From: Lonicera japonica
Lineage: Eukaryota; Streptophyta; Magnoliopsida; Dipsacales; Caprifoliaceae
Assembly (NCBI GenBank): GCA_021464415.1
Contig: CM038471.1
Span: forward strand, 30,229,234-30,293,233
Length of the DNA: 64,000 bases
Direction of reading: 5' to 3'
Below are positions 1 through 64,000 of this stretch, one piece after another (position 1 is the stretch's first letter; each line of letters starts with the position of its first letter). The notes under the pieces are model-generated. The model did no database searches. It worked only from the letters and a program-made list of their open reading frames with translations, and had not been told where the DNA came from. The position numbers and the translations under genes are program-made.

Positions 1-390
1 AATATTATCATCCTTAACTTTTGAGGTTCCTTCATAGGTAACTTCTAATTTGTCCCAAATTTCTTTGGCGGTTTTACAACTAGAAATTTTGTTGTATTCA
101 TCTATAGTTAACGTGCAATGTAGGGCATTCAAGGCTTTAGCATTAAATTGGATTTTCTTAATATCCTGCTCATCATATTCGGAAATAGATTTAGGAGTGA
201 CTTTACCATTTTCATTGGTTTTGGTAATCTCATAGGGTCCAATAAGTGTAACTTTTCATTGTTCAAAATTACTAGCTTGAAGGAACGTACACATACGACT
301 TTTCCAATAACTATAATTTTTGCCATTAAATAAAGGTGGTCTAGTGGTGGAAGAACATTCGTTGATTCCGGTTCCTTGATAAATAGACAT
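1..390 (-). pseudogene. Ty1/copia gag fragment (UBN2-type), truncated by window edge
   Basis: Read on the minus strand from an ATG at 390, the translation starts MSIYQGTGINECSSTTRPPL, followed by FNGKNYSYWKSRM. Further on come ALNALHCTLTIDEYNKIS and KTAKEIWDKLEVTYEGTS. These are the hallmarks of the UBN2/retrotran-gag N-terminal region of plant copia elements. An in-frame TGA sits near 258-260 (after the residues SNFEQ), where relatives usually keep a tryptophan or other sense codon, so this copy is probably dead. The gene continues beyond base 1, so only the first 130 or so codons are visible. A primer-binding site and LTR lie immediately upstream, as expected for the 5' end of the element. 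The protein would form the virus-like particle of the retrotransposon. Confidence 0.8.
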
Positions 391-433
391 GATCGTAAAC
401 TCTAAGATTGCTAAATCAAAACAAGAGTACAAC

Positions 434-450
434 CTTCCTCTGATACCAAT
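434..450 (-). promoter_or_regulatory. Primer-binding site of copia element (initiator tRNA-Met type)
   Basis: On the minus strand the bases TTGGTATCAGAGGAAGG directly follow the presumed LTR end. TGGTATCAGAG is the usual plant copia primer-binding site, matching the 3' end of initiator tRNA-Met. The gag ATG lies about 45 bases further on. Confidence 0.7.
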
Positions 451-1966
451 TGTAGGTCAGAAAATACCCTAGAGGGGGGTGAATAGGGTTTTTAAAAACT
501 TAATCGGATTTTTAAAAATGATTTAAAAATATTTAATGTCTATGTTTATCAAGCAATCAAGAACAAAGTTAATTCCAAACACAATGAATAAATAGCACAA
601 TATAATAGAGCAAGAGATAGAAAGATTGAACCGATCGAAGTCGAAGATTTTTTGTCCACACGGTTCGGCTTGTTCCCTTACTCCGCGCTCGGTTAGTTCC
701 CCGAGAATTTTCACTATAACTGATCTCCTTCCGGGTGAAGATTAAACCTCTACAAGTGTATTCTTATCACACTCTCTCACAAGTATTGAAAACACCTTCA
801 ATACTTTCACAAGAAATCCCTCTTGTTAATCTATGAGATACACCTCTCACAATTATGATTCAAATGAGTTTTGGTGACAAACACCAATGTACAATATCTC
901 TCTTGTATATGACAAAATACAAATGAGGCTCACAATAAGAGATATCAAAATTGATCAAAGTATATAGCTCAAAAATGAAAGATTGACCAAAATATGCTCT
1001 TGAATCTTTGTATATTTGAATATATGAATAATAGAGTATTAGAATGATTCAAGGTATGTTAAAACATGTCTAGGACCTCATATTTATAGCTTGCAAAACC
1101 ATATGTCCGTTGGGGATGATTAATAGAGGTTTTGGCTCCAAGGTATACATTTTCAAATTTTCCAAAACAGCTAGTTTTGACAAAAACATTCAAATTTGTT
1201 TTGTTAATTTCTCCCAAGTTGATCGTTGGATCATGCTCAAATTTTAGTCAAAATTACCAGGAGATGTTTTATAATAACTGTAAAAAATTCAAAATGATCG
1301 GAGTCCGGGGAGGCCTCCATCTTACCGTTAGATCAAAACTGGGCAAAAATTGAGCGAATTTTAAATGTAAAATTAAAATATTTTTGCAATTTAACAATTT
1401 AGTTCCAAATAAAAATTCTAATGATTTTTGAACCTCAAAGATATGTTTCTAAGAAACCTATTTTTATTATAGCTTAAAATATGATCATTTAAAATTAATA
1501 TGAATTTATTTTGAAAATCGGTTTTTGTAAAATAATGTTTTTCAAATAAATTCAATTTCAAGCTAGTTTGAATCAATCTTTAAAAGATGCAAGAATATGT
1601 TTGAGCTATAGGGATTTGATCAATAAAGTAACTTTACATAAAATCTAAGCACTCACACAATTTAATGATAATTCGAGTCTTCGTGATACTTGATTTTCTT
1701 ATGCGTATCTTCACTTGTTTGATGTTCTCGATCCTTTCTTGGTTTTGATAACTTGTAGAACATGTGAAGATCATTCTTGTGCATATCTTCACTTGCTTGA
1801 TGATCTAGATATTTTCTTGGCTTTGTATAGCACATGTATATCACTTGAGTTCATTTCTTGTGAGTAGAGGCGTTTGTAAAGCTTGTGTGAGATTTTGATT
1901 GCTTCGGTTTGAAGTTACACTTGGTCGGAAGATAGATCGGTTAAAATGGGTATCATCATTGGAACA
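451..1966 (-). repeat. 5' LTR of the minus-strand copia element
   Basis: The stretch between the primer-binding site and about 1966 lacks coding sequence and behaves as an LTR. On the minus strand it would begin TGTTCCAATGATGATACCCA (1966 leftwards) and end CTACA at 451, giving TG...CA termini. The outer boundary is inferred from these terminal bases only, because the partner LTR is outside the window, so the 1966 end is tentative. Length about 1.5 kb fits large-LTR copia lineages. Confidence 0.5.
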
Positions 1967-2031
1967 ACTGAGTTAAATAACACTTTATTAACTTATTGTA
2001 ATTATCAAAATGATATTAATTGGCTTTAAGG

Positions 2032-2268
2032 TCAACAAGTGGCGTAATGGTAAGCGCTTGATCCTCACAATTGGTATCAGAGGAGGTCATGGGTTCGATA
2101 CCTAGGGCGCGCCATTGTGGGCGGGGATTGTTGGAGGTAAATCTACAATTGCGCTCCTTTCCGTGGTGAATCCGTAGGGAATATCCTGTGTGCAGGTTAT
2201 CGAATGCCATGGCGCTCTAATGAGCCTTGTGTATAAGGAAATAAAGCTGCCCCTTCGCTACAAGTTAT
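2032..2268 (+). mobile_element. tRNA-derived SINE
   Basis: A split RNA polymerase III promoter is visible: an A-box-like TGGCGTAATGG at 2040-2050 and a B-box-like GGGTTCGATACC at 2091-2102, about 40 bases apart as in a tRNA. The body then continues with unrelated sequence to a T-rich end, with no tRNA acceptor stem closing. This is the architecture of a plant SINE rather than a tRNA gene. No clear target duplication was found. Confidence 0.6.
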
Positions 2269-2273
2269 AGCTT

Positions 2274-2304
2274 TTGGCGCAATGGTAAGCGCTTGATCCT
2301 AACA
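2274..2304 (+). repeat. Orphan SINE head (second A-box copy)
   Basis: The 5' head of the preceding SINE is repeated here (TGGCGCAATGGTAAGCGCTT then GATCCTAAC) and stops after about 28 bases, running into R1 repeat sequence. It could be a 5' stub of a second insertion or the product of template switching. Confidence 0.5.
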
Positions 2305-2482
2305 TTAACAAAATAAATTAAATGCATAACACATGTGTAAACATAAAAATAAAAAAGGAAATTGTTATAAAAACCTAAACATTACAAATTGTTCATTACT
2401 GACCAAGAAAAATGCATAGCAATTTTACAAACGAAATATTTGTAAGGAAACACAATTTTATCACAAAATGTACTCACATGTG

Positions 2483-4016
2483 TGTAGACACCCCGATCCG
2501 TGACCCCCGCAAGAACCCTAACAACCATCGAGAAGTACAGTTCTTGGGGCCTGGGACCCACCCGAGCACCCGAAACTGCCCCGAAAGGGTTTTTTGGCCA
2601 ACAAACCTATTTTTTTAGTAGGATTATTGCGCGACATATAGGAATGTCGGGCGACAATCACTCTTGTGTCGCGCAACAAACCTCTCTGACACTAGACTAT
2701 CCACTATCTGACACATCAGTCTGTTAGAGACATCACTTCAGCCGTTTGTCGCGCGACATTAGTGATAATGTAGCGCGACACTTGCCCTTTCTGGAAAAAT
2801 GTCACGCGACAATCATTCCCCAGCACTATAAATAGGCTAACACCCCCAAGAGTTCAAGGACAGCAACTGGGGATTGAAGAATTATAGGCTTAGATATGAT
2901 TTTCTAGTCTTTCGTCAAGTATTTTTTGCTATTGTCTTATTTTTGAAGAATTATCAAATCTATTCCCGACACTCGACGTGTTCTGCTTCTGGAATCGAAT
3001 TCTCGGAAATATTTGAAGAAAGAAAAGATCATTATCACCAGAGATCTCTTTGCCGTATTATATTTTCTTTCTTATTATTATTCTCGTCGGGAAGGTAAAG
3101 AAAATCTCTTCAAGTATTTAAAATTAGATATATGTGTACTTGTTTTACTTCTGTTGTTCTGTCCACGTTTTATTTGAATAAACTGATTGCCAAGTTATAA
3201 AATAGTCTACTGTTTTCAAAATAAAAGACCCTGATAAAACTATTTACAAAACCAGAAGAGTAAGTACATTATCATCCGGATAAAATTCTGTTTTCGAAAC
3301 CCGGACTGATAAAACTTATCTAGGAATTAGAATCCGGCATATCTTGACTCTTTCATAGACTGCGATATGTCTGATAGAACTTTCCTTAAAAGTTTTAATT
3401 TCATATTAAATTAGTCCGATACAAGATCTGAATTTTTTCAAAAGTAATCAAAAACATGAGAAAACCATCATTATCTGAGGAGATAACACGGGAAACTCTC
3501 TCTTAAAACAGCTGTTGTCACTTGTATTTACATATTTCAAAATAAAACATCGGATCTCGGAATACAAAGGTTTTCACCCCTTTTTTCCATTTTCCCCAAA
3601 ATTAGGATTTTTATTTGGGAAAGTAGTAGACTGTCAATAAAAGCATCTGAGTTTTTCAACATAAAATAAACATATAAAAGACTACTAGAGACCGAAAGGG
3701 CGGAACGGGTGCTTAACACCTTCCCAATCCGTAACATAGTTTTCGAACCTTATAGAATCCTGGTTTCGTAGACAAACGTGTAAAAAAACACTTATCTGTA
3801 GTCTTTTCTCTTACACAATTATGTTGTCCGTTTTTTCGTAAAATGTACTGGCGACTCTGAACGAACCCTCTTACATCTAGAAATAAGATAGAGGGACACA
3901 CGATATGAATTATCAAACACCAAAAAGAAGCAAATGGAACGACAGAATCCCTTTCGACGTTTCAGGCGCCCAAGAACGGGAACGAGACTCGGGGGTCGCA
4001 TTTGCGGATTCTCACA
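2483..4016 (+). mobile_element. Solo LTR 1 (gypsy-like family), TSD ATGTG
   Basis: The segment begins TGTAGACACCCCGATCCG and ends TTCTCACA, flanked by perfect 5-bp duplications ATGTG at 2478-2482 and 4017-4021. Related R1 copies at about 6076 and 13797 read CTCACATGTGTTC without interruption, confirming a clean insertion. A TATA box (CTATAAATAGG, about 2825) lies inside, downstream of repeated palindromes resembling TGTCGCGCGACA. No internal retrotransposon domain is present, so this is a solo LTR left by LTR-LTR recombination. Length 1,534 bp. Confidence 0.9.
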
Positions 4017-4239
4017 ATGTGTTCTTTTATTAACGAAATATAAAATTTATTGCAAAAGTTGCGACAGCCAAAGGAATAGTGACGAAACTAATTTTTTTGT
4101 CATTAGAGGGTATTTCGTTAATGTGGCCATACATTTTTAGTGATGCATAGATCTTTAGTGACCAAATGTTTTATAACCAAAATCATTTTAATTTTGTTAC
4201 TAAATATGTTGCTGACACAGTTTTAATATTTGACCATGG

Positions 4240-5436
4240 TGTGAGAATCCATGATGCACGCCTGTTCCTAACTTTAAATTGGGGGCCTAAAACATTAGAG
4301 AAAGTTCTGACAGTCCATTCACTTCTATACGGTGATAATTCATATCGTGTGTCTTTCTATTTTAGATGCAAAAGGGTTTGTTCAAAGTCGCTAGTACCTT
4401 TGACTAGAAAATGGATAAAAGGTTTGTGTTGGGAAAAAGGTTACATATAAGCCTTTTCCTTACATCTTCATTTGCAAAACTAGGATTTTAGAGGGTTTGG
4501 GAATTATATTATGGATTGTGAAGGTGTTAGGCACTTGCTCCGTCCTTTCGGTCTCTAATGACCTTATATGTTTATTTTATGCTAAAAAACTTGGGTGCCT
4601 TTATTGATTTTCTACTTATTTCTGGATGTCTTATTGAAAACCTGATTTTGTGACAAACTAGAAAAGGGATGAAAAAATACCTCATGCTTCGGGACTCGAT
4701 GAAGTTGGGTTTTGTCAAAAATCTAATTATTATTGACAAAAGTTATCTTATCAGTTTTGAAAATGAGAATTGGCTCGGTATAGTTTCCTTAGACAACTAT
4801 ACCAAAATGTCTTATTTATTAGTTTAGATATTTTTAGAAAAGACCAAGTTAATTTTATCAAAACTCATTTGAATAAAAGCTTATTATTAGTCTGGATTTT
4901 GAAAGCTTGGTTTTATTCGAACGATAATAGTTTTACTTCTTTTGGTTTTGAAAAGAGGTATGTCAATGTTTTGAAAAAAATGATATTTGGAAACCGTGGA
5001 ATATAGGCAATTTAACAATAAATTTATCCAACTAGAAAATGAATGGAACAACATATATGATAAGTCTACCTTAGGAATAATTTAAACACTTGTGAATATA
5101 TATATATATATACTTATTTCAGAGACATATTTCGTTGCCTTCCTAACAATATAATAATAAGAGATCGAGAAGATAAAGTGCGATAGAGCTAGAAACCTTC
5201 GGAGGGTACTTACTTTTCTTCTTTAGACCTTTTTGGTGATTCGATTCTAAAATATAACACTTCGGGTATCGAGAATAGGCTTGAGTTTTCTTAGGAAATC
5301 AGATATAATACAATAATTGAACTTTTGAAACAACTTTGAAATCAGAATATATGAGAGAAAAATAGATTTTTTGTGTGTAAAACCGTGCTCTTAATCCCAT
5401 GGGAGTTTTGGGCTATATATACTATTGGGAAGGTTT
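4240..5436 (-). mobile_element. Solo LTR 3, inverted and U3-truncated, same family
   Basis: Read on the minus strand this matches the 3' two-thirds of solo LTRs 1 and 2. It ends GGATTCTCACA at 4240 and contains the same tract around GACCGAAAGGACGGAGC near 4550. Towards 5430 it matches the CATGGG and TATA area but stops before the U3 palindromes, where R1 sequence (TTTGACAAAAACAT) resumes. It is strongly diverged and interrupted by AT-rich sequence, so it is the oldest of the three copies. The right boundary is approximate. Confidence 0.65.
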
Positions 5437-5898
5437 GACAAAAACATACCGTAAATTGGTTTATTGACAATTTATTTATTTATTTATCACTAAAGAGTTA
5501 TTTTGATATAATAAAATTCCATTGACAATCTTTATATGTTAGTCACTTTTTATAGACTAGCGTAGTTAGTATTAGAATATTAAAATTCCATTAATGTTCT
5601 TAAATATTTAGTTACCATTTTGTTTGTAGAGCTTATACAATCTTTATAGGATATGATCTTTAGACCAAAAGTTTCTTTGGAACTAAGAACAGGAACTGTC
5701 TATACATACAAATAGTTTGACAAATACAGTTGATTGAGTTAATTGTACTTTGTCTTTTTTAATTATGGGGGTATTAGTACTTTGCCATATAAACCATTCA
5801 AGTTAGCAATTAATGACATAAATTATTCAATTTGTTGCAATGGACCCATTTTAATTATTGGGTTTAAAATTTTAAATGGAACTTGAAATTAATTGTAA

Positions 5899-6525
5899 CA
5901 CTTCAAACACGTAACAAAATAAATTAAATGCGCACCACACATGTAAACATAAAAAAATAAGATTGTTATAAAAATCTAAATATTACAAATTGTTCATTAT
6001 TAACCAAGAAAAATGCATAGCATTTTTAGAAATGAAATATTTGTGACGAAACACAATTTTGTCACAAAATGTACTCACATGTGTTCTTTTATTTACCAAA
6101 AAATGAATTTATCGTAAAAGTTGTAACAGTAAAAGGAATAGTGACAAAACTAAATTTTTGCCACTAGAGGGTGTTTCCTTAATGTGGCCGTACATTTTTA
6201 GTGATGCGTAGATCATTTTAATTATCGACCATGGTTCACTATTGTAATTTGTGACAAAAACATTGTTTTATTGACAATTTTTTTATTTTAATTTTTTTAT
6301 CATTAAAGAATTATTTTGTTATTATGAAATTCCATTAACAATCTTTATATGTCAAGTCACTTTTTATAGACTTGTCTAATTAATATTAGAACATTAAAAT
6401 TCCATTAATCTTCTTAAATGTTTACCCACCATTTTGTTTGTAGAGCTTTGACAATCTTTGTAGGTTCTGATCTTTGGAACAAAATACGTTTTGGAATTAA
6501 GAATTAGAACTATCTATACATACCA
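5899..6525 (+). repeat. Dispersed repeat R1, copy B (uninterrupted)
   Basis: Starts near TTCAAACACGTAACAAAATA and ends near GAACTATCTATACATACC. It aligns along its length with copies A and C and lacks the LTR insertions. The 180 bases before it (5713-5898) and 200 bases after it (6526-6733) contain nothing I recognise. Confidence 0.65.
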
Positions 6526-7079
6526 TTTTGTTATACAAAATTTTCAATTAAAATAAAAGAAAAAAAAGTAATTTTGTTGGCAAAAATGACACACCTTTCG
6601 GCTTTTCCTTTAACTCTTCCAACCCCTTTAACCCCACCACCCACTTCCCCATCCTCCATCGCTTCCAACGTCACCACCACCGGCCCTACATACATCATTG
6701 ATTTTTTTTCTCTATTTTTATTGAAAATAATTTGAGTTAATTGCACTTTGCCCCCCTAAACTATGTACCCCGTTGCACTTTGCCATACAAACTATTAATT
6801 TCACCAATTTTCACTACGAACTATTGATTTTGTTGCACTTTGCCATTTATTGCTGACAGAGTTAACATAATAGACGAAAATTGGTGTGGAAGGTTGATGC
6901 ACGTGATGAAATGAGGGGCAAATTTGGTATTGCAATACATATATCACTTATAAACTAACCATATATGTTATTTTCATAATTTCCACACAAACATAGATTT
7001 GGTCTTAGAAATTTGGCTTCAGAGAGTTTAGGGTTCATCATTAGTTATAAATCAAATATCAAAGATTGTTAATAGCAAA

Positions 7080-10000
7080 ATGGTTTGGAGATTACGAGAG
7101 GCTAATGTTGCTGATCATGGATTATATGGTATGTATCTAGGTTTCATCTTTCTTTGTTTGCTTTGATTCTATTGACAATATAGCTTTATATTCGGCACCT
7201 TCATGTTGTTTTCTTTGTTATTTTGGTTCTCTTTGTTCCATTTGTTCTTTCAATGTTACGTTTGTCCTGGAGGTTTCATCTTTCTTTTTCTTTCTAACCA
7301 TGTGTTCATTACGAGTGCTTTTCAAGCTTTTTATGAAATTCTGTACTTTTTTTTGTTTTCCTGTCATATATAGCATTTTTTTTGTTATCATTTTCTTCAA
7401 CACCATTTATTTGTTTAATAGTAGTGGACCTATGTGTTGAATGATGTCCATTTATTTTTGTTTGTTTATCTTTGACAGAGACTTTATCTGGTTATTACAC
7501 TATCAAGATGTACCATGGTGGTGACTTTCAATGCTCCAATGATGAGAAGATTTATGTTGGTGGGAAAGTAAGTTTCATTGACTTTTGTCATTCTGATGAA
7601 ATGTCCTTACTAGAGTTTGAAATAATGGGAAGAGAGTTAGGGTATTTCCATAGACCAAATTTTATATACAAAATAGATGGATTTGATCTAGAAGTAAGTT
7701 TGGTGGAGCTTAAATCAGATAATGATGCACTAAATTTACACAAGTTTGTAAATGAACAGAGGATTATTGATGTGTATATGAAACCAATCACCAATGAGAC
7801 AGTCAAAATTGTTGTTGAACAAGAAGCTTTAAGTGACTTTAATGATAGTGGTAGTGAGTCTTCATTGAATTGTAGTGATCCTGATTTTAATGATAGTGAT
7901 TATAATGAGTTAACAGATGACGATGAGATATTCTCATAAAATTTAGACACAGATGTGGAGTGGGGTGGTGTTGATATGTCTAATGTGAGCAAAGTGAAAG
8001 GGGAAAGAGGTTGAAGAATGTGGAAAGGGTAATACAGAGGATGGCTATGACACTGACTATCCTGAATCAGATGAATTACAAAGTGATTGCTTAAATTCAG
8101 ATGATGATGGATTGTCAGAGAAAAAGCCTAAATTCCCAGTTTTTAACCTTGTTACTGACATGGAAAATCCAAAATTTAAATTGGGAATGCTATTTGATTG
8201 TGCTAAAGTCTTTAGGGCAGCTGTAAGGCAATATGCCATTAAAAATGAAAAGCAAATTAAACTGCCAATTAATGAGAAAGACAAGGTGAGGGCAGTGTGC
8301 AAAGAGGGGTGTAAGTGGATTTTGTATGCTTTTATGTTAAAAGGAGAGCATACTATGCAAGTGAAGACCTACCATGATAAGCATAATTGTAATAGGTCAT
8401 TTGACATTAGCCATGCAAACTCTAGCTGGGTGGCAAAGAATTACATGGAAAAAATTAGATCAAATCCATCATGGCCAGTGCAGTCACTTATGGAAACTGT
8501 TCAAAAAGACTTTAATGTGAATGTGTCTAAGTACCAAGCTTATAGAGCAAAGCATAAGGCAATGGAATTGGTTGAAGGCACTTCAAAGGAACAATTTGCG
8601 AGGTTGTGGGACTACATAAATGAATGCAAGAGGAAAAATCCAAGTTCTACAATAATAATGAAAGCCAATGCCAGTGTTGTGGAATCTGGGCAACCAATGT
8701 TTAAAAGACTGTATGTGTGTTGGGGGGCAGTGAAAAAAGGTTTTCTACATCATTGTAGGCCATTAGTAGGAGTGGATGGGTGCAATCTGAAGGGTCCACA
8801 TGGTGGGATTCTTTTGACAGCTGTTGGAATAGATGCAAACAACCAGATATATCCCCTTGCATATGCACTTGTAGAGAAGGAAACAAAGAGCTCTTGGAGG
8901 TGGTTCTTTGAATTACTGGAACAAGACTTGTTATTTGGCAATCAGTATGTTTACACCATTATATCAGATCAACAAAAGGTAATATACATGTTTTAATCAA
9001 TATATTTTTGTGCACACTGGTAATATACATACTTATACAATTTACTTTATTTTGAATGCTTTTGGCAGGGCTTAGTTCCAGCATTGGAAGAAGTATTGCC
9101 AAATGTCTCACATAGATTCTGTGTGAGGCACATGTATGCAAATTTTAGAGATGATCACAAGGGTGTGTCACTAAAGAATTTAGTGCGGAAAGCTGCCAGG
9201 GCTACCAAAATGTCAACCTTTAATGCTACAATGGAAGAAATCAAAGAGGAAGCTTATAAGTGGAGCAGATCACACTTCAACACTCATTGTAAGTCTGATA
9301 TGTTACTTAACAATATATGTGAATGCTTCAATGCCAACATATTAGATGCTAGGGACAAGCCTATAATTGCAATGCTTGAGAAAATTAGGGTCAATTTGAT
9401 GGAGAGAATTCATAAAAAAAGAGACAAAATGATGAGGTGTGAGGGGTTACTTTGTCCAGCAATTCAGAAAATTTTAGAAGACAATAAACTTGAGTCTGGA
9501 AATTGGGTTCCTAGATGGAATGGTGATAAAAAATTTGAAGTGATTGGTCCATATGGAGAACAATTGGAGGTTGATATAGCTGATAGAAGTTGTGGATGTA
9601 GGAAGTGGGAACTAACAGGGATTCCATGTCCACACGCAATTTCATCATTGAACTATTTTGCAGAAGAGCCAAAGAAGTTTGTGAGCCAATACTACCTTCG
9701 GGAAACCTTCTTGAAAACATATGAGCACTTGTTGAACCCTATTAATGGAAAGGAGTTGTGGGTAGAAACTGGATTAACCCCTGTTCTTCCTCCTAATTAT
9801 AGTAAACCTCCTGGCAGGCCTAGGAAGAACAAAAATAAGAAAAATGATGAAAAGATAAACAATCCACGTAAGCTTGGGAGAAAAGGAGTCAAAATGAGTT
9901 GTACACTTTGTGGTTCAACTGCTCACAATAAGAGAAGGTGTCCAAAAGCTAGTGGAAACTCAAATCCAACAGTAAGTGTTGTTTCAGTTGGAATAATGTA

Positions 10001-10328
10001 TATTTCTATCAATTTCACTGCAGCTGCTATCAATTATATTGTGGGTTTTGTGTAGGCAAGAGCAAAGAAAGGCAGTGGGAACTCAAATACATTTCATGTA
10101 GCAGATGCAAGGCAAAAATTACCAGTAAGTAGTTCTGAACTTTAATTCATGTTCTTTTTATACTTTACTAAAATGGGACTTGTGCAGGTGAGAGCAAATA
10201 GAGGTAAAGGAACTGTGAGTGGGCAGAACCTTTCTAGTATAAGGGGAACTCAAGAATTAGATCCACCAGTTGCAATTATGTGGCATGGAAATAAAAGGTT
10301 TAGGACAAATTCATCTAGCCAGCCATGA
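7080..10328 (+). pseudogene. MULE transposase (MURA/MuDR type), nearly intact, two lesions
   Basis: Catalyses cut-and-paste movement of the surrounding element. Predicted exons: 7080-7128 (ATG at 7080), 7479 to about 8978, 9069-9971, 10056-10124 and 10187-10328, all with GT-AG ends and matching phase. The N-terminus (7479-7936) resembles the PB1-like plant MuDR domain. The core shows a DDE triad: D in VGVDGCNLKG, D in IISDQQK across the 8978/9069 splice, and E in NNICECFNAN. A SWIM zinc finger (CGCRKWELTGIPCPH) and a zinc knuckle (CTLCGSTAHNKRRC) follow. Lesions: an in-frame TAA at 7937-7939, and a one-base frame change near 8000-8010 before the Asp/Glu-rich stretch that re-enters the core. 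The core from 8112 onward is open. An unrecognised intron spanning 7937-8030 could bypass both lesions, so inactivity is likely but not certain. Confidence 0.88.
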
Positions 10329-10674
10329 AAACCTCTTAGTTCTAGGGCCTTTTGTTTTTTGTGATATATGAATACTCTTTTTGTGGATGTTAGTTTTTTG
10401 GATATTAAGTACTGTTTTGTGAAAACATAACATATATACTAGTTGATGAATGACAATCAGTTTGTTGAATAGCATATTCTACTATGTTTGATGTGAATAT
10501 AATGATAAGAATTTTGTTTTTTATGGATGATGTGAATCTGATGAATAGCAATCAGTTTGTTGAATGTGATGAATAGCATTTATATGATATATTTATTATT
10601 AAAGCACAGTGCAAAACCAATTAAAACAGAGCATTAACCATTAAATTACCATTAGATTAAATTTACATTTCACA

Positions 10675-10675
10675 T

Positions 10676-10713
<38 letters not shown>
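10675..10713. repeat. (ACT)n microsatellite
   Basis: About 13 uninterrupted ACT units inside the MULE between its two convergent genes. Surrounding sequence 10330-10870 is otherwise non-coding and AT-rich. Confidence 0.9.
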
Positions 10714-10877
10714 TTGCTTGCATACTTCAAACATTACAACTTACATTAGCCGTCAAATTAGTACTACTACCATTACTTGCATACCCTCAAAATCCACATA
10801 ATATATGAACCCCCATTTTCCAAAACCCACAAGAATTACATGTAATATATGAACCTCAGTCAAAAACCCACAAAACC

Positions 10878-11204
10878 TTATATCTCATTCTTCCTGTTTT
10901 CCCCATTATTATGGTTCTCTATATCTCCTAGCCATAACACTAGAATCAATACCCACGAGAAAAACAACAAAACCCATAGAAACCTTTCTCTTCTTCTGTT
11001 TCTCCCCATTATTGTTTCTGCCTCCATTTCCCTTATCCTTCGAAGAAGACCAGGTATAACTTGTCTCGATCTCTCGCACATGGGTGGATCGACCCAACTG
11101 AAATACCCACACATTTGGCATGAACGAAATCTTCTTCCAGGGTTCAGATCAGTCCATGAAGTGCGTATGACTACTCTGTTTCTACAAATGCACACTTTTT
11201 CCAT
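10878..11204 (-). CDS. GRF-type zinc-finger protein with C-terminal membrane segment, carried by the MULE
   Basis: A 108-residue reading frame with the GRF zinc-finger pattern: CICRN (residues 5-9), then TSWTDLNPGRRFRSC, then CGYFSWVDPPMC. The order Cys-x-Cys, NPGRRF, Cys, Cys, F-x-WxD is that of plant zf-GRF proteins. A charged linker follows, then a hydrophobic stretch of about 18 residues (FLWVLLFFSWVLILVLWL), likely a membrane anchor. The ATG at 11204 was chosen because upstream codons in the same frame soon enter the solo LTR at 11276; a slightly longer native start may have been lost to that insertion. It lies tail to tail with the transposase, the position of the second gene in some MULEs. 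GRF fingers bind nucleic acid in other proteins; the role here is unknown. It could be captured or a genuine accessory gene. Confidence 0.72.
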   Translation of the reverse strand: MEKVCICRNRVVIRTSWTDLNPGRRFRSCQMCGYFSWVDPPMCERSRQVIPGLLRRIREMEAETIMGRNRRRERFLWVLLFFSWVLILVLWLGDIENHNNGENRKNEI

Positions 11205-11276
11205 GGTGGTGCTTTTACTTTTCTCGAAGAAGAAGATGGCAGTTGTTGCTTCAAAGTTCCTTTCTTTTCTTATATG

Positions 11277-12502
11277 TGTAGACACCCCGATCCGTGACCC
11301 CTGCAAGAACCCTAACGACCTACGAGAACTACTGTTTTTGGAGTCCGGGACCCACCCGAGCATCCGAAACTGCCCCAAAAGGGTTTGTTGGCCAAACAAA
11401 CCTAATTTTAACAGGATTGTCGCACGACATATCAGTGTGTCGCGCGACAATCACTGGTATGTCGCGCGACAAACCCCTCTGACCCCGACCATCCACTCTC
11501 TGATAAATCAGTCTGTCAGAGACATCACTTCAGCCGTATGTCGCGCGACATTGGCCAACATGTCGCGCGACACTTGCCCTTTCTGGGAAAATGTCGCGCG
11601 ACAATCTTCCCGAGCACTATAAATAGGCCAACACCCCCATGGGTTTTAGACGGCAATTTCTCGCCACAATTTCTATACTAAAATTCCTTATTCTCTCTGA
11701 TACTTTTTAATCTTTAAGCCTTCTCCGGAAGCATCTGTGATAACATTTATTTTCGCAAGAGTCTCGGATCTAATCTTGGCACCCGGAGTGCCACCTTCTA
11801 GAGTCAGACCGCCGAAAATATTTTTAAGAGAAAAGATGATATCTGTTAGAGGTCTTCTCTGCTGTATTATATTTTCTCTCTTATTCTTATTATTATTATC
11901 GCCGGGAATGTAACGAAAGTCTCTTCTAGTAATTAAATAAGATATTTGTATATTAGTTTTATTGTAGACTTGTTTAAAATTCGATTTTTCTAACGGGGCG
12001 CTGCCCCGCACCCCGCAACCTGACCGGGCAGGTCGATCCCCGTCCTAGTAAGCGAAGTGGCGACATGGTTGTGGTAGATTCCTAACGTGCTCGAAAATCA
12101 AGTTTTCATTAGTTATTTCCAGAAAGCAGTAGAATGTCAGTAAATGCATCCAAGTTTTCCAACATATAAGACCACTAGAGACCGAAAGGGCGGAATGGGT
12201 GCTTAACACCTTCCCAAACTGTAATATAGTTCCCGAACCCTATAAAATCCTGGTTTCGTAGACAAACGTGTAAAGAAAGGCTTATCTGTAGCCTTCCCTC
12301 TTACACAATCATTTTGTCCGTTTTCTTGTAAAACGTACTGGCGACTCTGAACGAACCCTCTTGCATCTAGAAATAGGATAGAGGGACACCCGGTATGAAT
12401 TATCAACACATAGAAGCAAATGGAACAACGGAATCCTTTCCGATGTTTCAGACTCCCAAACCAGAGGCTGAGAACCTGGGGTCGCATTTGCGGATTCTCA
12501 TA
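11277..12502 (+). mobile_element. Solo LTR 2 nested in the MULE, TSD ATATG
   Basis: Begins TGTAGACACCCCGATCCG, ends GGATTCTCATA (terminal CA mutated to TA), and is flanked by perfect ATATG duplications at 11272-11276 and 12503-12507. It aligns throughout with solo LTR 1. The U3 contains six copies of the palindrome TGTCGCGCGACA (11418-11602, five intact), and a TATA box CTATAAATAGG follows near 11618. Length 1,226 bp. It sits just upstream of the GRF gene, whose start region it may have displaced or whose transcription it may affect. Confidence 0.92.
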
Positions 12503-12839
12503 ATATGGTTATGTATATTAGTGTAAAATGTTTACAATATATATATATGTACATAGATAAGGGAGGGAAACAATTGAGCACGTTTTGGTGGGAAAAAATG
12601 AGAGGGAATTTTTTTTAACCGAGTTTTCCCCCCATTCCGTCTATTATGTTAACTCCGTCAGCAATAAATGGCAAAGTGCAACAAAATCAATAGTTCGTAG
12701 TGAAAATTGGTGAAATTAATAGTTTGTATAACAAAGTGCAACGGTGTACATAGTTCAGGGGGGCAAAGTGCAATTAACTCAAATAATTTTTTTGCGGTCA
12801 ATTTCGTTAAACTTAATAGAAAATTGAACGGAATGGTCA

Positions 12840-13521
12840 AAATGAGACTCGCACAATAATTTAAGTATTTAAATAAAGATTTAAAGTTTAAGTGTCAAAG
12901 TAAGACTGGACAAATAGTTTAAGTGCTACTAGAATAGTTTACTAAAAAAAAATCTACGTAAATTGGTCAAACAACACATAAGGTGCTAACATAGTAGAAA
13001 TACGACGAATTTTCTCACCCCACGCCAAGGTTTGAACCACAGAAACCCAGTTTTCCTTCCCTTTCCCCCGGTCAACCAACAAATATATTTGTATATTGCT
13101 TGTGTAAAAATAAAAATAAAATGTTATATTTAACAATAAGAAGTTTGAATTTATTTTTTTCTTTATGTTTTTATTAAAAATGACATTTTTGCCCTTGATT
13201 CCATTAAAATTAACAGAGAAATTGGACAAAAGATTCTAAGTGAGTCCCATTCAATAGTTTAAGTGTTTAAATGGAGCGTTTTAAATATTAAGGGTCAAAA
13301 TGAGATTGGATGAATGCTTTAGGGGCGATTAAGGTAATTCACTAAAAAATTTGTCAAAATATATGTGTGTGTAAGTTGGTAAAATAACATAAAGGGTGCT
13401 AGCATAGTGGAAATAGGGGTGGATTTTCCCATCTCATGCCAAGGTTTGAACCACGAGAACTCTGTTTTCTTTCCCTTTCCTATTATCGATTACAAGATGT
13501 ATCAGTGTATTACTTGTATCA

Positions 13522-13552
<31 letters not shown>

Positions 13553-13589
13553 AAGATTATATTGAACAATAAGAACTTGAAAATTGTTG
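12840..13589 (+). repeat. R2 repeat, two tandem diverged copies, with a (TA)n tract
   Basis: Two copies of about 300-350 bp (12840-13145 and 13225-13589) share landmarks GTGCTAACATAGTAGAAATA-like, CCAAGGTTTGAACCAC and TTTCCTTCCCTTTCC, and each ends in an ACAATAAGAA motif. The second contains a (TA)n tract at about 13517-13549. An inverted partial copy lies at about 14085-14215. No gene is visible. Confidence 0.65.
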
Positions 13590-14450
13590 TAACCTTTCAA
13601 ACACGTAACAAATTAAATAAATTATATGCGTTTTGTCACGAAAGATAATTTTAGAGTGTTAGAGTATATTTGTGGAGTGCTAATATCATTACCCTAAAAA
13701 TAAATGTCACAAATTATTCCTTAGTGACCAAGAAAAATGCGTAGCAATTTTACAAATGAAGTACTTGTGAGGAAACACTATTTTGTCACAAAATGTACTC
13801 ACATGTGTTCTTTTATTGACAAAATTTAGAATTTATTGCAAAAGTTGCGATAGCCAAAGAATAGTGACGAAACTCATAATTTTGTCACTAAAGGGTATTT
13901 TCCTAATGTGGCCAACGTTTTTAGTGATGCGTGGACCTTTAGTGAACAAAATTTTGTAACAAAAATCATTTTGTCACCAAATATGTTGGTGATGCAATTT
14001 TAATTATTGACATGGTTCACTATTGTAATTTGTAACCAAAACATAATTTTATTGACAAAATTTTCTTTTTATCATTTTTTTTTACAAGTGTTACATGGAT
14101 ACATATGTTAATCGGTCACGGGAGAGGGTGAAAGGAAAGGGGTTCTCGTAAGTCGAACCTAGACGTGAGGTGGGCAAACCCACTCCCTTTTTTTTACTAT
14201 GCTAGCACTTCATGTGTATTTTTTTTAATAACTAAAGACTTATTTTGTTATAAATTCCATTAACGATCTTTATATGTTAATTAGTCACTCTCTTATAGAC
14301 TTTCCCGGTTAGTATTAGAATGTTAAAATTCCATTACTGTTCCTGAATGTTTAGCTAGTTACCATTTTGTTTGCCGAGCTTAGACAATCTTTGTAGGTAC
14401 TGAAATTTGGACCAAAAGTTTCTTTGGAACTAAGAATGGGAACCATCTAT
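13590..14450 (+). repeat. Dispersed repeat R1, copy C, with an inverted R2 insert
   Basis: Aligns with R1 copies A and B from TTCAAACACGTAACAAATT to the GGGAACCATCTATACC end. At about 14085-14215 an inverted R2 fragment interrupts it, visible as the reverse complement of the CCAAGGTTTGAACC landmark region. Confidence 0.6.
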
Positions 14451-14513
14451 ACCTCGTACATGGCACTTTGTAAAACGGTGGCCTGTATGGGGACCGGAAA
14501 TTAGTCGAATTGA

Positions 14514-14858
14514 GGTCTCGTTTGATTCACGGATGGAAAATCAATTCTCTTATCTGTCTCGTGAAGGTGAAAAACTAAATTTCCTTTAAAATTTCATTTC
14601 TTATAAAATTTCATTTCTTATATTTGGTTAAGCATGAAAAATATTTAAATAAGGGTATTATTGTCTATATTTTTTGTAATAAATGCTTGAACATTACGTG
14701 AAAAAATTAATCCCATGTGTTCTGAGAGGAATGGTTTTACTCCCTACTTTTCCATCTCTCTCAACAAATTGTTTCCGAAATTTGTGTTTACCAAATAAAA
14801 AAAAAGAACCACTTTTCCACTTCGACTACTAAAATCAATGAACTAAACGCGCTCTCAA
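14514..14858 (+). mobile_element. MITE-like element, copy 1
   Basis: Begins GAGGTCTCGTTTGATTCACG and ends near the inverted counterpart GAACTAAACGCGCTCTC, giving imperfect terminal inverted repeats. A second copy in reverse orientation lies at about 22780-23082 and shares the internal AATTCTCTTATCT motif. The AT-rich, non-coding interior of about 340 bp fits a MITE. I could not settle the target duplication. Confidence 0.5.
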
Positions 14859-14869
14859 GGTGCGAATAT

Positions 14870-16240
14870 TCTGGAGAATATTTCGGAGCATGGCCGAAAT
14901 AAATACATACGTACATGTAGTTTGACATATACACAGATGATTTCTTGCGCACAGACGTGTACGCAACTGTGCAAGTTTCCGGTGATCCCACTCTCACTTA
15001 ACTATGATTGGTCCTTGGTTTGAAATTAAAGGAAACAAAAGGAAATAGAGATATATACAACTCTCTCTACGGAAACACACAGAGCAGACTGGAGCTCCCT
15101 TTCAATCTATGAAACTTTCGAACCCGACTGAAAATAACGGAGGTGGACTTTCTTGCTTAACAGAGAGAGAGAGTTTGCAAATTTGAGTTTGATACTTGTT
15201 ATAATTTCGTGTTTGGGTTTGATTCGAATTTGGGATTCGAGTTTGGTTGAATTCGAGGACAGTCATCACGCCCTTCCATTTCATCAAACAGCTGCCCTCT
15301 CATCAACACAAGTGCCCTCTCATCAAAATGGAGGTAGTCCCTTTGGAACTAAAAAAACAGGGGAAGAAGAACAAGAAAAAAAAATGAAGAATTTGAATAG
15401 CAAAATCAGCTTTTCGGCTAGTTTACCGGACGATGCTTGTGGGGTATTTGCAGACAGTATTTGTGAGGTTAAATACTCTGTGAATCCGTTCGCGGATGTG
15501 AGGGAATCAATAGTTGAGATCAGTGGCGGAGCCAGGAATTTTGTTCAGGGGGGGCAAACTAATTCCTCTGAGTTTGGAGTGAAATGGAAGAGTTGGTTTA
15601 TTGTAACATTGTTCTTAATTCCTCTGAGATTCTTCAGCTTATTGAAGATGCTTTTCTCAGTTTATAATTAATGCAATTTTCTTTGTTGTAGAAAATAGTT
15701 AAAAGCTTAAATTTTATTTTGGTCAATTTAAGTAGTGAGTGCATTTTTGTTTTTGCATTAGTGGTGGGTGTGTATTTTGGCTTCAATCTTCTTGTGTTAT
15801 AAGCCAAATCTGTTTATTTGAAGATAATTCTTCTTTCTTGTTATTTTTTTAGCTTCCCAAAATAATGTGAAGATAAATCTTATCACTTTTGGCTATTTTC
15901 TTCTTTTATATTCCTTTGGTGCTAATTTCTAAATTAAGAGTATACTATCATAAATTGAGAGAATGGATCTGGTGGGTTTTAGTTCTGTAGAGAGAGGAAA
16001 TGATTAATTGTGGACGATAATGGAGGAAGGGGGCGATATGGAGGTCTGTAGAGAGAGAGAGAGTTGTATATATGTCTATTTCCTTTTGTTTCTTTTAATT
16101 TCAAGCCAAAGGCCAATCATAGTTAAGTGATAGTTGGGCCAGCCGAAAACGTGCACGGATGTGCATCTGCGCTCGTAAGAAATAATCTGTATATATATCT
16201 ATTGTTCTATGCTAAGAGTGTCCGAATCAGTTTTTGTGCA
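14870..16240 (+). mobile_element. Small Pack-MULE-like element with long inverted repeats
   Basis: About 80 bp of strong inverted repeat (14996-15075 and about 16035-16132) share ACTTAACTATGATTGG, GAAATTAAAGGAAACAAAAG and TATATACAACTCTCTC in opposite orientation. Weaker inverted similarity continues outward (GATTATTTCTTACG-like motifs) to about 14880 and 16230. Between the arms lie about 950 bp including an OVATE-family-like fragment and a piece of unrelated dispersed repeat (from GTGGCGGAGCCAGG at 15524). No transposase is present. Long TIRs plus a host gene piece match the Pack-MULE pattern; the outer ends and target duplication are uncertain. Confidence 0.55.
15384..15520 (+). pseudogene. 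OVATE-family-protein-like fragment inside the inverted-repeat element
   Basis: Starting at an ATG at 15384, about 46 codons read SFSASLPDDACGVFADSI, then EVKYSVNPFADVRESIVEI. The D-P/N-P-x-x-D-x-R-E-S-x-x-E core matches the first part of the OVATE domain of plant transcriptional repressors, which act with homeodomain proteins in organ shape control. The similarity stops at 15520, where repeat sequence (GTGGCGGAGCCAGG) takes over in the same frame, so at least half the domain is missing. The whole 15153-15671 frame is open (172 codons) but looks chimeric. I judge it a captured gene fragment; identification is from motif memory only. Confidence 0.5.
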
Positions 16241-17084
16241 CTCGACTAATTTCCTTTGTAGAGGGTACTGATCGCAGGCCATCGGAGATTTTGTGGACTA
16301 AAAAATAATTAAAATCATTAATTAGAGAAGCATAATGTCAAACTCACATGACAATATATTATCCAAAACATTGAACAAACTTGGGAAGAATGAAAGAGAT
16401 AACAGAATATGTAATTATTTTTAATTTAATTTATATATTTATGAATCTCACAGTTACGTACAACGCACAAACACTATGACTAGCATGTCTGGAAGCACGG
16501 AAAAACGTTCTTTTGTGGATATTATTACCTTTTTTTACATTGGGTTTACTCGTCAAGTAAAGCCTCACTTGTTCAGCAAAGACTAGTATCGATTCAATCA
16601 ATGCGATCTCGTCGCACCAGAAGTAAGATTCTGAGGCCGGCAAGGGAGGAAGAGGAAGAATATGTCTAGTGTGTATAAAGAGAACCAGTTTCCGACTGGA
16701 CAGAAGAAAGAACTAGAGTTGATTTATTTGTTGGACAGACAGACCGATCAAGACCAGTCGCGATATGCCGATATATGTCGTTAAACCATGTCGAATAGTT
16801 TATGAAATGGTGGATCAAGTTTCAGAAATTGTAGCTAGAAAAGTGATGTCAATAGCAGCATCCAAAATGCCCGTGCGTTCCTCCGAATTTGACAGTCTCT
16901 GGAATTACATTCCATGTTTGGCCTCCCTCTGTATGAATTCAACTTTCACCACCTACAAAATTTGAATTTAACTAAACTTTAATCTGCATTGCTTCATAAA
17001 TGTTACAAACATAAGAATCACTTTCCAATAATGCATAAAATGAGAAGATACAAGAGAAGAGGGACTAATTGTCTGTGTTAAAGG
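16241..17084. other. Non-coding stretch, nothing recognised
   Basis: AT-rich sequence between the Pack-MULE-like element and the amidohydrolase pseudogene. A minus-strand open stretch at 16431-16643 looks exon-like, with a possible donor after the codons for SKPNVKK, but I could not match it to any family. Confidence 0.4.
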
Positions 17085-17800
17085 GCCCCTACCGAATGTG
17101 GAGGTCCCAAGTTTGGGTCTCAACATCTAGAAATGCAACATTAATCCCCCCTCTGAAGTTTGATTCCTGACCATGTCCCCTTCCCCAAACGAAGATCTGC
17201 TGAAGAACGACTGCTGATCTTGCTGCAAGAATCAAGTCCCTAGCTTTATGTGGGATGGCTGCATTACCTCCCTTGCCTTGGATCATGGCTGAAAACAGCC
17301 AAGTACCAGCAAGCATTGGACCAGGCCTTGAAGCAATCACATCGGTTGGGAAGGATAAACGTGTAGACTGAAGACGGAATTGATATCATGAAGAACACCA
17401 GTCTAACACATGATAAGCAGCACCATCATAACCCTCTTTTTAAGAGCACAAAACCACATCAAACATAAAAGAGTTTTAACACTGGAATTGCTATTGCCAA
17501 AGCAAACGTTACGGTCCATGGTTTTACATGCATTTTGCTTTATGGGTATTGCATTGGTTCAACATAAGCCATTTTTGCTTTGGCAGTAGCATTATCCTTT
17601 AACATTAACATGTACAATCACGAAAGCAGAACATCTTCATTTATTATGGTGGTGATTGTATATTTTCCCTTTTAAATTGTCTCGCCTGACATGGACTAAC
17701 TTAGCTGCTCCGAGCAGCATAGCTACATGAGAATCGTGACGGCAGTATGCATTTTGCCATAAATCTTGCACCGGTGCTTCCAGTCAAGAAGCAGCATACA
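17085..17800 (-). pseudogene. ILR1-like amidohydrolase pseudogene (remnants of exons 2 and 3)
   Basis: Minus-strand translation at 17085-17345 gives [20 protein letters not shown], then GKGGNAAIPHKARDLILAAR, clearly the exon-3 segment of the intact gene at 18874-22250. The alignment continues, frame-disrupted, to about 17445 (TAAGCAGCACCATCATAACC). At about 17697-17790 a remnant of exon 2 follows in the correct order (AACTTAGCTGCTCCGAGCAG). Exons 1, 4 and 5 are not seen. It has the same orientation as the gene and lies just downstream of it, so it is a decayed tandem duplicate. The enzyme family hydrolyses amide-linked auxin conjugates; this copy cannot be functional. Confidence 0.8.
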
Positions 17801-18873
17801 TTAAAAATTCGTGACAGCATTAAACTGAGCATGCATACAAGAAAATCAAGATCTGAAACCAAAAATTATCTTACTCAAACAACTGAATATGTCAAGTTAG
17901 CTAAATTTAAGCCAGTTTTTGAAAGAAGTAAGAAAAAGCCGCAATCTTCTTGCTGAATTTGTGGAGTTAGTTGAATTTTCCTCTTTGTCATGGGCTCGAG
18001 CTGGTGACAAAAAGTGTGCCTAAACCTCCATCACGATACGTTATAAGGGAGAAGCCAAATTTACGCAATGGATGTTTTAAAAGCTGAATTAACTCAATGG
18101 TAACAGTTTAACTATCAAATTGATGCAGTTGATAGTTGAGGCCAAGTTAACCATAGGGTATAATATTAAGGCAAAAGAAATAATTTACTCCAGCAGGTGA
18201 AGGCACTGAATTCGAACTCATGAACCAAAGTATGATAAAAACATGTCTTTAAGAATCACGGTGTGGTAAGTACACTCTAAGCATAATCCAAAAACTTCCA
18301 AAAGTAAAAACCGTATCATCACACGTGCCCCGGTTTTGTAGCTACAAAATCTGGTGTCCTTCAACCGAGTAATAACACAAAAACTAAGTGAAGTTCAACC
18401 GAGACAGTAATAAAAATTGCACAGCAAAATTGCCTATATTGGACAACAAACTTAGCAACCATTAGCCAAATCGAATGTCAAAGTTCAAGAATGAGATACC
18501 GAATCACAGTTTAAATTTGGGAAGTCCCCATATGGGTGCCATGAACAATAATGCGAAAAACTCAACCAGGCCAGAGCATTGGATCTTTTAGTTGACGTTG
18601 TGAGTTATCTCGCTCCTGAATTAATGTAAAGAAGCAAATTCTTTGAACTACTCTTGCAACTGTGTAACCAGTACAACCTCTTAACTACTGGATCACAATT
18701 GTCAGTGGGGTGATCATTAATTTTCATTTTTGGACAGTATACTCTTAAACGAGTTTAGAAACTGAAATTATGATTGAGAAGGAAGATTCATTGGTTGAAC
18801 GGCTTCAATCATATACCACTTTGATGACTAAACTTTCACTTGAAAATGACTAATAATCAATCACCAAAACATT
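17801..18873. other. Intergenic, 3' flank of the amidohydrolase gene
   Basis: No open frame with family resemblance, no structured repeat recognised. It presumably includes the 3' untranslated region and terminator of the minus-strand gene ending at 18874. Confidence 0.5.
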
Positions 18874-21800
18874 TCAATGAGTACTTTCCACATTGCCATC
18901 CAAGTAAGTGATTGCAACAGCAGCATGGAGAGCGGCTCCAACAGGCAAAACATCCTCGTCAATAATAAAGTGGGGCGAATGCAACCCTTTATCAGATTTT
19001 AAGGTCTCGTTATTGGTCCCTATCATGAAAAATGTGGCTGACATTTTTTGGGTATAGAAGCTGAAGTCCTCTGCTCCCATACTTTGTGGTATAAGCTTCA
19101 CATTCGTCTCCCCAAGCAAGACTTCTCCCACTCTTTTCGCATGTTCGTATGTTGGTACATCGTTAACAGTCGGGGGATAAGGCCGGAGTTTCTCTAGCAT
19201 GAAGTCAACAGAGGCGGTACACCGATGTACTAGTGCTTGCATCTCTATCACCTGTGCAGTGAAAAATTAAGAGTCACATTTCAAAGTGGAAATTAAGATC
19301 TGATGCTGTGATAGGGAAATATTTATTCAGTCATTATGCACAAGCAGAGGCACGATTTTCTGGAATGTACTAGATTAAGAGCCACGTTTCTTTATTGGGA
19401 CATAATCATGGACTAAACTACCATGGCTGACTCTGAGAGTCTGCAGGGTGGGCGACTGTAAAAGTTCTTGTAATTTATACAAGAACCCAATACTTTATAC
19501 AACGCATTAGAATAAAGTCCAAGAAGCATGTTGTATACAAGAAAAGGGTCCCCCGATCTAGATTTCTGTACAAGACCCTATATATAACTCAGCTTAGCGA
19601 AAAATAATGTTTTCTGTTACATCTAGGAAATGGATTCTATATGAATCAATGGTTTGTGACAACCTGGACCGGCGCTCCAAAAAGTTAAAAAATATAAACA
19701 AGTTTTGTTATAGACTATTGATTAAACTGAAATCAGTACTATTTTTCGTAAAATGTGTATGTGACTTTTCAAGTGAGAGAGGAATACCTCTTTGATCCTT
19801 TGCTGAATGTAGGAAAAACCCTCGGAAGTCATGCTCCTAAATGTGCCTCCTAGCTTAACAGTCTCAGATATCACATTTAATGCATCACCACCCTCCATAA
19901 ATCCCACTGACACCACCTATGTTTGCACATGAAAATGATCAAACCACATTTTTTACCTTTAACAAAATAATCAAAATACAAAAGAATTGTTATCATATAC
20001 ACTGGCTTCAAGAGGATCACTCTCTCTAGAAAGAATTTGTTGTAGTGAAATAACAGCGAAAGAAGCAGCAAGAATTGGGTCCCTAGTTTTATGTGGGCTC
20101 GCCGCGTGTCCACCTTTCCCTCGAACTACAGCTACAAACCTGCCTGACCCAGCCAACATTGGACCTGGCCTCGACCCAATAGTACCGGTAAGCATATAAG
20201 GGCTAACGTGTAGTCCAAAAATGGCTTCAACCCCATCTATTGCTCCTTCTTTTAACATGTGGTACGCGCCACCACGGCTCTCTTCTCCGGGTTGAAAGAC
20301 AAGTTTAACAGTGCCCTTGAAAGTAGATTTCAAATAATTTGACAAAAAATAAACATCAATACACAAAATGTCGGCTGATAAAGTAATTAGGTAGGAGCCA
20401 TTTGCTCAAAATGCGGGTTCTTGTGTGGTTGTAAATTTTACCTTTAATTGGTCCCTTTTGCTTTGAAGCAACTTAGCTGCTCCAAGAAGCATTGTTGTGT
20501 GAGCATCATGGCCACAAGCATGCATTTTACCATCGATCTTGCTCTTGTATTCCCACTCAACTAATTCCTTCAAAAATGGAAATGTTGGCTTCATTTAGTT
20601 AGGAAGGTGTCTTGTTTTAAGCAAAATTTCAAAGGCATCAGTATGACCTGGAAAAGAATGACTGCTTAACTAATAGAGTTATAACGACTATTAGTGTAAA
20701 AATCCCAAACAAACACTGGTATGGTAGCACATGACAAAGAATAAACTGTGCAGCATCGCAGGGACGAAACCAGAAATTAATTTTGATGGGGGCCAATTTA
20801 TTTTTATATTTTTTTCTTTAATTACGTAAACGAATTCTAATAAATTAAAAAATTGATCTTTTGAGTAGTGTATAAAAATAGACCAAAATGTGAGGAGGAG
20901 GTATGAGAAGGTATACCAAAGTTTTGGGGGGAGGGCTGGGGGTGGGCATGACCATACATATATGAAGATACACCAAAATTTGAGGGGATATATGAAGGTT
21001 CACTAGTTTCGTTCGTGCGGCATGGTGCCCGGACAATATCTTGTTGGGGCTGGGGCCGGGGCCGGGTGTTACAATTGGGACAGTATGTGTTTGATTATGT
21101 CTAAATATTGAGAGAAGGATTAATTTCTAAGTGTGGTGTCATAAATGAAAATATTGCACTTATACTTTTACTTCCTCCGTTTTTAATGAGTTCATATTTG
21201 ATATTTCACTTTTTCTTTAAGAATACACCATTGCTTTTCATCCCAATCAACCTTTTTAGAATTAAAATTGTTTTTTATTGTCAGTTTTGGTATCTTAATT
21301 TATTGTGAAAAGAAGAGTACACTCTTAATTTAACACGTAAAAGAAAAACCAAAACCTAAACACATCAATAGGATTTGGAACATTTCATTTGTATGCATTT
21401 GAAATGCTAAATTTGTTTCGTTTGGCCTTTTGTGAGAAAAGATTCTTTGCCGTTGTAAAGTTAATAATTTTATAAAAATAATACTCCATGTGTTTCGAGC
21501 TGATGGTGACTTTTAGTATATTTTATAGATATATTAATTTTGAACTTTTATAAATAATCTTTAAAAGAAAATTTTTTGAATCTATCTAATCCAATCACAA
21601 ATTAAATTAGATTCATGCGTATATTGACTTGGTGTAACAAGGCCATATACATCACAATATACTCGGTGTAATGGGGCTGAACATGTGTACTTTACTCGAG
21701 GTAACATGAACGAATCAACGTATTTTTTTTGTTTATAACAATAATTCGGCTCAATTATACTAAATAATTCGCTGTTATTGCACTGAGTTAATGGAGAGAG

Positions 21801-22250
21801 TATTAGAAAGAACTTTGAGGTGTGATAACAACCGCACCCTTATTAAAAGTGAAGAAAATAGGGGAGATAGATAGATACTTGAATAGGGAGGGCATCCATG
21901 TCTGCCCTAAGGCAAAACCAAGGCTTATCTCCGGACCCAATAGTAGCTACCACCCCAGTAGTCGCAAAGGGCCATGAATACTCGATCCCAAGCGAGTCAA
22001 GCTCCTGCCGAACGAGTCGACTCGTCTCGTGCTCTTCAAAAGCCAGTTCAGGGTATTGGTGGATTCTCCTTCGAATCCTTTTCAACCAATCAAAAAACTC
22101 CGCCTCCTTAGCCGATTCCAAGAGCTCCCGAGTCAGTAACTCGGTCCCCAGATTCGAACGAGTCTCACTTTCCAGAGCCCATGCCTTGTGAAAGGAAGAA
22201 GTTGATAGGATCAACAAACATAGCCAAAAATGTATGTAAAACCACTCCAT
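18874..22250 (-). CDS. ILR1: IAA-amino acid hydrolase, ILR1-type (M20 metallopeptidase)
   Basis: Five exons on the minus strand: 21879-22250, 20442-20567, 20001-20315, 19788-19916 and 18874-19251. All junctions are GT-AG and in phase, giving 439 residues, the usual family length. The N-terminus ([20 protein letters not shown]) is a likely signal peptide, as expected for an ER-located enzyme. Metal-binding and family motifs are present: [53 protein letters not shown] and MGAEDFSFY. Residues such as [24 protein letters not shown]-like and [10 protein letters not shown] place it nearer ILR1 than IAR3. The enzyme releases free auxin from IAA-amino acid conjugates. The C-terminus ends ESTH without the KDEL/HDEL-type retention signal many relatives carry. 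The ATG at 22250 is preferred over an upstream in-frame ATG because it starts the signal peptide cleanly. Intron 1 (1.3 kb) carries repeat debris. Confidence 0.87.
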
Positions 22251-22414
22251 AATTATGGGTTGAAGAAAGTACAGAGATTGGAGAACTAATGTAAGGAATA
22301 AAACAGTTCGATATTCTCTCAACTATATTTTCTCTCTCCTTTTTTGAAAAAGATATTCTCTCCTCAACAAATCTCTCTCTCTCATCAATTCCTTAGTCAC
22401 CCTATTCTCTTGCT

Positions 22415-22570
22415 CCTTGGAAAAGCTAAGTTGCTTCAAAACAAAAGGGACCAATTAAAGGTAAAATTTACCGTCGGCCTTGATCTTGTATTTCCCACTC
22501 AACTAATTCTTTCAAAAATGGAAGAAAATTTGGCTTCATTTAGTTAGGAAAAGGTGCTCTGTTTTAAGCT
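22415..22570. pseudogene. Inverted, rearranged exon-2 fragments of the ILR1-like gene
   Basis: Just upstream of the intact gene, 22430-22470 matches the end of exon 2 on the plus strand (GTTGCTTCAAAACAAAAGGG, then the donor GGTAAAATTTAC). From about 22475 to 22570 the start of exon 2 and its upstream intron follow in minus orientation (CCCACTCAACTAATTCTTTC). The two halves are joined tail to tail with the middle, including the CGHDAH motif, deleted. It is a broken duplication product. Confidence 0.75.
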
Positions 22571-22779
22571 ATTTTCAGAGGCACAGACATGGAAGAGAAT
22601 CTTTCTCAGGAGTATAAAGAAATATTTAATTGAATGGATTTTATATTTTTCTAATTGTTTAACTTATTTATATTCATGGTTAACTGTCGGGGGAGATTCG
22701 AAATTAGAATGGAGGAGGATTACGAGGCGTAAAACGTTGAAATTTGTTAACAGTAGGCATGAGACGTAAACGTTACTGT

Positions 22780-23082
22780 CTATACACGTTAGTTTACGAA
22801 TTTTAGTATTTAAAAAACGAAAGTAGATTAATTTTTTTATTTGATAAGCATAATTTTTGAAAATATTTTTCTAATAAAAAAAAAATAAGGGATAAAACTA
22901 TTCTTCTCAGAATACATAACATTGATTTTCTTATATTATTTTCAAGTATTTATTACAAAAATTTTGAATAATAACACTTTTAACAAACACGAGAAAGAAA
23001 ACTTGACAGAAAATTTAGTTTTCCACCTCTATGAGAAAGATAAGAGAATTAATTTTCTTTCCGTAAACCAAACGAGGCCTAA
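22780..23082 (-). mobile_element. MITE-like element, copy 2
   Basis: The reverse complement begins AGGCCTCGTTTGGTTTACGG and aligns with copy 1 at 14514-14858 through AATTCTCTTATCT and the following AT-rich interior. The distal end near 22780 is approximate. Confidence 0.5.
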
Positions 23083-23124
23083 AGATAAACCGGATTGATT
23101 TATGTTATTCATACTTGAATCTTA

Positions 23125-23424
23125 AGTCCCTGTTTAGTTGCAAATAAAAAAACTACCAAAAGTACACTTTATTTTCATATTTTTTAAAATTTATTTCACT
23201 ATATTTTTTCTCTCATAAATTTTTTAAAACATTAGAATCCTAAATTCAAAAATTAGAATTAGATAAAAAAAATATATTTGAAACTTACTCATCGAGATCT
23301 ATTAAGATCCATTGGCACTATTTTTTGAAATTTTTTCATGATTTTTTTTTTGAATTGATTAAAAAAAACTTAAATAAAAACCAAATTTACTTATTGAACT
23401 CAAAAACTCAACCAAACAAGGGCT
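23125..23424. mobile_element. MITE-like element with TIR AGTCCCTGTTTAGTTG
   Basis: Imperfect terminal inverted repeats AGTCCCTGTTTAGTTG (left) and AGCCCTTGTTTGGTTG (right, reverse complement) enclose 300 bp of non-coding AT-rich sequence. The target duplication is not clear. Confidence 0.5.
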
Positions 23425-23427
23425 AAA

Positions 23428-23895
23428 AGCATCTCCAAGGTAAAAATGGATTGAATACCTCTTGACCATAGACATGTAAGCATGTATGTGGATAAGTCTT
23501 ACAAAAACTATTTCCAATGTGATTGCCCAAAAAATTGTTTATTAATAATTTCATAAAAAATAAATTAATAATTTTATGTGTAAAATGGGTCTTGTTGGAT
23601 AGGTTTTAATTCATACTTTTTTAATGTGTAACTTTTATTAATAAATAAAATCATAAAATTACAATTAAAATATTTGAAAGCTTAAAAAAAAGCATGTTGA
23701 CAAAAATTATTATGAAAAATTAAGACATTGTCCAAGAGACCCTCTAGAAATAGAGGGTCATCCTTATGGTATTTATTTTCATTTTTGCCGCATCATCTTC
23801 ATAGTTTGCATAGGAGAACATTTTTTTAGTTCATTCTCCATTAATCCTATGTGGTATTTCATTTTTACCAAATTCATAGTTGCATTGGAGGTGCT
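23428..23895. mobile_element. MITE-like element with TIR AGCAYCTCCAA
   Basis: Left end AGCATCTCCAAGG and right end, reverse complemented, AGCACCTCCAATG. Flanks CTAAA and CTAAG may be a mutated 5-bp target duplication. An internal CCCTCTAGAAATAGAGGG palindrome lies near 23739. The interior is non-coding. Confidence 0.5.
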
Positions 23896-24008
23896 CTAAG
23901 TATCAAGTTTCACTTCTTAGTTAATATCAATCTTTAATAATAACTCTTTACTTAAAACATTTTAAATTTGTGTATTCATAAATTATAAATATATAATATA
24001 AACAAAGA

Positions 24009-27000
24009 TGGAGAGAAGTATATTGCCATATATCTCAATTGTACACAAGGTATCCCTTAAATAGAAATATAGTCATACAGGGAGATAAATAAAGAAACTA
24101 ACAAACTGTACATTAGCTAATCCTTCCCAAATTTCCAGCAATTCACTAATCTCTTTCTGTCTATATTTACACACCTATTCTAGTCTTAAAATATGGTTTA
24201 ATGATTACCAAAATATTCTCCTTTCTAATATAAAATATGGTGCAATAATCACTAGAATGTTATGCTTTCCAACACTCCCCCTCAAGCTGGCTTGTAGATA
24301 TCTTCCACAGCTAGTTTATATATCAAAGTGTCAAATTGCTTCTTTTGTTGCCCCTTTGTAAGTATATCTGCAAATTGATCAGCAGTAGGAACATAGGGAA
24401 TAAAAAATAAGGTCGCTTTCGAGTTTCTCTTTGGTAAAGCGCTTGTTTACCTCAAGGACTGGATTGTGGGCAATCGAGATAGCTACCTTATTGTCACAGT
24501 AGACCCTCATCGGAGAAGGATATGAGATATTCAAGTCTTCTAGAAGTCTCTTTATCCATAACATTTCACATATTCTATGAGCAAGAGACCTGAACTTAGC
24601 CTCTACACTACTTCTAGCAACAACATTTTGTTTCATGCTCCTCTACGTGACATGGTTTCCTCCAACGAATGTGCAATAACTTGAGGTTGGACGTCTATCA
24701 ATCATGCTTCCTTCCCATTCTGCGTCTGTATAGACTTCAACCTGTAAACAACCACTCTTCTTAAATGACAAACCTCTCCCTGGAGTGCCCTTTAGATATC
24801 TTAGAATCCTGTAAACGGCAACAAAATGTTTCTGTTCAGGAGAGTGCATGAATTGGCTTACAATGCTGACTGCAATTTCAATATCTTGGCGTGTATGAGA
24901 CAAGTAGGTTAATCTGCCTACCAAACATTGATATTTATCTTTGTCTCTAACATTCTTGGGTTTGGCAGTGTCAAGTTTTAAGTTGCCTTCAATTAGATTT
25001 TCATCAGCTTTGCAACTAAGGAGCTCCATTTTTCCAAGTAAATCAACCAAGTATTTCTGTTGATTTACAAATATGCTTTCTCTTGATCTAGCTAACTCCA
25101 TCCCGATAAAATATTTTAGTACTTCCAGGTCTTCAATTTCTAAGTACTTCGTGAGTTTTTTCTTTAAGCTTGCTAGTTGTTCAACAACATCCCCTGTCAA
25201 TATTATGTCATCTACATAAATGATCAGAACGTCCATCTTCCCTTTTTCCGTGTGTTCGAAGAACATAATATGATATGCTTGACTCTGATAGTAACCATAT
25301 CCCTTCACGGCTCTTCCAAAGCATTCAAACCACGCTCTACGAGACTGCTTATATTAGTATATGGATTTTTTTAGTCTGCAGAACTTATCTTGACCGAACT
25401 TTTCCTCAAATCCTAGTGGCAAGCTCATAAACACTTCCTCCTCTAAATCACTATTTAAGAAGGCATTCTTAACATCCAACAGGTATAATGGCCAGCTAGA
25501 ATTGAGTGCCAGGGATAATAGTATATGGATGTAATTTATTTTAGCCACTGGAGCAAAAGTTTTTTAGTAGTCAATTCCATATGTTTGTGTAAAACTCTTC
25601 ACTCCAAGGCTTGCTTTATACCTCTCCAAGCTCTCATCAGCTTTACATTTAACTTTAAATACCCATTTACAACCGACTGTCGTATTCTCTCTGGGTAAAT
25701 CAACAATTTCTCACGTTCCACTAATTTTTCTAAGAGCAACATTTCTTCCATCACTGCTAATTTCTAATTTGGATTATCCAGTGCTTCCTGAATGTTTCTT
25801 GGAACAAACAAGTCATAGATTTTTGATGTGAAAGCTCTATGATTAGGAGAGAGTTTATCATACGAAAGGTATTTTGCAATGGGATGTTTGGTGCAAGAGC
25901 GAGTTCCTTTTCTAAGAGTTATAGGAATATTAAAATCTTGAGGTTTCATGGAAGGCTCATTAGATTTAGGAAAAGGTGAGAAGGTAGGAGAAATAGATGC
26001 TAGATCTTGTAAAACAAAACTTTGTGTACCTGTTTGGTTAAGGAGTTCATTACTCAGAGTTTTCGATTGGTTTTGCGCAGCAATGATATACAGATCCCAA
26101 CCCTTTTGTTGATTTTTTTCATGGAATAAACCAGAAGCTTTGAGTTTGGTTCCCTTGGAATTGTAGGTAGTATTTCTCCCCATGTCGTAGACACAACCAC
26201 ATTTGGCAAGCTTTGGTCAGGCTCACCAGGTTCCCTCAAATTTAAAGTTTTATTAATTTCCTGTTCTTTAAAGTCAGGTTTAAACACAATGGTTTTAGGT
26301 AAGGGAATAGGAAGAACATCCTAAAAAATTTCTTCATTTTCCTTCTCACCCTAAAGAAAGTTTTTCTGAAAATAGGGTTTAATTTGTTTCCATAAATGAA
26401 ACTTCCATTAAAAAAAATCCTCCTAGTTTGGGGATTAAAACATTTATATCCATTTATATTTGGAGCACGAGAAACTTCAAGTGCCTGTTTTTTCCTCTCA
26501 GCAATGCCAATTTGCTCAGGTGTATCAATACATGTTGCCATGTTGAATGATGATGAAATCATTTATCTTTTGAAAAACTTCCTAGTACTTCATTAAAATA
26601 TTCAGTGCCATTATCGGTATGAAGAATACCGACTTTAGTTTGAAATTGAGTTCCAATCATGGTATAAAAATTCTTGAAAAGATTTTAAACTTTTGATTTT
26701 TCACTCATTAAGTAAACCTAACATAAACGTGTGTGATCATCGATAAAAGTCACAAACCACCTTTTTCTAGAGAGAGTCTTGATCCTCGAAGGACCCCAAA
26801 CATTATTATGAAACAAATAACATGGCTTGAAGCCTGGTAAGGTTTTGAACTATAGTAAGGACGATGAAATTTTGCCAAAATGCAATTTTCACAATGAAAT
26901 GTTGAACAATCTAATCCTTTAAATAAAACAGGTAATAAGTTTCTTAGATAAGGGAAACTAGGGTGCATTAGCCTATAGTGCCAAAGCATTATTTTAGCTT

Positions 27001-28349
27001 TCTTAGGAATAGAACTGATACTACTAAACCTTGAACCTTTTTACTACTAATATTTCATCTTCAAAATAGTAGAGACCATCTATCATCATAGCACTGCCAA
27101 TCGCTTTCCCCGAACTCTGTTCCTGGAATTCACAATGAGATTTGAAAAAAGCGACACGACAGTTAGAGTCTTTAAACAATTTAGTAAGAGTTAAAAGATT
27201 ACACGCAAGTTCAGGGACATGAAGAACATATTTTAGAGTTAGATTTTCTGACCAATTGATTAAACCTTTGCCTGCAATGCGTGAAAAAGAGCCATTTTCT
27301 ATTCGGATTTTTTTTTAAACCAAAATAAGGAGGAAAAACTGGCCATATGATCAGAGGTTCCTGATTCAATGATCCTTGGAGTAGAATTTGAATGTAAACG
27401 ACAAGACAGAGCGTTTGATTCACTACCTGATTGTGTAAGAAAGGCATTAGGTGTGCCAGATGATTTGGAGTTGGATTTCAGCAGTTTTAAAATGTGATCC
27501 ATTTGCTTCTTGTTGAAGGGAACTACTTTAGCTTTAAATGTAAAGGGAGATTGAGTGTTTCTACTGTCTTGTTTGCTCTTTTAGTTTGCTGGTTTATTGT
27601 GGAGGTTTGAGCAGGTTTCGCGAGTGTGACGAGGCTTATTGCAATAGTCACACCACACACAGGGCTTGTCTTCAGTTTCTGCAGAATAGCTCAACTCATA
27701 TTTGCCTTGGAAGCAATCATTGTTGAGTTTTCAATTGAGGGCTGCTGGAGGACTTTTTTTTTTAGCATAACAAGGCGGCGGCTTTCCTCCATTGGAACTT
27801 CAGAAAATACTTCTCCAATTTAAGGAAGAGGCTTCATGCCAATGATTCTTCCTCTCACCTCATCAATCTCAGCATTGAGTCCTATCAGAAGTTTGAAAAT
27901 AGATTATCTTGAACAATCTTCCGATAATGGTTGCAATTTGCAATAGACTTCTACTCGTAATTGTTGAATAGATCTAGGTCCTGCCACAACAGCTTCAAAG
28001 AATTGAAATACTTCGTGACATTATCTTCACCTTGATGGATTTCACCGAGTTTCAATGTCAATTCATAGACTTGGGACTGATTCCCAAATCAGAATACATT
28101 TTACTGATACTGTCTCAAAGCTCGTTAGCAGGGTGACAACACACAGTTATATCTTGTGTCATCATTCATGGAGTTCACCTGCCATGTTATCACCACTGAA
28201 TTCTTGAACCACAAGGAGATAGATAAAGAAGCTATATTAATTTACACACCTATTCTACTCCTAAAATCCGGTGTAATGATTATCAAAATATTCTCCCTTC
28301 TAACATAAAATCTGGTGCAATGATCACTAGAATATTCTGCTTTCCAACA
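24009..28349 (-). mobile_element. Decayed Ty1/copia retrotransposon
   Basis: Read on the minus strand from 28349 to about 24009. The LTRs start TGTTGGAAAGCA; the 3' LTR is about 24009-24274 and the 5' LTR survives only as its first 145 bp (28205-28349), joined directly to mid-gag. A polypurine tract TTGAGGGGGAG sits immediately before the 3' LTR. Domain remnants run in copia order: gag, zinc knuckle, integrase, reverse transcriptase, RNase H. The left LTR boundary is approximate. Many frame breaks show the element is dead. Confidence 0.85.
24379..28200 (-). pseudogene. Copia gag-pol remnant (gag, IN, RT, RNase H)
   Basis: Visible on the minus strand, 5' to 3'. Gag residues DNVTKYFNSLKLLWQDLDLF lie near 28000. 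A zinc knuckle CDYCNKPRHTRETC lies near 27610-27655. The integrase zinc-binding part (LWHYRLMHPS, CENCILAKFH) is at 26750-26989. Reverse transcriptase with LDVKNAFLNSDLEEEVFMSL near 25400-25500 and the catalytic YVDDIILTG are within 24643-25308. RNase H (VARSSVEAKFRSLAH, then VYCDNKVAISIAHNP) is at 24379-24636. Stops and frameshifts separate every block, and the integrase catalytic core between 26000 and 26700 is badly eroded. Confidence 0.85.
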
Positions 28350-28878
28350 TACAATGTAGTGCCAATATGCGATAAATAAAGAAAATCGCTCGAGACAAAC
28401 AATTCCTCACACACCGGCTCAAGGTCATTTGTCGCAGAATGTTATTTCAAGTTTTGGCCCCTTATCCCTTGCTGATAAGATGAAAGAGAAATTAATGCCT
28501 AAATATTTTGTTTGTAGTTGCTTTTAATGAATTTAGCTGGATATAATCATGTCTATGGTACCAAGTGTTGTGATTTATATATAGACTCTACCTCTGTTGC
28601 ATTTTTGGTATATGATCTGGTATAAATATCTTTTTTTTGAGTGATATGGTTATGGTTCTACAGAATCTGCTTGTATGTCACAATTTTCTTTTTTTTTTTA
28701 AATAAGGCTACTACTTAAAATTCGCATAACCCGAGTGAGATTTTTCCTATGTTGCATTTTGAGTATATGATTTGGTATATAATCATGTTTATATTTTAAA
28801 ACCCTCCTCAAGTTTATGTTTTAAAACCCGAACCCACCCCAAGCTTATGTTTTAAAACCCGAACCCGTCCCGGGGTTA
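28350..28878 (+). other. Non-coding flank with a small tandem repeat
   Basis: The sequence at 28430-28520 can be read as a short exon-like end (VISSFGPLSLADKMKEKLMP) that I cannot assign. At about 28788-28872 a unit resembling TTTATGTTTTAAAACCCGAA is repeated about three times. Unit 1 of the segmental duplication begins at 28879. Confidence 0.4.
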
Positions 28879-29474
28879 CTTATTCACACAGAAATACTCG
28901 AGTATGCCTTTGAAACACTAAGAAAGATAATATCAAAAGTCCATGTGTTTGGTGCTTCTACAATTAGGCTACCTGATTATAACTAATTTGTAGTTATGTG
29001 GATTAATTAGTTACATTAAAGTTAGCTGCTACTTTTTTTTTCATTTTTTCTTCTTGTTGTCCTATATATCAGTATTAGTTTACAAGTAAAATGGTATGCA
29101 GATTAAACTCAATTGTTCATACCAAACCCATTCGAAATACATGACATCTCTTATCATCTAGATAACATACTTAAAATGAATTTTAATTAACCGTTGAAGA
29201 ATTCTATGATTTCTTAGTAAACCTGTTAGTTATACTTTAATAAGCAGATTAAGATTGAGCTTGGTCGGATTGATTTTTATGGACATACTCATTACAAGGA
29301 AAGAAAAGATTGGACGACAACTAGAGCTAAGTCACACTTTGTAAGATAACGTATTGACTTTTTTATCATAGTAAATCAGATAAAATGGCTTTTAGTTCAA
29401 AACTTTATGTACAATACATTGTTTTTTGCAAGAAAAGATATATGGATCGACTGAGAAAGCAATCCACTTCAAAT

Positions 29475-32400
29475 CACTACAAAAATGAAGACTTTTAGTG
29501 GCGCATCAACGCGCCGGCAAAAGTACTTAAAACGCGCCGGCAAAAGTCGATAAACCTTTACCGACGCGTTTTCGCGCCGGCAAAGAGCGCCAACAAAAGT
29601 CCGCCGGTAAAAGTCAATAACTGACTTTTACTGACGCGAAAGTAAACTCGTCGACAAAAGTCATCTTTAGTGGCGCGAAAACGCGCCGGTAAAAAGCAAC
29701 GCGCCATTGAAAGTGTTTGGCATAGTGTCTTGAAAACTGACTTTTGCTGACGCATTTGGTCCTTTGCTGGCGCGTTAGACGCGCCGGGAAAGATCACTTT
29801 TGCTGGCGCATTCCAGACGCGCCGGGAAAGATCACTTTTGCTGACGCGTTTAACGCGCCGGGAAAAGGCAAAATCGCAATCGGATAAATAACTTTTGCCG
29901 GCGCTTTGTGTTAAACGCGTCGTTAAAAATACCTTTTAGTGGCGTGAAAACACGCCAGCATAGGTAAAAATTTTTATATATATATTTAATTTAAATATAA
30001 GGATTTTTTTTATACTAATAGAAATGCTAGTTATTAATTTATTGCATTTTAATTATACAAATGCACCAAATTAATAAATTAATAAATTTGTGTCAACTAA
30101 TCATTTCAATGCAACTCAAACGACTATATTCTATCTCAAAAAATGAAAATCAAATCACTCATACCTCATTTTCCAAATAGGAGTGACTGATAAAAGGAGT
30201 AAAAAACTAGTATGTTAAGAGCTAATTACAAATAAAAGTGAGTTTTATATATTCCCATGGATACATGGACAAATTAAAGTACCAAACACAGTTTAAAGAG
30301 TACAACTACTAATACATATTAGCTAATTTAATTAAGTATATCTGCACGATGATCTTTTAGAAGGATACTTCGCAAAATTAACAAGAAGCTCCAAATAATG
30401 TCAGCACAACCTTCTCCTCTTTATCATATTCCACTAGAGGATACAAAGGTTTTACATTTACAAATTTTTACCGAACATGACAACATCTATCTGAAATGAC
30501 CTAATTATTCAAATGGAAATGGAAAATCATGGAAACATCATTCACTTTTGAAGGGCTTCGTACAAATTTACCATTCAAATCATTACACCCACTGCTTTGC
30601 TGTAAGTAGTGATCAATATTTGAGATAGAAGAAGGCGTCTCTTCATTTTTCATGTGAGGATCTTTATGTGCAGAAGCAGCAGCAACTAGAGTGACTTTCT
30701 GACGCAGAAATGTCTATATAAATGAACAAAACCAACAGGGGAAAAAAGTCAAACACAATAATCTTTTTTCATAATATTTGTATATCAAATGCACTGCTAT
30801 TCTAGAGGCTATATATATATATCTAAGATAGATATTGACAAATTGTGGCCGAAATGTATTGGTAATGTGGGGTCCATATAAATTTCATTTTTATCAAAAT
30901 CCATTATAATCAATGAGTAATTGCTAGATTAATATGTCATTGTTGTGAGTCAGATATATATGCCCTGCTTATCAAATTCAACATACCTTGGTGGTAGCAG
31001 GCATGTCAGTCAAATCATAGTTACAAAAGAAAATATGAAAATGTGTCTTTTCCGGGTTGCTAAGAACTTATCAAAAGAGAATCAATTTACTACTGAGAAA
31101 AGGAAATAATTATCTAAGGTGAGACTTTTCTTCTTGGGAGAGAAGGGAAAGAACCCAAAGAAAAAAAGAAGAGTACCAGTTGAATGCGCTCTTTCATAGG
31201 TATACAAAGGTGACTCTTATCTCCATCCACGCTTGTTACCGCAAAAGGGAGCTTTTGCGGGTGAGGCGAGAAATTACCTCCAGTAATGTTAAGAACAACA
31301 AGGAAACCATCATTTTTCTGCATTTCAAAAATCACAAATAATACATTACAAACCACAATTATGACAGAAATTAAAATTGAAGTACAAGGTTGAATTCAAA
31401 CATGACTGACTATTCCCGATGCTAAACAACCTGATAATAAGGACTCCTCAAATGAACCAACCAAGGACCTTCTAACAGGCAGTCCAAATAGCGTTCTACC
31501 TTCAGGGGTGAATTGATCAAATGAACGTACAATTCACTAATCTGTCCAAATTAAGTTTCATATTTGACTTTCAAACTTAGTAATAAAAGGTTAAATTCAC
31601 TAGTCTCAACACAATAAATGTTTAGAACGAAATTTATATCACTATCTAAGATTTGGTGCGTTGATTATGTCATATAAAAAAATTGACTTTTTAAACTTTG
31701 AACATTCAAAACTATAATGTGAAATATAAAATGCTTACAAATTCATGGAGGAGATTTATGTAAATTTCTTCCAAGTTTCTTAGCTGCAAATGAGTAAGAT
31801 AAAACTCAACTTTTATCAAGAGCTGTGAAGAAACCATAATGCAGGGATATAAGGAATTATACATACATATAGTGTTCACGAAGAACACCTTTTTCTTGTG
31901 AGTTCCAATCTTCTTCTTCTGTTATTAAATCACGAAAATAATAAGCTTACACAAGATCTAAGATTTGGCTTGTTAAACACCTCATTAATAAAAAGAGCAA
32001 GACTCTATGAGTTCACATGCTCAGTCTAATGATTGTCCCTAATTAAGTCACATGTTAACATAACTCGTAAAAAACAAAAACAAAGAAAAAAACAACCACT
32101 TGATCATGCATGCAAACACGAAAATTTACGTGATTCACTGTATTGGACCGCATAAGTTGGGGTGAAGTTGTAAGGATTGAGAGCAAAATTCACTAAAAAT
32201 GAAGCATGTAACGTGCACAAGTTCTAGCTTTTTGTACCCATGCAATCGTATATATGTGATGTGATTCAATATAGATAATGTGGCTTAATGGTAAGGACCA
32301 GTGATGTGATTCAATATAGATAATGTGGCATAAACAAATCAAATCCTTTGAAACTGAGTGAACCCACTTGAGATAAAAATCAACTATCTTAATGAATGCA

Positions 32401-34647
32401 GAGTGCCTTCAAACTAAAGTAAATTGGCATAAAATTTCAAACAAAACTCCTCACAAACATTACCAGCAACATTAAGTGACTAAAACCCACCTTACGTTTA
32501 ATTGTTTCTAGTTGAAATAATTACTTCAATCATTTTCAACCCCACCATAATTAAACAAAAATAAATAAAAAGAACCCAAAAGAACCAAGAAAACAGAGTA
32601 TTTTTCTATACCAAACTAATTTAAAGAGTGGTAAAACCGGATAGGTCTGCAAGTTAAAGATTGCTAGTATTAGTGCTTCTAAGTGTATAGGTGTCAAAGG
32701 AACAAAAGCTCCAGAGGTTTATATTCATTACCCCTTAATGTTTCTTGTTCATTTTTTGGTTACTTGTTGCCCAGGAATTAATTCTTATGATTTGGCAGCA
32801 TCTTTTTTTTTAATCAAAGAGGGAAACCCCCAGCCGCTTTATTCATTTCAAATAAAAAAGTAAGATTTTTACAAAGAATGTTGGGCAAACCAGCCCTTCA
32901 TTTTTAGGATGTCTCAATTTGAGAGTCTAGTCATCTTCTCCATGAACATAACTACTATAATGTCAAAATAAACCAGCAACCATTCCTTGCTGCTACTTCC
33001 TTCCTCCTCTTCCTCCATGTAGTATATACACAACCAGATATGCTTATACTTATAGTTATGAAAGTTCAAAAGCATCCAATTAAGAGCCCACCCCTTGCTT
33101 ATGGTTATGTCCTGAACACCTTTACTGGTTAAAAAAAAAGAAAAGAAAAATTCAAATGTTACATTTCTTCTTTCCATTATATACAATGTTGACTGTTACA
33201 TTATTTTTTTCTTCGTTTCCTATTTTTTTTTATTTTGACTTCCTTTTGTTTAACAATATTCTAATGTAATTTATAATTAACATATTTTCCTTTTAGTATG
33301 AATTACATTGAAAGAAATCAAACCTCTAACTATTCTCATCTCAATTTCTAATGTCAGCCAACACTACTACACTAATTACATTGAAAGAAAGCTTATGTTA
33401 AGACAATGATCGAAGCAGCAGTAGCAGCAACAACAACAAATTAGGGGAAGGAGAAGGGTTTACCCTACCCAACCTAACCTATCAACGTCCCTCATTCCCT
33501 CCTAATCTTACTTATCTCTCTACTTTAATTTCTTCTTAATTCTGTAATTCATTTCCTCTTCCTTTTCAATCTGTGTTTAAATTATTTCAATAATACTTTA
33601 TCAGAAAAAAAAAACTCTCACGATGACAAGTCTTTCTTTTTATTACTAAGATGCGAATCTGCTCATTCGAAAGAGGGACAATAAATATAACACAGGCGTG
33701 ATACGAGAGGTAGACCAATAATAAAATGTGAGCACTCCATTTAAGCATGTGGAATTGAAATATTTCGAGTCGAGATGCCTGTAATCTTTTTTATTTATAT
33801 ATTTTTAAATCACAAAAGGAAGATTCCAATTCCCCCTGATAATGACGAAGTAAATGATTTAGGACAGAAGAGTCCCAATTGTGAAAGAAGGGACAATCGA
33901 TTACAACATCTGTCCTTCCAAATAATTAGTTTAATGGGAAGGAAGAAGAAAATATAATAACACCAACCAACCAAAGAAGATATTTTACCAACTCTCAAAT
34001 TTCCCCAATCCTAATTTTCAAAAGCTCTATCAATAATCCAAAATTTGAGGAAAAATAACATTAAAGATCTTGTGATTTCGAAAGTACTTACCGATTTTAA
34101 TAATGATCTTGAAGCCCTAGCTATGAATCGTGATTCTTGAAGCCCTAACTTTGAATCAAAATATTTAAGCCCTAGCTTCTTAAATCGCGAGTGAGAGAGA
34201 TGAAATCGATGGGGGTTTCATGTGAGAGAGATGAAATCGACGAGTTTCATTGCTTTGGGATCGAGAGAAATGGGAGAGTCGGCTGTGGAGTTGAGAGAGA
34301 TGACAGAGGGTGGTGAGAAAATGGGAGAGTCTGTGAGAGATGATAGAAAATGAGATCAATTAATAAAAAAGGATTAAATGAAAATTTTTATTTCCGCAAA
34401 ATCAAAGGCGCGTAATGTTTGCGCCAATTTTTTTTTGTACACTCTATGGCGACGCGTTTATATTAACGCGCCGGGAAAGGTAAGTTTTAACTTTTGCTGG
34501 CGTGATTATTGCGCCAGCATAGGTACTTTAATTTTTTTGACTGTGTTGTTTTTATACTGGCGTGCATATTTGAAACGCGTCGGCATAGGTACGTTTTCCT
34601 GACGCGTTTAAGAAAATGTGCCGGTGAAAGTCATGTTTCTTGTAGTG
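29475..34647. mobile_element. CACTA (En/Spm-type) element, non-autonomous, TSD AAT
   Basis: Ends CACTACAAAAATGA and, reverse complemented, CACTACAAGAAACATGACTT. It is flanked by 3-bp duplications AAT at 29472-29474 and 34648-34650. The uninterrupted site is present in unit 2 (CACTTCAAATGGTACTCAAT near 46530), proving the insertion. Dense subterminal repeats based on ACGCGCCGGCAAAAG occupy 29500-29960 and 34450-34630, as expected for transposase binding. There is no TNP2-type transposase frame in its 5,173 bp. Inside are exon-like pieces of a host Atos-like gene (minus strand). At 32257-32332 a 30-bp motif (GTGATGTGATTCAATATAGA) is doubled. Confidence 0.93.
30550..31515 (-). pseudogene. Captured Atos-like (DUF4210) gene fragment inside the CACTA element
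   Basis: Three exon-like pieces lie in order on the minus strand. Piece A (about 31431-31515) reads [19 protein letters not shown] and ends at a GT donor. Piece B (about 31190-31320), after an AG acceptor, reads KNDGFLVVLNITGGNFSPHP, then QKLPFAVTSVDGD and IPMKERIQL. Piece C (about 30550-30715) begins TFLRQKVTLVAAASAHKD and runs to a stop at about 30548. The [10 protein letters not shown], GFLxVLNxTGGNFSP and QKLPFAVTSVDGD blocks are signatures I associate with plant Atos-like/DUF4210 proteins. Between VDGD and IPMKERIQL a segment present in relatives appears deleted. A pyrimidine-rich 5'-leader-like region near 34050-34350 may be the captured promoter side. Recognition is from memory of the family. 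Confidence 0.65.
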
Positions 34648-37600
34648 AATGGTACTCAATTAATCGAGGATGATATAGCAAACCGAGTGCTTAGCACTAG
34701 ATCGGACTGCATTCTAGGACTCGGCCATGGTCCAAAGCCGCCTAAGTCTCAATCATCAAATATCAAGGCTTAAAGACAAGAGCCTCTCAGGGAATCTATA
34801 AGGCAACAAGAACAATTGGTAGTACATATGGAAAAAGCCTTAGAGGCAGCCCGTGGTACGGATTCAGCATTGGGAAAGTTTAACAAGTTAATTGAGTCAT
34901 TGGCTGCATCTGAAGTCCTTCCTTTGACATTAATTTACTTTCCATGTTAATTTAATATTTATTCACTAAAATGTAGCAAACAAGCAAAGAGTTTAGTTGG
35001 CTACTGTTATTAGCTTAATGGGTTTGCTATAGCCTAGCATTTCTTAAATCTTTGTGTATTCTAAATGAGTAAGCTTTAATAGTAGTAGAGAATACATGCA
35101 ACTAATGGGTTCATTCAATTTAGGAGATAAACACTAAAAAAGGGGCAAGATATATAATTTCAAAGGTTCTAATCTCATAGATGAATATCTTTCATTCTTT
35201 ATCACTAAATAAATGATAGTTTTGCAATTTTTTGTTATGCAGATTCAATTCGATTGTAGTAGGATCATCTTGGTTAGTTTGGAAGAATTAATTAATGTCA
35301 TGATACAAGATTGAACTTTCAAGTTCTTGAAGATGTTATTTTTGCCAACTTTTGATTTGTCCGTCTTGGACTTGACTCCTCTCCATACCATTATCCCTGC
35401 GGTCCAATTCCATTCAAGAAAGTCTAGTTTAAGGGTTATACGGGTGAATTTTTTCATGAAATTTGGTAAACAATTACTCTATAATGAGTAGATCATGTTT
35501 GCAAAATTTAATCATAAAATTCAATCCGGAAGTGAGCGTAGTAAAAATTTGATGCATTTGTTCATTTTTTACTGTTCAAATTTTAGATTATCAACTCAAC
35601 ATTTTTTACATTGAATCTTTTGATGAAATTTTACAGAAATGATCTATTTATCATAGAGATCATTTCAACCAAGTTTCATTAAATTTTTTTTTATGTATGA
35701 TCGACAAACTAAATAGGTCTTGTTACTTAGTGTATTTCTTTTGAGTTTAACTCAATGATACTTATTTCATTATTGGATATTTAAAATATATGTTTAGTAT
35801 TCTAAATGTTTTGTGACATGACGGATTGAATATATTAAAGTATTATTACAGAAATTGATAAACTTAAATGCATGTACGTATGTTCTCTTAGTGACATATT
35901 GAAATAATTTAATTAATTTGGTATAAATTAAATTTCCACCTGAAAGAAAAATCAACATGGATTTTTCGGTGACGATATACCGGCGAGATCAATATATATG
36001 GGTCGCCAAGTTATATTGTATTAGCTACTTTATTTATTTAATTATCTTCTTTGTTTTTTAGATTATTGTCCCCTTTCATGTACTCAAAGACTAATATATA
36101 AATATTTACAATTAATGGAGTCTAATAGAAATGAATATTTTGATGCTTTTCCTAAAGGCGCTTGCCATTTTTTTTTAAGTTCTTTTTTAAAGGGAAAATG
36201 TCAAATTCTATTTTTATTAAAAGACCTTAGATTGAATTAATTAGTTTAGAAGTCAGTTTTTTAGTTAAAGACACAATATTAATAATTATATTATTTTAAT
36301 TAAATAAGTTAAAATTTAATACTACATTTCTTAGAGATAAATACAAAATTCAAACAAGAAGATAAACACAAGAATTATTCAAAAAAAGTAAAAAATGTGA
36401 ATGTCTCAAACTAACCGGACATAATATGATACTGAAACTGCAAATATGTCTGAATCACAAATCTCCCATAATAACAAGAAAACATATTAAGTTAAGTTTT
36501 TCTAATTATTTTTTTGGCAGACATTTTATGTTGCATCTTTTCAAGTTTTTGTCAGAAATATGAAATTACACCTTTTCAATTTTCTGCAAGATATATTATG
36601 TTATATATATATATATATATATTTTCAAATTTTTGGTAGACATATCAAGTTACATTTTTTTCAATTTTTTGATAGACATAGTATAAAATAGGAGTGAGCA
36701 TTGCACCTCATATATTATATGTCCACGCGGATGGAAGCCACCTACTTCTCCATGGCAGCTACCTCCTTTCTCATTTTCTTCACCTCAACATCCATTGCCT
36801 TGGTTAAAGTATCTACTTTGTTTGCTAATATCTCACTGGTAGAGCCAGAAATTTAAATATGAACAGGCAAGTAGTAAAGCTCTTTATTCTTAAGTTAAAA
36901 TTTTAGGTATTTTTATTTGAACAGTATGAAATTGTTAAATTAAAAAACAATTAGTTTTAGTAATAAATTACGTTGAAGTTCACATGTATTATAAATATTA
37001 TGAACAGGAACTCTTAATCCAAGACCGGGCATGCAAGAAAAATAACCATATATTTATTTCTTAATTAAAATTATGTAAGTTATTATTTAAAAAACAAAAA
37101 AAATAATTTTGCCTTAACGCACCCATAAATTAGTAACCAAAGCAATCAATACAAGTTTTAAAAGCTGAGTTTTTTTTTTTATTTTTTTTATTTTAATCTT
37201 ACTATCTGCCTTCAAACCCAATTAAAAGTATACTTTTTCTTCTTTTGAAACATCTTAAACATTATGTAATTTATCTCCTGATAATAAAATATCTTAGGTG
37301 CAACTAAATTGAAAAAAAAACAACAAAAAGTTGTCACCTCATCATGGTTTAATACTTGAGAACCAAATTTCCTTCGATTTAATCTTTCTTTAAAATGAGA
37401 ACAATAACACATCTTAATTTGAGAATGATCTTAATTGAGAAGTAGAGAGAGTTTTAAATAAAGAAATACATTCCAACCCATAATCTTGCCAATTTGATCT
37501 TAGTGAGAATGATGTAATGATCGGAATATTACAGTAAATATATAGGTGAAACATATAATTATATAAAGAAGTAGATTGAGAGTTTCAAAAGAAAAGAAAG

Positions 37601-38082
37601 TTAAAGATTTGGTGTTGGACAATAAAATGGAACTAAAATTATGACTACTAGTGGTAATATAACTCAAAATCTGACTTGGACTATAGCTTGCTTAATTAGC
37701 CTTCTTGTGATATATGTTTGAATATATTGGTTTGATTTAATCCCAAATTTTATTGTAAATTTATTTTGCTATATTTTTCTTTAAGAGGGGTAGTATTGAA
37801 ATTCAACTTAATTAATTGAAATAATAATAAAATTAACATTTTGTTATTGATTAAAAAGCTGTCATTTAAACTAATGATTATCAGATGTGAATTATTATAA
37901 TCAACATTTATATATATATATTTTTTTATTATTTTCTAATCTAAATGCATTAATAAAACAATAAATATGTGTATCTATGGCGAGAGTAAATCATGCATAC
38001 AAGCAGAAGCCGAAATTAGATTGAATGCTTTCTAAGGGTATCTTTGTTAGTACAATAAACAATAAAGAAAAACTAATGCATA

Positions 38083-38113
<31 letters not shown>

Positions 38114-38248
38114 AAAAAAAAACTAAATTATTTGGGTCAATTTTAGTAGTAATATTTTTTCCTCAAAATTAAATGGGGAAATTTAAACAAACTTTTTTCT
38201 AAGAAAGTACCTGGAAGCATATATATATGGGGTAATAATAAACTTCAT

Positions 38249-38260
38249 TTGACCGGTCAA
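38249..38260. promoter_or_regulatory. Palindromic double W-box upstream of the first TIR-HMA gene
   Basis: TTGACCGGTCAA contains a W-box core (TTGACC) on each strand, 168 bases before the ATG at 38428. W-boxes bind WRKY factors, regulators of defence genes. The same palindrome precedes the second copy at 52005-52016. Function is inferred. Confidence 0.45.
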
Positions 38261-38427
38261 CAATATAATATTTAACTAAATAAACTTTTGTTTAAGAAGT
38301 AGATTGAAATTATCCAAGCCAACCCCCTCCATCTTCTTGATAACCAATATAATATCCTCTGCAACATAATTGCTTTAAATTACGCTTGGGTTTCATTGCC
38401 CAAAGCAATCTTTCTCCCAATAATATA

Positions 38428-39064
38428 ATGGCTGTTGTAAGATCTTCTTTCAATAGTTATGATGTGTTTTTGAATTTTAGAGGTGAAGATACCCGAAAAA
38501 CTTTTACACATGAACTCTACATGGCTCTAGTTCAAGGAGGACTTTCCGCTTTCAAAGACGACGAGGATATGATGGACAAGGGCGAAGATCTAAAATCAGA
38601 ACTAGAAAAAGCGATCCGCCGGTCAATGAGCTCAATAGTTGTCATTTCAGAGAACTACGCATCTTCCACGTGGTGTCTTGATGAACTTGTGCTTATCCTT
38701 GAACAAAGGAGGATCAATCGGCACGTGGTTCTACCTGTGTTCTATGATGTGCATCCATCCCATGTTTCGAAGCAATCAGGGAGGATAGCAAAAGCATTTG
38801 CTAGATATGAAGAGCAATTTGAGGCAGAAACCGATTCCAGCCGGAAAATAGAATTGATGGAAAAGATAAAAAGGTGGAGATCCGCACTTACAGAAGTTGG
38901 TTATTTGAATGGGCTGTACTTGCAAAACCATGTTGTTGGGTACATAACTTCCTCTCTTATTTAACTCAATACTCATATACATTTAATTGCCATATATCTA
39001 TATATATATATATATTTTGTGGCTGTCTGGAGCCTGGAATCTATGCAAGAAGTTTAAATTTGAA

Positions 39065-39097
<33 letters not shown>

Positions 39098-40708
39098 ATA
39101 ATTTGCTTATTGTTTGAATGTATCCTCTGAAGAATAAGCCAGAATATCACAAATTTTCCACTGCCAGTGCTTAATTTAATTTTATGGTAAATGAATCTTT
39201 GTAGCTATTTTATTTATTCGTACTTGATTATGTGATTAGCATAGCAAATCAAAGTATCAAACGCTAATGTGGCAAGTTTCCGCCAAGCCAAAGCTTTTCA
39301 ATAAACTCAGGAAGCAATCTGGGATACCTTGATTCCCACTTTGATCGTCCTAAATTATGTAGACACTAAAAGGACAATTTACCTTCCCTAAAAATTCGGT
39401 TGTTTCTATTTGACTTTACAAATTCAAAGAAAACACCATATGTCAACCGAACTAGTTGATAAGAATACGATAAAAAAACCACACTCTTAAATTAGGATAA
39501 CATCGTAGTATTATCGCTGTTGCTTTAGGTTTTGCTATTGTTATTATTGTTTCTACAAGACTTTCTCGGTATATTTGATTATCTACCATTCTTATCAAAT
39601 TCGAATGGATTTGTAGGCATGAATCGAAGTTTATCGAAGAAATTATAAAATTCATTGGTGACAAATTCATTCAGTTGACGGTGGTTTTGAAAATTAGGCT
39701 GCACAGTGAGAGTTGCATCAGTGAAATCACGAGAATTATCATATCAATGATAAACGGTGAGTTAAACCTAATTTTGATTATTTTAATTCTTAAACTTAAT
39801 ACATTTTTAAACTTGATAATATCAAGGATATGCAACTACTTGATTGAAGTTAAATATTGTTTTCATTATTAATTTAGCAGTCAAGCTATAAATTTTTTGA
39901 ACACAAAAAAAATTCTTCTCTTAGAAAAAAAGAGTAAGAATTTAGTAAAAATAAGTAACAATGTAATATTTTTTTGAAACATGATTATAAGTTCTCTAGT
40001 GCATTTTCTGAAAAATAATTTGAATAACCAATATTTTTAAATAGATTATACGTTCACTATTGCACTTTGTGAAAAATAATTTTAAAAAGTTGATCTATGT
40101 ATCTTTATATTTATTTATTTTTGAAAAGATTAAACTTTTATATTAGTTAATTTTGAGGTACAAATATATTTGCTTTTCATGAGGTATGGTCATGCGTTTG
40201 TAGAGTACTATAATTTTTAACACTCGTTTTAACTTTTTAATCAGGGGTGGAAAAGTATACAGTAGATCCAAGAAAAGATTTGGTTATAGTAGAAGGAAGA
40301 ATGGACGTAAAAAAACTTGTATTTTATTTAGAAGAAAAATTAAAGCAGAGCGTGCAGGTTGTTTCAATAGTAAAGAAAGATGACAAAGGTGGTGAAAACG
40401 AAGAGAAAAGCGACGATAAAAGCAGCGATGAAAAGGACAAAGACAGTGTAGGAGACAAGAAAGAAGAGGAAAGCGGCAGCGGTGATGGCAAAAAAGAGAA
40501 TAAAATGGAATATTATGAGTATAATCCTAATACATATACGATACCAGTATACCACCAGAGTGATGAGAAAAAAAAGGAAAGTAGCAGTGGAGACGGAGGT
40601 GGAGGTGGAAAAAAGGAGAACAAAATAGAACACATGGGATACAATAAGTTTAATTGGTACTCCTACACGATGCCAATGTATCATTACGCCCCTCACAGTC
40701 AAAATTAG
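38428..40708 (+). CDS. TIR-HMA fusion protein, copy 1 (no NB-ARC or LRR)
   Basis: Predicted exons 38428-38939, 39617-39756 and 40245-40708 join in phase (2, 1) to 371 residues. Residues 1-168 are a plant TIR domain (YDVFLNFRGEDTRKTFTHEL, YASSTWCLDEL, VLPVFYDVHPSHVSKQSG). HESKFIEEIIKFIGDKF follows, the usual start of a TIR-NLR second exon, but the chain then enters an HMA domain (about residues 191-258: TVVLKIRLH, ING-VEKYTVDPRKDLVIVEGR, KKLVFYLEEKLKQSV). The metal motif HCxxC is degraded to HSESC. The tail is Lys/Glu-rich, then two Gly/Tyr repeats (YNPNTYTIPVYHQS type), and ends early at TAG 40706 with no CaaX box. TIR domains act as NAD-cleaving or signalling modules in immunity; HMA domains bind metals or are targeted by pathogen effectors. 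A longer N-terminus from an ATG at 38386 is possible. The exon 2 and 3 joins need transcript support; the alternative is a TIR gene and an HMA pseudogene side by side. Confidence 0.68.
39068..39099. repeat. (CT)n microsatellite in intron 1 of TIR-HMA copy 1
   Basis: A run of CT dinucleotides follows the TIR exon. The equivalent tract in copy 2 lies at about 52811-52838. Confidence 0.85.
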
Positions 40709-41189
40709 ATGGTGCCAAAGGATATAAGAGTAATTGAACATAGAAGAGGATAAGCATTTGCATTTTGGTTCAGGTGGGTGGTTAATTAATTTGTTTAATT
40801 TTGTTTTGTTCTTAATTAGTGGGTCAGAGATCTCAATCGTGTTTATTTATTTTATTAACACAAGCTTAAAATAAAATTGAATAAAATGGTGAATGACGAT
40901 TAAGCTATATTAATTATATAAATGGGTTACGCGGTTTGCAACTTAAATAATTTTGTATGGGCTCTGCTATATATACACGCTAGTTAGGTTTATATCCCTG
41001 CTTGATACGCGGAAGCGGTGCATTTTCCGCGTAGAATTTCGGTGCTTTTACATTGTACGTATAGCACTACTCAAACACATATTGTGTTGTAATTATAATT
41101 ATAATATTTAGTGATAAATATGAATATTATATCGTGAGATGTATAAATATAATTGTTATGAAATAATATAATGATAAGTAATTGAAGCG
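40709..41189. other. Non-coding spacer after unit 1
   Basis: AT-rich sequence with no recognised gene or repeat; similarity to unit 2 has ended. The next element is a copia retrotransposon. Confidence 0.5.
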
Positions 41190-41636
41190 TTTGTAATATA
41201 TTATTAGAAATCCAACTTACATTATATGCTAGGAGTTGACTTGTATAGTTTCTTTCTTTGTATTTTCCTTTTCGTACTTGTACATACCCTTATATATGGG
41301 GCTCTCTCTTGTATATTTGACTCATTCAATTCAATAAAAGAGTTCTCTCTTCCTTTTCTATTATTATCATGGTATCAGATGCGTAAGGTCCTCTGTCTAT
41401 TTTATCAAGCCGTTCTCACCGATTCACATTCTTCAATCACCGATGTCCTCGTCAGCAATATACATCATAACATAGCACATCACTAGATCTACTCATCATA
41501 CATTAATCAACACCGATTGCCGTGATATACACCATCTCTGCCATACTTTCAAACCAATATCTATTTCCACCAAAGTATAATTCAACCACTGAACCAATCC
41601 AAAACCACTGCCATCGAAAACCAATCCCAAATACCA

Positions 41637-42217
41637 CCACTAACATATACCACCACTACCCAAAACCTATCCCAATCATCTTTGTTAGTCTGATTTGTAT
41701 CATAAACACACCAATACAATCACCTCGACTAAACAATCCCAACCGTACAAACCACAACTCAAATAGACCTTTCATGCGCTGCGCTCTCACTCCTGAAAAG
41801 TATAAAACCGTCCTTGCCTCATTCTTTTACACGCAGAAATTCCACATGCCCCACTTGTGCATCCAACTCAAGCATTTCACGAGCGATTCCCTTGCTCGCC
41901 CCCACGCGTTAGTAGTCGCGCGTTAGTCACCACCACTAACCTATACTACCACTACCCAAAACCTATCCTAATCATCTTTGTTAGTCTGATTTGTATCATA
42001 AACACACCAATACAATCACCTCGACTAGATGATCCCAACCGTACAAACCACAACCCAAACAGACCTTTCACGCGCTCTCACTCGCGAAAAGTATAAAACC
42101 GTCCTCGCATCATTCTTTCATACGCAGAAATTCCACGTGCCCACGTGTGTATCCAACTCAAACGTTTCACAAGCGATTCCCTTGCTCGCTCAAATGCGCC
42201 AGCAGTCGCGCGTCAGT
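41637..42217 (+). repeat. Tandem duplication (two 290-bp units) in the copia leader
   Basis: Both units contain CAAAACCTATCC, TTTGTTAGTCTGATTTGTAT, CAATACAATCACCTCGACTA and GCGATTCCCTTGCTCGC. They are adjacent and differ by scattered substitutions, so the duplication is not very recent. Confidence 0.8.
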
Positions 42218-42433
42218 CCACCCGCCAGAGATTCAACACCATTTGCCCTAATCCGGTTCAGCCAGACTAGTTTAACATTCACTGTTTTGGCATGTTCACC
42301 AATTTTTTGACCAGTTTTCAACAATATCCAACCGGTTCCTAAGGCTTTCAGCCATCCTGGTCCTGTTTTTGGCCTCAATTGGTTCAAAAATAGCTTCATT
42401 CCTACTATTTGAGATATCACTAAACTTTCCACA

Positions 42434-45400
42434 ATGGAAAATTTTGATATTGCTCGTCCCATCTCAATCACTCTTAATGGACCGAATGATATACGTTGGG
42501 CCCAAGTTATGACTAGCTTTCTCAAAGCCCGTAGAGTTTGGTGAATCGTTACCAGAGACACTATCGAGCCCATTCAAAGACAAGGAGAAACAATCAAGAA
42601 ACACATTGAGCGGCAAGAGAAATGGGATAATAAGAATGGTGATATCATCAGTTGGTCTCGCAACACCTCCACATCTATCAATTAACAATTTGGTCGATTC
42701 AACACAGCAAAGGAAGTGTGGGATTTTAGAAAAGCACGATACACCACCAATGACCTTGCTCATCAGTATCAGCTTATAACTGCCTTGCCTGCCAAGACTC
42801 AATAACCAGATTAGTCAATTAATAGTTTTCAGTCAAAGCGTTATGTTATATAGGATCAACTAGCTCTCTCTAAACCTGTTTGGGATTCCCTTACTGATGT
42901 TGCAAAGTTCGAAAACTACCGTGATCATCAACGAGTAATTACTCTTCTTATGTCCCTACATGATCAATTTGAACCAGCTCGAGCTGCTCTTCTTCATTGC
43001 CAACCCCTACCAACCATTGATGAGGCAATTACAGGACTTTTGTCAAAAGAAACTCGACTTGGTACCAGATCTCAAAATATTGATGCTGTGCTTGCAACTC
43101 ACTACATAAAATCTTCTATGTCAACCTTTTAACGTCATTGCTCATACTACCTTGCTACCGATTATGCATTGCTCTACTATCTTATTCGAATCTACTGGCC
43201 TGTCACAAGCAAACGTCAGGTCACTATCAATAAGATTGTCGTAAGAATCCATCCAAATGTTCTCACTCCACTTCTATCACTGCTGGTACCACTAAACAAC
43301 CCATCAACACTTCAGAGAGTTCTACTTCCTCAATATCTATTAATGACATTGTATCCCTTCTAAAATATGTTATATCCCCTTTTGGTACTGCCATGTCTGC
43401 CATCTCAGGTACTTCTTGGTTCTTTAATTCTGGATGCTATAATCATATGACTTATATCCAAAGAACCAATCACACATACATCGTCTATTAATGTTGCTGA
43501 TGGATCTCAATTACGTGTCAGTTATATCGGATATGTAGCTACTTATAATCTCTCATTGCCTACTATTTTTCATATTCCAAAATTGACTATAAACCTTATT
43601 TATGTTGGTCAATTGTGTGATCTTTGACTAAATGTTATATTCTCTTCCTCTGGTTGTAATATGTAGGATCCATGGACGGGGCAAATTATTGGTAGAGGCC
43701 GTAATGTTAGGCACATCTTTGATCTTATTCATCTTCTCCCCCCAACCACTAACTTTTAAATCTACACCATCTAATTCTCATCTTAGTTAACGAACATTCT
43801 AGGTTAGGTCATGTGTTTTTTGATCGATATTCGATTTCTTGTGTCTTTTGGTCATTTAGCTTCAATAAAGTCTGATAAAGTGTCACGTTCATCTTGTTAA
43901 CTTGGAAAATAGCCGACATTACCTTTTAATAAAAGTGATTCTATTTCTTCTGTACCATTTGATCTTATACATTCTGATGTTTAGGGTCCTTCTCCTCACA
44001 ATATTATGGGTGGTTCAAAAATATTTTGTTATCTTTCTAGATGACTATAGTCGTTTTACCTAGATATATCTTCTGATAAACTGCTCAAAGTTACCTCAAA
44101 TATACTATAATTTTGCTCGAATGATTTAGACTCAATTTTCTCACTTAATCAAAGTTTTTCTTGTTGATAATGCTATGGAATATAAATAAGCAAATTTTAT
44201 TAAATTTTTTCATGAATATGGAATTATCTTTCAATATTCCTATCTAGGCACGTCTCAACAGAATGGTTGTGCTAAGCGTAAACATAGACACATCTTGGCC
44301 ATTGTTCACACTCTTCTTATTTCTAGTTGGTGTCCTGGGTGTTTTTTAGGGGAAGCAACTCTTATTGCTGTTTACACGATCAATCGCATTCCAGTCCCGA
44401 GCCTTAAAAACCAATCACCTTATTAAAGGTTATACGATATTTTACCTGCTTATAGCATTCTAAAGGTGTTTAGTTATGCATGCTTTGTGTTATTTCAACA
44501 ACATGAACACTTCAAACTTGAATTTCGGTCTCGTCTCTACTGTTTCTTAGGGTAAGGAATCGACACAAAGGGTATAGATGCTGGGTCTCTAAACGCTTAC
44601 GTATTTCTGGCCATGCCATATTTTGGGAGTATAAAATATTTAACTTCCCTATCTATGTTTCATGTCTCTGAGGAATCTCATTTTCTTTTCTTCACTAACT
44701 CTATTATTGATTTTTCCCATCGACCACTACTATAGCAAATGAATTAAATAATCTGCCTTCCACTTAACCTGAGACATCCACTACTAATTCTGATCATTCG
44801 CTCAACCCATGGAGAATGCCATATCATTTGAACCATTTTCACCTAAAATGAGTCTTTAACGACAATCAATCCCATTGGAGATGCCACGTTTATTGATCAT
44901 GTCATGATTATTATTGTTACTCTATTATATTCTCACACCGTGATCCTTCCTCTTTTAAAGAAGCAAATTCTAACCCATTATGGCAGAAAGCTATGTTTGA
45001 GGAATTATAGCTTTGGAAAAAGCTCAAACATGGGAGTTAGTTGCTTTTCTACCTGGAAAAACTGCAGTTGGTTGTAAATGGGTATATAAAATCAAAACTA
45101 GATCTAATCGTTTGGTAGAACGATACAAAGCCCATTTTGTTGCCCGAGGTTTCACCCAGGAGTACGGTATTGATTGTGAAAAGATTTTTGCTCCTGTTGT
45201 TTGCATTACATATGTTCGTAAACTTTTTGCCATTGTTGTTGCTCGAAGATGTCATATTTTTCATATGGATATAAAGAATGCATTTCTCAATGGTAAACTC
45301 AATGAAGAAGTTTATATGGAATCTCTTTCAGGATATACTCATTCCCCTTCTTAAGTTTGTAAATTTCGCCGTGCCTTGTACGGGTTTTAAGAAGGCTCAT

Positions 45401-45692
45401 TGCATTTGGTTTGCAAAATTCAGCTTAACAATTGGGAAGTTTGGTTTTACTTCTAGCAATTTGGGTTCTAGCCTCTTTATTCAATTCGGCAAACAGATAA
45501 TGGTATTACACTCCTCCTTTTTTATGTGGATGATATGATAATCACAGGAAATCATCATGTATGTATATCTAATTTCAAAAGATCTCTCAGCCAACATTTT
45601 GAAACCTCAATCATCTCAACTACTTCTTAGGTCTTGAAATTATTTCTGACTCAAATGGTTATTATCGTTCTTAAGCAAAATATACTTATGAT
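42434..45692 (+). pseudogene. Copia gag-pol remnant
   Basis: Gag starts MENFDIARPISITLNGPNDI at 42434 and continues with stops to about 43130 (LMSLHDQFEPARAALLHCQP). Integrase-like sequence follows with many breaks (for example QQNGCAKRKHRHIL near 44260). The RT block at 45013-45354 shows ALEKAQTWELV, KWVYKIKTRSNRLVERYKAH, FVARGFTQEYGIDC and FHMDIKNAFLNGKLNEEVYM. The catalytic LFYVDDMIITGN lies near 45520-45550 in another frame. The end is LNYFLGLEIISDSNGYYRS near 45650. It is dead. Confidence 0.85.
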
Positions 45693-45952
45693 ATCATCAA
45701 ATATCAAGGCTTAAAGACGAGCCTCTCAGGGAATCTATAAGGCAACAAGAACAATTGGTAGTACATATGGAAAAAGCCTTAGAGGCAGCCCGTGGTACGG
45801 ATTCAGCATTGGGAAAGTTTAACAAGTTAATTGAGTCATTGGCTGCATCTGAAGTCCTTCCTTTGACATTAATTTACTTTCTATGTTAATTTAATATTTA
45901 TTTACTAAAATGTAGCAAACAAGCAAAGAGTTTAGTTGGCTACTGTTATTAG
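45693..45952 (+). repeat. Tail fragment of another duplication unit
   Basis: This 260-bp piece matches 34757-35013 of unit 1 (from TCATCAAATATCAAGGCTTA to GTTGGCTACTGTTATTAGCT). It is joined directly to the head of unit 2 at 45953, so a tail-to-head tandem duplication junction is preserved. Confidence 0.8.
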
Positions 45953-46305
45953 CTTATTCGCACAGAAATACTCGAGTATGCCTTTGAAACACTAAGAAAG
46001 ATAATATCAAAAGTCCATGTGTTTAGTGCTTCTACAATTAGGCTACCTGATTATAACTAATTTGTAGTTATGTGGATTAATTAGTTACATTAAAGTTAGC
46101 TGCTACTTTTTTTTCATTTTTTCTTCTTGTTGTCCTATATATCAGTATTAGTTTACAAGTAAAATGGTATGCAGATTAAACTCAATTGTTCATACCAAAC
46201 CCATTCGAAATACATGACATCTCTTATCATCTAGATAACATACTTAAAATGAATTTTAATTAACCGTTGAAGAATTCTATGATTTCTTAGTAAACCTGTT
46301 ACTTT

Positions 46306-46860
46306 AATAAGCAGATTAAGATTGAGCTTGGTCGGATTGATTTTTATGGACATACTCATTACAAGGAAAGAAAAGATTGGACGACAACTAGAGCTAAGTC
46401 ACACTTTGTAAGATAACGTATTGACGTTTCTCATAGTAAATTCAGATAAAATGGCTTTTAGTTCAAAACTTTATGTACACTACATTGTTTTTTGCAAGAA
46501 AAGATATATGGATCGACTGAGAAAGCAATCCACTTCAAATGGTACTCAATTAATCGAGGATGATATAGCAAACCGAGTGCTTAGCACTAGATCGGACTGC
46601 ATTCTAGGACTCGGCCATGGTCCAAAGCCGCCTAAGTCTCAATCATCAAATATCAAGGCTTAAAGACAAGAGCCTCTCAGGGAATCTACAAGGCAACAAG
46701 AACAATTGGTAGTACATATGGAAAAAGCCTTAGAGGCAGCCCGTGGTACGGATTCAGAAGCATTGGGAAAGTTTAACAAGTTAATTGAGTCATTGGTTGC
46801 AGCTGAAGTACTTCCTCCTAGATTAATTTACCTTATGCGGAGTATTAAACTGACGATAAT
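46306..46860 (+). pseudogene. Decayed plant transposase-like segment, unit 2
   Basis: The uninterrupted counterpart of the split copy in unit 1. An exon-like piece IELGRIDFYGHTHYKERKDW ends in a GTAAG donor near 46407. The next block reads KKRYMDRLRKQSTSNGTQLI, then RVLSTRSDCILGLGHGPKPP. After an in-frame TAA at about 46660 come EQLVVHMEKALEAARGTDSE and NKLIESLVAAEVLPP. The pattern suggests the C-terminal half of a Ptta/En-Spm type protein. This is inference; the N-terminal half is absent. Confidence 0.45.
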
Positions 46861-47655
46861 TTAATATTTATTTACTAAAATGTAGCAAACATGCAAAGAG
46901 TTTAGTTGGCTACTGTTATTAGCTTAATGGGTTTGCTATAGCCTTGCATTTCCTAAATCTTTGGGTATTCTAAATGAGTAAGCTTTAATAGAGAAAACAA
47001 CTAATGGGGTCACACAATTTAGGAGATAAACACGAAAATATGGGCAAGATATATAATTTCAATGGTTCTAATCTTATAGATGAATATCTTTCATTCTTTT
47101 ATCATTAAATAAATGATAGGTTTGCGATTTTTTGTTATGCAGATTAATTCAATTCAATGGTAGTAGGATCATCTTGGTTAATTTGGAAGAATTGATTGAT
47201 GTTATGATGCAAGATTGAACTTTCAAGTTCTTGAAGATGTTATTTTTGGCAACTTTTGATTTGTCCCTTCGGTCCTATTCCATTCAAGGAAGTCTAGTTT
47301 GAGAGTTAAACGGGTGAATTTTTTTCATGAAACTTGATAAAGAATCACTCTATAATGAGTAAATCATGTTCACAAAATTTAATCATAAAATTCAATTCGA
47401 AAGTGAGCGTAATAAAAATTTGATGCATTTGTTCATTTTTCACTATTCAAATTTTAGATTATCATCTCAACATTTTCTAAATTGAATCTTTTGATGAAAT
47501 TTTTTGGAGATGATCTATTCATCATAGAGATCATCTCAACCAAGTTTTATTAAAAAAATTTATCCGTTTAATTATTGAACTAGACTCCCTTTTACGGAAT
47601 TTGACTGAAAGATAATGAAGAGAAACCAAGTTTACTTTTTCTTATTTTATTTTTT

Positions 47656-48003
47656 GGGTGATTTGGACTTTGGGTGTCGTTTGTTTCTGCATATCAGACA
47701 TTGGGTGCCAAAGTTTTGCATAATAAGTGTTTGGGTGCCATTTTGAATAGAATCCGTTAGTCAACGTGGTCAACTGTTAGCTCCGTTAATTTTTGACCCA
47801 ATTTACCCATTTTACCCCTAGAAAAAGGCAAAACATATTACTCTTGCTTAGGGGTAAATCGGTCAAAAATTAATGGAGCTAATGGTTGACCATGTTGACT
47901 AACGGATTCCGTCCAAAACGACACTCAAATACCTATTATGCAAAACTTTGACACCCAACGTTTGATATGGAAGAACAAACGGCACTCAAAATTTAAATCA
48001 CCC
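47656..48003. mobile_element. Foldback (MULE-type) MITE, about 170-bp arms
   Basis: The 348-bp element is almost entirely an inverted repeat: GGGTGATTTGGACTTTGGGT at the left and GGGTGATTTAAATTTTGAGT (reverse complement) at the right, with GGAATCCGTTAGTCAAC-type sequence in both arms. It is absent at the matching sites of units 1 and 3. The flanking T-runs hide the exact target duplication. Confidence 0.8.
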
Positions 48004-48047
48004 TTTTTTTATGTATGATCGACAAACTAAATAGGTCTTGTTATTTA

Positions 48048-48474
48048 GGGCCCGTTTGGTTGCGTAAATTACCTAATTTTAAAATTAGTTAATTTTCGAT
48101 TAAAGAATTGTGAATTTGCTCATTTATGAATAATTTAATTCTAATTCAAGTAGTGTCTGAAAAACTTAAACGAGAAATTCCGATTGTTAGAATAAAATCA
48201 TGTTATCTATTGTTCTATGTTATTTAAAATTTTGTATAAATGCATCAACATCACGAGTAGAAACTAGATCTTCTCGAAAAATAGAGTTTGAATGAATTAT
48301 CTAATTCTAGAATTAGGCAATTTCAAGTTTTACTTGAAATGACTTAATTTGAGTTTTTGTGAATCAACTTGAATTATCATATTTACAATTGTTCAATTTA
48401 CACAACAAAACACTAATAAATGAAAATTTTGTAAATTATCTAATTCGCAATTTGAAGGACAACCAAATGGCCCC
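48048..48474. mobile_element. Tourist-like (PIF/Harbinger) MITE, TSD TTA
   Basis: Terminal repeats GGGCCCGTTTGGTTG and GGGGCCATTTGGTTG (reverse complement), flanked by TTA at 48045-48047 and 48475-48477. Units 1 and 3 read GTTACTTAG through the site without the insert, confirming a 3-bp TTA duplication. Length 427 bp, non-coding. Confidence 0.88.
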
Positions 48475-50338
48475 TTAGCGTATTTCTTTTGGGTTTAACG
48501 TACTCAATGATACTTATTTTATTATTGGATATTTAAAATATATGTTTAGTATTCTAAATGTTTTGTGATATGATGGATTGAATATATTAAAATATTATTA
48601 CCGGAACTGATAAACTTAATTACATGTACGTATGTTCTCTTAACACATATTGAAATAATTTAATTAATTTGGTATAAAATAAATTTCCACCTGAAAGAAA
48701 AATCGAAATGGATTTTTTGGTGACGATATACCGGCGAGATCAATATATAAGGGTCACCAAGTTATATTATATAATTAGCTACTTTATTTATTTAATTATC
48801 TTCTTTGATTTTTAGATTATTGTCCCCTTGCATGTACTGAAAGACTAATACATAAATATTTACAATTAATGGAGTCTAATAGAAATGAATATTTTGATGC
48901 TTTTCCTAAAGGTGCTTGCCTCTTTTTCTTTTTTTTATCTAAAGGGCAAATGTCAAACTCTAATTTTATTAAAAGACACTCGTTTAAATTAATTAGTTTA
49001 GAAGACAATTTTTTAGTTAAAGACACAATATTAATAATTATATTATTTTAATTAATTAAGTTAAATTTTAACACTACATTTCTTAAAGATGAATACAAAA
49101 TTCAAATAAGACGATAAACATAAGAATTATTCAAAAAAACTTAAAGATGTAAACATCTCAAACTAACTAGACATAATATGAGACTGAAACTGCAAATATG
49201 TCTGAACTACAACTCTCCCATAATATATAGCAAGCAGACATATTAAGTTATGTTTTTTTGATTACTTTTCTGGCAGATATATTAAATTGCATCTTTTCAA
49301 ATTTTTGTCAGATATATTAAGTATCTTTTCAATTTTCTGCCAGATATATTAAATTACATTTTTTTTTCAAATTTCTGGTATACATATTAAGTTACACCTT
49401 TTCAATTTTTTAATAGACATAATATAAAATAAGAATGAGCATTGCACCTTATATATTATATGTCCACGCGCATGGAAGCTACCTCCTTCTCCATGGCTGC
49501 TACCTCCTTTCTCATTTTCTTCACCTCAACAGTTAAAGTATCTACTTTGTTTACTAATATCTCAGTGGTAAACCCAGAAATTTAAATATGGACAGGCAAG
49601 TAGTAAATTAAAGCTCTTTGTTCTTAAGTTACAATTTTAGGAATATTTATTTGAAGAGTACGATATTGTTAAACAACAGTTAGTTTTAGCAATAAGTTAG
49701 GTTAAAGTTCATATGTATTATAAATATTATGAACAAGAACTCTTAATCTATAACCGGACACGCAAGAAAAATAACCATTTTATTTATTTCTTAATTATAA
49801 TTATGTAAGTTATTATTTAAAAAACAAAAAATAATTTTGACTTAATGCACCCATAAATTAGTAACCAAAGCAATACAAGTTTTAAAAATTGAGTTTTTTT
49901 ATTTTATTTTAATCTTACTATTTGCCTTCAAACCCAATTAAGAGTATACTTTTTCTTCTTTTGAAACATCTTAAACATTATGTACTATATCTCATGATAA
50001 TAACATATCTTAGGTGCAACTAAATTGGAAAAAAAAAAGTTGTCACCTCATCATGGTTTAATACTTGAGAACCAAATTTCCTTTGATTTAATTTTTCTTT
50101 AAAATGAGAACAATAACACATCTTAATTTGAGAATGATCTTAATTGAGAAGTAGAAAGAATTTTAAATAAAAAAATATATTCTAACCCATATTCCTGCCA
50201 ATCTGATCTTAGTGAGAATGATGTAATAATTGGAATATTATAGTAAATATATAGGTGAAACATATAATTATATAAAGAAGTAGATTGAGAGTTTCAAAAG
50301 AAAAGAAAGTTAAAGATTCGGTGTTGGACAATAAAAGG

Positions 50339-51390
50339 GGGCTATTATTTACACCCCCCCATTTTGTCACTAACACCACATTTATCACAAACACCTCCCT
50401 CATGTCAATTTTTAGTCACTAACACCCTCCACCCAATTAAAAGTTAATACAAACATTAATTAAAAATAAAATTACTTAACATTGAAAAAGAAAGAAGTCA
50501 TTTACGTCTCTCACCTAATGACAGGTGAGTGAATTCACATACATTCACTTCACATCAGGTGAATGTGTTGTAAGTGGCTCACCTAATATAAGGCAATGGA
50601 GTGAGGAGTGTACTGGAGTATTTATAAATTAGACTCACCTAATGATAGGTGAGTGAATTCACACATATTCACCCTACATCAGGTGAATGTGTTGTAAGTA
50701 ACTTGCCTAATAATACACTCGTCTTACATGGGGTGAGTGTGTCTATACACACTCGCCTTATTTGAGGAGAGTTGTTACTAGATTACTCTCCTTATATAAA
50801 GCGAGTCAAGCCTGGACAGAACTCGTTTTATACTCTGTTTTTAGGATTATATCTTTGTTTCAATTTGAATGTTATAAAATGAGATATGAAAGCTAATATA
50901 CACATTAATACACTAATAATAACAATTATAATACATCTTTGGCTTCATTTTGAAGTGGAATTTCACCACCAATTTTTTCTTGAACTTCTTCTTTCTCCAC
51001 CATCTCATGAACAATGCTTCTTATTTATCATAATCTAAGCTTCAAACTTTCCACCAATAATGTTTGTGCTTCGATTTGGTTGTGATTTCTTGATTTGGAA
51101 AGCTCAAATGATAAAGAAGTGAGTCTCTTCTCTCTCTATCGTTTTACTTGAAGCAATGGAATGTGATTGTGAATGGGGAAAAAATGGGAGATATAGGTTT
51201 AAGTATTTGGGTTAATGTTAGATTAGTTTATTAAAAATGAATAAATAGATAGGTTAATATTTTAATCATTGGGTAAATAAGTTAAGTGAGAGGGTGTTTG
51301 TGACAAAAAAGTGGAGTGTTGAAATGTATTTTTTATAAAATTATAGATGGTAGTGTTAATGACAAAATTGAGGGGTGTAAATATTAGCCC
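50339..51390. mobile_element. Non-autonomous DNA transposon with internal hairpin repeats
   Basis: Terminal inverted repeats start GGGCTATTATTTACACCCC and, at the other end, GGGCTAATATTTACACCCC. Unit 1 lacks it (GGACAATAAAATGGAAC near 37620). Flanks CAATAAAA and CAATAGAA look like an 8-9 bp target duplication with one change, suggesting a MULE or hAT relative. Two units of about 70 bp (50509-50579 and 50634-50703) each contain a short palindrome TCACCTAATGACAGGTGA. No transposase. The segment 50930-51180 is free of recognised genes. Confidence 0.75.
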
Positions 51391-52004
51391 ACCAATAGAA
51401 TGGAACTAAAATTAAGACTACTAGTGGTAATATAACTCAAAGTATGACTTGGGCTATAGCCTGCTTAGCCTTCTTATGATATATGTTTGAATATATTGGT
51501 TTGACTTAATCCCAAATTTTATTGTAAATTTATTTTCTTGTATTTTTCTTTAATTAAGAAGGGTAGTATTGAAATTCAACTTAATTAATTGAAATAATAA
51601 TAAAATTAACATTTTGTTATTGATTAAAAAGCTGTCATTTAAACTAATAATTTTAAACGGATGTGAATTATTATAATCAGCATTTGTATATATATATATA
51701 TATTTTTTTTTTCTAACCTAAATGCATTAATAAAATAGTAAATATGTGTAACTATAGCGAGAGTCAATCATGCACACAAGTAGAAGACGAAATTAAATTG
51801 AATGCTTTCCAAGGGTATCTTTGTTAGTATAATAAACAATAAGGAAAAACAATTGCCTATATTTTTTAATTTTTTTTAAAATGCCTAAATTATTTGGGTT
51901 AATTTTAGTAGTAATATTTTTTCCTCAAAATTAAAGTGGGAAATTTAAACAAACTTTTTTTTCTAAGAAAGTACCTGGAAGCATGGGGTAATAATAAACT
52001 TCAT

Positions 52005-52016
52005 TTGACCGGTCAA
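52005..52016. promoter_or_regulatory. Palindromic double W-box upstream of the second TIR-HMA gene
   Basis: TTGACCGGTCAA, identical to the site in unit 1, 169 bases before the ATG at 52185. A further GTCAAC core lies near 52075. Possible WRKY binding. Confidence 0.45.
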
Positions 52017-52184
52017 CAATATAATATTTAACTAAATAAACTTTTGTTTAAGAAAGTAGATTGAAATTATCCAAGTCAACCCCCTCCATCTTCTTGATAA
52101 CCAATATAATATCCTCTGCAACATAATTGCTTTAAATTACGCTTGGGTTTCATTGCACAATGCAATCTTTCTCCAAATAATATA

Positions 52185-54772
52185 ATGGCTGTTGTAAGAT
52201 CTTCTTTCAATAATTATGATGTGTTTTTGAATTTTAGAGGTGAAGATACCCGAAAAACTTTCACACATGAACTCTACATGGCTTTAGTTCAAGGAGGACT
52301 TTCCACTTTCAAAGACGAGGATATGATGGAGAAGGGCGAAAATCTAAAATCAGAACTAAAAAAAGCGATCCGTCAGTCAAAGAGTTCAATAGTTGTCATT
52401 TCCAAGAACTATGCGTCTTCCACGTGGTGTCTTGATGAACTTGTGCTTATCCTTGAAGAAAGGAGGACCAATCGGCACGTAGTTCTACCCGTGTTCTATG
52501 ATGTGGATCCATCCCATGTTCGGAAGCAATCAGGAAGGATAGCAAAAGCATTTGCTAGATACGAACAGCAAGTCAAGGCAGAAACCGTTTCCAGCCGGAA
52601 AATAGAATTGATGGAAAAGATAAAAAGGTGGAGATCCGCACTTACTGAAGTTGGTTATTTGAATGGGCTGCACTTGAAAAACCATGTCGATGGGTACATA
52701 ACTTCCTCTCTTATTCAACTCAATACTCATATACATTTAATTGCCATATATATATATATATATTGTTGCTGTCTGGAGCCTGGAATCTATACAAGAAGTT
52801 TAAATTTGAATCTCTCTCTCTCTCTCTCTCTCTCTCTAATTTGCTTTTTGTTTGAATGTATCCTCTGAAGAATAAGCCATTTCGCCTTAACAAATATCAC
52901 AAATTTTTCACTGCAAGTGCTTAATTTAATTTATGGTAAATGAATCGTTGTAGCTATTTTATTTATTCGTACGTGATTATGCGATTAGCATAGCAAATCA
53001 AAGTATCAAACCCTAATATAGCATGGTTTCGCTGAGCCAAAGCTTTTCAACAAACTTAGGAAGCAATCTGGGATACCTTGATTCCCACTTTGTTCGTCCT
53101 AAATTATGTAAACACTGAAAGGACATTTTACCTTCCCTAAAAATTCGGTTGTTCCTATTTGACTTTACAAATTCAAAGAAAACACCATATGTCAACCGAA
53201 CTGGTTGATAAGAATAGGATAAAGAAACCACACTCCTAGATCAGGATAACATCGTAGTATTATCACTGTTGCTTTAGTTTTTGTTATTGTTATTATTGTT
53301 TCTACAAGACTTTTTCGGTATATTTGATTATGTACCATTCTTATCAAATTCGAACGGATTTGTAGGCATGAATCGAAGTTTATCGAAGAAATTATAAAAA
53401 TCATTAGTGACAAATTGATTCAGTCGACGGTGGTTTTGAAAATTAGGCTGCACTGTGAGATATGCATGAATAGAATCAACAAAATTGTATCAAAGATAAA
53501 CGGTGAGTTAAACCTAATTTTATTTTTATAAGTAATAATATTTCTTTTGAAACATGGTTATAAGTTCACTGGTGCATTTTCTGAAAAATAATTTGAACTT
53601 GAATAACCAATATTTTTAAATAGATTATGCCTTCATTATTGCACTTTGTGTATCTTTATATTTATTTATTTTTGAAAAGATTAAACTTTTAAATTAGTAT
53701 TGTAATTTTGAGGTACAAATATATTTGCTTTTCATGAGGTATGGTCAATGGTCATCCTTTGTAGGGGTAATTAGCAAAAATGAATCCTAAAGTTTGACCC
53801 AAATCTCTCGCTCGTTTCTAAAGTTTTATTTTCGGTTAAAGTATCTTTAAAGTTTCTAATTTCAGTTGAAGTATCCAAAAATGGTCCTTAAAAGAGTGGC
53901 TTGTGAAAGTCACGTGCGGTTTTCATCTATCTTTTTAACGGGGCATCCAATTTTTGACGAGTAAGGAAAAATTAGAAACTTTAAGGATGTTTCAACCGAA
54001 AATTAAACTTTAGCGACAAACGAGGGATTCTGATCAAACTTTAGGAGTCATTTTTGCTAATTACCCCTTTTATAGAGTATTATAATTTTTAACACTTGTT
54101 TTAATTTTTTAATCAGGTGTTGAGAAGGTTATATTAGATCCAAGAAAAGATTTGGTTATAGTAGAAGGAAGAGTGGACGCGACAGAACTTGTACTTTATT
54201 TAGAAGAAAAATTAAAGCGGAGTGTGTATGTTATTTCATCAACAAAGAATGATAACAAAGGTGGTGAAAACAAAGAGAAAGAAGGCGATAAAGGCGGTGA
54301 TAAAAAGGACAAAGACAGTGTAGGAGACAAGAAAGAAGAGGAAAGTGGTGGTGGAACTGGCGAAAAGGAGAAAAAAATGGAATATTATGGGTATAATCCT
54401 AATACATACATGATACCAATGTACTACCAGAGTGACAAGAAAGAAAAAGAAAGTAGCGGTGGAGGTGGCAAAAAGGAGAATAAATTGGAATACCATAGGT
54501 ATAATTTTAATACAAACACGATGCTAGTATGCCACCAAAGTGAAAATAAAGAAAAGGAAAGTGGGGGTGGAGGTGGAGGTGGAGGTGGCAAAAAGGTGAA
54601 TAAAATGGAATACTATGGGTATAATCTTAATACACACACGATACCAGTGTACCACCAAAGTTATCCTGCGCACACTCAAAATTATTTTAATCACGGTTAT
54701 ACTGTGGACTACTCTCAGTCGCCCTCAGGGGGTGAGCCTAGTTACTACCATCATGCCATGCCTGTACAGTGA
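52185..54772 (+). CDS. TIR-HMA fusion protein, copy 2, with intact metal motif and repeat tail
   Basis: Exons 52185-52693, 53366-53502 and 54117-54772 join in phase to 433 residues. TIR domain at 1-168: YDVFLNFRGEDTRKTFTHEL, the likely NADase glutamate in WCLDEL (E85), and VLPVFYDVDPSHVRKQSG. Residues 169-187 (DGHESKFIEEIIKIISDKL) match the exon-2 start of TIR-NLR genes. The HMA domain occupies about 190-256: TVVLKIRLHCEICMNRINKI with the metal-binding pair C200/C203, then GVEKVILDPRKDLVIVEGRV. After a Lys/Asp/Glu linker come three repeats of about 40 residues (KKxNKMEYYGYN...YHQS plus Gly runs), a layout typical of HIPP metallochaperone-like proteins. The annotated frame stops at TGA 54770-54772; in the next frame the HIPP-type ending YSDDSPNGCSVM with a CaaX box runs to 54803. 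About 20 of 170 TIR residues differ from copy 1. Fusion is inferred from splice signals and open phase. Confidence 0.7.
53764..54067. mobile_element. MITE in intron 2 of TIR-HMA copy 2
   Basis: Terminal repeats GGGGTAATTAGCAAAAATGA and (reverse complement of the right end) GGGGTAATTAGCAAAAATGA enclose 304 bp. The matching intron of copy 1 reads GCGTTTGTAGAGTAC without it. Flanks TTTGTAG and TTTATAG suggest a mutated 8-9 bp duplication, MULE style. The right end lies about 50 bases before the exon-3 acceptor. Confidence 0.8.
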
Positions 54773-54803
54773 TGATAGTCCAAATGGGTGTTCCGTAATG
54801 TAA

Positions 54804-55154
54804 TAAAGTAGAGGGGGGCAAAAGTATAAAAAATAAAATAAAAATAGAAACAAGTTATGTTTTAATTTTTCTCTATAATCAAATTTTATATTTGTTTGTA
54901 TATGTATATAAAAAAAAAAAACATAACGGCCATAAGACAATTGGATGTTATGATATGCAATTGGTTATTAACATAACGGCCATTATATGAATAGTAATAA
55001 TATGAATTTTATGATATGCAATTGGTTATTAGTTTAATAAATGTTTAATTTATAGTGCTGATTTTAGAGTGAAGAAGTATTATAGCAAAATAGGAACAAG
55101 TTCCTCCTCCGACCGAAAATTGTGCACCATCGATCGACAATTCTTGACTATGCC
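54804..55154. other. Spacer between units 2 and 3
   Basis: The 3' flank of TIR-HMA copy 2. It contains a repeated motif (TATGATATGCAATTGGTTATTA, in two copies near 54950 and 55010) and no gene. Confidence 0.4.
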
Positions 55155-57461
55155 ACTGGTCCAAAGCCGCCTAAGTTTCAATCATCACATATCAAGATTT
55201 AGCTACATGACGCTCTTAGGGAATCCACAACGCAACAAGAACATGCAATTGGTAGTGCATGTCGAGGAGGCCTTAGAGGCAGCTCGAGGCACGGATTCAT
55301 AAGCATTGGAAAAGTGTAACAAGTTAATTGAGTCATTGGTTGTAGCTGAAGTCCTTCCTCCTAGATTTTCTTTCTGGGGAGTATTAACTCATGCTAATTT
55401 AATAATTATTTACAAAAAACTAGCAAATCAAAGAGTTTAGTTGGCTACTCTTATTAGCTTAATGGGTATGCTATACGTACCCTTGCATTTCCTAAATCTT
55501 TGGGTATTCTAAATGAGTAAGCTTTAATAGAGAATACAACTAATGGTTAACACAGTTTAGGAGATAAACATGAAAATATGGGCAAGATATATAATTTCGA
55601 TGGTTCTAATCTCATAGATGAATATCTTTCATTCTTTATCATTAAATAAATGATAGTTTTGCAATTTTTTGTTATGCAGATTCAATTCGATGGTAGTAGG
55701 ATCATCTTAATTGGTTAATTTGGAAGAATTGATTGATGTCATGATAAAAGATCGAACTTTCAGGTTCTTGAAGATGTTATTTTTGGCTGCTTTTGTTTTG
55801 TCCATCTTCGGCTTGATTTCTCTCCATAATTCCTTCGGTCGGTTAAACGAGTGAATTTTCATGAAACTTGGTAAAGAATCACTCTATAATGAGTAGATTA
55901 TGTCCACAAAATTTAATCATAAAATTCAATCCGGAAGTGAGCGTAATAAAAATTTGATGCATTTGTTCATTTTTTACTATTCAAATTTTAGATCACCATC
56001 TCAATATTTTTTAGATTAAATCTTTTGATGAAATTTTGCGGAGATGATCCATCATAGAGATCATCTCAACCAAGTTTCAGTAAAAAAATTCATCCGTTTA
56101 ATTTTTGAACAAGACCTCCTTAAATAGAATTGGATTGAAAGATAATGGAGATGAGCAAAGTCCATCGATTTTAAACTCCAAATGCTATGTTTACTTTTTG
56201 TTATTTCTTTTTTATGTATGATCGACAAACTAATTAGGTCTTGTTACTTAGCGTATTTCTTTTGGGTTTAACTCAAGGATACTTATTTTGTTATTGGATA
56301 TTTAAAATATATGTTTAGTATTCTAAATGTCTTGTGATATGATTGACTGCATATATTAAAATATTATTACGGGAATTGATAAACTTAATTACATGTACGT
56401 ATGTTCTCTTAGTCACATATATATTGAAATAATTTAAATAATTTGGTATAAATTAAATTTCCACCTGAAGGAAAAATCAAAATGGATTTTTTGGTGATGA
56501 AGTTATATATACCGGCGACATCAATATATACAGGTCACCAAGTTATATTATATTAGCTACTTTATTTATTTAATTATCTTCTTTGATTTTTAGATTATTG
56601 TCCCCTAGCACGTACTCAAAGACTAATATATAAATATTTACAATTAAAGGAATTTAATGAAAATGAATATTTTCGGCGCTTTTTCTAAAGGGTTTTTTTA
56701 AAGGGCAAATGTTACACTCTATTTTTGTTAAAAGACACTCGTTTAAATTAATTAGTTTAGAGGATAATTTTTTAGTTAAAGACACAATATTAATAATTAT
56801 ATTATTTTAATTAATTAAGTGAAATTTTAATACTACATTTCTTAAAGATAATACAAAATTCAAACAAGAAGATAAAATATGAGATTGAAGCTGCATATAT
56901 GTCTTAACCATAATTCTTCCATAATAGCAAGCAAACCTATTAAGTTATGTTTTTCTAATTATTTTTCTCCCAGACATTTTAAGTTGCATCTTTTCAATTT
57001 TTTGTCAAAAATATTAAGTTACATCTTTTCAATTTTCTGTCAGATATATTACGTTACATTTTTTTTTTCAAATTTCTGGCAGACATATTAAGTTACATTT
57101 TTTCAATTTTTTGGTGGACAATATAAAATAGGGATGAGCATTGCACATTATATATTATATGTCTACGCATGGAAGCAACCTCATTCTCCATGGCAGTTAC
57201 CTCCCTTCTCATTTTTTTCGCCTGAACATCCATTGCCTTAGTTAAGGTATCTACTTTCTTTGTTAATATCTCAGTGGCGGAGCTAGAAATTTAAATAGGG
57301 TCAGGCTAGTAGCAATGTTCCTTGTTCTCAAGTTACAATTTTAGGTATATTTATTTGAAGAGTATGAAATTATTAAATAACAATTAGTTTTAGCAATAAA
57401 TTATGTTAAACTTCATATGTCTTATAAATATTATTAACAAGAACTCTTAATCTAAGACCGG
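55155..57461 (+). repeat. Segmental duplication, unit 3 (truncated both ends)
   Basis: From CCACTGGTCCAAAGCCGCCT it aligns with units 1 and 2 through the transposase-like tail (VVHVEEALEAARGTDS near 55250-55300) and the AT-rich region. It stops at CTAAGACCGG, where the gypsy LTR begins at 57462. The corresponding positions in units 1 and 2 continue uninterrupted (near 37028 and 49755). It ends about 1.4 kb short of where a TIR-HMA gene would begin; any such copy would lie beyond the gypsy element, outside the window. Confidence 0.82.
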
Positions 57462-57948
57462 TGATGTGATCTGCGATCGTATTCTATCCAAGCAAGATGA
57501 ATTCGCAACCCTTAGCGTATGAAGACACAAGAACCTTGGAATCACGCTAAGTTAATAGAGGTGGAACCTCAACCCAATCCCAAAAACGAGAAAGAACCTT
57601 GGTATAGTCGAAGACAAACAACCAATCGATGGGTTAATTGATTGCTAAGTCGAAGAATAACAAGAACCCTAATTTCAGCTGTTCGAGACGTTCTTAAAAC
57701 GCAAGAGGTGAAAAACACTCCAAATTTAATTAATCAAAAGGCTGCTCAAACAATAGCGTTAGCTCCTTTAAATAAGAGTAATTAAACCTACTAGGTCTAG
57801 GAAAATAAACAAAAACGAAATTAATGGGTTTTCCACATAATTTGGGCCCAAACAAAGCTAAACATAAATTAAACTTAAAATAAACAAAGCATAGCCCAGC
57901 CCATTTATCTAATACATGTTTTTAATCTCTTGGGCTGCTATTTAGACA
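57462..57948 (-). repeat. 3' LTR of the gypsy element
   Basis: On the minus strand it runs TGTCTAAATAGCAGCCCAAG ... GATCACATCA, preceded by a short purine-rich tract (AATTGAAGA). The outer border is fixed by the unit 3 alignment; the inner border rests on TG...CA termini only. Confidence 0.65.
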
Positions 57949-57977
57949 TCTTCAATTGGGCCTTTAAGCAATGTCTT

Positions 57978-60900
57978 TCATTCTTGAGTCCGATCCCCTT
58001 CAACGCTCTTCCATGCTTCAGCTTTGCTCATCATCTCTTGGACCATGGTCATAAGTGCCTCCTTGATCTTCTTGGCTCTAGCTCGAGTGATTGGGCCACT
58101 AGGAACCCGGATGGGATCTGCATAGCCTTCACTCCATGATCCAACTCCAGTGCTATCCTTGGGTTCATCATTCCCCTCCTCTTGAAAAGGAATTGTCCTC
58201 AATTCGTCATCTGCACTAAACGGACTTAGATCAGCAACATTAAATGTAGCACTCACATTATATTCATCTGGAAAATCAAGTTTGTATGTATTGTCATTGA
58301 TCTTTTGCACAACTTGAAATGGTCCATCTCCTCTCGGTAACAACTTAGAACGCCTTTGAACTGGAAAGCGTTCCTTTCTCAAGTGCAGCCAAACCCAATC
58401 TCCTGGTTCGAAGACCATCTTTTTCCTTCCTTTGTTTGCTTGCTGCACATACTGCTTAGTTCTTCTTTCAATGTTTTGCCTTGCCTTCTCATGAATCTGT
58501 CTAATAAACTCAGCTTTCTTCCTCCCATTTAGGTTAGCATGCTCAACAGGTAATGGCAATAAATCCAAATGAGCTAAAGGATTAAAACCATACACAATCT
58601 CAAAAGAAGAAAACTTAGATGCAAAATGAATAGATCGATTATATGCAAACTCAACATGAGGCAAACATTCTTCCCACTCTTTCAAGTTCTTCTTGATTAT
58701 GGCACGCAATAGAGTGGATAGAGTTCTATTTACTACTTATGTTTGACCATCAGTTTGGGGATGACATGTAGTAGAAAACAACAATTTAGTACCCAACTTT
58801 TCCCACAAAGTCTTCTAAATGTAGCTAAAAAACTTTGCATCCCTATCAGAAACAATGGTTATAGGTATGCCATGCAATCGCACAATTTTTTTAAAAAATA
58901 AATTAGCAATTCGTGGTGCATCATCAGTTTTATTACAAGCAATAAAAGGAGCAATTTTAGAAAATCTATCAACTACCACGAAAATAGAATCATTCCCATA
59001 TTTAGTCCTAGGCAAACCCAACACAAAATCCATAGAAATGTCAACCCAATGGTCACTAGGAATGGGCAATGGAGTATATAGACCATGGGGGTTTAACTTA
59101 GACTTTGCTTTCTTACAAGTAACACATCTCTCACAGATTCTTTTAACATCTCTTTTCATATGAGGACAAAATAAGTGTTCTTGCAATACTCCTAAGGTCT
59201 TAGTTATACCAAAGTGCCCCATTAGACTCCCACCATGAGCCTCTTTCACAAGCAACTCACGCAATGAACATTTAGGCACACAAAGTTTGATTTCACACAT
59301 TAAGAACCCATAATGCCTAAAGTACTTATCAAACGTCACTTTCTCACATGCATTAAAGATATCTCTAAAATCAGCAACATCACAATACAATTTCTTGATG
59401 TATTCAAATCCAAGAAATTTAGCATATAAAATAGCAATTAAAGCATACCTGCGCGATAAAGCATTTGCTACAACATTTTTCTTACCCTGCTTGTACTTGA
59501 TTACATACGGAAAAGTCTCTATGAACTCTACCGATTTGGCATGGTGCTTATTTAACCTTTGTTGTCCCTTCAAGTGCCTCAATGATTCATGATCCGTGTG
59601 AATCACAAACTTCTTCGGCCACAGATAGTGCTGCCATGTATCCAACGCTCTCACCAATGTATAAAGCTCATTGTCGTAGGTAGGGTAATTTAAGGTCGCC
59701 CCACCTAGCTTCTCACTAAAGTATGTTATTGGCTTCCCTTCCTGCATAAGAACAGCACCAATATAAGAACAGCACCAATACCATTTCCTAAACCATCGCA
59801 TTTAATTTCAAAAGTCTTTGAAAAGTTAGGCAAAGATAACAAGGGGGCGTTACTTAGCTTGCTTTTTAGTAATTAAAATGCCTTCTCTTGTTCCTCTCCC
59901 CATTTGAACCCAAGATTCTTCTTGATCACTACAGTCAATGGCGCCGCAATCGTGCTAAAATTCTTCACGAATCGCCGATAAAAACTAGCAAGCCCATGGA
60001 AACTCCGCACTTGTCCAACACTTATAGAGCTTTGCCATTCTTGAATAGCCTTTACATTTTCTTCATCAACCTAAATCCCTTGTGCACTTACAACAAAACC
60101 AAGAAATACAAGCTTATCCGTGCAAAAGGTGCACTTCTTCAGGTTAGCATATAACATCTCCTTTCGCAAGACATCCAAAACATATTTTAAATGAATTACA
60201 TAGTCATCTAGACTCTTGCTATAAATTAGGATATCATCAAAATAGACCACAACAAATTTGTCAATGAATGATCTCAAAACATGGTTCATTAATCTCATGA
60301 AAGTGCTAGGTGCATTAGTTAAACCAAAAGGCATAACTAACCATTCATATAAACCATATTTTGTTTTAAAAGTTGTTTTCCATTCATTTTCTTCTTTCAT
60401 CCTAATTTGATGGTATCCACTTTTCAAATCAATTTTAGAGAACATACTAGACCCATGCAACTCATCAAGCATATCATCTAAACGTGGAATGGGGTGAGGA
60501 TACTTTACCGTGATATTATTTATGGCTCAACAGTCCACGCACATCCTCCACGTTCCATCTTTTTTGGCACTAGCAACACTGGCACTGCACATGGGCTCAT
60601 ACTTTCCCTCACATACCCTTTCTCTAGCAGCTCCGTCACTTGCCTTTGAAGTTTCTTCGTCTCCTCTGGATTACTCCTATAGGCTAGGCGGTTTGGAATG
60701 GATGCTCTGGGTACGTTTTGTTTTAAAAGTTGTTTAACATTCATTTTCTTCTTTCATCCTAATTTGATGGTATCCACTTTTCAAATCAATTTTAGAGAAT
60801 ATACTAGACCCATGCAACTCATCAAGCATATCATCTAAACGTGGAATGGGGTGAGGATACTTTACCGTGATTTTATTTATGGCTCAACAGTCCACGCACA

Positions 60901-61338
60901 TCTTCCACGTTCCATCTTTTTTGGCACTAGCAACACTGGCACTGCACATGGGCTCATACTTTCCCTCACATACCCTTTCTCTAGCAGCTCCGTCACTTGC
61001 CTTTGAAGTTTCTTCGTCTCCTATGGATTACTCCTATAGGCTAGGCGGTTTGGAATGGATGCTCTGGGTACGAAATCAATTTTGTGCTCTATTCCTCGAA
61101 TAGGTGGTAAACCGCTTGGCGCATCCTCTGGAAAGACGTCACCAAAATCCTGGAACAAAGAGATAATAATACCAGGCAAAGATGAATTTAGTTCGTTAGT
61201 GTTAAAAAAAAGTACTTTTTTGTACACAAGTACAAGAAGTTGATTACAAAGTATCGTTCTTTTCACTTCACTACCTCTCGCATAGAAATTCTTTTGCCGC
61301 CTCTCAAACTTACTCTCAATAGTCACTGGTTTTTCCAC
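57978..61338 (-). pseudogene. Gypsy pol: RT, RNase H, integrase
   Basis: RT starts near 61338 and shows [52 protein letters not shown] and the catalytic [10 protein letters not shown] (60071-60472). RNase H (59801 down) shows [20 protein letters not shown] and [16 protein letters not shown]. Integrase shows [45 protein letters not shown] and VSDRDAKFF. The last part (58709-57978) shows FAYNRSIHFASKFSSFEIVY, a GDWVWLHLRKERFP domain and the ending GPITRARAKKIKEALM. Breaks: a 357-bp in-frame tandem duplication in RT (60359-61072), a one-base deletion in each copy's A-run at VPKK, a nonsense codon in the AINN block, a 17-bp duplication at 59746-59779, stop codons near 58815, and TAA in place of the integrase catalytic Glu. 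Confidence 0.88.
60359..61072 (-). repeat. In-frame 357-bp tandem duplication within gypsy RT
   Basis: Units 60359-60715 and 60716-61072 are nearly identical, each running from TTTTGTTTTAAAAGTTGTT to GATGCTCTGGGTACG. The length is a multiple of three. Both copies have the same shortened A-run before GATGGAACGTGG, so the frameshift predates the duplication. Confidence 0.9.
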
Positions 61339-61380
61339 TCTACTTTCTTTTTTCTCAATTTCTTTTCTTTTTCCCTCATT

Positions 61381-63084
61381 CTATTTCTTTTCCTTTTCAG
61401 CTTTCCGTTGCTCCTCCTCATTTTGTAACTTCAACTGATCGCCATAAGCCTGCTGTGGCGGTAAAGGTGCAAGAATGATTGTTCTTTTGTTCATCTCAAA
61501 TGAGTATTTATTGGTGAAGCCATCGTGCTTGACTCTTCTATCATATTGCCACGGCCTCCCCAACAGCATATGGCCGGCTTGCATGGGAACCACATCACAA
61601 AGCACTTAGTCCTCATACTTCCCAATGCTAAAGGACACCATAACCTGCTTGTTCACCCTCACTTCACCGCTATCATTCAACCACTATAGTTTGTAAGGCC
61701 TTGGATGCGTAGTCATGTGCAATGCTAGCTTCTCCACCATTGTCGTGCTAGCCACATTAGTGTAACTACCTCCGTCTATCACCAAGCTACACACCTGCTT
61801 AGCACTAGGCACCTAGTATAGAAGATATTATCTCGCTGCTCCTCATCCTCCCTTGCCTGCACGCTAAGGGTTCTTCTTGCAACTAACAACTCGCCCTGAG
61901 TAGCGCTCTCCTCTTCTTTAATATCCTCCAAAGGTGGCATAGCTTCAGCGCCTTCTTTATCCGTCTCATATTCCCCATTATCCAGAAGCATCATTATTCG
62001 CTTGTTCGGGCATTGAGTAAATACGTGGCCTCTCCCTTGACACTTCCAACAGATAATGTCCTGGTTTCGAGTAGTAGGAGTATTAGTAGTGTTAGGGGCT
62101 GCCTTAGCTTGACTCCCACTAGGAACCTTCGATTTCGAATCAATTTTCAGTTTCGGAGCGGTTGCTTTGTCATCCTTTTTCCACGAACTTTGTTTTCATG
62201 GAGTAGAGTAAGAACTTTGGCTTGACTTGAAACTATCCCTCCTCTTGAGCTGCCTCTCTATTTTAATTGCCGCGTGCACAATATTTTCAATCTCAACGTA
62301 GGGCTGCAATTCAACCGCATTGGCAATTTCCCGATTTAACCCGCTCAAGAACCACGCCATGGTAGCTTCTCTATTCTCATCAACCTTGGCCCGAATCATG
62401 GCCACTTTCATATCCTTGTAGTACTCATCAACACTACGATTCCCCTGTGTAAACCCCTACAATTTTTGGTACAAATCGCTTCTTCATCAGCCGCTTCACC
62501 TCTTCCCATGTCTCTACGGGCCCTTCATCACTACGCTTTCACTTTGTCATCAAGTGATCCCACCAAACAAGTGCATAATTTGAAAATTCAATAGCCGCCA
62601 ATTTCACCTTTTTGGACTCAGAGTAATTATGGCAAGCAAACACCAACTCTACTTTCTTGACCCACTCAAGATAGGCCTCAGGGTCATTCTTCCCTTGGAA
62701 TGATGGAATCTTCATTTTGATCCCATTCATGTTGTCGTCCTCCCGATTGGTTCCTCTACCAATTCGCCTACCATTCCGTCGGTTAGCGGTTACCGAATCA
62801 ACGTCACTATCCCCATTGTCAAAACTATCTCGGTAATAGTTATCAGGATCATTCTCAGCCCTCCTTTCTCTAGGATGCATTCTCCCAGTTCTTTGAGCAC
62901 TACGCGATTTACCAGATTGTTCATTTTGAGTGCTCTCAACTCTATCCACTTTCACCCGCATTTATTTTAATTCGTCACTAATCTCATCTACTTGCTCTTT
63001 AAAGCCACCCAACTCCTCTCTCATCATATTTTGTAAGGTACTCGACATGGCTTCTTGGAACAACATAGGATCACAATTTGACAT
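61381..63084 (-). pseudogene. Gypsy gag and protease
   Basis: Gag begins MSNCDPMLFQEAMSSTLQNM at 63084, meets a TAA at about 62962, and continues with KMKIPSFQGKNDPEAYLEWV, LAAIEFSNYALVWWDHLM and, after a frameshift near 62470, RANVDENREATMAWFLSGLN-like residues and AIKIERQLKRRDSF. A zinc knuckle CWKCQGRGHVFTQC lies near 62020-62060. The protease region (about 61800-61560) shows LVIDGGSYTNVASTTMVEKL, with DGG at the active-site position as in many plant gypsy elements. The tail is MQAGHMLLGRPWQYDRR. Stops near 61605 and 61690 break the frame. Confidence 0.85.
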
Positions 63085-64000
63085 ATTGCTGCAAAACAGA
63101 GATTAGCACAATATAAAGAAGTAAAAATTTCCTCACTACACTCCCTTACATGTTTTGCTCAGAATATGTCACTCTGATTTTATCACTCGTGTTTAGCTCT
63201 CAAAAGTAATGATATATCTCTCAATTTTCACCTTTTAGAACTTTCAAACAAATCGAAAAGCCAGAACCTTTGTCTTGGTTCCCAAACAGCAATCACAATC
63301 CAAATAGGTCAATTGTATGCCCGACAATTTCATTTTTACCAAGAACTCAAGAACAGGAATCCCAACGAATTATAGACACAATACGTAGCAAAAGATCGAG
63401 AAAAAAATGAGCGAAAATTCAGTCTCGTGGAAATAGGATTTTTGGAATCCTTGGACCCTATAGAACCCAAATCCAAAAAGAAATAGTTACGAATTTCAAA
63501 AAATTTTGTACTCTTTTTTTTTTATTTTTTATTATGGGTCTCTCGACTTCTACTTTAATCTGGTGTAGTCGAAATTTCCAGAATACGAAACTTCAATAGA
63601 ATAATATGCACAGTTCAAAACTCGAGCATAATAATCACAATTGTGGCTTTTTTGCAGACACAATATCAATAGCCACGACTATCAACAGCCACAATATCAA
63701 ATTAACCCAGCAACAAGAAATAAGGAATTCGCAAGTCTAGGGTTTTTAACACAACTAGAGATTGTCGCAAATAACAAATAGAATTCGCAATCAAGAAACT
63801 AGGGTTTTTATGCGGTAATCGAAATCCAAATAGGCCTAGGCAGAAGCAATAAAAAATTAATTCGCATATCAAACAGGTTCTGATGGACAGATTCGCAACT
63901 AGGGTTCAAAAAAAAGAAGTCAAAGATTTCGACTTTAATCAACATAGATAAAATAAACGAAGCAAATTCTCAATAGTCAAGAACAAATTCGAAATAATGC
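63085..64000. other. Gypsy 5' leader, no gene seen
   Basis: AT-rich with recurring TTCGCAA and CTAGGGTTT motifs. It probably holds the leader between the primer-binding site and gag; neither the primer-binding site nor the 5' LTR is identifiable before the window ends. Confidence 0.5.

Follow-up and report, generated by a model that had tools for sequence, protein, structure and literature searches.

Tandem genes in Lonicera japonica are predicted to encode a TIR domain fused to a HIPP-type HMA domain

The window, by which we mean the whole 64,000-nucleotide stretch of Lonicera japonica DNA that was analyzed, contains two plus-strand genes with a common three-exon plan. Copy 1 (positions 38428-40708) has a predicted product of 371 amino acids, and copy 2 (52185-54772) one of 433. 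Exon 1 encodes a TIR domain in copy 1 (38428..38939) and in copy 2 (52185..52693), where it contains the catalytic Glu85; a TIR-NLR-like leader of 74 nt lies directly upstream of the ATG in copy 1. Exon 2 begins like the second exon of a TIR-NLR gene and then switches to the first half of the second HMA domain of a HIPP. For copy 2 (53366..53502), the blastn alignments place the end of TIR-NLR homology at 53418 and the start of HIPP homology at 53427, with the fusion point in between; the corresponding limits in copy 1 (39617..39756), ~39669 and ~39678, were transferred by position from copy 2. Exon 3 supplies the second half of the HMA, followed in copy 1 (40245..40708) by a HIPP-like tail that ends in HYAPHSQN, without a CaaX motif, and in copy 2 (54117..54772) by a Gly/Tyr tail. 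At the copy 2 stop, a remnant of the HIPP CaaX end (DDSPNGCSVM; 54771..54803, plus strand) lies out of frame. All eight splice ends of the two copies are GT/AG, and the intron phases are 2, then 1. When re-derived, the exon coordinates, open frames, product lengths and shared phases all agreed with the initial annotation of this locus.

A domain scan of the spliced products recovered both a TIR and an HMA in each copy. The TIR (PF01582) matched with E values of 4.2e-41 and 3.8e-46 in copies 1 and 2, respectively, and the HMA (PF00403) scored above the 24.8-bit cut-off in copy 2 (27.3 bits, E 4.9e-6) and below it in copy 1 (22.8 bits, E 1.2e-4). Pfam also found the HMA in all five members of set A2 at E 0.01. 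The HMA assignment draws on Pfam, PDB sequence matches and a single Foldseek row, as VIA-align barely probed the HMA part of the model. NB-ARC was absent from both products in Pfam searches at E 1, and when the TIR-NLR protein P0016 was compared with the window at E 1e-3, the TIR alone matched (residues 1-174), without NB-ARC or LRR. The HIPP features that had been proposed for both copies, the HMA and the tail, stood. Copy 1 lacks the first Cys of the CxxC motif (HSESC, against HCEIC in copy 2), and neither copy retains an in-frame CaaX.

Homology to TIR-NLR genes extends to nucleotide 53 of exon 2. From nucleotide 62 onward the sequence instead matches a HIPP gene with two HMA domains (C2:12.16 Mb), and the match takes in the same intron, the last exon and the 3' flank. 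The proposed HIPP-type HMA and tail are thereby supported. These alignments show the fusion, its breakpoint (to within ~10 nt) and its closest HIPP relative. Because TIR-NLR exon-2 and HMA sequence share one exon-2 frame, the join lies inside the exon and not across an intron. The C2 gene is the likely donor of the HMA half, in a comparison that left out other HIPP-like matches (C4 and two on C2). A HIPP on C3 was ruled out as donor, with Ks of at least 1.6 or saturated. Capture of a HIPP retrogene was also rejected, because the fusion still contains the HIPP intron, with its phase unchanged.

Nine TIR-HMA loci were found in the L. japonica genome, five on C9, including the two window copies, and four on contig C452, which is probably the other haplotype. 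The three-exon plan, with its phases, recurs at all nine, and splice dinucleotides are intact at 36 of 36 positions; by chance, intact sites at every locus would have a probability of ~0.03 (the product of two values). The exon finder was keyed on shared splice motifs and could not have succeeded at a locus where a site was wholly lost; it succeeded at all nine. Chance or misread frames are ruled out by nine loci sharing one plan, and the proposal of a tandem TIR-HMA family without NB-ARC or LRR is supported. Seven loci are open across TIR and HMA, and two (L030 and L031) carry premature stops before or in the domains. The tails of L033 and L029 are frameshifted. An in-frame CaaX is found at two loci outside the window (L032 and L034), and CxxC is kept in four of the seven products open through the HMA, having been lost in copy 1, L033 and L034.

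Self-blastn of the window revealed the tandem array in which these genes sit, all on the plus strand. The first unit (34648..40707) consists of blocks 34648-35683, 35726-37630, 37620-39786, 39951-40192, 40197-40633 and 40454-40707, and the second (46538..54684) has blocks 75-90% identical to it, interrupted by insertions. A third unit starts at 55146..57461; its gene is presumably L029, whose TIR lies at C9:30295484, past the window end at C9:30293233, with Ty3/Gypsy-like sequence between.

The architecture also occurs in a second species. Three annotated Lonicera macranthoides proteins carry both PF01582 and PF00403. Two protein searches, for each of which 120 matches were listed, showed no other protein with the two domains among those matches (3/120 in each), and hence no TIR plus HMA from another species. 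The searches passed 1353 and 2664 proteins, the second scoring the 7971 proteins that shared most words. Candidates shared short words with the query and were 0.55 to 1.75 times its length, a range outside which a full-length TIR-NLR-HMA would fall. Among six L. macranthoides models, P0004, P0011 and P0136 leave the three exons unconnected, P0001 and P0002 end in sequence that differs from the tail of the family, and P0003 carries a C-terminal CaaX. The initial annotation knew of no described class of this design, and we likewise found no literature report of a TIR-HMA fusion, either by exact name or among the broader matches listed.

The two halves of the products differ in how they evolve. 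The TIR, the better conserved half, is under purifying selection (omega 0.39). The HMA has an omega of 0.94, compared to 0.145 on two HIPP branches, or about six times as high; the HIPP comparison set was a small, non-random one of 15 proteins, and a region-wise HMA search gave 19 proteins among 30 candidates. An HMA omega above 1 was not significant (p 0.63), and allowing positive selection in the HMA gave no gain (M2a versus M1a, p 0.37); single-pair Ka/Ks values of 1.1 to 2.0 were seen for L029-L030, L029-L031, L029-copy 1 and L031-copy 1. The nine HMA domains contain no stops against 4.5 expected, a result that hinges on where the HMA starts, since the L030 stop lies two codons upstream and, counted as one event, gives P 0.061. 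TIR and HMA modules have been exchanged by recombination between paralogues, as bootstraps and intron trees show; the claim rests on these because the comparison of TIR and HMA trees tests whole topologies.

We then considered residues on which TIR function depends, counting 12 members (P0004, with half a TIR, was left out). The catalytic Glu, aligned with RUN1 E100, is kept in 12/12. So is the AE-peripheral Arg, together with a Gly taken to form part of the second interface. Glu or Lys replaces the AE-interface His of the SH motif (position 29) throughout the 12, with Glu in copy 1. This His is present in all 17 L. macranthoides comparators and in 64 of 81 comparators overall, these being retrieved proteins in which a YDVF-type TIR start lies close to the N-terminus. 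His42Ala abolishes cell death by the RPV1 TIR (PMC5143477), SH/AA eliminated cell death by the RPS4 TIR also when the domain was oligomerised (PMC7414095), and conservation of the SH motif is described as limited when all groups of plant TIRs are compared (PMC9806590). Loss of the His argues against simple self-activation of the TIR.

The reading we prefer, and to which we give an even chance, is that this tandem chimeric family, in which a TIR-NLR 5' end continues into the second HMA, the tail and the 3' part of a HIPP gene, encodes proteins whose HMA serves as bait for pathogen effectors, or for other ligands of an HMA, and whose TIR gives an NAD-cleaving signal. The genes would be transcribed and spliced into one TIR-HMA protein, and ligand binding to the HMA would draw TIRs together. 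The TIR would then cleave NAD+ and signal via the EDS1 route of TIR-only and TIR-NLR proteins. Because the AE core His is replaced in every member counted, the TIR probably would not assemble alone and would have to be brought close to a partner, by the HMA or heterotypically. Prenylation would in addition anchor to the membrane those members in which the HIPP CaaX end survives. The conserved catalytic Glu, the purifying selection on the TIR and the fast change of an HMA that keeps its frame open are consistent with this reading; the lost AE His, the nonsignificant positive selection in the HMA and the stops at two of nine loci weigh against it, as do the frameshifted tails, the in-frame CaaX missing from the window copies, the dependence of the stop count on the HMA start, and the L. 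macranthoides models with unconnected exons or divergent C-termini.

Of the alternatives, it is rather unlikely that the family makes a TIR adaptor that is catalytically idle or acts as an inhibitor. Such a protein would not self-assemble and would pair with the TIRs of other TIR-NLRs to titrate or tune them, its HMA keeping a HIPP-like location or partner, as the missing AE His, the continued selection on the TIR and the many TIR-NLR-like TIRs on the same chromosome might suggest. However, the Glu, Gly and Arg kept throughout exceed the needs of an idle fold, and fast HMA change is left unexplained. We also think it unlikely that these are decaying chimeras, a single fusion duplicated as part of a repeat-rich segment and now functionless in most copies. 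The HMA omega of ~0.9, the premature stops, the frameshifted tails, the CaaX missing from the window copies and the insertions in the tandem segment would fit decay, but the TIR omega, the seven open loci, the stop-free HMAs, the intact splice sites and the retention of members in a second Lonicera species would not.

It is very improbable that two genes have been wrongly joined, one of them TIR-only and terminating within intron 1, the other an independent HMA gene whose start lies at exon 2 or 3. Unspliced read-through of the first donor does reach a stop after ~8 codons in copy 1 (frame end 38964) and 58 in copy 2 (52868), and L. macranthoides LguiB_021414 (P0136), which ends like copy 1, is annotated from exon 3 alone; yet exon 2 holds both sequences in a single frame, both introns match in phase at 9/9 loci, and three annotated proteins read through. 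Least credible of all is a product that acts chiefly as a HIPP, binding metal or taking part in stress signalling, while its TIR is a mere passenger or regulates NAD. Despite the retained HIPP 3' end, the two in-frame CaaX motifs and CxxC in 4/7 products, three products have lost CxxC, the HMA changes far faster than on the HIPP branches, and conservation is stronger in the TIR than in the HMA.

To our knowledge, all known integrated decoys sit on NLR scaffolds, and we know of no obvious ligand sensor in TIR-only proteins. A natural two-part TIR-HMA protein would tell whether a TIR and a target domain together suffice for immune recognition, and would give the design of plant receptors a compact template from nature; with a likely donor, a breakpoint and paralogues that differ in HMA type at hand, the idea is directly testable. 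As in rice Pik-1 and RGA5, a HIPP-type HMA has been captured by an immune-receptor gene, but Pik-1 and RGA5 belong to the CC-NLRs and have NB-ARC and LRR, whereas here the TIR is joined directly to the HMA and neither NB-ARC nor LRR was found. The TIR resembles those of TIR-only and TX proteins such as Arabidopsis RBA1 and TX14 in deriving from a TIR-NLR without NB-ARC and keeping the catalytic Glu, and differs in its attached HMA and HIPP tail and its replaced AE-interface His. With HIPP3/5/6-type proteins the products share the second HMA, a Gly/Lys then Tyr-rich tail, the phase-1 intron and, in some members, CaaX; unlike them, they have a TIR in place of the first HMA and N-terminus, and the CaaX of the window copies is out of frame or absent. 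RRS1, a TIR-NLR with a WRKY integrated domain, has NB-ARC and LRR, unlike the TIR-HMA products. Paired with RPS4 through their TIRs (PMC5143477), it combines a TIR and an effector-target domain in one protein (PMC12787737), as the TIR-HMA products would.

The initial annotation had described two tandem genes in which a TIR exon leads directly into an HMA, and we re-derived both three-exon models from the sequence. Copy 1 (exons at window positions 38428-38939, 39617-39756 and 40245-40708) encodes 371 aa and copy 2 (52185-52693, 53366-53502 and 54117-54772) 433 aa; both lie on the + strand, with GT/AG intron ends and phases 2 and 1. Pfam matched the TIR strongly in each copy and found the HMA in each, with copy 1 scoring slightly below the HMA cut-off. 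No NB-ARC was found in the window, because a TIR-NLR protein searched against it (tblastn, E 1e-3) matched through its TIR alone. The claim of a TIR plus HMA without NB-ARC is upheld. The TIR-HMA architecture is real, and it has been multiplied and shuffled.

By eye, the window also holds Mutator-type (MULE) transposase-like open frames with a SWIM-like zinc finger and a CCHC end (7445-10055, +), ILR1-type IAA-amino acid hydrolase-like exons (18874-22322, -), and pieces of Copia-like polyprotein both ahead of the tandem units (24643-26216, -) and between them (45001-45354, +). Ty3/Gypsy-like pol and gag open frames (57978-62961, -) start shortly past the point where a third tandem unit breaks off.

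Across a genome of 886,079,548 bases, in which the window is C9:30229234-30293233, an HMA-part search (20 matches) and a TIR search (150 scored of 832 candidates) met at nine loci. On C9 these are, by TIR/HMA exon starts, copy 1 (C9:30267661/30269450), copy 2 (C9:30281418/30283340), L029 (C9:30295484/30297394), L030 (C9:30329978/30331717) and L031 (C9:30339738/30341819); four more, L032, L033, L034 and L035, are on contig C452. Nine TIRs among the 150 scored of 832 candidates were at least 80% identical to that of copy 2, the next best reaching 74%. We take C452 to be the other haplotype, since the L035 TIR is 98% identical to that of copy 2 and the TIR codons of L034 and L030 are identical. 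Phases 2 and 1 recur at 9/9 loci, and the splice dinucleotides are intact (36/36). The TIR and HMA frame is open in seven of the nine (copy 1, copy 2, L029, L032, L033, L034 and L035); L031 has a stop codon within the TIR, and L030 has one two codons ahead of the HMA. L030 (C9:30325500-30334800) and L034 (C452:149500-158500) are likely alleles, and because L034 is open where L030 has its stop, this gene seems to be intact in just one haplotype.

The two sources of the fusion can be followed in copy 2. We compared its TIR-NLR side with four TIR-NLR genes of the same chromosome; homology starts 74 nt ahead of the ATG, covers exon 1 and enters intron 1, with no extension beyond 74 nt when upstream sequence of three of these genes was added. 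The middle of intron 1 is mostly without match in the four genes; homology then resumes for at most the final 214 nt of intron 1 and goes on for 53 nt into exon 2. From exon 2 nt 62, copy 2 instead matches a HIPP gene with two HMAs (HIPP C2, C2:12159121) through intron 2 and exon 3, and the ends of the blastn matches place the fusion point between 53418 and 53427. Beyond the HIPP stop, the match carries on into the HIPP 3' flank in L034 and at other loci. Capture of a HIPP retrocopy is ruled out by the presence of the HIPP intron, whose phase is the same and whose donor context is alike in the fusion gene, and these sequence features indicate that the captured piece is genomic DNA. Comparing family HMAs with HIPP C2 gives a Ks of 0.36-0.58; with a second HIPP gene, HIPP C3, Ks is at least 1.6 or saturated. 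HMA domains named HIPP6 form chain D of PDB 30kx and 30ky.

The TIR and HMA trees disagree. The TIR and intron 1 of copy 1 cluster with those of copy 2, whereas its HMA and intron 2 cluster with those of L030/L034. For L033, a grouping with L030/L034 is seen in the TIR and intron 1 trees and is absent from the HMA and intron 2 trees. Nodes bearing this conflict received 97-100% of 200 bootstraps and the allele pairs were also supported, with the remaining nodes, including those of copy 1 and copy 2 in the TIR tree, at 46-76%. The window copies differ by 5.9-6.8% across the flank, exon 1 and intron 1, and by 8.3% in one upstream block; the figure rises to 11.7% for exon 2 and to 15.6% for the initial part of exon 3. 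Given the conflicting trees and this step at exon 2, TIR and HMA modules have been swapped among paralogues.

Selection was assessed with our own codon-likelihood script on IQ-TREE trees, with the two disrupted loci included and stop codons masked. The one-ratio omega of the TIR, 0.393, differs from 1 (p 6e-8), and that of the HMA, 0.895, does not (p 0.63); positive selection in the HMA was not detected (M2a vs M1a, p 0.37). When two HIPPs were added, omega was 0.94 for the family HMA (not different from 1, p 0.78) against 0.145 for the HIPPs (p 2.6e-6). Under neutrality, 4.5 stops would be expected in the 68-codon HMA over the nine loci; there were 0 (P 0.011, or P 0.061 with the nearby L030 stop counted). 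HMA identity averages 76.0% within 15 HIPPs (105 pairs) and is 56-59% between five family members and the same HIPPs.

HIPP C2 ends in CSVM, the CaaX prenylation end. A CaaX is terminal and in frame in L032 and L034 and out of frame in copy 2 and L035; in L030, L031 and L033 it is in the exon-3 frame, yet beyond a stop or frameshift. A scan of the nine loci found none in copy 1 or L029. About 1 kb beyond the end of exon 3, L031 carries a second partial HIPP tail with CaaX end and 3' flank, matched by HIPP C2 at nt 1954-2200 from the exon 3 start.

Among the matches listed, the nearest proteins are from L. macranthoides. The initial annotation had proposed a search of plant proteomes for the combination, and in each of two protein searches 3/120 proteins listed carried both Pfam domains, all three being L. 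macranthoides (P0001, P0002 and P0003); no other species appeared with both among those 120. The C-termini of P0001 and P0002 diverge from the family tail, and three further L. macranthoides models (P0004, P0011 and P0136) are partial or spliced differently. Among the papers listed, neither name variants nor broader terms turned up a description of a TIR-HMA fusion.

We compared 12 family TIRs, those of the nine loci plus three proteins, with 81 others, including 17 from L. macranthoides. The catalytic Glu (copy 2 E85, aligned with RUN1 E100) is kept in 12/12, as are the equivalents of RPV1 R36 and E170 (numbered by hand from alignments) and the Gly of the YLNG region, which we take to be that of the second self-association surface. 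At the position of RPV1 His42, six family TIRs have Glu and six Lys; His occupies it in 17/17 L. macranthoides comparators and 64/81 overall. In RPV1, His42 is described as sitting at the core of the AE interface, TIR cell death is lost in the His42Ala mutant, and species such as soybean show a weaker preference for this His (PMC5143477). The RPS4 SH/AA mutation is reported to give no cell death even with an oligomerised TIR (PMC7414095), and AE mutants of RPP1-TIR, RBA1 and TX14 to lose condensation and NADase activity (PMC10972746). We regard the replacement of the AE-interface His as the result that speaks most strongly against a simple autonomous TIR. The family's split into Glu and Lys at this position suggests heterotypic TIR pairing. 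Loss of the His and of the CaaX end in the window copies gives real grounds for caution, and in the most likely reading the HMA would serve as bait and the TIR as the NAD-cleaving signal. In rice, HIPPs are reported to be bound by the effector AVR-Pik (PMC11611257).
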